Below, piece by piece: positions 1-33,349 of a DNA stretch of 33,349 nt (positions are counted from its first letter, which is position 1; each line of letters starts with the position of its first letter). The DNA is from Acidobacteriota bacterium. GTDB taxonomy: Bacteria; Acidobacteriota; Terriglobia; Acidiferrales; UBA7541. The notes beneath the pieces were generated by a model that searched no databases, was not told the origin of the DNA, and saw nothing but the letters and a program-made list of their open reading frames with translations. Location: NCBI GenBank assembly GCA_003223245.1, contig QHYI01000149.1, positions 1 through 33,349 of the forward strand, read 5' to 3'. Both the position numbers and the translations under genes were made by a program.

Positions 1-552
1 CAGACGCCACAAAGTCGGCTTCGGTTCAGGTGACCATCACGCCGACTGCTGCCGTGAGCGTCACGATTTCACCTACATCAGCGACGGTGGCAGCTGGCGG
101 GACCCAGCAGTTTAGCGCCACCGTGCAGAACACCAGCAACACGGCGGTAACCTGGCAAGTGAACGGGGTGGCGGGCGGCAATGCCACGGTCGGGACGATT
201 TCCAGTGCCGGTCTGTACACCGCGCCTGCGGCTGTGCAGAGTACGACCACCGTAACGGTGACGGCCGTGTCTCAGGCAGACGCCACAAAGTCGGCTTCGG
301 TTCAGGTGACCATCACGCCGACTGCTGCCGTGAGCGTCACGATTTCACCTACATCAGCGACGGTGGCAGCTGGCGGGACCCAGCAGTTTAGCGCCACCGT
401 GCAGAACACCAGCAACACGGCGGTAACCTGGCAAGTGAACGGGGTGACGGGCGGCAATGCCACGGTCGGGACGATTTCCAGTGCCGGTCTGTACACCGCG
501 CCTGCGGCTGTGCAGAGTACGACCACCGTAACGGTGACAGCCGTGTCTCAGG
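1..552 (+). repeat. Two tandem 276-bp coding repeats
   Basis: Bases 1-276 and 277-552 are copies of the same 276-bp (92-codon) unit. By direct comparison I find two differences: GCG versus ACG (Ala/Thr) near 171/447 and ACGGCC versus ACAGCC near 261/537. A third copy starts at 553 (CAGACGCCACAAAGTC) but diverges within about 20 bases and leads into the beta-helix. The array may continue upstream of the window. It encodes Ig-like domains, so it is a coding tandem repeat and not a CRISPR or satellite. Confidence 0.95.
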
Positions 553-2033
553 CAGACGCCACAAAGTCTGCATCGGCTCAGGTGACCATCTCACCCATCA
601 CAGGCATGGCTTTCTACGTTTCGACTACGGGTAGCGACTCCAATCCTGGGACGCTTTCCTCTCCATGGAGAACGATCCAGCACGCGGCCAATTCCGTACA
701 GGCGGGCGACACCGTTTACGTCCGTGGCGGTGTGTACAACGAATCGGTGAATATTTCGGTGTCAGGCTCAGCCACTGCAGGTCCAATTACTGTTCAAACA
801 TTCCCCGGTGAGCGAGCGATTATAGATGGGACGGGGCTGGTACCCTCCACGTCCGGCATTCAAGGCCTGATCAATATCGTGAATCAAAGTTACATTTCCA
901 TCCAGGGGCTTGAGATCCGCAACTACCAGACCTCGAGTGCTTCTGCCACTCCGGCTGGGATCTGGGTATCGGGCTCAGGCAGCAACATCCAACTTCTGAA
1001 CAACCTGGTTCATAACATCGTGACAACCTCGGAAGCGACTGGCAGCGCTTTCGGCATCGCTGTATACGGTACGTCAGCGCCCGCTTCTCTCGATAGCGTT
1101 ACGATCAGCGGCAACCAAGTTTATAGTCTTAAGACCGGCACCAGTGAATCGGTAAATGTCGACGGAAATGTCACCAACTTCGTTATCACGAATAACGTCG
1201 TCCACGATAACGACAACATCGGAATCGACGTTATTGGCTTCGAAGGTGTTTCTCCCGACCCAGCCTACGACTACGCTCGCAACGGTACGGTCGCTGGCAA
1301 TACCGTCTACAACATATCGGCCATAAACAATCCGGGCGAGGGTAACCAGTACGATGCCAATGGTATCTACGTAGACGGTGGCTCTCAAGTTGTGATTGAA
1401 GGGAACCTGATCCACAACGTAGACATCGGCATCGAGTTGGCCAGCGAGCACCAAGGCCACGTGACTAGCTTTGTGACAGCGCGCAACAACCTGGTGTATT
1501 GGTCGAATTCGGTCGGCATTACTATTGGAGGATACGCCAGCAACGTGGGCGGCACCGACCATTGCACGATTGTCAATAACACGCTGTTCCAGAACGACAC
1601 GAAGAGCACGGGAAGCGGCGAATTTCAGATCCAGTACTATGCCACCAGCAACGTTTTCAAGAACAACATTTTGAACGCCTCATCGCAGGGCCTATTCATT
1701 AACAACTACACGAACAGCGAGCCCGATCCCGCGGACGTGGACGGCAACCTCTATTATTCCTCGTTGAGCCCTTCAGCGGCAGACTTTCGTTGGAATGGCA
1801 CGGACCATCTTGGTTTCTCGTCCTATCAATCGGCGACCGGGAAGGATGGCCATTCTCAATATGCGGATCCCCAGTTCCTGAGCCTGACGATGCCCAACCT
1901 GCGGGTCCAACCGACGTCACCAGCAGTCCACGCAGGAATCAACCTGGGGTCGACAGTCGTCGGCACGCTTGATTTTGCTGGCAATCCGCGCGTACAGGGA
2001 AGCAATATCGACATCGGCGGTTACGAGCAATAG
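1..2033 (+). CDS. Ig-like repeat and beta-helix secreted protein, choice-of-anchor Q type (5' partial)
   Basis: The frame is open from base 3 to the window edge, so the true start lies upstream; a GTG at 30 is only an internal codon. The visible part begins with two copies of a 92-residue bacterial Ig-like unit (VSVTISPTSATVAAGGTQQF...TYTAP-like GLYTAP), the second starting at 277, with a partial third at 553. From about base 604 the protein changes to FYVSTTGSDSNPGTLSSPW, the usual opening of DUF1565/pectate-lyase-like right-handed beta-helices, followed by many N-rich rungs (NNLVHNIV, GNQVYSL, NNVVHDN, GNTVYNI, GNLIHNV). It ends with DFAGNPRVQGSNIDIGGYEQ, typical of the choice-of-anchor Q C-terminus. 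Such proteins are extracellular, either polysaccharide-binding or lyase-like. No catalytic residues can be assigned. Substrate unknown. Confidence 0.85.
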   Translation, partial: DATKSASVQVTITPTAAVSVTISPTSATVAAGGTQQFSATVQNTSNTAVTWQVNGVAGGNATVGTISSAGLYTAPAAVQSTTTVTVTAVSQADATKSASVQVTITPTAAVSVTISPTSATVAAGGTQQFSATVQNTSNTAVTWQVNGVTGGNATVGTISSAGLYTAPAAVQSTTTVTVTAVSQADATKSASAQVTISPITGMAFYVSTTGSDSNPGTLSSPWRTIQHAANSVQAGDTVYVRGGVYNESVNISVSGSATAGPITVQTFPGERAIIDGTGLVPSTSGIQGLINIVNQSYISIQGLEIRNYQTSSASATPAGIWVSGSGSNIQLLNNLVHNIVTTSEATGSAFGIAVYGTSAPASLDSVTISGNQVYSLKTGTSESVNVDGNVTNFVITNNVVHDNDNIGIDVIGFEGVSPDPAYDYARNGTVAGNTVYNISAINNPGEGNQYDANGIYVDGGSQVVIEGNLIHNVDIGIELASEHQGHVTSFVTARNNLVYWSNSVGITIGGYASNVGGTDHCTIVNNTLFQNDTKSTGSGEFQIQYYATSNVFKNNILNASSQGLFINNYTNSEPDPADVDGNLYYSSLSPSAADFRWNGTDHLGFSSYQSATGKDGHSQYADPQFLSLTMPNLRVQPTSPAVHAGINLGSTVVGTLDFAGNPRVQGSNIDIGGYEQ

Positions 2034-2200
2034 CCCACCCGGGAATATGGCGCGACCCTGGACAAACCGCCCGAAGAGATGAGAATTTTTGGTTACGCCG
2101 ATGGATTAGCCCGTGGGGCATGATTTACCTTGCTGCTCACCCTGAAGCGTGCGCCGGCGGAACCTCGGGATTTACGCGGATTTCCCGAATGAACAAAAAC

Positions 2201-3682
2201 TCAATGAGCCGAAGAGGCAGAGTTCCAGCGAAATGTGGCTACCGCCCCAGCGGGCAGTTTGTAGTTGGCGTACGTTCCTGCCCACCCGATGTTGAAGGTC
2301 ACGTTAGAGCCGCTGCCATTCAGCACCAGCAAGACTAGGGATCCATCGGGATTGCGGAACGCAACGTCCTCGAGGCTGCCTTGATCGAAACTGTTCGATT
2401 CCACGCGATAAGCTCCGGGCGCGACAAATTTGCTCGCATGGGCCAAAGCGGTGTAATCCACCGTGAGCAAAACCTGCGAAGGTTGAGAAGAGTGGTTCAC
2501 AGTGATGACACCGCGACAAGTCGTGCAGCCTCCTAGAAAAGGCCCGTGGTTCTCGTCAAGGGCGAGGTTCCACAGAACCACGCTCTTCGCCCAATCCCGC
2601 GTTGCGCCCATCACCAGTCGCGCCTGTTGCTGCAACAATTTCCCGGTTTGCCAGTCGCCGCCCGAACACTCCGTCAACCAGATGTCTTTATCCGGAAAGC
2701 GCTCGTGCAATTCGTTCTGCGCGGTGACATTTCCGCCATAACAATGCGTCGCCGCTCCAGCCGCAAACGCGGCAGCCTTTGGCTCACTTAACACTCGGAG
2801 GGGATATTCGATCAGATCCCAGTTGTGATCGAAGACCATAATTTTTGTTTTGAAGTGCGCATCTTGAAACGCAGGCCCAAGATCATTTGCCAAAAACTCG
2901 ATTTGTTCGCGCGCGGTCATGTGCATGCCGGGATAGTCGTTTGGTACATACATTGGCTCGTTCTGCATGGTGATGGCATAGATGGGAACACCCGCAGCTT
3001 CGTAGTCTTGTACGAACCTCACGAAGTATTTCGCAAGTGCTGGATAAGCGGTCGGCAGAAGGGCGCCTTGGATCATGGAGCCGGAGGTCTTCATCCAGCC
3101 GGGAGGGCTCCAAGGCGAGGCGATGATTTTCAGGTTGGGATTAAGTGCCAAGGCTTCGCGCAGGAGCGGGATGATGTACGCGCGATCGTGGTCAATGGAG
3201 AAGTGCTGGAGTTGTGAGTCCGATGGAGGAGAGGACTGACTCGCGGGCGGACCGGAAGGAAGGTCATCGTAACTGTAGTCGGAGAGGGCAAAGTCGCTGG
3301 CACCCATGGGCTGGCGCAAAACGCTCAGGCCGATGCCTTTGGTTGGGCTGAAAAGCATCTGCATAGCTTCCTTTCGTTGCCCCTCGGAGAGCTTGTTCCA
3401 CAGAAGCCAGGCGGACGAGTCGGTGAGCGAAGCGCCGAAGCCATCCATTTGCTGGTACGTCACAGCGGCGTTCACGGTGATGGTGAGATTTGGCGTGCGC
3501 ACAGAGCCGAAGGCCAGAGGCGGCTTCTCTTGCAAGGTCTCATGCAGCTCTTCCGAAGATTCGAAAACTTCGATGCGGGGCGCAGCCCTTGCTGACCCGC
3601 TTTTCTGATGAGCACGCGCCGCAGGCGACATCACCGACAGAAGAAGCGATAAAGCAGCGACGAACGGAAGTCTGATTAACAA
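2201..3682 (-). CDS. Secreted glycoside hydrolase family 30 (glucosylceramidase-like)
   Basis: A 493-residue protein of normal GH30 length. Residues 1-24 form a signal peptide (LPFVAALSLLLSVMSPAARA). The family opening YQQMDGFGASLTDSSAWLL is at 76-94, and SPWSPPGWMKTSGSM at 189-203 is the strongly conserved GH30 stretch. The acid/base is probably Glu242 in MQNEP and the nucleophile Glu338 in WLTECS, as in GH30/GH-A enzymes. The C-terminal 100 residues form the usual beta-sandwich (VAFRNPDGSLVLLVLNG). The family cleaves beta-glucosidic, beta-xylosidic or glucuronoxylan bonds; the subfamily is not resolvable here. Start is TTG at 3680-3682 with AAGGAG about 12 bases upstream, a longer spacing than usual. 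It follows the esterase gene by 71 bases, probably in one operon. Confidence 0.9.
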   Translation of the reverse strand: MLIRLPFVAALSLLLSVMSPAARAHQKSGSARAAPRIEVFESSEELHETLQEKPPLAFGSVRTPNLTITVNAAVTYQQMDGFGASLTDSSAWLLWNKLSEGQRKEAMQMLFSPTKGIGLSVLRQPMGASDFALSDYSYDDLPSGPPASQSSPPSDSQLQHFSIDHDRAYIIPLLREALALNPNLKIIASPWSPPGWMKTSGSMIQGALLPTAYPALAKYFVRFVQDYEAAGVPIYAITMQNEPMYVPNDYPGMHMTAREQIEFLANDLGPAFQDAHFKTKIMVFDHNWDLIEYPLRVLSEPKAAAFAAGAATHCYGGNVTAQNELHERFPDKDIWLTECSGGDWQTGKLLQQQARLVMGATRDWAKSVVLWNLALDENHGPFLGGCTTCRGVITVNHSSQPSQVLLTVDYTALAHASKFVAPGAYRVESNSFDQGSLEDVAFRNPDGSLVLLVLNGSGSNVTFNIGWAGTYANYKLPAGAVATFRWNSASSAH

Positions 3683-3753
3683 TCGAAATCTACTCTCCTT
3701 CTTATTTCGTGCCGTTGCAATTTATTTCCTGGTGTTACAACTTTTTTGAATTC

Positions 3754-5436
3754 TTAGTAATGCCACGGCTTCACATCCTCTCCGCCCGAGGTCTTCTCCA
3801 CGTGTTCAGCCATGCGACGCACCAAATTGGCCGTGGTCACTGGCTGCCAGCCATGCCCCTTCATTGGCCTTCCATAGGCAAACTCGCATTCGCATTCGGG
3901 ATTGTGCAAATCCTTGGTCATCTCCTCGAACTTGTACACCGCCAAATTCAAATAAAAATTGTCCATGTCTCCGACATAGATATGAATCTTGCCCTTTAGC
4001 TTCGGCCCCAGCGTTGCCCAATTGGTCTTGACGTTGTAACTCAGGTCGTAGCCGTGGTCGTGCATGTAAATTGCCACGCGGTGATCAATCTTTCCCGTAC
4101 GTTTGTCCCACAGCGGTTTCGGATACCCATCGTCGCCAATCGGTCCGTACGCGGCATCCCAAATCTCAATTTGCTCCGCCGACCTGCCGTGGCTGCCGAG
4201 CACGGCCTCCAGTTCGCTGAACTGTTGCACGGTAATTTCGTCCTGCCCTTCCGCGGTCCGCATGATAGACCGCGGCACCTGCACCCAGTTGTGCCCTGGC
4301 TCGAAAAACGCGTTGTCGTCTTCGTAGGCATTGACCGTCCCATAGCGGCGGAAATCAATCGAATCCGGATACAGCGTCCAGGTGCCACCAAAAAAGTCAG
4401 GATAAAACACTTGCGCGGCCAGGGACTCCCATCCTCCGGTCGATCCTCCTGTCAGCACACGCGCGTACGGTTTCGGGGTCATCCGAAAGTGCGCTTCGAG
4501 ATACGGAATCATCTCTTTCACCAGGGCATCGCCGTACGGGACGTTGTTCACCGAGTTCACCGCGTACGAATCGTCGTAATAGGGCGTTGGGTGTTGAAAC
4601 GTCACGGCGATCATTCGCGGAAAATTCTCCGAATTCCACGCTTGATAAAACTCGTATCCCGTCTCACGGTTCAGGTTCGTCAGCATCGTCCGTTGTTCCG
4701 ACGAAATAGGCCGGTCCTCAGTCGAGAATCCGAAGGGCGGAAGAAGGCTGAAATGATTCTGTTCGTAAATTACCGGATAGTGCGAGTTGGGATGCTCGTC
4801 GTAACCCTTTGGCAGCAGCACAATCGCGCCGATGTACATCGGGCGCCCCCAGAATCTCGTCAACATTTCGCTCTGAATCTTGAGGTGCTTTACCCACAGC
4901 GTGTCTGGCGGCACCGCAACCGGCGGAATCACTTTTGTCAGACGCAGCTTGATGTTGTATCCCGCGGCCGGCTCCAAGTGCACTTTCTGCACCTCGCTGT
5001 ATAAATTTCCTGGTGACCGGTTGAAGTGCTGTCCCTCCCACTGGTCCAGGTGCAGCCAGACCGTATGTCCATCCGCCCGATGAAACTCGGTATAAATATT
5101 CAGGATCGCTTCGACGAAATAATCGCCCGCGGGAATGTCGCGCAAACTGTGCACCGGCACGCCGAATGTGCTCTCATCAATCACTGCGGCCTGCTCCGGT
5201 GCGAGCTTATTCGCGTCAACGCCGAACAGCGGCCCCAAATCCCCCCAGCTGCCGGCTACCAGCCGCGGCTCCGTTGCATCCGTCTTCGTAAGCACCACAA
5301 ATGCCCGCCCGGTAATTGGCCCTCGATGTACGCTCGCTGGAAACGAGATCTCGAATTTTTCCGCGGCTTGCGCACTTGCCGAAAACGATAAAAATGCCAT
5401 GCAACCGATCCCAATGAAGAGGTCTCCAGCACGCAT
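3754..5436 (-). CDS. Secreted putative esterase, alpha/beta-hydrolase (CE1/enterochelin-esterase-like)
   Basis: The start at 5436 is chosen over an in-frame one at 5544 because GGGAGGAAG lies just upstream and the protein then opens with a signal peptide (MRAGDLFIGIGCMAFLSFSASAQA), giving 560 residues. Residues 25-170 resemble the N-terminal beta-sandwich found in this family. The catalytic domain follows (GAIVLLPKGYDE, YPVIYEQNHF). VLTGGSTGGWES at 327-338 carries the GxSxGG nucleophile elbow, Ser332. Asp candidates lie in TLYPDSIDF, and the His is probably in KGHGW near the C-terminus. These enzymes cut ester side groups from polysaccharides or related esters. Directly upstream of GH30 in the same direction, so a role in removing acyl or feruloyl groups before hydrolysis is plausible but inferred. 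Confidence 0.8.
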   Translation of the reverse strand: MRAGDLFIGIGCMAFLSFSASAQAAEKFEISFPASVHRGPITGRAFVVLTKTDATEPRLVAGSWGDLGPLFGVDANKLAPEQAAVIDESTFGVPVHSLRDIPAGDYFVEAILNIYTEFHRADGHTVWLHLDQWEGQHFNRSPGNLYSEVQKVHLEPAAGYNIKLRLTKVIPPVAVPPDTLWVKHLKIQSEMLTRFWGRPMYIGAIVLLPKGYDEHPNSHYPVIYEQNHFSLLPPFGFSTEDRPISSEQRTMLTNLNRETGYEFYQAWNSENFPRMIAVTFQHPTPYYDDSYAVNSVNNVPYGDALVKEMIPYLEAHFRMTPKPYARVLTGGSTGGWESLAAQVFYPDFFGGTWTLYPDSIDFRRYGTVNAYEDDNAFFEPGHNWVQVPRSIMRTAEGQDEITVQQFSELEAVLGSHGRSAEQIEIWDAAYGPIGDDGYPKPLWDKRTGKIDHRVAIYMHDHGYDLSYNVKTNWATLGPKLKGKIHIYVGDMDNFYLNLAVYKFEEMTKDLHNPECECEFAYGRPMKGHGWQPVTTANLVRRMAEHVEKTSGGEDVKPWHY

Positions 5437-5441
5437 TCTAG

Positions 5442-5852
<411 letters not shown>

Positions 5853-5877
5853 GGACGGCTGCCTTGGCGCTTCCGGC

Positions 5878-8790
5878 TCAAAAGCTGAGCTTGAGGCCAA
5901 TCTGCGCGGCGAAGGGAATGCCTACTGTTGTGCCAGGGCCAAAGAAATCGCCTAAGGCGCCTGCGGGAAAGCGCAACTGGTTTAAGGTAGTAATGGGTTG
6001 AGTTTGCGTGCAAGCGGGATTAAGACAGAAGGCGGTGGCGTTCGCGACGCTATTTGCCCGCATCGGCAAAGCAGAAATGTCCGGAACGTAGTTGTTGCCA
6101 GGATTTTGCCGATCGAAAAGATTAAAGAACTCAGCGAAGGGCCGCAGCATGACGCGCTCGCGGAAAATGATGTTCCGGCTGAGGCGAAGGTCCACTTGGT
6201 AGAAGGGCGAACCGCGGAACTCATCGAGCGTGGTCTGGACACCATTGACCACGGCACGATCGTTGGCCACACCATCAGAGTTGACATCGAAAGGCGTGGT
6301 CATCGTAAACGGCCGCGCACTCTCGAATTGCGAAATCGTCGAAGCTTCCAATTGCCAAGGCAACTGAAGAACACCCGCCAGCACGAAGCGATGCCGGATA
6401 TCTTCGCCTGAAGGACCGTGATCTCCCGGGCCGAAAGGGTCGTGAACGTTGGAGACGCCGTTGACGTAATCGAACAGTTCGCCGACCGTTGCGCCCCAGG
6501 TTGTCGCATGAGACAGCACGTAATTCGCCGTTAGCTCGAACCGCTTCGCAAAACTGTGCTGCATCTGGACGGCCAGACCGTTGTAGATGGAGCGGTTGTC
6601 GCTGCGAAAGAGGGAAAATCCCGAATACTCATAACGCCGGTACTGGTGCACTCCCTGCTGATGCTCATAGCTGACGCTCAGCCGCCAATTGTTTCGAAAA
6701 GCGTGTTCGTAGGCGGCGCCGGCCATCAATGCGTACGGCGTGTGGTACTTCGGATCGATCAGCGCGGCTGTGCCGGTGCCGTTCGCGAGATTGAATTTGT
6801 TGACCGCAGTGAAGGCGTCCACCCAGCCGTTCTGCGCCAGATCGTTATAGTACATTCCGACTCCGCCGCGGAGCACAGTCCTGTTTGACGCATGTGGGGC
6901 GAACGCAATCCCCAAGCGTGGCGCGATGGCCTTGCGGTAATCGTGCGGAATCCCGGAAACAACGCCATTGCCCGCGAGTGCGGGATTCACACTCTGGTCG
7001 TGGCCCGAAGCAATAAATAGTCCGAAAGTCGTGTCGTAACGCAAGCCGGCATTCACCGTGAACGAAGAGCTGGCGCGCCAGGAATCTTCGGCGTAGAGGC
7101 CCAAGCGCCGGATACTCTGAGAAAACGAACCATCGGACGGGCCCGTCATTTTGACCGTTGGGCAATTCGGATCGGGAGTGGGAGACGAACAAGTCGCGAG
7201 CACACCGGGATTCGCGACGTAAAAGCTTGGATCTTGGGGATACGTGAAAATTGTCTCGTGGTTGTCGGTAAGTCTTCCTCGAAGAACCGGCTCGTGGATG
7301 AGGTTTATCCCGAAGCGCACATCGTGTGGTCCTGCGATCCGCGAAACGTCGTAGCGGAACTGGTATTTCTGCTGATCGCGCTGAACGGGAAAGGCCGCGA
7401 TAGCGGTAGCAAACTGGTTGTCACCAAAAGTTTCAAGGCCCGAAGTCGCGAGGAAACTTACAGTCAAGGGAAAATTGAAGGCCTCCCCAACCTCGGAGTT
7501 GCGGATTTTGGTGTGATGAAAGCCGCTGGCCTCCAGAGTGAGAGTGCCCAGCCAGGAAGGCGAAAACTGCAATTGGTTGTTGACCAAGACGTTGTAATAG
7601 TTCGAGGTTGTTGTGGCTCCAGTGGATGGCAATGCGCCTTGCTGCAGGAGATCGTTCTGCGTATGGTTGCGGTCGAGCGAGCCGCGAACAAACCATTGGG
7701 AGCGGGAAGATTGCATCCCATCGACGCGTGTAGAAAAAAGCGTGTCGCGAAAGGGAACTGGGACAGAAGATGGGATGGCGCCGATCGAAGACACATTGGG
7801 TAGATCCCCGGCAGCGGCCAACTGGGCAAGCGCATTAAACTCAGAAAGAGACTTCGCGCTATAGGCCACGCTGGCATTCTCATCGACATATTCGTAAGAG
7901 CTGAAGAACCACAGCTTCTTTGCTTTGAGCGGTCCACCAAGCGTGCCGACCTCATTTTGTCGGGAAAAGGGCTGCTTGGGATTCGGCTCGGGGTTATCGA
8001 GGGCGTTTCTCGCGTTCAAACCGCTGCCGCGATAGTAGTAAGAAGCGCTGCCATGCCAATCGTCGGTGCCGCGTCGCGTCGAGATAATGACGCTGCCGCC
8101 GTTGGTTCGGGAAGTATCGGCGCCGAATTGCGAGGTTCGAACGACAAACTCCTCGACCGCTTCCGGCGAGAAATTCTGCAAAAAGCCGCCGATGTAATCG
8201 TCGTTGTTGTCTCCGCCATCGACGGAGAGGTCGACGTTGAGGCCGGAGCTGCCGCCAAAGGAAACGGCGGTGATGCGCGCTTTGGTCGGGTCCGAAGGTT
8301 CGACTGGAGCGGTGAACGGCGCGAGATAAGAAATGTTGGCGAAACTGCGCGAGGAAAGGGGCACTTCGTCCAGGTCGGAAGAGGTGATGACCGTCTTAAT
8401 GGCGCTGCTGGTCGTTTCGATGGGCTGGCTGGCGAGGGAGGGGCCGCGGTCACGCACCTCCACCGATTCCTCGACGGATTGCGGATGCAGCGTGACGACG
8501 AGCAGGGGTTGGCTGCTCACTGCGACCGTCACTGCGGTCGTCTTTTGCGCGAAACCGGCGGCATTCACGGTAACCGTATAACTTCCGGGTTCCAGCGAAT
8601 CGAATCGCGCTTCGCCTTGCACGTCGGCTTTGCCTGAGCGCGATATCGCCAATTTCTCTTGTGTCACTGAAACGTCTGCCCCGGCCACGCGCCCGCCGCT
8701 CGAATCCTGCACGGTCACGAGAAGTGATCCTCTCGGGTTTTGCGCGCACAAGGCAAACGGAAACAGAGCAATGGCTACGGCAAGGCGCAA
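5878..8790 (-). CDS. TonB-dependent receptor, Oar-like, with carboxypeptidase-regulatory domain
   Basis: About 970 residues. After a signal peptide (LAVAIALFPFALCAQ) comes a carboxypeptidase-regulatory-like beta-sandwich (RGSLLVTVQDSSGGRVAGAD... GSYTVTVNAAGFAQ), then a TonB plug (SSDLDEVPLSSRSFANISYL, FGGSSGLNVDLSVDGGDNND, VRTSQFGADTSRTNGGSVII) and a long 22-strand-type barrel ending in IGLKLSF with the C-terminal aromatic residue of outer-membrane proteins. The start is uncertain: TTG at 8788-8790 has TGGAGAA eight bases upstream and gives a compact signal peptide, while a TTG at 8866-8868 would add 26 residues without a good binding site. These receptors import large ligands such as oligosaccharides. 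Upstream of esterase and GH30 on the same strand, so it probably serves that locus. Confidence 0.9.
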   Translation of the reverse strand: MRLAVAIALFPFALCAQNPRGSLLVTVQDSSGGRVAGADVSVTQEKLAISRSGKADVQGEARFDSLEPGSYTVTVNAAGFAQKTTAVTVAVSSQPLLVVTLHPQSVEESVEVRDRGPSLASQPIETTSSAIKTVITSSDLDEVPLSSRSFANISYLAPFTAPVEPSDPTKARITAVSFGGSSGLNVDLSVDGGDNNDDYIGGFLQNFSPEAVEEFVVRTSQFGADTSRTNGGSVIISTRRGTDDWHGSASYYYRGSGLNARNALDNPEPNPKQPFSRQNEVGTLGGPLKAKKLWFFSSYEYVDENASVAYSAKSLSEFNALAQLAAAGDLPNVSSIGAIPSSVPVPFRDTLFSTRVDGMQSSRSQWFVRGSLDRNHTQNDLLQQGALPSTGATTTSNYYNVLVNNQLQFSPSWLGTLTLEASGFHHTKIRNSEVGEAFNFPLTVSFLATSGLETFGDNQFATAIAAFPVQRDQQKYQFRYDVSRIAGPHDVRFGINLIHEPVLRGRLTDNHETIFTYPQDPSFYVANPGVLATCSSPTPDPNCPTVKMTGPSDGSFSQSIRRLGLYAEDSWRASSSFTVNAGLRYDTTFGLFIASGHDQSVNPALAGNGVVSGIPHDYRKAIAPRLGIAFAPHASNRTVLRGGVGMYYNDLAQNGWVDAFTAVNKFNLANGTGTAALIDPKYHTPYALMAGAAYEHAFRNNWRLSVSYEHQQGVHQYRRYEYSGFSLFRSDNRSIYNGLAVQMQHSFAKRFELTANYVLSHATTWGATVGELFDYVNGVSNVHDPFGPGDHGPSGEDIRHRFVLAGVLQLPWQLEASTISQFESARPFTMTTPFDVNSDGVANDRAVVNGVQTTLDEFRGSPFYQVDLRLSRNIIFRERVMLRPFAEFFNLFDRQNPGNNYVPDISALPMRANSVANATAFCLNPACTQTQPITTLNQLRFPAGALGDFFGPGTTVGIPFAAQIGLKLSF

Positions 8791-8966
8791 AAGTGAAATT
8801 CTCCAGAAGGGAGGTCTGAATTCGAGTGGGGCTCTGCATGTATAGAACCGGTCTACGTTGACGTTCAATGACGCTCAGTCCTTTGTAAGGAGGTGGCCCT
8901 TTGGCGGCCCATGCTTCCGCGTACGCCTGCTGGCGATGAGCGCGGCGTTCTACCCCTTCAGTCCAC

Positions 8967-8995
8967 AGAGTAAGAATCACGCCCGGATTGGTCAA
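8967..8995 (-). promoter_or_regulatory. Predicted sigma-70 promoter of the first TonB receptor
   Basis: On the minus strand, TTGACC (8995-8990) and TACTCT (8972-8967) are separated by 17 bases. The -35 matches consensus at 5 of 6 positions, the -10 at only 3 of 6. The start of transcription would fall about 170 bases before the preferred start codon. Prediction by eye only. Confidence 0.4.
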
Positions 8996-9199
8996 CAGGA
9001 CGGCCGAAAAAGTACGGTGGCCAGGATGACTAGGGGGACCCTAGGGGGTAGGGTTCTCCCGGTCGCGCCTGGCCACCTCGATAAGAAGCCAACACACGCA
9101 CTGCCGATGAGACGTGCTGCGCGGCTGGTGCGTTTCAACCCATCCGGAGGTTCGGTACGGAGCCGAGGAAGGAAAGTTGAGAGAAACCTGGCCTCGAGG
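8996..9199. other. Non-coding stretch with nested inverted repeats and CTAGGGGG pair
   Basis: No supported gene lies in 8791-9199; open frames here have no recognisable protein features. A perfect 10-bp inverted repeat GGTGGCCAGG (9016-9025) and CCTGGCCACC (9068-9077) encloses 42 bases. Inside it, CTAGGGGG occurs at 9030-9037 and again at 9041-9048, exactly 11 bases apart, and CTAGGG-GGA-CCCTAG (9030-9044) is itself an inverted repeat. It sits 35-80 bases upstream of the predicted TonB receptor -35 box, a position suited to an operator or activator site. Confidence 0.5.
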
Positions 9200-9505
9200 T
9201 CAGTGATGCCGGTCGGGGGCGTCGATGGCGGAGCGCCGCAGCCCGCGCCAATCCTGCGCGGCACGAAAACGGTCCCTGGCGATGTCAGGGTCGATTCCCG
9301 GGTCCTGGGATGCCCAGCGGAACAACCCATACAGCGAAATCAGGACGACCGCTGCAATCGGAATCCAAAACCACCAATGCACTTTGATCCACCCACCGAG
9401 GTCCGGCCTCGTTATCGGTATCGTTGCAACTCGTGGCACCAAATCTTGGGCTGTCTTGGGCGCGCTGTTCTCGTCAATAATGTTTGCGCCCGGCCTTTCC
9501 AGCAT
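9200..9505 (-). CDS. Possible small single-pass membrane protein
   Basis: A 101-residue frame with one clear membrane segment, WWFWIPIAAVVLISLYGLF at about residues 44-62, preceded by a proline-rich cytoplasmic-type segment and followed by a charged tail (DPDIARDRFRAAQDWRGLR). Such a clean hydrophobic segment flanked by W/K residues is unlikely in a shadow frame. The start is not settled: ATG at 9505 has GGAGG immediately before it, too close for normal use, and TTG at 9529 lacks a nearby site. I recognise no family. It is alone between non-coding stretches, so context gives no function. Confidence 0.45.
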   Translation of the reverse strand: MLERPGANIIDENSAPKTAQDLVPRVATIPITRPDLGGWIKVHWWFWIPIAAVVLISLYGLFRWASQDPGIDPDIARDRFRAAQDWRGLRRSAIDAPDRHH

Positions 9506-9529
9506 CCTCCAATTCCAGGGGGAAAACAA

Positions 9530-9892
9530 TTGGCGAAAGCGGTACTATTTATCACTCCTGACTTTTCAGGGCCGGCACCCGGCCGCTGGCTCGTCCATCT
9601 ACCGATAATAATTTCGTGCACGGAAGGACGCACGGAGGGGTTCGTGAGCCTGCTTGGGCAGAAGTAAGGGAAATCTCAAAGGTTCGAATGGGAATCGGAA
9701 AGGAGGATCCATTTCGGTCGCGCAGCGAGAGCGCCGCCAGCGATTAAATAAATTCCCGGAGTGCTGCTATCCTCCTTGCGGGAGAAAGCGGTCTTTTCGC
9801 AAACAGCTAGGTCTAGTCTGACAGAAGCGTCCTCGGATGGCCTAAGGCTGAGATCTTCGTTTGCGGCGGGACCGGGAAAAGAGCCTCGCAAC
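9530..9892. other. Non-coding stretch upstream of epimerase gene
   Basis: 363 bases with no supported gene. The epimerase frame is open back to 9761, but residues before its GTG at 9893 show no family similarity. I see no convincing promoter, terminator or repeat here. Confidence 0.4.
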
Positions 9893-10942
9893 GTGAAGGT
9901 GCTCGTTACCGGAAGCAGCGGCTTGATCGGTTCGGAGGCAGTAGAACATTTTGACCGGCAGGGCCATGAGGTCACCGGCATAGACAACAATATGCGCCGC
10001 GTCTTCTTCGGACCGGCCGGAGACACGTTGTGGAATCTGGAGAGGCTGAAGCGCCTAACAAGGAGTTTCAAGCACGCCGCGCTGGACATTCGCGACCGCG
10101 CGGCGATCGAAGAGCTTTTTCGAACGCAGCGCTTTGATTTGATTGTCCATTGCGCGGCGCAACCTTCGCACGACAAGGCCAGGGACATTCCGCTGCTGGA
10201 TTTCGAGGTAAACGCCTTGGGGACGGTCAATTTGCTCGAGGCTACGCGGCAACACTCGCCAGGGGCAGTGTTTGTGTTCCTAAGCACGAACAAAGTATAT
10301 GGCGACGCTCCGAACGAAATCCCTCTGAAAGAGCTCGAGAAGCGCTACGACTACGCACGCTCGGAAGATTATGAAGGCATTGATGAATCGTGCCGGATTG
10401 ACCGCACGCTGCATTCGCTCTTCGGGGCTTCCAAAGCGGCCGCCGACCTTGTCGCTCAAGAGTACGGGCGGTACTTCAAGATGAACGTGGGCATTTTTCG
10501 CGGCGGTTGTTTGACCGGCCCCGCGCATTCCGGTGTGGAGCTGCACGGGTTTTTGTCATACTTGGTGAAAGTCACGCTGCGAGGCGGCATGTATTCCGTT
10601 TTCGGCTACAAAGGCAAGCAGGTGCGCGACAACATCCACAGTTACGACGTGGTGCGCGCGCTCGAGGAGTTTGCGGCGAATCCGCGGCCCGGCGAGGTGT
10701 ATAACCTCGGCGGCGGACGCGCCAACAGTATCTCAATACTGGAAGCGATCGAGCGCATCGAGCAGATGAGCGGCAAAACATTAACGTGGCAGTATGTCGA
10801 GGATGCTCGCAAGGGCGACCACATCTGTTACATCTCGAACCTCGGAAAATTCAAGCGGGATTATCCCAACTGGAAAATCACGCGCAGCCTGGACAGGATT
10901 CTCGAAGAGATCATCGCGTCCCAGCGGCAGCAGTTGAAGTAG
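9893..10942 (+). CDS. NAD-dependent sugar epimerase/dehydratase (CDP-paratose/tyvelose 2-epimerase-like)
   Basis: 349 residues from GTG at 9893, chosen because [13 protein letters not shown] is the canonical beginning of an extended short-chain dehydrogenase; an upstream in-frame start at 9761 would add 44 unrelated residues. The Rossmann motif is GSSGLIG (7-13). Typical family stretches are [20 protein letters not shown] (31-50), STNKVYGD (131-138) and [13 protein letters not shown] (174-186). The catalytic YxxxK is represented by Phe177-G-A-S-Lys181, so the usual Tyr is Phe; I recall the same SLFGASK in close relatives, which would make it a family trait and not a mutation. The protein acts on a nucleotide sugar, probably for surface-glycan synthesis. 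It is followed at once by glycosyltransferase and carbamoyltransferase fragments, the remains of the same locus. Confidence 0.85.
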
Positions 10943-11223
10943 GCTACTCGCGCGGAAAGGAAGTGCAGGCACGCCAAGCTCACGTTTTTTACTACAGCGA
11001 AATCCTCCCGAGGGTACGATGGGATCATCGAGCGGAATGCGTTGCAGAGCTGGACACGGCTGCATCGGGATGTGCAAGTCATTCTCTTTGGTAACGAAGA
11101 AGTCGCGGCACAAACCGCCAAGCAACTGCAAATTCGCCACGAACCTCACGTAGCACCCAATGAGTTTGGAGCCAAGCGGCTCGATACTATGTTTTCCCGC
11201 GCGCAAGCTGTCGCCCGGCATGA
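10943..11223 (+). pseudogene. Glycosyltransferase remnant (N-terminal part only)
   Basis: Directly after the epimerase stop, the frame of 11042 reads KLTFFTTAKSSRG...IIERNALQSW, then DVQVILFGNEEVAAQTAKQL, HEPHVAPNEFGAKRLDTMF and SRAQAVARHD. This is the N-terminal 80-90 residues of a known family of glycosyltransferases (compare the usual ...EVILFGDEEGAAE...NEFGTPLLN...FERAQELARHDLLCYVNADI). After ARHD the similarity ends, where an intact gene would continue with the DxD-like NADI region. There is no ATG, GTG or TTG in this frame between the previous stop and 11042, so the start also appears lost. Presumably the second gene of an epimerase-glycosyltransferase-carbamoyltransferase operon. Confidence 0.7.
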
Positions 11224-11230
11224 TCTGTCG

Positions 11231-12002
11231 GCGCGTGGGAAGCGACCTCCATTTGGCATGGCCACAACGGCCGGCTCGAACATGTGCAGACAATTCCTTT
11301 CCCCGACTCGATTGGTTTTTTTATAGCGGCTTCGCGGGGTTTCTGGGGTTTCAGCCCAACAGCGATGAATGGAAAGTGATGGGCCTCGCGCCTTACGGAC
11401 AGCCAGGAATTGATTGGACTTCTTTTATTGATGCGAAGGCGGTGCCGTACCGCGTTCATGCGCGGCAGTTGGCTACCAACGGCGCAGCACCCTATGCGCG
11501 GATGTCCTTGGTGCTTGGTCCGCCACGCAAGGCGGAAAGTGAAATCGAGGACCGTCACAAAAACATTGCCTACGCCGTCCAGGATGCCTGCGAAGCCGCC
11601 ATGAGCGCCAAGGTCAATAATGCCGTGAAATTCCGCGAATGGTGGCGGCCTTTTGCTCCCTCGCTCAAGAAAGAAGCCGCGGGCGAGTACCTGGAGACCG
11701 CCATGGATTCGCCGTTTATGATTCTGACAGCGCAAGTACGACCCGAGAAGCGCGGCGTGATTCCGGCTGTTACGCATGTAGACGGCAGTGCGCGTCCGCA
11801 AACCGTGGAGAAAGATATCAATCCCCTCTATTGGCGCCTGATCGATGCATTCGAGAAGCGCACTGGCGTGCCCGTGGTCCTGAATACTTCTTTTAATTTG
11901 CGCGGAGAAGCCATCGTACACACTCCAACGGACGCGATTCGCACGTTCTTTAGTTCCGGGATGGACGCCCTCGTCATCGGAAGCTTCCTGGTCGAAAAAT
12001 GA
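11231..12002 (+). pseudogene. Carbamoyltransferase (NodU/CmcH type) remnant with frameshift and internal deletion
   Basis: The family is normally about 550-600 residues. Here about the first 170-200 are missing. From 11239 a first frame gives EATSIWHGHNGRLEHVQTIP and FPDSIGFF; after a run of seven T (11316-11322) the similarity continues in another frame as YSGFAGFLGFQPNSDEWKVM, GLAPYG. One more T would restore the frame. The protein then reads NIAYAVQDACEAAM (ending near 11600) and jumps to VNNAVKFREWWRPFAPSL, lacking roughly 170-190 residues that normally separate these blocks. The C-terminus (NPLYWRLIDAFEKRTGVPVV, LNTSFNLRGEAIVHTP) is well preserved. Carbamoylation of a sugar in a surface glycan would be its original role; it should now be inactive. 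The 280-codon frame from 11160 could be miscalled as a gene. Confidence 0.8.
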
Positions 12003-12193
12003 GTCCTCGCGAATGATCCGGCAAAGCGTCGTTGCGCTTCTAGGGATGGGCTGACACTCCAACGGACGCTGTAGAAGAATATTGCCGGTCCCCTTTGGGC
12101 GGAACGCGGTTGGAGCGCGCTCTACGGCGCCGGGCGCGAGCCTGGAAAGGCAATACCGAACCCTCACCCCACCATCGGTTCTTACCCTTTTGG

Positions 12194-14401
12194 CTACCAG
12201 TTCCTGGCCAGCACCGTAATGATCTTGGCGAGAGCGTCGAGGTCGCGAGTGTCGATGACCTCCCCTGGGGAATGCGAATAGCGCAGCGGCCAACCGAGCG
12301 GAATGTTCACCGAGCCATAGCGCGTGAAGACTGCGCCATCGTTGCCGCCGCCGGTCACGCCATATTGCACGGGAATGTTGTTGTCCCGCGCGAGCTTGAC
12401 GACGCGATCCACGAATTCGCGGGGAGTAATGTTGGAATTGTCGACCGCACGAATGACAAAGCCTTTGCCAATTTCGGCGTCAGCGAAGCGCTTCGATTCG
12501 AGCGGTGAATCGGAACTAACGAAAGTATCGATGGCAAAAACAAAATCGGGCGTGTGGCCTTCTTTGGCTGCGCGCTCCGCGTACGCAGCGGCGCCTTTCA
12601 GGCCGACTTCTTCTTCCGTGGACCAAACAAACGTGGTGTCGCGCCCTGACCAGTCGGGACCGAGCGTCTTCACCGCTTCGATCAGCGCGGCACAGCCCAC
12701 ACGATCATCGAAGCTGCGCGCGTTGGCGCGTGCGCCCAGCAGCGGCCGATATTCTTTTGGGATCGTGACCCAATCTCCGACTTTGATCCCGAGTTTTTGC
12801 GTTTCTTCGGCGGAACGCGTGCCGACATAAATGTGCACAGGCTCTTCCATCGAACGCGGTCCGTGCGGCCATTCAAAGTTCTGTTGATCCCAGCCCAAAG
12901 GGAGTTCCAGCACGCCGCCGGTAGAAGTGCCGTCGCTCTTGTGAATCAACACGACATGCCCCAGAAAATATTCCGCGTAGCCGCCCCCCAGTACTGTCAC
13001 GAGCAGCCGGCCGTCCTCTTCAATCTTCTTAACCTCATAGCCGATCTCGTCCATGTGCGCAACAAACGCAATCCGCGGCGATTTACCTTCTGGCTTAGCG
13101 TCACCAAGATGCAGAATCAAGTTTCCCGCCGCATCCGTTTCCACTCTTTTTTGCAGTCTCGGATCCAAATGATTGAGGACCACTCTGCGCACGTTTTCCT
13201 CATGCGCGCTCGCACCGTAGGCTTCCACTAGTGGCTGTAGCGTTGAAATTTCGCCGCGAGCTAGGGAGCCTCCTTCGCCGGCCCCCATCCTCGACTTCGG
13301 AATTTGCAAATACGCTTCCAGCAATCTCTCCAGATCGCCGCTATCACTCAAGGAGACGGATTCGCCAGGAGTCACGGGCAAAAGCGTTGGAATACCGAGT
13401 TGCGAGAAGCGCTCCGGAAACACAGTCGGCTTGGTATAGCCAGCCATGCGAGGCGCAATTGCACTTACTGCCGTCAGTCGCTCCCCATCCGCTTCGGCAA
13501 CCGCTTTGATTTCGCTGGAGAACCCTTTCAGGGGCGCCGAGGCATCTGCAACCCCTAGCAGTACGCCGTCACCCGGCGCCGGAGTCGGGGAGCCGCTTTT
13601 CCTTTCTCCCTTGCTGCTTGGCGAAATGCGTCCCACAAAAATCATTTCATCCGGCTTTATCTCTTCTAGCAGCCGATTCAGACCGCGGCCGCCGGTCCAT
13701 TGTTGCGTCACAAACGCAATCGTCGTTGTTCCTTTTACTTTGCTGTCTTTCGCTCGCTCGAGCAACTGCAGCAACACGGCGCATCCAAAGCGATCGCCCG
13801 CGGCTGGTCCCGCTTCTCCGCTTTGCCCCAGGGGGAACCATTTCCGTTGCAGCGCGACAGGATCGAGAAGGTCTACACCGGCAGCACGCACATCGGCAGC
13901 GCTGGCGGCGCCAATGTCCACGTACATTTCGTCGGGATGATTCATTTTCGGTGGGTTCACGCGGGCCGGCTGAAGATGGATGCTGAGTCCAGCGAAAACT
14001 CCGGGGACTTTCTTACCGGAACGTGTCATGACCCACACGGGCTGGGCGAAATGCAGAGTGTCAAATACGGGATTGGGCGCCGCTTGCGGCAAGCGTTGCA
14101 CCTGCAAGAAACCATCCGGAGTGATATCGCTCACGACGTACCCCGGCTCGTCGATGGCGGTGACCAACAAGCGATGCGGCGAGCCGCTCCCGAAGCTGAC
14201 CCAAAGATTGCCAAGATTATCGTTTTTTGGAGAGAGACTGCGAAGCTGGCTGCGAATCTTCTCGATGAGCGGCTGCTCGTAACCCGAGACTGCTGGAATT
14301 TGCTCGAAGGGAGAAACATCCGAAGGAGTCTGCGCGCGTGCGGAACAAGCCAGGAACAACAGAAATAGCAGCCACCCTAGCGTCCGAACGCGCCAATTCA
14401 T
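12194..14401 (-). CDS. Secreted tandem M42 peptidase, N-terminal domain degenerate
   Basis: 735 residues, twice the usual M42 aminopeptidase length, with signal peptide LGWLLFLLFLACSARAQ. The second half (about 385-735) has all metal and catalytic motifs: AHMDEIGY (His449, Asp451), SFDDRVG (Asp565), STEEEVG (Glu596, Glu597), AIDTFVSSD (Asp625) and YSHSPGE (His710). The first half (about 28-370) shows the same order of blocks but without the ligands: TAIDEPGY (His replaced by Ala82), AGDRFG (202-206 region), VTQQWTGG in place of STEEEVG, and a C-terminal block with no His. It therefore looks like a fused duplication with one dead copy. AGGAG precedes the ATG by eight bases. It starts 38 bases after the ABC permease gene and is probably co-transcribed with it. 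Expected activity: periplasmic or extracellular metallo-aminopeptidase. Confidence 0.85.
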   Translation of the reverse strand: MNWRVRTLGWLLFLLFLACSARAQTPSDVSPFEQIPAVSGYEQPLIEKIRSQLRSLSPKNDNLGNLWVSFGSGSPHRLLVTAIDEPGYVVSDITPDGFLQVQRLPQAAPNPVFDTLHFAQPVWVMTRSGKKVPGVFAGLSIHLQPARVNPPKMNHPDEMYVDIGAASAADVRAAGVDLLDPVALQRKWFPLGQSGEAGPAAGDRFGCAVLLQLLERAKDSKVKGTTTIAFVTQQWTGGRGLNRLLEEIKPDEMIFVGRISPSSKGERKSGSPTPAPGDGVLLGVADASAPLKGFSSEIKAVAEADGERLTAVSAIAPRMAGYTKPTVFPERFSQLGIPTLLPVTPGESVSLSDSGDLERLLEAYLQIPKSRMGAGEGGSLARGEISTLQPLVEAYGASAHEENVRRVVLNHLDPRLQKRVETDAAGNLILHLGDAKPEGKSPRIAFVAHMDEIGYEVKKIEEDGRLLVTVLGGGYAEYFLGHVVLIHKSDGTSTGGVLELPLGWDQQNFEWPHGPRSMEEPVHIYVGTRSAEETQKLGIKVGDWVTIPKEYRPLLGARANARSFDDRVGCAALIEAVKTLGPDWSGRDTTFVWSTEEEVGLKGAAAYAERAAKEGHTPDFVFAIDTFVSSDSPLESKRFADAEIGKGFVIRAVDNSNITPREFVDRVVKLARDNNIPVQYGVTGGGNDGAVFTRYGSVNIPLGWPLRYSHSPGEVIDTRDLDALAKIITVLARNW

Positions 14402-14439
14402 GAAGGATTCTCCTCTTGAAAAAGCTCAGCTTGTCTGCA

Positions 14440-16092
14440 TCACCGGCACAACGCTTCGATCAGCGTTTCTTTCTTTGCTTCGGCCACGCGCGACAATGCG
14501 TCCAGCGAAGCAAAATAGCCGCCTACTGCCGCTACCGCAAGCAACGCGAAAGCTTCTGCAGGAAACCAGTGATTTTGCGTCCAGCGCCCGGTAAAGACGA
14601 CGACCGCCGAAATTCCCCCGAACACCAGCTGCGCACCAAAGGCGATGAGCACGGCCATCCCAGATTGCCGCCGGCCGCGCATCTGGCCAAATTCCAACTT
14701 GCGCGGAAAGTTTACAGAAGACCAGTTCGCTATACTCAACTGCCCGACGACGGCAAAGACAATGGCGGCCAAAGTGGCAATAAAGACGGGCGGCGACGGC
14801 AGACCCAGCCGCCAGGCCAGCGTCACCAGCGACAAACCCATTTCCACAGCGAGCACCAATAGCAGCATCAAATTCTTACCGAGAAACACGTCACGAAAGC
14901 GGAGCGGCGCCATGAAGTAGGTTTGAATTCCTTGGCCCTCGAACGCAAAACAGTTGTAGGCGGGCCCCATCAAAATAAGAACGAGATAGGCCATGATGCC
15001 AGGAAAAAGCATCTCCGGTGAGATCGGACGCTCCGCGAGCGGCGAGTGATTTCCGGAAAATTGCGCGCTGAAGATTAAAACGAGTGCTGGTGGCAGGATC
15101 AAAGTAAAAAAGGAAAAGCTATTGCGCGTAAGATAGCGGAATTCCTTGCGGACCACAGCAGCCACCTGCGGTGAAAGAGCACTCAGCCGATCGGGAGTGT
15201 CTTGTGTTCTAGCTATGGGCCGCACCGCAACAGGCCCAGGTGCAGCTGTCTCAGCTAATTCTTCGCCGCGATATTGCGCAGCGAAACGGCGCCAGAGAAA
15301 AAGACTAAACACCGCGGCATAAAGCAAGAGTCCGGCCAAACACAGAACAAGCCCGCCAAAATGAGCCTGCGCAGCCGCAGCTAACGCCCTTCCCGCAAGG
15401 GATGGAGGAAACCAAGCAAAATAAGGGGCGATTCGCAGCGCCAGCGGCCGCAACACCGGGCCATAGCGATTCACAAGGGGGTTGATGAGGTTGAGAGAAA
15501 CCATCGCGAGAATGAAAAAAGCGAAAAACAACTCGCGGGTCCGGCGCCGCGACAACAACCGCTCGAGCCAAGAACCTACGAGACGCTCCAGGGTCACGTT
15601 GAGCAGCGAGAACAGCACCACCACGAACAGCATCGCCGGCAGCAATCCCGGCTGCGCAGAAGCCACCGCAACCGTCATGGAAACCAGCCAACAGACGGAA
15701 GCCAGCGCGGAAAGGTCCGCAAGGCCGTAGGCCAAGCCGATGATGTAGAACGCGGTCGGATTCAGGGGAAAACGCAGCATCGTGCGGAATTCGAAACTGG
15801 TGCCGAAGCCTGCGGCGAAAATAGGAAATAATTGCCAGAAAAGGAAAATGCCCCAGAAGAGCAAACCCATCCAGGCCGGGCGGCCCTGGGAAAGAAAAGA
15901 ATAGGCTCCCGCAAAAAAGGCAAAACACAGCCCCAGCACGAAGACTCCCGCAAGAATTCCGACAACGATTAAGCCCAGGAGATGGAGGCGATGGCTCTCC
16001 TTCCGCAGGCCGTTGCAAAGAATGCGCCAGCGAAGTCCGGCAACCGCACGAATTTGCGTCAGAATCCCGGGGGAGCCGGCTACATCAGCCAT
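14440..16092 (-). CDS. ABC-2 type transporter permease
   Basis: 550 residues, strongly hydrophobic, with about 12 membrane segments in two groups (first group about 38-260, including LLGLIVVGILAGVFVLGLCF; second group from about 315, including FFTLILPPALVLIFSAQF and FIATLAAIVFAVVG). A cytoplasmic stretch with VAAVVRKEFRYLTRNSFSF precedes the second group, as in bacterial ABC-2 exporters with fused halves. The ATG lies inside the end of the ATPase gene (13-base overlap), which suggests translational coupling. No substrate can be assigned. The M42 peptidase gene follows 38 bases later, so this exporter may act on a peptide or on an envelope component processed by that enzyme; that link is inference. 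Confidence 0.85.
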   Translation of the reverse strand: MADVAGSPGILTQIRAVAGLRWRILCNGLRKESHRLHLLGLIVVGILAGVFVLGLCFAFFAGAYSFLSQGRPAWMGLLFWGIFLFWQLFPIFAAGFGTSFEFRTMLRFPLNPTAFYIIGLAYGLADLSALASVCWLVSMTVAVASAQPGLLPAMLFVVVLFSLLNVTLERLVGSWLERLLSRRRTRELFFAFFILAMVSLNLINPLVNRYGPVLRPLALRIAPYFAWFPPSLAGRALAAAAQAHFGGLVLCLAGLLLYAAVFSLFLWRRFAAQYRGEELAETAAPGPVAVRPIARTQDTPDRLSALSPQVAAVVRKEFRYLTRNSFSFFTLILPPALVLIFSAQFSGNHSPLAERPISPEMLFPGIMAYLVLILMGPAYNCFAFEGQGIQTYFMAPLRFRDVFLGKNLMLLLVLAVEMGLSLVTLAWRLGLPSPPVFIATLAAIVFAVVGQLSIANWSSVNFPRKLEFGQMRGRRQSGMAVLIAFGAQLVFGGISAVVVFTGRWTQNHWFPAEAFALLAVAAVGGYFASLDALSRVAEAKKETLIEALCR

Positions 16093-16868
16093 GAGAGTTC
16101 TTCCAGGCGCGGGCGCTCCGTGCCATCCTGGCCCACAATGGAGAGGAAAACTTCCTCAAGCGTTGTTTTTCCGCCAACCTCGCCGGAGATGCCTGCGCGC
16201 AGTTGTTCCAGGGAACCCTGTGCCACAAGCCGGCCTTTGTGAATGATGCCCACGTGGCTGCAAAGCCGCTCGACAATTTCCAACACGTGAGAAGTCAAAA
16301 AAATCGTGGTGCCACGTTCGGTCATGCGGCCAAGAAGAGCCTTGAGCGCGCCCGCCGCCAGAGCATCGACGCCTTCGAAGGGCTCATCCAGAAACAAAAT
16401 GCGTGGCCCGTGAATGACCGCTGCCGCCAGAGCGAGTTTCTTCTGCATGCCATGCGAGTAATCCGCAATCAACGTTTTAGGCCGGTCGGCCAGGTGCATG
16501 AAGTCCAGCAATTCGTTCGCTCGCCGCTGGGTCGTCGCGCGGTCCAATCCATACATGCGGCCAACAAACTGCAAGTATTCGGAACCGGTAAGGCGATCGA
16601 GAAGCCCCATGCCTTCCGGCACCACGCCGATTTGACGCTTCACTTCGAGCGGATGCGCGGCAAAATCCAACCCCACAAGCTCCATGCTTCCCGAAGTTGG
16701 AGCCAGCAACCCGGTAAGCATCTTGATGGTCGTGGATTTGCCCGCGCCGTTTGGCCCGAGGAAACCGAAAAACTGGCCCGCAGCAACCTGAAGGTCGATG
16801 CTGTCCACGGCAGTGAGGTTCCCGAATTTGCGGGACAGCTTTTGCGTGCGAATGGCAATTTCCGGCAT
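16080..16868 (-). CDS. ABC transporter ATP-binding protein
   Basis: 262 residues, normal length. Walker A GPNGAGKST is at 38-46, the signature YSHGMQKKL at 137-145 (the SHGM form is common in ABC-2 exporter ATPases), Walker B ILFLDEPFEGVD with Asp161-Glu162, and the switch His194 in LTSHVLEIVE. The gene has GGGAGAACGA before its ATG. It is the first gene of the three-gene set ATPase, permease, M42 peptidase. The histidine kinase gene ends 98 bases upstream on the same strand and could control or be transcribed with it. Confidence 0.92.
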   Translation of the reverse strand: MPEIAIRTQKLSRKFGNLTAVDSIDLQVAAGQFFGFLGPNGAGKSTTIKMLTGLLAPTSGSMELVGLDFAAHPLEVKRQIGVVPEGMGLLDRLTGSEYLQFVGRMYGLDRATTQRRANELLDFMHLADRPKTLIADYSHGMQKKLALAAAVIHGPRILFLDEPFEGVDALAAGALKALLGRMTERGTTIFLTSHVLEIVERLCSHVGIIHKGRLVAQGSLEQLRAGISGEVGGKTTLEEVFLSIVGQDGTERPRLEELSWLM

Positions 16869-16966
16869 TCGTTCTCCCTAAGAAAGGCCAGCACCGGGGA
16901 TGAAAAACTCTAACATGAGTCGCACACGGTTTAGTGAGATGCAGCAGGAAGCTGGGGCGAAGGACT

Positions 16967-18784
16967 TCAGTTCTGCTTGCGGGGATTGGACCCCTGGGTA
17001 GTGAGCTGTTGCAATTCCCGGGCGGGCAGGGCCGCCAGAACGGCGGGCAATTCGACGCGAAAAACCGCGCCACCTTCCTGCCGGTTGTAGCAGAGAATCT
17101 TTCCGTTGTGCTCCTGAACGATTCCGAAGCAGATGCTCAGGCCCAGGCCCGTACCCTTGCCGACGGGTTTCGTCGTGTAGAAAGGGTCGAACACGCGATG
17201 AGGCTCTTTGATGCCGGGACCCGTGTCAGAGAATAAGACAACCACGTTGCCGCGATCGCGCATGGTTTTGATCGTCAGTACGCCACCTTTGTGCGCCTCC
17301 ATGGCGTCAACGGCGTTGCTGATGAGATTAAAAAAGACCTGCATGAGTTGATTTCCGTCTCCGCGCACTCCAGGAAGCACGGATTCGAGCCGCTGTTCGA
17401 TGCGTGTAGTGGAAGAGCGCAGGTCGAGCGCGCGAAGTTGCACGGCATTGCCCACTACGGTATTGATATCGAGAAGCGTGCGCTCGGCGGGAACCTGGCG
17501 CGCGAAACTGAGCAAATTTCCTACCAATGTTTTCGTCCGGCGAGCCTGTTCGCGGATTTTCGAGGCCGTTGAGCGCACCTTCTCCGGCAAGGCTTCATCA
17601 TCAGCCAGGAGATCCGAAAAGCCGAGAATGGCGGCAAGAGGATTATTGATTTCATGGGCCGCGCCCGCGGCGAGTTGTCCCAGCGAAACCAGCTTTTCCG
17701 TTTGAACCAGTTGTGCCTGGAGACGCTTGAGGTTTTCTAATGCTTGTTCCGATTGCACAAGCAAGCGGGCGCGGTCCGCCTCGGCAAAGTGGCTGCGCAC
17801 GAAGATCAAGGCCGCCAGCGGCAAGGCCGCGACCATGGTTGTAATCAGCCGAAAATCACGGACTTCCGGCACCCCGCCGTCAAAGTGCAGACTGAACAAG
17901 GCCAGGATGGGCAAAGAAATTACGGCGGCCATGGCCAAACGGTTCGACCAGACTTGGACGTTGCTAGGGGAATCCCTTCCCGAACTAAAGCCATCGTCCA
18001 CCAAAGCAGCATCCAGGTGCGTACGATTCAAATAGGCATTCAAACCAGCCAAAGCAAACCAGAAAAAAACGGAGATGAGCGGAAGGTCGTACAAACTCCC
18101 CGTGTAGTACTCGCCTGCGGCATTCTGAATATGGATGCCAAAAGAGATGAGCATGTACAAAGCGGATGCGCCTAGGAGGTGGGCATACACCGTCTTCCAT
18201 GCACTCTTGCTCTGCAACAACAAAGCGACGAGTCCGGCAACAATAACGGCGTTCTGTGTATTCGCGACGAGGTTGTAATTGTGATTGTACTGCGCGAGCG
18301 TCGGAGCAGCGTAAATCCACGGCAGAACAAAGAAGACGTAAATGAATGTCCACCAAGTTAGCAGCAGGCTAAAGTCCAAGTACCCGAGGCGAGCATGCAA
18401 CTCTTCGCGCTTCCGATGTGGCTGGAGGGTCAGCGCGGCCATCAAGGGAATGCCATGAAGGAACATAATCACGTCGCCGGGGTATAAGCCTGGGAACGGC
18501 TTGTGAAGGTAAACTTCATAATAGGTCCATTGAAACTGCCCGATCATCCAGAGGGTGCAGCTCAGGGCGATCAGCATCCAGAAGATGTTGCGCCGCCAGT
18601 ACGGAGTTCCGGCGTTAAGGAGCAACCCGGCGTTGGCCACCAGGGGCACGATGCACTGCACGACATTTCCAAACACAACCAGCGTTTGCGAGCCGCGCGG
18701 ATGCGACAGGGACATGCCGGCGTACACGACAAGGACAAACACCCATAGCCCTAGGGCCCAAGTAATCGCGCGGGAGGAAGTCAT
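16967..18784 (-). CDS. Membrane-bound sensor histidine kinase
   Basis: 605 residues from ATG at 18784; a TTG at 18844 would add 20 residues and has no better ribosome site. The first 330 residues form about nine membrane segments (WALGLWVFVLVVYAG, YLDFSLLLTWWTFIYVFFVLP, VIVAGLVALLL and others) with no known sensor domain recognised. A coiled linker (QALENLKRLQAQLVQTEKL) leads to the phosphoacceptor domain with GAAHEINNPLAAILGF, His377. N box FFNLISNAVDAM, G1 DTGPGIK and G2 GKGTGLGLS are intact, so the kinase should be active. No response-regulator gene is adjacent; it is an orphan here. The product of the ABC operon just downstream is a possible target. Confidence 0.88.
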   Translation of the reverse strand: MTSSRAITWALGLWVFVLVVYAGMSLSHPRGSQTLVVFGNVVQCIVPLVANAGLLLNAGTPYWRRNIFWMLIALSCTLWMIGQFQWTYYEVYLHKPFPGLYPGDVIMFLHGIPLMAALTLQPHRKREELHARLGYLDFSLLLTWWTFIYVFFVLPWIYAAPTLAQYNHNYNLVANTQNAVIVAGLVALLLQSKSAWKTVYAHLLGASALYMLISFGIHIQNAAGEYYTGSLYDLPLISVFFWFALAGLNAYLNRTHLDAALVDDGFSSGRDSPSNVQVWSNRLAMAAVISLPILALFSLHFDGGVPEVRDFRLITTMVAALPLAALIFVRSHFAEADRARLLVQSEQALENLKRLQAQLVQTEKLVSLGQLAAGAAHEINNPLAAILGFSDLLADDEALPEKVRSTASKIREQARRTKTLVGNLLSFARQVPAERTLLDINTVVGNAVQLRALDLRSSTTRIEQRLESVLPGVRGDGNQLMQVFFNLISNAVDAMEAHKGGVLTIKTMRDRGNVVVLFSDTGPGIKEPHRVFDPFYTTKPVGKGTGLGLSICFGIVQEHNGKILCYNRQEGGAVFRVELPAVLAALPARELQQLTTQGSNPRKQN

Positions 18785-18964
18785 AAATTCGAGGATTCCA
18801 GTATAGGCTTTGGCAGCAAGTTCACCGCTTTGGAAATTTCTCAAGATAGCTAGACTATAAACTACGTTGGCGGGGGCTGATTTTGATTAGGGTTTCGAAC
18901 ACAAGATGTGATTTCGGGTACTTCGATCTGGAGACGCGAGTGCTCGAACCACTCGAAAATCCGT

Positions 18965-19037
18965 ACGGCCCAAAAGTGTTACCTATGTCTTAGGTACGTT
19001 GTGTAACCCAGGTCTCCGGGCTGGACCCTGAGTTTAG
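18965..19037. other. Possible short IS481-like remnant next to tRNA-Ser
   Basis: The stretch contains GTGTTACCTATGTCTTA (18976-18992) and GTGTAACCCAGGTCTCC (19001-19017), two imperfect copies 25 bases apart. From memory these short GTTACC(T)ATGTCT blocks resemble sequence near the ends of IS481-family elements. No transposase is present and no boundary repeats could be fixed. The remaining 18785-18964 shows nothing recognisable. Confidence 0.3.
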
Positions 19038-19127
19038 TGGCGGAGGAGGGGGGATTCGAACCCCCGAGACCCTTTCGAGCCTAACGGTTTTCAAGACCGC
19101 CGGTTTCAACCGCTCACCCACTCCTCC
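19038..19127 (-). tRNA. tRNA-Ser (anticodon UGA)
   Basis: Read on the minus strand, GGAGGAG (19127-19121) pairs with CTCCTCC (19048-19042), followed by discriminator G73 at 19041 and an encoded CCA at 19040-19038. The anticodon loop CTTGAAA gives UGA (19093-19091). The extra arm is long (GTTAGGCTCGAAAGGGTCTCG region), as required for a class II serine tRNA, and the T loop GGTTCGAATCC is standard. It decodes UCA and, by wobble, other UCN codons. Confidence 0.95.
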
Positions 19128-19264
19128 GGTCTTGATTCTAACGTATTCCAAGAGGTAGCGGCAGTTTTGTAACCGTGGAAGAGTTTTGTTCCCGCACTTC
19201 AGCGCCTGGGTTGTCGTTAACCCCGTGCAATGAGTAGGAAATCAGCCCAAATCCGGGCGACACT

Positions 19265-21529
19265 TCATTGCGGCTCAGTTTCCACTTGGGGAGAACCCAT
19301 AATGACCGCCTGGTCGTGTTCAAGGGAGCTTCTGCGGAGTTCCTGTGAGCGCTCGAGCGCTTTCTTCGCAAGTTCGTCGCGGCCGAGCTTGTGATAGGCC
19401 AAATAAAGCTGATAGTGAACGTTCCCGTAATGATCCCGTGGGGCGGCCTTTTCGAGTCTGGGAATGGCATTCGCAAATTGTGCCAGGCGCACGTAGGCCG
19501 TTCCAAGCAACTCGCTGGCTTCCGCCAAATCCGGCTGAAGGCGCAAAGCCCGCTGTAGATAGGAAAGAGCTTTTTCGTTCTCCCGGTTCTGCACATACAA
19601 GCGCCCAAGAAGCAGAAGCGCGTGCGTCCGCGTTGGATCGAGTTCCAACGCTTTTTCCAATTCGGTCCGGGCTTCGGCGTCGGAATGATTGTCGAGGTAA
19701 AGCTGGCCGAGCGCTTGGTGAAGTTCCGGCTCATTGGGACGCAACTGCAGAGCGGACTGATATTCTTTGATGGCGCCGTCGAGATCCTGGCGCAGGGCGA
19801 GGCCTTCCGCGCGAAGTTGGTGAGTGCGCCAGGAGTCGGGAAAAGATTCCTCGAGTTGTGCGTAAGCTGCAGCTCCGAGCGCCTGGTAGGTGCGCGCGAG
19901 CCAGTAGCTGGCCTCGGCGTTTTCGCTGTTGACGCCCGGCACCTGCCCCAATGCATCGGCTGCCGGTTCGTACTGCTGCGATTCAAAATAAGTTCTTCCC
20001 AACAGCACGCGCTGCGAATCGGTGAGATGCGTTGCTGTTTTCAGCGAATCGATGCAGCGAGAATAGCGATAGGCTTTGCAGGGATCGTCATTCGAACGTG
20101 TGTCGGCGGCATCCTGCGCTTGCCGCCAAGACAGGAATTGTGCACGAAAAGACTTCCATTCGCTGTCGGAAAGAGCGGTTTCACTGGCGGCCGCGTAGAG
20201 AGCCGCTAATAAAAAGTGCTTTACCGCGCTTTCGGGCTCGTCTTGCTCGCGCGACGCAAGATCCCTTGCCGACCCCGCCGGGAGGTCGATCGAGGGGAAG
20301 CTTCGCTGCAACGCCAAAAATTCAGGAGAGATCTCCCAAGCTTTCACCAAGGATTCGAGTGCTGCGCTCGCCTGGCCTCTCACCAGTTGCAGACTTGCCA
20401 AGCCGAGCCATGCCAGCTCGTTCGAAGGATCGAGTTGAGACTCCAAGCGAAATTCTTTCTCGGCATCGTCCAGCTTTCCGGCGTGCAAATAGGTTTGGCC
20501 CAGCGAGTCATGCAAGCCGGGCTGGCGCGGACCGGCGCTGAGCGCCTTCTGGTATTCCTTCACCGCGTCTTCCCAACGATTGCGCTGAAACAACAGATCG
20601 CCCAGAAAACGGTGGCCCCAAGCTGACTCTTTATACAAACGCGCTCCCCGAAAGGCCAAACTGGCAGACAGATCGAGATATTCGTGACCGAGATGGAACC
20701 AGGCTTCGGACTTGTCCGAATCCAAGGCGGCGGTCTGGCGGAATTCTTCGGCGGCGCTGCGGAAGTCGTCCTGGGCCAGGTAACAGGAAGCCAAAGCCTG
20801 ACGCGCGTCGCGATTCGCGGGATCGAGTTTCAGCGCGTGCTGAAGGTAGGGGACGGCTTTTTCCGGTGAGCCCAGTTTGAGGTAATCCATTCCGACGATG
20901 ACGGTGGGGCCGAGAAGGTTTGGTCTTTCGCGCAGGGCCTTTGCCAGGTGGCGGACTGCGGAGTCGTATTCGAACAGGCTCTGGTAAGCGAGGCCGAGGT
21001 TGACCTCGGCCTCGACTAAACTTGGATCGAGGGCCAGCACTTTCTTGAATTCTTCTTTGGCACGAGCGAAATCCCCCTGCTTAAGGGCCTGCTGGCCGGC
21101 GCGAAAGGATTGCTCGATTTGGGCTTCGGAGGTTTGCGAGGACACGCGACTCGGAATAATCGACGAGACAGCAAGGAGGAGGGCAAAACCCACGTTCGAT
21201 TTTCGAAAAGCCGAGCGAAGCGAGGAGAGATCCTTCGCTGCGCGACCCGGCGCACGTCTTTTTCCAGTGGGAAGAAGGGCGTGCGCAGGAAAAGACCGGG
21301 TCGCTCCGCTCAGAATGACAGGGGAGGACGAAGGGTTTATTGCATCTTGTCGAATGGAGAGCGAGGCGAATAAGGAAGAAAAGCGGCGGCAAGCCGCCCT
21401 TCGAGTCTCAGGGTAAACCGCATCCCAAAGGGTTTCGCGCCAATAACTTGCGAGTCTCAACAAGCGAGCCAGTCCCCTTATTTTGTTGTGTGTGGAACGC
21501 ATGCAAGAAAGGATTGTAAGCGAGGACAT
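19265..21529 (-). CDS. TPR-repeat secreted protein (start uncertain)
   Basis: 754 residues if it begins at the ATG at 21529, but 642 if it begins at the GTG at 21193, which I prefer. The later start gives a hydrophobic leader (GFALLLAVSSIIPSRVSSQ) followed at once by tetratricopeptide repeats: QALKQGDFARAKEEFKKVLA, VNLGLAYQSLFEYDSAVRHL, and at least twelve more to the end (ALLLLGRLYVQNRENEKALS). The extra 112 residues of the long form read through an interspersed repeat (SSPVILSGATRSF...AAKDLSS) and have no domain. The long form would also begin 24 bases after the terminator of the upstream gene, leaving no room for a promoter. Role: protein-protein scaffold in the periplasm or envelope; partners unknown. 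AKKALERSQELRR near the end is a last TPR helix. Confidence 0.8.
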   Translation of the reverse strand: MSSLTILSCMRSTHNKIRGLARLLRLASYWRETLWDAVYPETRRAACRRFSSLFASLSIRQDAINPSSSPVILSGATRSFPAHALLPTGKRRAPGRAAKDLSSLRSAFRKSNVGFALLLAVSSIIPSRVSSQTSEAQIEQSFRAGQQALKQGDFARAKEEFKKVLALDPSLVEAEVNLGLAYQSLFEYDSAVRHLAKALRERPNLLGPTVIVGMDYLKLGSPEKAVPYLQHALKLDPANRDARQALASCYLAQDDFRSAAEEFRQTAALDSDKSEAWFHLGHEYLDLSASLAFRGARLYKESAWGHRFLGDLLFQRNRWEDAVKEYQKALSAGPRQPGLHDSLGQTYLHAGKLDDAEKEFRLESQLDPSNELAWLGLASLQLVRGQASAALESLVKAWEISPEFLALQRSFPSIDLPAGSARDLASREQDEPESAVKHFLLAALYAAASETALSDSEWKSFRAQFLSWRQAQDAADTRSNDDPCKAYRYSRCIDSLKTATHLTDSQRVLLGRTYFESQQYEPAADALGQVPGVNSENAEASYWLARTYQALGAAAYAQLEESFPDSWRTHQLRAEGLALRQDLDGAIKEYQSALQLRPNEPELHQALGQLYLDNHSDAEARTELEKALELDPTRTHALLLLGRLYVQNRENEKALSYLQRALRLQPDLAEASELLGTAYVRLAQFANAIPRLEKAAPRDHYGNVHYQLYLAYHKLGRDELAKKALERSQELRRSSLEHDQAVIMGSPQVETEPQ
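21225..21325. repeat. Interspersed palindromic repeat (ATTCTGAGCG...AGCGAAGGATC type)
   Basis: On the minus strand this reads TGTCATTCTGAGCGGAGCGA at one end and CGCAGCGAAGGATCTCTCC at the other, the ends of a repeat I know from many acidobacterial and other soil genomes, where it is often mistranslated as VILSG...AKDLSS. GCGACCCGG (21242-21250) and CCGGGTCGC (21296-21304) are perfect inverted copies. Inside them CGCACG/CGTGCG and TCTTTTTCC/GGAAAAGA are also complementary but in interleaved order, so only one inner stem can form at a time. It lies in the 5' region of the TPR gene. Confidence 0.7.
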
Positions 21530-21552
21530 TCAGGAGGTGAAATCAGAAGACA

Positions 21553-21597
21553 CAAGAAAAAGTCAGAGCCGGGCGGGGAAACCGCCGCCCGGCTCTG
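21553..21597 (-). terminator. Rho-independent terminator of the second TonB receptor
   Basis: A perfect 13-bp stem, CAGAGCCGGGCGG (21564-21576) with CCGCCCGGCTCTG (21585-21597), closes an 8-base loop. On the minus strand it is followed by ACTTTTTCTT. It begins 26 bases after the receptor stop codon. Confidence 0.93.
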
Positions 21598-21622
21598 ATG
21601 TCAGAAGCCCGAATGCAGAAGG

Positions 21623-24600
21623 TCAGAACGTAAACCTCAACGCGAACTGAATGAGGCGCGGGAGATTATACGTGCTACTTACTCGCCCAAAGCTTGTGCC
21701 TCCGCAGCAGTTAGTGTCGGGCGGGTTAAATTGCGGAGTGTTGAAGCCGTTGAAGAACTCTGCCCGGAACTCGGCGCCAAGCCTTTCATCAGGACCAAAC
21801 TTGGTGTTCTTGAAGAACGCAAAGTCGAAGTTCTTCACTCCGTCGTTCCGGATGTTCGGCTCGGTACGCGAATCGGTGCCGAAGCTGTAGTCCGTACCGT
21901 TCGAGTACACAGACGTGTCAAACCATTTAGCGAGGCGTTGATCCAGAGAACCGGAAGTCATGTGCGACAAGCCAGTTCTCGTTGGGCGGCCACACCCCGC
22001 GTTTACTATGCCGGAGTTGCTGAGGAGGCCCGGGCATCCCGCGATGATGATCGGAAAGCCGCGCTGGAAGGTGACGATGGTGTCGACTCCCCATCCGCTG
22101 GCAAGCTTATTGGCTACGCCGGTCAGATTGCTCCCAAACTTCTTGCCCCGCCCAAAGGGCAGGTCCAGAACGGAGCCGAGCACCAAGCGCTGCGGCACGT
22201 CGAAGGCGTCCAGGCTTCGCTCGTTGCGAAGGTTGTAAGCATTGGCGTCATTCCAGCTCACGGGAGAAGCTTCCAACCAATTGATTTCGGAGTTGGTGTT
22301 GTCGATGAGTTTGGAAACAGTATAAGTAGCAAGCACTTGCGCTCCTGCAGCGAAGCGCTTCTGGATTTTCAACTGCATCGAGTGATAAATCGAATTGCGG
22401 TCGTTGGGCTCCGCTATCGACACATCATCGAATTGAGGAAAGGGCAAATCCAACTGAGCTTGCTTCACCTGCAAGCTGGTCCCTACGCCACCTGTCTGCA
22501 CAGGCCCAGTACAGCCTGTGCAATTGCCGGCGAACGGGTTGTTAACCAGTGTATTGAGGGTGGTTACGTCCGCAGCACTCTTGGGGAGAAACTGCGGCGG
22601 CAATTGATCGAGATCCTGATTATGCATGGGCAAGCGTGTTCCCTTGGAGCCAGCATAGGCGATGTCAACAAGCGTATTGCCGGGGAACTGGCGCTGGATG
22701 TCGAAGTTCCATTGCTGGACGTAAGGGGCCTTGTTACCCGCTACGGGCGCTTCCAGGCCGTTGCCTTGCACGACAAGCAAAGCCGCGTTTCTCCCGAACG
22801 GTGGAGTGATTCCGCTCGGAAAGGGGTTGGAAAGAAAATCACGGGGAGTAACGCCATCGGGCTGCGCTGCGTTCCAAGTGGTATTGGCCGAGTTAATGAA
22901 GAGGTTATGGGGTGCATCGTCCCAACGGATATCCACCGGGAGATAAAAGATCCCATAACCGGTTCGGATAACAGTATTTTTATCGAACTGATAGGAAACT
23001 CCGATGCGCGGGCTGACGTTGTTCCAAGAATCGTAGGCCATGCGACTAGGGTGCTGTGAGGACTTAACGAGATCAAAAGCACCCTTGAGATTCGGGAAAG
23101 CCGCTGCGACTGCGGAACTCATGGCTACGAGCGGGCTGGTTTCGTTGGGGTTAAAAACGACGATGCGATTGAACCGTTCGGTCCAATCACCCTGCAAATC
23201 GACGCGGACTCCAAGATTCAAGGTTATCTTTCTGGTGAGCTGATAGGTGTCGCCAGCATAGAGTGCGCCGTACTTGATTTGGTCGGCGGTCCTCGCCGGC
23301 TCGGTTACGCTGCCATTATCGCCAGAGCCGAGCAGGAAGGAAGCAAGGCCGTTCCCCGATGTACCGTTATCCCCTGGGTTGGTGCCGTTGTTGGGGTTTG
23401 CCGCCGTCATCTTGGCGTCGAATTGGAACAAGCCCGCAGGGTCGTTGCTCTGATAATAGTTGTTGCGAAGGAGGCGAAATTCTCCGCCGAATTTAAAGTT
23501 ATTCTTGCCCATTATCTTTGAGAGCATGGGTGTGAAGCTGAACGTGTCATCCCAGGCGCCGATCCCGCTGCCCGTTCCTTGCGAGCACCAACTGTTGTTT
23601 CCCCAGTGGTTATCGCCGGCTTTCTCCGCGACGCACACCGTAGGAATGTGCGTGTAGGTCATCTGGGAAGTTAGAGCCTTCCAGTTCGGACCGAAGGCTG
23701 ATAGATCGATGCCCTGGCTAAGGGGCGTGCGCAGGTAGACGTAGCGCGTGTAGCCCAGATGCAAGTCCACGATGGTCTTCGGTGAAAGAGTGATGGTATC
23801 GCCCAAGGAAACCTGGTGGGCAACCGTATCTTCGGTGCATCGGTCGCTGCAGATATCCTTAAATGGAGCGTCTGGGAGCGACAAGATATGGGAATGCGTG
23901 TACCGTCCAAAAATTCTCTGCCTGGTACTCAAGTTGTAGTCAATGCGCTCATTGTACTGATCGACGTCGCCGCCGGTGCTGAAGCTCTCAGCAAAGTTGC
24001 CGTTGGGGTTGTTCGTTTGGTTGGGCATTGGCCAATAGGACAGAAGCGCAACGGCAGTGGGATCGAGGCGCGCTGGATCGATCACGTTCAGCTTCCCATT
24101 GAAGGAGAATTGCGTCCTGCAGGTTGCGTGGGTCGCATCGCACGGTGTGCCTGCGTTTGCACCCACACCGCTAGTAGTTGGGTCGTAGATGGGAAGCACC
24201 GTGGTCGTGTCGCTTGACCCGATTTGAGAAAAGTCCCCGCCGCGCTCCGCTGCGGTCGGAACCCACGTTGTCAGAATGCTTCCCTTGCGCTGCCGAAAGC
24301 CCTCGTAACTCGAGAAGAAAAACAGCTTGTCCTTAAGAACTGGGCCGCCCACATTGGCGCCAAATTGATTTTGGGTAAAAGGCGGGCGCGGGACGCCGCT
24401 TCCGTTGGCGAAGAACTCATTGGCATTCAGCACCTTGTTGCGCAAGAATTCATATGCCGAGCCGTGGAACGTGTTGGTGCCGGACTTGGTTGAGAGGTTT
24501 ATGACGCCGCCGGCAAAACGGCCATACTCGGGGCCGAGATTATTGGTCTGGACTTTGAATTCCTCGATGGCATCCTGCGTGGGAATCACGGTAACTACGT

Positions 24601-25255
24601 TCAGATACGCTCCATTGGTGGGCACGCCGTCGATCAGGATCTGGCTTTGTCCGGCCATACCCCCGCCAATTTGAAAATCTCCCAAAGCGAAAGGATTGGC
24701 CCCGACCGGATTTCCCGTTGAAGAATTCCCGCCCGAGGGCTGACCCTGCGGCACGACTCCCGGCACAAGCTCGACGAGCGCCAAGGGGTTGCGGCCGTTC
24801 AAGGGCAGCTCGGTAACGTCGCGCTGTTCCACCACTTGCCCCAGCGAATTCGTTTCCGGCTGGAGCAGAGGCGCTTCGGAGGTCACCTCAACGGTTTCGG
24901 TCACGGCCCCCACCTGCATCGTGAGGTCCACCTTCAGTCCGCTTTCGATCTCCACGAGGATAGGTTGGCGAACCACCTTCTTAAAGCCGCTTTTCTCCAC
25001 CTCCACCTTGTAGCGGCCAGGCAAAATGTTCACGAAGGTATAGTTTCCGGAAGAATCGGTCTGTATGTTGTGCTTTTCATTGGTGCCTAAATTGGTGAGC
25101 GTGACAGTAGCATTGGCAATGGCAGCGCCGCTGCTATCGGTCACAATTCCCGCGATGGTGCCGTAAACGTTCTGCGCAAAACTTCGCATACCTGAAAATG
25201 CCAACAAGAAGAGAGCCACGGAAAAGGCAACCCCAAACTTTCTTAGATGAAACAT
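21623..25255 (-). CDS. TonB-dependent receptor, Oar-like, with carboxypeptidase-regulatory domain
   Basis: 1210 residues from ATG at 25255, chosen because GGAGG lies six bases upstream and a signal peptide follows (FGVAFSVALFLLAFSGMRSFAQ). Residues about 30-115 form the carboxypeptidase-regulatory domain (GTIAGIVTDSSGAAIANATV, VNILPGRYKVEVEKSGF). The plug follows (EQRDVTELPLNGRNPLALVE, GQSQILIDGVPTNGAYLNVV, GPEYGRFAGGVINLSTKSGT), then a large barrel that ends in LIQFALRFTF. Longer than the first receptor by about 240 residues. Family role: import of large ligands through the outer membrane. It has its own promoter and terminator, so it is a single-gene unit; its ligand is unknown. Confidence 0.93.
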   Translation of the reverse strand: MFHLRKFGVAFSVALFLLAFSGMRSFAQNVYGTIAGIVTDSSGAAIANATVTLTNLGTNEKHNIQTDSSGNYTFVNILPGRYKVEVEKSGFKKVVRQPILVEIESGLKVDLTMQVGAVTETVEVTSEAPLLQPETNSLGQVVEQRDVTELPLNGRNPLALVELVPGVVPQGQPSGGNSSTGNPVGANPFALGDFQIGGGMAGQSQILIDGVPTNGAYLNVVTVIPTQDAIEEFKVQTNNLGPEYGRFAGGVINLSTKSGTNTFHGSAYEFLRNKVLNANEFFANGSGVPRPPFTQNQFGANVGGPVLKDKLFFFSSYEGFRQRKGSILTTWVPTAAERGGDFSQIGSSDTTTVLPIYDPTTSGVGANAGTPCDATHATCRTQFSFNGKLNVIDPARLDPTAVALLSYWPMPNQTNNPNGNFAESFSTGGDVDQYNERIDYNLSTRQRIFGRYTHSHILSLPDAPFKDICSDRCTEDTVAHQVSLGDTITLSPKTIVDLHLGYTRYVYLRTPLSQGIDLSAFGPNWKALTSQMTYTHIPTVCVAEKAGDNHWGNNSWCSQGTGSGIGAWDDTFSFTPMLSKIMGKNNFKFGGEFRLLRNNYYQSNDPAGLFQFDAKMTAANPNNGTNPGDNGTSGNGLASFLLGSGDNGSVTEPARTADQIKYGALYAGDTYQLTRKITLNLGVRVDLQGDWTERFNRIVVFNPNETSPLVAMSSAVAAAFPNLKGAFDLVKSSQHPSRMAYDSWNNVSPRIGVSYQFDKNTVIRTGYGIFYLPVDIRWDDAPHNLFINSANTTWNAAQPDGVTPRDFLSNPFPSGITPPFGRNAALLVVQGNGLEAPVAGNKAPYVQQWNFDIQRQFPGNTLVDIAYAGSKGTRLPMHNQDLDQLPPQFLPKSAADVTTLNTLVNNPFAGNCTGCTGPVQTGGVGTSLQVKQAQLDLPFPQFDDVSIAEPNDRNSIYHSMQLKIQKRFAAGAQVLATYTVSKLIDNTNSEINWLEASPVSWNDANAYNLRNERSLDAFDVPQRLVLGSVLDLPFGRGKKFGSNLTGVANKLASGWGVDTIVTFQRGFPIIIAGCPGLLSNSGIVNAGCGRPTRTGLSHMTSGSLDQRLAKWFDTSVYSNGTDYSFGTDSRTEPNIRNDGVKNFDFAFFKNTKFGPDERLGAEFRAEFFNGFNTPQFNPPDTNCCGGTSFGRVSSTYNLPRLIQFALRFTF

Positions 25256-25373
25256 CTTTTTCCTCCACGAGGTCCCTAGCAAAATCAATACAAATCACCC
25301 CGCCGATCGCACCAATCAGCAGCAAATCAGTTTTCTTTATGCAAAGCAGAAGAAGCCCGACCCAGTGGGGCAT

Positions 25374-25402
25374 CTTTTAGTCTTGCAAGAGGCAGAAGTC
25401 AA
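25374..25402 (-). promoter_or_regulatory. Predicted sigma-70 promoter of the second TonB receptor
   Basis: On the minus strand TTGACT (25402-25397) and TAAAAG (25379-25374) are 17 bases apart, matching consensus at 5 and 4 of 6 positions. The upstream side is AT-rich. It predicts a leader of about 110 bases before the ATG at 25255. Confidence 0.55.
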
Positions 25403-25483
25403 GGAGAATTTCGTTATTCTGCGAAAAATGACAATTGTGTCGGCAGGAAGAACGTAGTTAGAAGGTGGCGCCGGGAATGGAGG

Positions 25484-27250
25484 CTAGGCTTTTGACCAGC
25501 CGCGGTTGGCTAACTGCCCCATCCCTTCCTTGAGGGTAACGAGTTGATTGCAGGAGAGTTGCTTGAAAGTTTCGTGGAGTCCGTTAGGCCAATACACGTC
25601 GATATCGGCTGAGGCAGAGTTCCCTACACCGAAATGTAAGCGAGGGTCGTTGCACGAATAAAAGCTGGATTGGCTCAAGACTGCTTGCGCCTGGGTTTTG
25701 CCGCCGTAGTGGGCAAGCACCCGGGCTCCGATGGCGCTTCGATTCGATTTTGTCCCTTCCAACTTCACTTTGATCCAGTTGGCTTTCCCGCTTAGGTCAT
25801 TGCGCAATAGCGAAGGGGGCTCGTTGAGATTGACGATCAGGATGTCGATGTCCCCATCGTTGTCGAAGTCTCCAAAAGCGCATCCTCGGCTGCAGTGTGC
25901 GGCCGCCACTCCCGTTCCCGCTTCCTTGATAAGTTCTTCAAACACACCTTTGCCCAGATTCCTGAACAGAGCACGAGGAGTTTTGAAGGGGTATTGCGTC
26001 AGCGTTTTTTCCACCTGGGGATAGACGTGACCGGTTACCATGAACAGGTCCGGGAGACCGTCATTGTCGAGGTCTACAATGCCGGCTCCCCAGCACACGT
26101 AACGAGTTTCCATCCCGAGACGTGACGACCCCGTGGCATCCTCAAAGTTGGCCTTCCCATCGTTGTGATAAAGGATGTTGGCGTCGTCGGCAAAATGCGT
26201 CTTGAAGATATCGAGATGCCCATCTAAATCGTAATCGCCGACTCCGACCCCCATTCCGGCCTGCTCCATGCCGTCGTCGCTCAGGGCCACGCCGCGTATG
26301 ACTCCTTCTTCGCGGAAAGTCCCATCATGGTTGTTCATAAAGAGAAGACTGGAAGTGGAGTCGCAGGCGACATATATATCCTGCCATCCATCTTCATCAA
26401 AATCCGCCGCGACAACGGTCATGCCATAAGTGGGTGTGCCCTTCGAAATGCCGGCCTGCTGAGTTACGTCGGTGAACGTCCCGTCGCCGTTGTTTCGATA
26501 AAGAGAATGCTTGCCCGTCCCCAAACCCCGGGGGCCGCACTCAACGGGAACTCCTTTCCACCGGCAGTTCGGGTTTTCGCCAGGGGCGGCGGCATTTTCG
26601 AAAGAGAAACGAACGTAGTTGGAGACAAAAAGGTCCAAGCGCCCATCCCTGTTGTAGTCCACAAAAGTGCAGCCAGCTCCAAACCTTGGTTGATCGTTCC
26701 ATAGGCCGGCCGCCTTGGTTACATCGGTGAACGTGCCATCGCCGTTATTGCGGTAAAGCGTGTTCTGACCGAAATTGGTACAAAAAATGTCGTCAAAGCC
26801 GTCGTTGTTGTAGTCTCCAACGCAGACTCCGCAGGCCCAACCGATCGCCCGCAAGCCCGCTTTGTCCGTAACATCTGTAAATGTCCCGTCGCGGTTGTTT
26901 TTGTACAGCCGATTGGTGGTCCCCTCAGGGGCACCTCCGAGACGCGTGCCGGATAGAACAAACAGATCCATCCAGCCATCATTGTCGTAATCAATGAAGG
27001 CACAGCCGCATCCTGTTGATTCCACGATGTACTTCTTGATGTCTAAGTCGCCGTAGATCACCGGCGCGTGCAGACCTGCGGGAGCCGCAACGTCGATGAA
27101 ATGCGCGTTGAACGGACGCCCTGAGGGCGCGGGCCTTGGCAAGGGCTTAGCGGTGTGGGTCGAAACACCCTGCGCTAGGACGCGGTCAGCTTGTACTGAC
27201 AGCGCGGCTCCCATGCCAAGTTGGAAGAACCTCCGACGGGTAAAAATCAT
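25484..27250 (-). CDS. CRTAC1 family protein: FG-GAP/VCBS repeats with ASPIC/UnbV domain
   Basis: 588 residues from ATG at 27250 (TTG and GTG lie directly before it in frame). The N-terminus FTRRRFFQLGMGAALSV has a twin-arginine motif, so export by Tat is likely. Seven FG-GAP/VCBS blades carry calcium-binding cores such as DYDNDGWMDLF, DYNNDGFDDIF, DYNRDGRLDLF, DFDEDGWQDIY, DYDLDGHLDIF, DLDNDGLPDLF and DFDNDGDIDIL, giving a beta-propeller. The C-terminal 100 residues form the ASPIC/UnbV domain (SAIGARVLAHYGGKTQ, LHFGVGNSASADIDVYWPNG). The family is abundant in Acidobacteriota and Planctomycetes; it is extracytoplasmic and probably binds proteins or carbohydrates, with no enzyme activity proven. 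It follows the LuxR-type regulator gene on the same strand after about 230 bases. Confidence 0.9.
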   Translation of the reverse strand: MIFTRRRFFQLGMGAALSVQADRVLAQGVSTHTAKPLPRPAPSGRPFNAHFIDVAAPAGLHAPVIYGDLDIKKYIVESTGCGCAFIDYDNDGWMDLFVLSGTRLGGAPEGTTNRLYKNNRDGTFTDVTDKAGLRAIGWACGVCVGDYNNDGFDDIFCTNFGQNTLYRNNGDGTFTDVTKAAGLWNDQPRFGAGCTFVDYNRDGRLDLFVSNYVRFSFENAAAPGENPNCRWKGVPVECGPRGLGTGKHSLYRNNGDGTFTDVTQQAGISKGTPTYGMTVVAADFDEDGWQDIYVACDSTSSLLFMNNHDGTFREEGVIRGVALSDDGMEQAGMGVGVGDYDLDGHLDIFKTHFADDANILYHNDGKANFEDATGSSRLGMETRYVCWGAGIVDLDNDGLPDLFMVTGHVYPQVEKTLTQYPFKTPRALFRNLGKGVFEELIKEAGTGVAAAHCSRGCAFGDFDNDGDIDILIVNLNEPPSLLRNDLSGKANWIKVKLEGTKSNRSAIGARVLAHYGGKTQAQAVLSQSSFYSCNDPRLHFGVGNSASADIDVYWPNGLHETFKQLSCNQLVTLKEGMGQLANRGWSKA

Positions 27251-27481
27251 CACCAAAGGATTTTAGGATTGCTCTCGGTGAAGCGCAAACGTAGTAGTAA
27301 GCGTGAGAAATTGCCGCGATGCCTCTCGGCACGGATTTCGGGAGGGTGCAGAAATCACCGCAACGATTTCATTGGCGAAGGGTGTACGAAGCTGTTGACT
27401 GCGTGAGTCGTGCCGGGAGTGGGCATCGGCTCCCCACTTCCGTCGCTCTTCTTTGGAATCATGAAAGAGATTGTGGAACGT

Positions 27482-28207
27482 TTACGCGTTTAAGACGAAA
27501 CCGCTGGCGCGGATTACGTCAACCGCTTCACTTCGGCTCTCGGCGTCTACCTGCTTTAGAATTCGATGAATGTGGTTTCTTACCGTAAACTCAGACAGAT
27601 TCAGGCGTGAAGCGATTTCCTTATTGGTCAGACCCTTGGCTACGAGTGCGACCAATTGCCGCTGGCGCAACGTAAGTTCGGGTTTCGAAGGCTGGCCTTG
27701 AGAAGAGGGCTCCTTGGCCGTCTGAGCGACGAAGCGGAATAGCCTCCCGCAAAGTTGCGAAGGGCAAACTGCCTCGTCCCGAAAAACAGCGCGCACGGCA
27801 CCTACGACATCCGTAGCCGAGGCGTCTTTCATCAAGAAGCCGGTTACCCCGGCCCGAATGGCATCCATGAATTGTCTTTCGTCCGGGTCCAGCCCGATCA
27901 GGATGACCCTGAAACCCAGTTGCCCCATGCTTTCAAGAGTGAAATTCACGGGAAGCCAATTGGTCTGGAACGAACCGACAACCAGCACGTCGCAGTTGGA
28001 ATCCAGTATTTCTTGGGCGCCTAGATCGGCTTGTCCGCTTTGCCCGACAACCATGAGGTCGGAGCGCTTGCGAAAAAGACGAACCAGGGTTTCACGCAGC
28101 AGACGATTTTCTATCAGCAGGAATACTCGAATTGTTTCACCGGGCACAGGAGCGCTCATAAGGGCCTTTATGGCTTGCAATAATGAAATTGTTGGGGAAC
28201 TCGCCAT
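27482..28207 (-). CDS. LuxR/NarL-type regulator with degenerate receiver domain
   Basis: 241 residues from ATG at 28207, or 225 from ATG at 28159, where IRVFLLIENRLLRE then follows after nine residues; neither has a strong ribosome site. The receiver fold (about 26-145) keeps the conserved Lys in FLMKDAS (Lys127), but the strand that should carry the phosphoacceptor reads CDVLVVGSF, with Gly78 where Asp is expected, and only one acid remains in the first acidic pocket (IEN). The LuxR helix-turn-helix is intact: LTLRQRQLVALVAKGLTNKE, IASRLNLSEFTVRNHIHRIL. It should bind DNA as a dimer without classical phosphorylation. It has a strong promoter of its own and may control the CRTAC1 gene downstream or the TonB receptor. 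Confidence 0.88.
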   Translation of the reverse strand: MASSPTISLLQAIKALMSAPVPGETIRVFLLIENRLLRETLVRLFRKRSDLMVVGQSGQADLGAQEILDSNCDVLVVGSFQTNWLPVNFTLESMGQLGFRVILIGLDPDERQFMDAIRAGVTGFLMKDASATDVVGAVRAVFRDEAVCPSQLCGRLFRFVAQTAKEPSSQGQPSKPELTLRQRQLVALVAKGLTNKEIASRLNLSEFTVRNHIHRILKQVDAESRSEAVDVIRASGFVLNA

Positions 28208-28260
28208 CGACGAAAGGACACCGGACGGAGAGCAAAATGTCTCTTCGCCGAACGCGAGCT

Positions 28261-28290
28261 AAAATAAGCCTCGTCTACCAATTCTGTCAA
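28261..28290 (-). promoter_or_regulatory. Strong predicted promoter of the LuxR-type regulator
   Basis: On the minus strand a perfect TTGACA (28290-28285) is followed after 18 bases by TATTTT (28266-28261), or after 17 by TTATTT. Transcription would begin near 28254, about 47 bases before the ATG at 28207. Confidence 0.6.
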
Positions 28291-28295
28291 GTCCT

Positions 28296-28378
28296 ATTTA
28301 CGGAATCACTTGCGGTTGGCAATCTCGGGTGCGTTTATGGTGTGAGAAATCCTTTTTCATTATATTGCTTCCGTAAAT
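28296..28378. promoter_or_regulatory. Widely spaced inverted repeat ATTTACGGAA/TTCCGTAAAT
   Basis: ATTTACGGAA (28296-28305) and TTCCGTAAAT (28369-28378) are perfect 10-bp inverted copies, 63 bases apart, in an AT-rich stretch. The inner copy ends five bases before the -35 box of the regulator gene. The pair could be two half-sites for a looping regulator. The remaining non-coding bases to 28593 hold only the hairpin listed separately. Confidence 0.5.
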
Positions 28379-28575
28379 GAGCCAAAGCAAGATTGCGCAG
28401 AAAACCCCATGAACAGGAGTGCTACTCTAATCTTTCGCCGAAAGGTACTCCATGAGGTGATTCACTGATTTCGGATAGGTCAAATTCGGTATGCACTGGT
28501 CGTGGCTAGATCGCTTTTCGTGATGGCAGTGGCGGAGCGAGGAGTCCCTTGTTCCGCCCGGCATGCTCGGCCCGG

Positions 28576-28597
28576 CTAAGACCAAGCTCGGTCTTAG
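28576..28597 (-). terminator. Hairpin at the end of the vWA-like gene cluster
   Basis: CTAAGACC (28576-28583) and GGTCTTAG (28590-28597) form a perfect 8-bp stem with a 6-base loop, and the stop codon of the last gene lies inside the stem. No T tract follows on the minus strand, so it may be an inefficient terminator or an mRNA end stabiliser. Confidence 0.4.
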
Positions 28598-29157
28598 GAT
28601 CCACGGAAGCATTCGATCAGCGAATCCGTGGTTACGCCATTGAAGGGGATACGACAGACGTTTGCGTGCTGTTGTTTAAGCCATGTCTCCCACTGAGCGA
28701 CTCGCGCCAAGTATGCGTCTTCGTCAGAAGCGTCCGCGCGATTGGGGGCAGGAAGCATCGCCACCCTTACGCCTTTGAGGTTCAAGAGTAAGTCGCGCCG
28801 GGCGCTGGGCAAATTGGGGAAACTCGAGACAATCAGGAAAACATGGTCCGCATCGAGCACTCCAGCGGAAGAATAAAAACTCAATGAACCTACCACGTCT
28901 CCGACCCTAGCCCCGGGCGCGAATCGCTGCATATTCTCGGCACATTCATTCAATAACGTGGAAAAATCTTGAGCTGGGGAGTCCATGGCCTTGACCAACC
29001 GCGGAGTAAATTCCAGCGGAGGTATCTGTAACGGAATGGCAGTTTCGTCCCGCAAGTCGGCCCAAGTCACTGTGACGGGGGGCTGCCAGTCGCGGGCGGC
29101 CTTGTTCAACGTGGCTGCCACGGTTTTGAGGATCTCCGGTCGTGCCGTGTCGGGCAT
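28594..29157 (-). CDS. vWA-like protein without MIDAS (degenerate paralogue)
   Basis: 187 residues from ATG at 29157. It aligns by eye with the preceding protein: AARDWQPPVTVTWADLRDET matches the neighbour's AQREWQPPVEILWSRIQTAS, VFLIVSSFPNLPSARR matches LVIVSDFMEDLPRGKR, and RVAMLPAPN matches RVLLLHRPG. However, it lacks the N-terminal strand with DxSxS, and the late MIDAS Asp is Ser (SSF for SDF), so it should not bind a metal. It has no signal peptide as read. Its start lies 52 bases inside the preceding gene in another frame. Either it is a truncated copy formed by deletion, or it is made by coupling or frameshifting with the first. Function unknown; probably a partner of the lipoprotein. 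Confidence 0.65.
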   Translation of the reverse strand: MPDTARPEILKTVAATLNKAARDWQPPVTVTWADLRDETAIPLQIPPLEFTPRLVKAMDSPAQDFSTLLNECAENMQRFAPGARVGDVVGSLSFYSSAGVLDADHVFLIVSSFPNLPSARRDLLLNLKGVRVAMLPAPNRADASDEDAYLARVAQWETWLKQQHANVCRIPFNGVTTDSLIECFRGS

Positions 29158-29831
29158 GTTTTGAGCGGTAGGGCTACCACCGACACGGCTCCAGCTTCTC
29201 GCAGTGCTTCGCTCCAGCGCTGAATCCGCGCAAGATGGTCAACCAGTGCTAGCGGCGTCTTTTCCGTTCCCGGCCGGTGGAGTAAAAGAACTCGTTCACC
29301 GTTCAGTTGTAGTCGGATTGGGCGCTTACCGCGAGGCAAATCCTCCATGAAATCAGAGACGATGACTAGGTACTTCGGACCGAGAACGCTTTGCCCTTGT
29401 TCTGTTGCCAGCGCCACTGCTCCTGAAATATCCGTATATGCAGACCGCTCGGAACCAGCAGCGGAAGCCCGCACTACAGCTTTCGCGCAGGTCTGCAATT
29501 TGTCCGCCACCTGAGCAGAGTCATCGTTGTCGCGTTTAATAAGGGATTGCTGGAATTGGAAAGGACCACACAGCGGACCTGAAATCAAACTGGCAGTCTG
29601 AATACGTGACCACAGAATTTCTACGGGAGGCTGCCATTCTCTTTGAGCGAGTTCCGATGTTGCCGTGGCGAGTTCCTCAAGTGCCCGCTCATCGTTTACG
29701 AGGGGCGCAAAGCTCTTGCTGAAGTCCACCAGCACGACCACGGACGTACCGGCGGATCGTGATTTATCGACTGAGCACCCTCCCAAGAGGACTGCGACCA
29801 CCGGTAGCAGTACAACGCGCGATTTGGACAT
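29106..29831 (-). CDS. vWA-domain lipoprotein with complete MIDAS
   Basis: 241 residues from ATG at 29831. The beginning VVLLPVVAVLLGGC is a lipoprotein signal with Cys19 as the lipidation site; Ser at +2 predicts outer-membrane sorting by the enterobacterial rule. The vWA domain has all MIDAS positions: Asp36-x-Ser38-x-Ser40 in LVDFSKS, Thr133 in YTDISGA and Asp160 in IVSDFMED. An upstream TTG at 29864 overlaps the stop of the membrane-protein gene by four bases, so coupling is possible, but the lipoprotein signal favours the ATG. The last 16 residues (CPTRHDRRSSKPWQPR) are the out-of-frame reading of the next gene's start and look unnatural, so the natural C-terminus may have been lost. vWA lipoproteins bind protein ligands through the metal; the partner is probably the adjacent membrane protein. 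Confidence 0.8.
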   Translation of the reverse strand: MSKSRVVLLPVVAVLLGGCSVDKSRSAGTSVVVLVDFSKSFAPLVNDERALEELATATSELAQREWQPPVEILWSRIQTASLISGPLCGPFQFQQSLIKRDNDDSAQVADKLQTCAKAVVRASAAGSERSAYTDISGAVALATEQGQSVLGPKYLVIVSDFMEDLPRGKRPIRLQLNGERVLLLHRPGTEKTPLALVDHLARIQRWSEALREAGAVSVVALPLKTCPTRHDRRSSKPWQPR

Positions 29832-29860
29832 GTCGAAGAACATCAATAGCATTGAATGAA

Positions 29861-31666
29861 TCAAGACGCGCTAAGCACCGAGAAGGTCTGACGCTTAGTT
29901 TCTTCCACTCCGTGTAGCGACGGCACTTCGCGGCCGCGCAGCAGGAATGCTGGGGCGGCCAGCGCGAGAGCTACGACCTCGAAACAAAAAGTGACCGCCA
30001 GAAAAATCCTTACACTGAGTCGCAGGACTTCTTCAACGATTGCGAATAGCACGCCGACACAGAGACGAAGCCATATGCGCAGGCCCTTGCCGGTCGCACT
30101 TGCCTGACTTGCCGCAGCGCTCAGCGCACCACAAAGGACAAGGATGAGAATGCAGAATGCCGCCTGGTAGCGAGTCACGCCAACGCGCCAAAGGAGTATG
30201 CCAAACGCGGTGAGAACCATCACGGCTAATAGGACTGCCGTTTTTCGCCTCCACAGCGCCCCCGAAACAATAAATCGCCGATTTCGCGTTCCATCAAGAA
30301 GTAGTTCGCCCCGCGGTAGCAACAATCCCAAGATCAAAAAGCAGGCCGCTAAGCCCGCGGAAACCAGCCATGCAGCCTTTATTCCAATGTAAGGAAAGAA
30401 CGCATAAAGTCCGCTCGCTATGACGATGAAGAGGCTTAGGAGTGTCAACAGGAACCACATCCCAGCCAAGGAGGTGAAGTGATGGGCTTCCGCCGTCGTT
30501 AACTGCCTGGGTGCCACCTCGTCCTCAAGATTCCCCGAGGTCGCTCCGTCTCTCAGCTCCCCGACCGAAGCGGCGAGCGACGTGGTTTCCTGGGCTGCGG
30601 CTTGGAGGTCTCGCTGGATAACCTCAACTTCCTCCCTCAGCCGTCCGGCGCCTCTTCCTGCACGTGCACAGGCAGCATCAAATTTTTCGCGATACCGCCA
30701 CAAGCGTCGTACCAGCGCGGGGAAGTGATCCGCGGACTTGGCGATTCGCTCAAGCGATGCCGACCAGATTGCTCCCAGGCCGAAAAGCACAAGTACAAGA
30801 GTCGCCCCCCAAAGAAAGAATAATGTTCCCTGCTTGATTTGTTGCCCGATCGGCAAGTCAACCAGGGAGTTCCTGCTGGGAGCAACCTGGGAATAAAAGA
30901 AGCCTTCCACGCAGGCCATTACTACCGCGAAACAAGAGGCAATGAGCGGCCAAACCGCAATGCGTGAAGCCTCGTCGGGTGTCGGGCGGCCGGCGGTGTG
31001 CACATATCCTAATCCAGCCTCGACAAGCGTAAGCATGAAGGCGAAAACCAGGTACAGCGGAATACCAAAATAGGTAAGGTCGTGAGGGATGAATCCCAAA
31101 TCGCGCAGGATTTGACCCAGCATTCCTGTATTGACGGAGATCAACGCGATCAGAATCGTGCTCGATACGAACAAACGGGCCTTTGCGGTTCGGAGACTTC
31201 CATGCACCGCAGATAGTTGATCTGCCGTTGGCAGGTTTGGAAAAGCCGGAGTTGCCTTCAACGCAGATTCTGTCAGTTTATTGCCAGCTCGCTCAAAAGC
31301 GCGCTGTAGATCAGAAACACGGGCAAGCTGTGGTTTTAGCTTCTTAGTGATCTTGGAAAACGACGCGAGCGCTGCCTCAAGGCGCGTAAGGCCTTCGGAC
31401 ACGTAAGTGATGCCGGCATTGTCCTTGAAGTCCTCAATCAGCGCTTCAACTGCCCGCCGCCGACGTTCGCGTGCCGCCGACTGCCTAGAGACTAATCGAG
31501 ACAGGTAGGACGCCACTCCTCGCCGCACATTTGTGGTGATCGGATAGAAGAGGAAATAAGCAGGAATTGCGGCAATCGCACTCAATCCAAGAATTGCTAG
31601 AGACCACGCCAGAACACCCCAGAACCATGGGATGTGTTGGGACACAAAGCCAGTGAAGGATTCCAT
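29861..31666 (-). CDS. Large multi-pass membrane protein with coiled-coil segments, family not recognised
   Basis: 601 residues with about ten to twelve membrane segments. An N-terminal pair (WGVLAWSLAILGLSAIAAIP) is followed by a basic stretch (RERRRRAVEALIEDF) and a helical, probably coiled-coil, cytoplasmic or periplasmic part to about 165. A second membrane group spans about 168-310 (LFVSSTILIALISV, VFAFMLTLVEAGLGYV). Then comes a second coiled region (RLREEVEVIQRDLQAAAQET), and a third membrane group from about 425 to 580 (WFLLTLLSLFIVIASGLYAF, AVLLAVMVLTAFGILLW). No enzymatic or transport motif is seen. It is the first gene of the cluster with the two vWA proteins and meets the second with a few bases of overlap at most, so the three probably act together. 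It could be a membrane stress sensor, scaffold or channel; this is open. Confidence 0.8.
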   Translation of the reverse strand: MESFTGFVSQHIPWFWGVLAWSLAILGLSAIAAIPAYFLFYPITTNVRRGVASYLSRLVSRQSAARERRRRAVEALIEDFKDNAGITYVSEGLTRLEAALASFSKITKKLKPQLARVSDLQRAFERAGNKLTESALKATPAFPNLPTADQLSAVHGSLRTAKARLFVSSTILIALISVNTGMLGQILRDLGFIPHDLTYFGIPLYLVFAFMLTLVEAGLGYVHTAGRPTPDEASRIAVWPLIASCFAVVMACVEGFFYSQVAPSRNSLVDLPIGQQIKQGTLFFLWGATLVLVLFGLGAIWSASLERIAKSADHFPALVRRLWRYREKFDAACARAGRGAGRLREEVEVIQRDLQAAAQETTSLAASVGELRDGATSGNLEDEVAPRQLTTAEAHHFTSLAGMWFLLTLLSLFIVIASGLYAFFPYIGIKAAWLVSAGLAACFLILGLLLPRGELLLDGTRNRRFIVSGALWRRKTAVLLAVMVLTAFGILLWRVGVTRYQAAFCILILVLCGALSAAASQASATGKGLRIWLRLCVGVLFAIVEEVLRLSVRIFLAVTFCFEVVALALAAPAFLLRGREVPSLHGVEETKRQTFSVLSAS

Positions 31667-32035
31667 CGGATAGCCCCGTAAGAAGGCTGAGCGTTTCTTG
31701 AGTCTATATACATACGCGGATTAGTGGGTCGGCGGCTATAACATACCGCTCGGCTTGTGGCCAAGCAGTTATCCTCGGCGGCCTCGGCGGTAGCCGCCCA
31801 ATCATAGGAATGTTGTCAGGGCGTCACGAACATAATCTTTGACTCGCGCCGATTCACCTCGAACCTCTCGGAGAGAGGATGCGGAAGGGACAAGCGGCGC
31901 TCGCGCCGATCAGCGTCCATCTCTCGGCTTCGAGATAGGAGTGCGAGGCTTACTACGGTTCACCGTTTGCTCGACAACTAGCGGTTGAAAGCGCAGCCTC
32001 CACACGATAGGCTTGCCTGCGTCGGAGTTGATTCC
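31667..32035. other. Non-coding divergent region
   Basis: 369 bases between the start of the membrane-protein gene and the small secreted-protein gene on the opposite strand. It should hold both promoters. TATATA near 31703-31708 could be part of a -10 region for the minus-strand gene, but no convincing -35 is seen. GGCGG-TAG-CCGCC near 31786-31798 is a short inverted repeat. Minus-strand frames that run through here into 32692 have no protein features. Confidence 0.4.
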
Positions 32036-32572
32036 ATGCGAACGATACTGGTCCTCGTGGTCGTCCTGAACGTGACCCCTGGTGCCCAACAACCCGCCAG
32101 TTTGGAAGATACTTTGGTGTGGATGCACAATTTTGCTGCGGATAACGGAAGCCAGTTCACGGGGCAGAGAAATACGGATAAGGGAGCGTGTAAGCTGGGC
32201 ACCCCAAACTGCGAGCCGCGCCATGATGTGACGACTTTCGACAGTCATGGTTGTCTCGCGACGATAACGTGGTCCGTTGATTTGAACTATAAGGATGTCG
32301 GCACTCACACGTACCACTTTTCGCTGAAAGACCTTGACCCCAATAGCGTAGCTCGGGTGAAAGACAATCCCTTCGAGAATGCCGTAGTTGCGGAAACAAC
32401 GAATAGCGAAAAAAAGGTCGCGGAATCTTTTACTCCGGCGGGTGGGAAGGCCGAAGAAAGCAAACACACCTGGGTTGAACTTGTCTTTGATAACGGAGAT
32501 AACGCCGGACGTTTCGTGAAAGCTTTCAGGCACGCAATTCAACTCTGTGGCGGGAAACCGTCGGTATCTTAG
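32036..32572 (+). CDS. Small secreted protein of unknown function
   Basis: 178 residues from ATG at 32036, chosen because a signal peptide (RTILVLVVVLNVTPGAQ) follows directly; an upstream start at 31985 would bury it. The mature part opens with PASLEDTLVWMHNFA and has FSLKDLDPNSVARVKD in the middle, with VFDNGDNAGRFVKAFRHAIQ and LCGG near the end. From memory this pattern (SLxxTLxWLxxF...F-SLKDLDP...AxRVAKAFxHAIxLCGG) recurs in small exported proteins of Acidobacteriota that have no assigned role. Four cysteines lie in the mature part (GACKLGTPNC, GCLATI, QLCGG) and could form disulfides. It is transcribed divergently from the vWA cluster. Confidence 0.75.
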   Translation: MRTILVLVVVLNVTPGAQQPASLEDTLVWMHNFAADNGSQFTGQRNTDKGACKLGTPNCEPRHDVTTFDSHGCLATITWSVDLNYKDVGTHTYHFSLKDLDPNSVARVKDNPFENAVVAETTNSEKKVAESFTPAGGKAEESKHTWVELVFDNGDNAGRFVKAFRHAIQLCGGKPSVS

Positions 32573-32591
32573 GTCGGTTATGGGAACCGAC
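32573..32591 (+). terminator. Weak hairpin after the secreted-protein gene
   Basis: GTCGGTT (32573-32579) and AACCGAC (32585-32591) form a 7-bp stem with a 5-base loop directly after the stop codon. No T tract follows, so termination is doubtful. Confidence 0.3.
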
Positions 32592-32690
32592 GTTAGCATC
32601 ATCATCGGCGGGCCAGCATCCCGGTACGGACGACCGCTCCGGTCAGTCAGGCCGTGCCACCCGCATTCCCGGCTGTAGAAGGGAACGGTC

Positions 32691-33164
32691 ATGCAACAAT
32701 CGAGTGCCGGCCTATTAATGTTCAGGCGGCGTGGCCGGGAGCTCGAGGTGTTTCTGGTTCACCCCGGCGGACCCTTCTGGCAGAAGAAGGATATCGGAGC
32801 TTGGTCTATTCCGAAGGGCGAATACCTGAACGGGGAGGACGAGTTGGCGGCCGCGAAGCGTGAATTTGAAGAAGAAACGGGGGTCAAGCCCGAAGGGGAA
32901 TTTATGCCCTTGGGCAAGGTTAGGCAGGCGGGCGGAAAGGTTGTAACCGTGTGGGCCCTCGAAGGGGATTGCCCAACGGCGATTCGAAGCAATACGTTCT
33001 CAATGGAATGGCCACCGAAATCCGGCCAAAAGCGAGAGTTTCCTGAGGTTGACCGGGCACATTGGTTTCCACTTGCGGAAGCGCGGGTCCGTATCAACAA
33101 GGGACAGATCGAGTTTCTTGAACGACTCGTGGCTCGCTTCGGGAACGCGGAAGCAGGGAAGTGA
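32691..33164 (+). CDS. Nudix hydrolase
   Basis: 157 residues from ATG at 32691 with AGAAGGGAA upstream. The Nudix box is complete: Gly43 starts GEYLNGEDELAAAKREFEEE followed by TGV, matching G-x5-E-x7-R-E-U-x-E-E-x-G-U. The segments WSIPKGE and VDRAHWFPLAEARVRI are typical of bacterial Nudix proteins that hydrolyse nucleoside polyphosphates or oxidised nucleotides; the substrate cannot be told. The protein is cytoplasmic. Its TGA stop at 33162-33164 coincides with the first bases of an insertion-sequence end, so the original C-terminus may have been changed by the insertion, although the conserved part is complete and the length is normal. Confidence 0.9.
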   Translation: MQQSSAGLLMFRRRGRELEVFLVHPGGPFWQKKDIGAWSIPKGEYLNGEDELAAAKREFEEETGVKPEGEFMPLGKVRQAGGKVVTVWALEGDCPTAIRSNTFSMEWPPKSGQKREFPEVDRAHWFPLAEARVRINKGQIEFLERLVARFGNAEAGK

Positions 33165-33349
33165 GGTGCTCCCCAAAATTCGGACCAGTCAATAAGGTAT
33201 AAAATCGCTGCCTCGGAAAGGGAGCAGAAATGAAATCGAGGCAACGGCGGAGCTTCAGCGCGGAGATGAAAGCACGAATCGCGCTGGAGGCGATCAAGGA
33301 ACAGAAGACCATTCAGGAAATCGCTTCGCACTACGGAGTGCATCCCAGC
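33162..33349 (+). mobile_element. IS3-family insertion sequence, left end (continues beyond window)
   Basis: The sequence starting TGAGGTGCTCCCCAAAATTC at 33162 fits IS3-family terminal repeats (TG...CCCCAAAA-TT-GGAC). The orfA start lies 68 bases further in, normal for these elements. TATAAA at 33198-33203 may be the -10 of its promoter. The right end and target duplication lie outside. Confidence 0.7.
33230..33349 (+). CDS. IS3-family transposase OrfA (3' partial)
   Basis: Forty codons from ATG at 33230, with GGGAGCAG upstream, cut by the window end. The translation [20 protein letters not shown] followed by [20 protein letters not shown] is the N-terminal helix-turn-helix of IS3-family (IS150/IS2-like) OrfA proteins, which bind the terminal repeats and act with OrfB, normally by -1 frameshifting to make the OrfAB transposase. 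It lies just inside the element's left end. Confidence 0.88.

Follow-up and report, generated by a model that had tools for sequence, protein, structure and literature searches.

A candidate two-gene envelope operon pairing a tandem vWA-like lipoprotein with an orphan polytopic membrane protein in Acidobacteria

Analysis of the window (the whole 33,349-nucleotide stretch of DNA) led us to read one minus-strand locus as a two-gene envelope operon, encoding a tandem-vWA-like lipoprotein and an orphan polytopic membrane protein, in which the lipoprotein gene (gene 2) is split in the window by a 76-bp deletion. We put the probability of this reading at about 0.5. The gene pair is most likely an envelope operon limited to one subclade of a soil Acidobacteria genus, and this small orphan pair could be annotated as a single operon in that clade. 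Among the literature matches listed, there was no paper on this gene pair. The features of the locus are as follows:

29861..31666, minus strand: gene 1, encoding a predicted 601-aa polytopic membrane protein
29106..29864, minus strand: 5' part of gene 2, a 252-aa frame with a predicted lipoprotein signal and a MIDAS-bearing vWA-like domain, then an 18-residue out-of-frame tail
28594..29157, minus strand: 3' part of gene 2, a 187-aa frame with the MIDAS-less second domain, which lacks its first strand
29163..29166, strand not applicable: deletion junction of gene 2, where 76 bp of the relatives are absent and the frame shifts
31667..31781, minus strand: stretch conserved upstream of gene 1, probably holding the promoter and leader, at which the block common to the carriers starts

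The sequence-only reading had described three minus-strand genes lying back to back; its frames and positions are right, but the gene count is two. In all three other carriers (loci L014, L015 and L016), the two vWA-like frames are one ORF, an intact gene 2 that encodes a single protein of about 440 aa. A three-gene operon with a modulator protein was rejected because of this single continuous frame in 3/3 relatives: the locus consists of two genes, and the third frame is the broken-off second half of the lipoprotein gene. The metal-free partner, previously taken for a separate gene product, is part of the lipoprotein chain, as a domain, in the intact copies, and a remnant in the window. This corrects the gene model to one tandem-domain protein in place of separately encoded active and inactive partners, and illustrates how, in a draft genome, a small deletion may give the appearance of an extra gene.

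Alignment of the DNA revealed that 76 bp found in all three relatives are absent from window gene 2, between CCGCT and CAAAAC. As 76 bp is 3 × 25 + 1, the loss shifts the frame; roughly 25 codons are gone, among them those for the linker and for the strand that opens domain 2. The blastn pieces of the window against the relatives meet at 29163-29166, and the 252-aa and 187-aa frames overlap by 52 bp. A profile of the intact gene 2 protein matches the 5' frame at positions 1-230 and the 3' frame at positions 252-441, with 164/187 residues of the latter frame identical to residues 255-441 of the intact L014 protein. A programmed frameshift was rejected: the window lacks 76 bp that the relatives have, and the frame change is therefore a deletion. 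Inspection of the junction by eye also revealed no correctly phased slippery heptamer.

The window 3' frame is a frameshifted remnant and probably yields no protein; production of a truncated lipoprotein with a single domain may nevertheless continue. It is quite improbable that the window really codes for a MIDAS lipoprotein together with a separate MIDAS-less modulator translated from a start newly arisen at 29157. The 187-aa reading frame is uninterrupted, has an ATG and carries no sign of relaxed selection, but it corresponds to part of a single continuous frame in every relative, is missing the strand that opens its domain (the predicted model being poor), and begins 52 bp inside the upstream frame with no ribosome-binding site or other Shine-Dalgarno-like stretch visible by eye before its start.

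Among codons unique to the window, amino-acid changes are not over-represented in either half of gene 2 (4 nonsynonymous to 13 synonymous, and 3 nonsynonymous to 17 synonymous). This suggests that the split is very recent, that the halves are still functional, or that the deletion arose in assembly. The last of these, in which a consensus error in the draft genome hides an intact two-gene operon in the living strain, is a possibility to be taken seriously, if doubtful. It agrees with the lack of relaxed selection in both halves, with a draft of 237 contigs, and with the intact gene 2 of all three relatives. Against it, the sequence to either side of the junction aligns well and is otherwise undisturbed, and other short indels occur in the block: 42 bp are missing in frame from L015 gene 1, approximately 90 bp are added ahead of the L016 start, and approximately 42 bp are absent ahead of that of L015. 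The deletion is established for this assembly.

The N-terminus of gene 2 comprises a hydrophobic stretch followed by a lipobox, LGGC-S, read by eye (GGCS in the window, L014, L015 and L016 alike), and on this basis the product is predicted to be an exported lipoprotein. Its two domains are homologous to one another (BLASTP E 3e-17, hhalign probability 97%). The MIDAS residues reported from the first inspection, D36, S38, S40, T133 and D160, are borne out at those positions when numbering starts at the codon-12 Met of the 252-aa frame, and this D, S, S, T, D set is invariant in domain 1 of the three intact copies. As had also been noted, the second copy has no MIDAS: all five residues are lost, the corresponding positions of domain 2 being N, P, T, G and S. 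The comparison shows that the tandem vWA-like domains arose by duplication, domain 1 keeping the MIDAS and domain 2 losing it.

Assignment of gene 2 to the vWA family is weak by profile. Like vWA-MIDAS proteins (Pfam VWA_2/VWA_CoxE and relatives), domain 1 has strand-DxSxS, T and strand-D in canonical order, and the predicted gene 2 model, albeit poor, alternates helix and strand. In contrast to those proteins, the window frame falls under the Pfam cut-off (VWA_CoxE, E 0.014, 15.2 bits against a gathering cut-off of 26.4 bits), the product is a predicted lipoprotein carrying a tandem pair with a degenerate second domain, and no AAA+ MoxR gene lies on the same contig. For gene 2 of the three intact relatives, no vWA Pfam model matched at E <= 1. 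An hhalign comparison of domain 1 with 8 vWA domains from the window genome gave an alignment of no more than 20 columns, those around DxSxS (E 0.0093 for the single comparison, probability 4%), which counts against the vWA-family reading.

A regular expression for strand-DxSxS...T...strand-D, written after the gene 2 protein had been viewed, was matched by 41 of 20,000 shuffles of the window protein and by 6/8 Pfam vWA loci of the window genome. The window plus nine related stretches contain 281 stop-to-stop frames no shorter than 150 aa; 5 of them also matched, four of these being the gene 2 protein. The fifth is another DxSxS-type frame, AILLDTTGSMGE.

AlphaFold models of the two proteins were poor (mean pLDDT 42 and 37). 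With regard to the six-stranded Rossmann-like fold of vWA domains, that of the L014 gene 2 protein alternates strand and helix twice, but at a mean pLDDT of 41.6; a fold search with this poor model yielded no informative hit, the top one (E 0.014) being an unrelated protein. Solved-structure searches returned no usable match, and the intact L014 gene 2 protein had no match to the PADLOC models. Both genes are under purifying selection, with dN/dS of 0.12-0.23 across the two genes and both gene 2 halves.

The gene 1 protein has about 10-11 predicted membrane segments (Kyte-Doolittle hydropathy windows, grouped by eye) and hydrophilic stretches at residues ~43-165 (net charge +12) and ~304-398 (net -1). 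We infer that it resides in the inner membrane with these two large hydrophilic, helical regions inside. It is 88-90% identical in the three relatives, with a dN/dS of 0.14-0.21, and no internal duplication was found in it. Its description as a 601-aa protein of no recognised family stands, with no convincing match in Pfam, NCBIfam, PHROGs, PADLOC or solved structures. Two sets of candidate relatives were rejected: phrog_726 (E 0.0025 over residues 286-373) was too weak, and coiled-coil-type Pfam families matched gene 1 of the relatives below cut-off, the best being CENP-H at E 0.0011. For the window gene 1 protein, PADLOC gave three weak matches. The best of these (E 0.11) points towards Zorya ZorA and the MotA-ExbB-TolQ motors and covers residues 55-138, the first helical stretch; unlike those motors, gene 1 has about 10-11 membrane segments, and the match is not significant.

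From the motif and the gene pairing, we infer that the lipoprotein probably binds a partner, perhaps the gene 1 protein, via the metal site of domain 1. Domain 1 would bind an acidic residue of this partner through Mg2+, with a periplasmic loop of the gene 1 protein the most likely candidate, and domain 2 might serve as a structural or metal-independent contact. The pair could then work as a lipoprotein-gated or lipoprotein-sensed membrane complex. We tentatively propose a lineage-specific, undescribed envelope complex: a lipoprotein whose first vWA domain would bind metal, and whose second is metal-free, may gate or sense via a dedicated polytopic protein of a new family. Should the pair indeed form a complex, a new membrane protein family would join the partners of metal-dependent vWA domains.

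In Bat (Bacteroides aerotolerance) operons, BatA/BatB occur with MoxR, and an envelope MIDAS vWA protein stands beside a membrane protein. The gene pair likewise has an envelope vWA-like protein adjoining a membrane protein, and MoxR-type genes occur elsewhere in all four carrier genomes, so that a Bat or MoxR-vWA type chaperone system with its ATPase encoded at a distance was considered. We regard this as highly improbable: the four carriers have 17 AAA_3 matches, not one of them on a carrier contig; no DUF58 or other Bat domain was detected by Pfam in the three frames, 18 further window frames or 4 frames beside the block in relatives; and the vWA part is a predicted lipoprotein, as opposed to membrane-embedded. 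For the MoxR-vWA ternary conflict systems, PMC7159879 proposes that the vWA domain captures a peptide via its MIDAS and describes some members without the aspartates. The MoxR gene that defines those systems is, in contrast, not found on the carrier contigs.

That the genes would be found together elsewhere was confirmed, as gene 1 and the lipoprotein gene co-occur in every genome that has either. Both were present in 4/4 carriers, corresponding to 4/151 genomes and to 4/399 genomes, the latter count omitting five matches of <=21 bits and three of <=17.3 bits that were not accepted as relatives. Gene 1 is present in 4/36 genomes of the genus. No convincing gene 1 relative was found in 95 genomes of the order, nor in samples of 399 genomes of the class and 396 of the phylum; the profile sampling covered the same phylum. 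One further match, G030:C58 (19.2 bits, E 8.2e-4), was not recovered by profile search and was rejected as a relative. In an rpoB tree built without the incomplete G002 and G009 loci and without 7/36 genomes that gave no match, all four carriers fall inside a six-species clade with 100/100 support. They do not form a clade by themselves: two changes are needed, with one change sufficing in 6% of 200 bootstrap trees, which implies that losses or transfers are also needed.

When the window was compared by blastn with L014, L015 and L016, the common block ended at 31781, 31778 and 31780, respectively. Its other end is the gene 2 stop codon, with 54 bp further shared with L015 only. Neighbouring genes differ almost completely among the carriers, with little else common in the 33 to 54 kb compared per genome. 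These sharp edges, with nearly the same start base (about 31780) in all four carriers, led us to consider a small mobile cassette, such as a defence or toxin-immunity type pair, moving between sites. This was lowered to an unlikely explanation because the carriers lie in one six-species rpoB group and no direct or inverted repeat of at least 14 bases pairs the block edges in the window, L014 or L016. Divergence also fits descent (86-90% DNA identity for the block versus 90-92% for rpoB), and other neighbouring genes are equally shuffled. No plasmid or phage match was obtained by tblastn, none was found in viral contigs with short exact patterns, and the PADLOC matches are only weak.

Upstream of gene 1, the stretch at 31667..31781 is conserved in the multiple alignment and would act as the promoter; a consensus scan of it identified no sigma-70 promoter. 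A 22-base core of this stretch, absent from two sister non-carriers, occurs once (<=3 mismatches) in each of the four carriers.

The three frames at 28594-31666 that had been read from sequence alone as a cluster of three genes are real, and all lie on the minus strand of the window:

29861-31666 (-), gene 1 frame, 601 aa
29106-29864 (-), gene 2 5' frame, 252 aa, with the lipobox and the MIDAS residues (the metal site of vWA domains)
28594-29157 (-), gene 2 3' frame, 187 aa, MIDAS-less

The MIDAS positions assigned in the sequence-only reading are correct for the 252-aa frame when numbered from the Met at codon 12. Contrary to the earlier supposition, the 187-aa frame does not stand as a separate gene: in all three other carriers (G030, G018 and G024) both vWA frames belong to a single ORF, encoding 441 aa at 7830-9155 in locus L014 and 448 aa at 7803-9149 in L016, and ending at 9106 in L015. 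DNA alignment revealed that 76 bp present in all three relatives are missing from the window, between CCGCT and CAAAAC, with both flanks of the gap aligning cleanly. As 76 is not a multiple of three, the frame of gene 2 is shifted in the window; following the gap, the upstream frame runs for 18 residues to a stop, and the downstream 187-aa frame reopens at an ATG within the end of the upstream frame. Searched with a profile built from the intact protein, the window matches in two pieces, positions 1-230 and 252-441. What had made the cluster stand out, two copies encoded separately of which one is intact and the other metal-free, results from a deletion in either the strain or the assembly, and the window lipoprotein would be reduced to its first domain. 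Short deletions recur in the block, the stretch common to the four carriers that comprises both genes and an upstream stretch: gene 1 of L015 (6001-7764) is 14 residues shorter, through an in-frame loss of 42 bp between predicted membrane segments four and five, and about 42 bp are missing from the L015 upstream stretch.

The halves of the intact gene 2 protein are homologous to one another (BLASTP E 3e-17, 26% identity over 201 columns; hhalign probability of 97% for domain 1 versus domain 2). The DxSxS, T and D residues of domain 1 are retained in the three intact copies and in the window, and domain 2 has N, P and T, then G and S, at the equivalent places. In a predicted model of low confidence, strands and helices alternate in a similar way in two places, where the first strands are residues 34-38 and 249-254. 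The missing 76 bp take out the latter strand, leaving the 187-aa frame unable to form a complete domain.

On the basis of the motif and the order of elements, gene 2 is vWA-like and probably encodes a divergent vWA protein. An expression for this order (strand-DxSxS...T...strand-D) was composed after the protein had been seen; 41 of 20,000 shuffled sequences fit it, as do 5 of the 281 frames used for comparison, four of these five being the gene 2 protein, and 6 of the 8 Pfam vWA loci of the window's genome. Other results count against the assignment. The Pfam vWA score of the window frame lies under the cut-off, and no vWA model matched gene 2 of the three intact relatives. When domain 1 was compared with eight vWA domains of the same genome using hhalign, no more than 20 columns were aligned, at DxSxS; the same-genome vWA profile comparison gave E 0.0093 with a probability of 4%, and a receiver-domain control E 0.13.

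For the 601-aa gene 1 protein, said at the outset to belong to no recognised family, Pfam, NCBIfam, PHROGs and PADLOC indeed offered no family, their matches being weak and mostly of coiled-coil type. Grouping of hydropathy windows by eye gave about 10-11 membrane segments. Hydrophilic stretches span about 43-165, where the net charge is +12, and about 304-398, where it is -1. By the positive-inside rule the former would be cytoplasmic, and the segment count suggests the same for the latter. The structure model (mean pLDDT 37) is not usable.

The pair is a small, real and uncharacterised operon. Gene 1 and gene 2 occur together in the same 4 of 151 relatives and adjoin in 4/4, bearing out the expectation that they would be found together in other genomes; this co-occurrence and adjacency support a putative partnership. 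MIDAS domains of vWA proteins are described as binding partner peptides with a divalent metal (PMC7159879). On the best reading, the partner of the polytopic gene 1 protein would be a single lipoprotein in which one domain binds metal and the other is metal-free. The tests run place the pair outside the Bat and MoxR-vWA systems: all four carrier genomes possess AAA_3 genes, but none of the 17 matches falls on a carrier contig, and the neighbours that were scanned yielded no Bat- or MoxR-vWA-related domain. PADLOC defence models did not match the pair, nor did the literature matches listed contain anything on it.

All four carriers of gene 1 among the 151 genomes searched belong to one genus, which makes up 36 of the 95 genomes of the order (gene 1 in 4/95). 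Profile searches for the pair covered one phylum. In the class sample (E <= 0.01 for gene 1), gene 1 matched 7 of 399 genomes: the four carriers and three others scoring no more than 17.3 bits. Gene 2 matched nine, namely the carriers and five others that reached 21 bits at most; in a phylum sample of 396, gene 1 matched the window's own genome only. A scan of genome contigs, sensitive to close relatives only, returned the same three other carriers. Neither plasmids and phages nor viral contigs, the latter scanned by short exact patterns, matched the pair.

In an rpoB tree of 27 of the 36 genus genomes (midpoint root), the carriers fall inside a group of six (support 100/100). The block is absent from the remaining two, G032 and G012, draft genomes of 95% and 93% estimated completeness. 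Most bootstrap trees do not unite the carriers in an exclusive clade, so that transfers, or losses in G032 and G012, have to be assumed in addition. The carriers share 90-92% rpoB DNA identity and 86-90% block identity, with dN/dS of 0.14-0.21 for gene 1 and 0.12-0.23 and 0.14-0.21 for the first and second halves of gene 2. These sequence comparisons fit descent of the block from a single ancestor, with purifying selection and occasional loss. Codon changes unique to the window number 4 nonsynonymous and 13 synonymous in the first half of gene 2, and 3 and 17 in the second. These counts show no relaxation in either half, which leaves three possibilities for the split: a recent event, a tolerated one or an error of assembly.

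The block starts at about 31780 in the window and ends at the gene 2 stop codon, with a further 54 bp common to the window and L015 only. Each carrier has a single occurrence of a 22-base core from the upstream stretch, which both sister non-carriers lack. Outside the block, little is common to the regions compared, which measured 33 kb in the window, 54 kb in G030, 35 kb in G018 and 40 kb in G024. The window and G030 have three things in common: a NUDIX gene that lies to the same side of the block in both, 646 bp of DNA at a distance of about 7 kb from it, and a gene of LuxR type about 27 kb from it; in the remaining pairs of block-carrying stretches no shared piece exceeds 474 bp. Neither in the window nor in L014 or L016 are the edges of the block paired by repeats. 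Sharp edges and differing neighbours are no proof of a mobile element, because the other neighbours are equally shuffled.

The 195-aa frame at 31985-32572 (+) has no Pfam match. DNA spanning it matches 39929-40568 of G030 contig C178, about 7 kb from the block there, at 87% identity over 646 bp, so the frame may be a genuine gene that has moved. A NUDIX relative in G018 (C275:8866-9252) carries an internal TAG stop. The window also encodes two TonB-dependent-receptor-like outer-membrane proteins (CarboxypepD_reg + OMP_b-brl_4) at 21623-25288 and 5878-8868 (-), with a TPR protein (19265-21529) and a FG-GAP/UnbV_ASPIC protein (25484-27256) nearby. The LuxR-type regulator at 27482-28207 (-) has a GerE domain (E 6.7e-15) and a barely recognisable N-terminal receiver domain (Response_reg E 0.11); its nearest relatives, at 72-75% identity, are in G030, on the contig that carries the block and about 27 kb from it, and in G024, on two other contigs.
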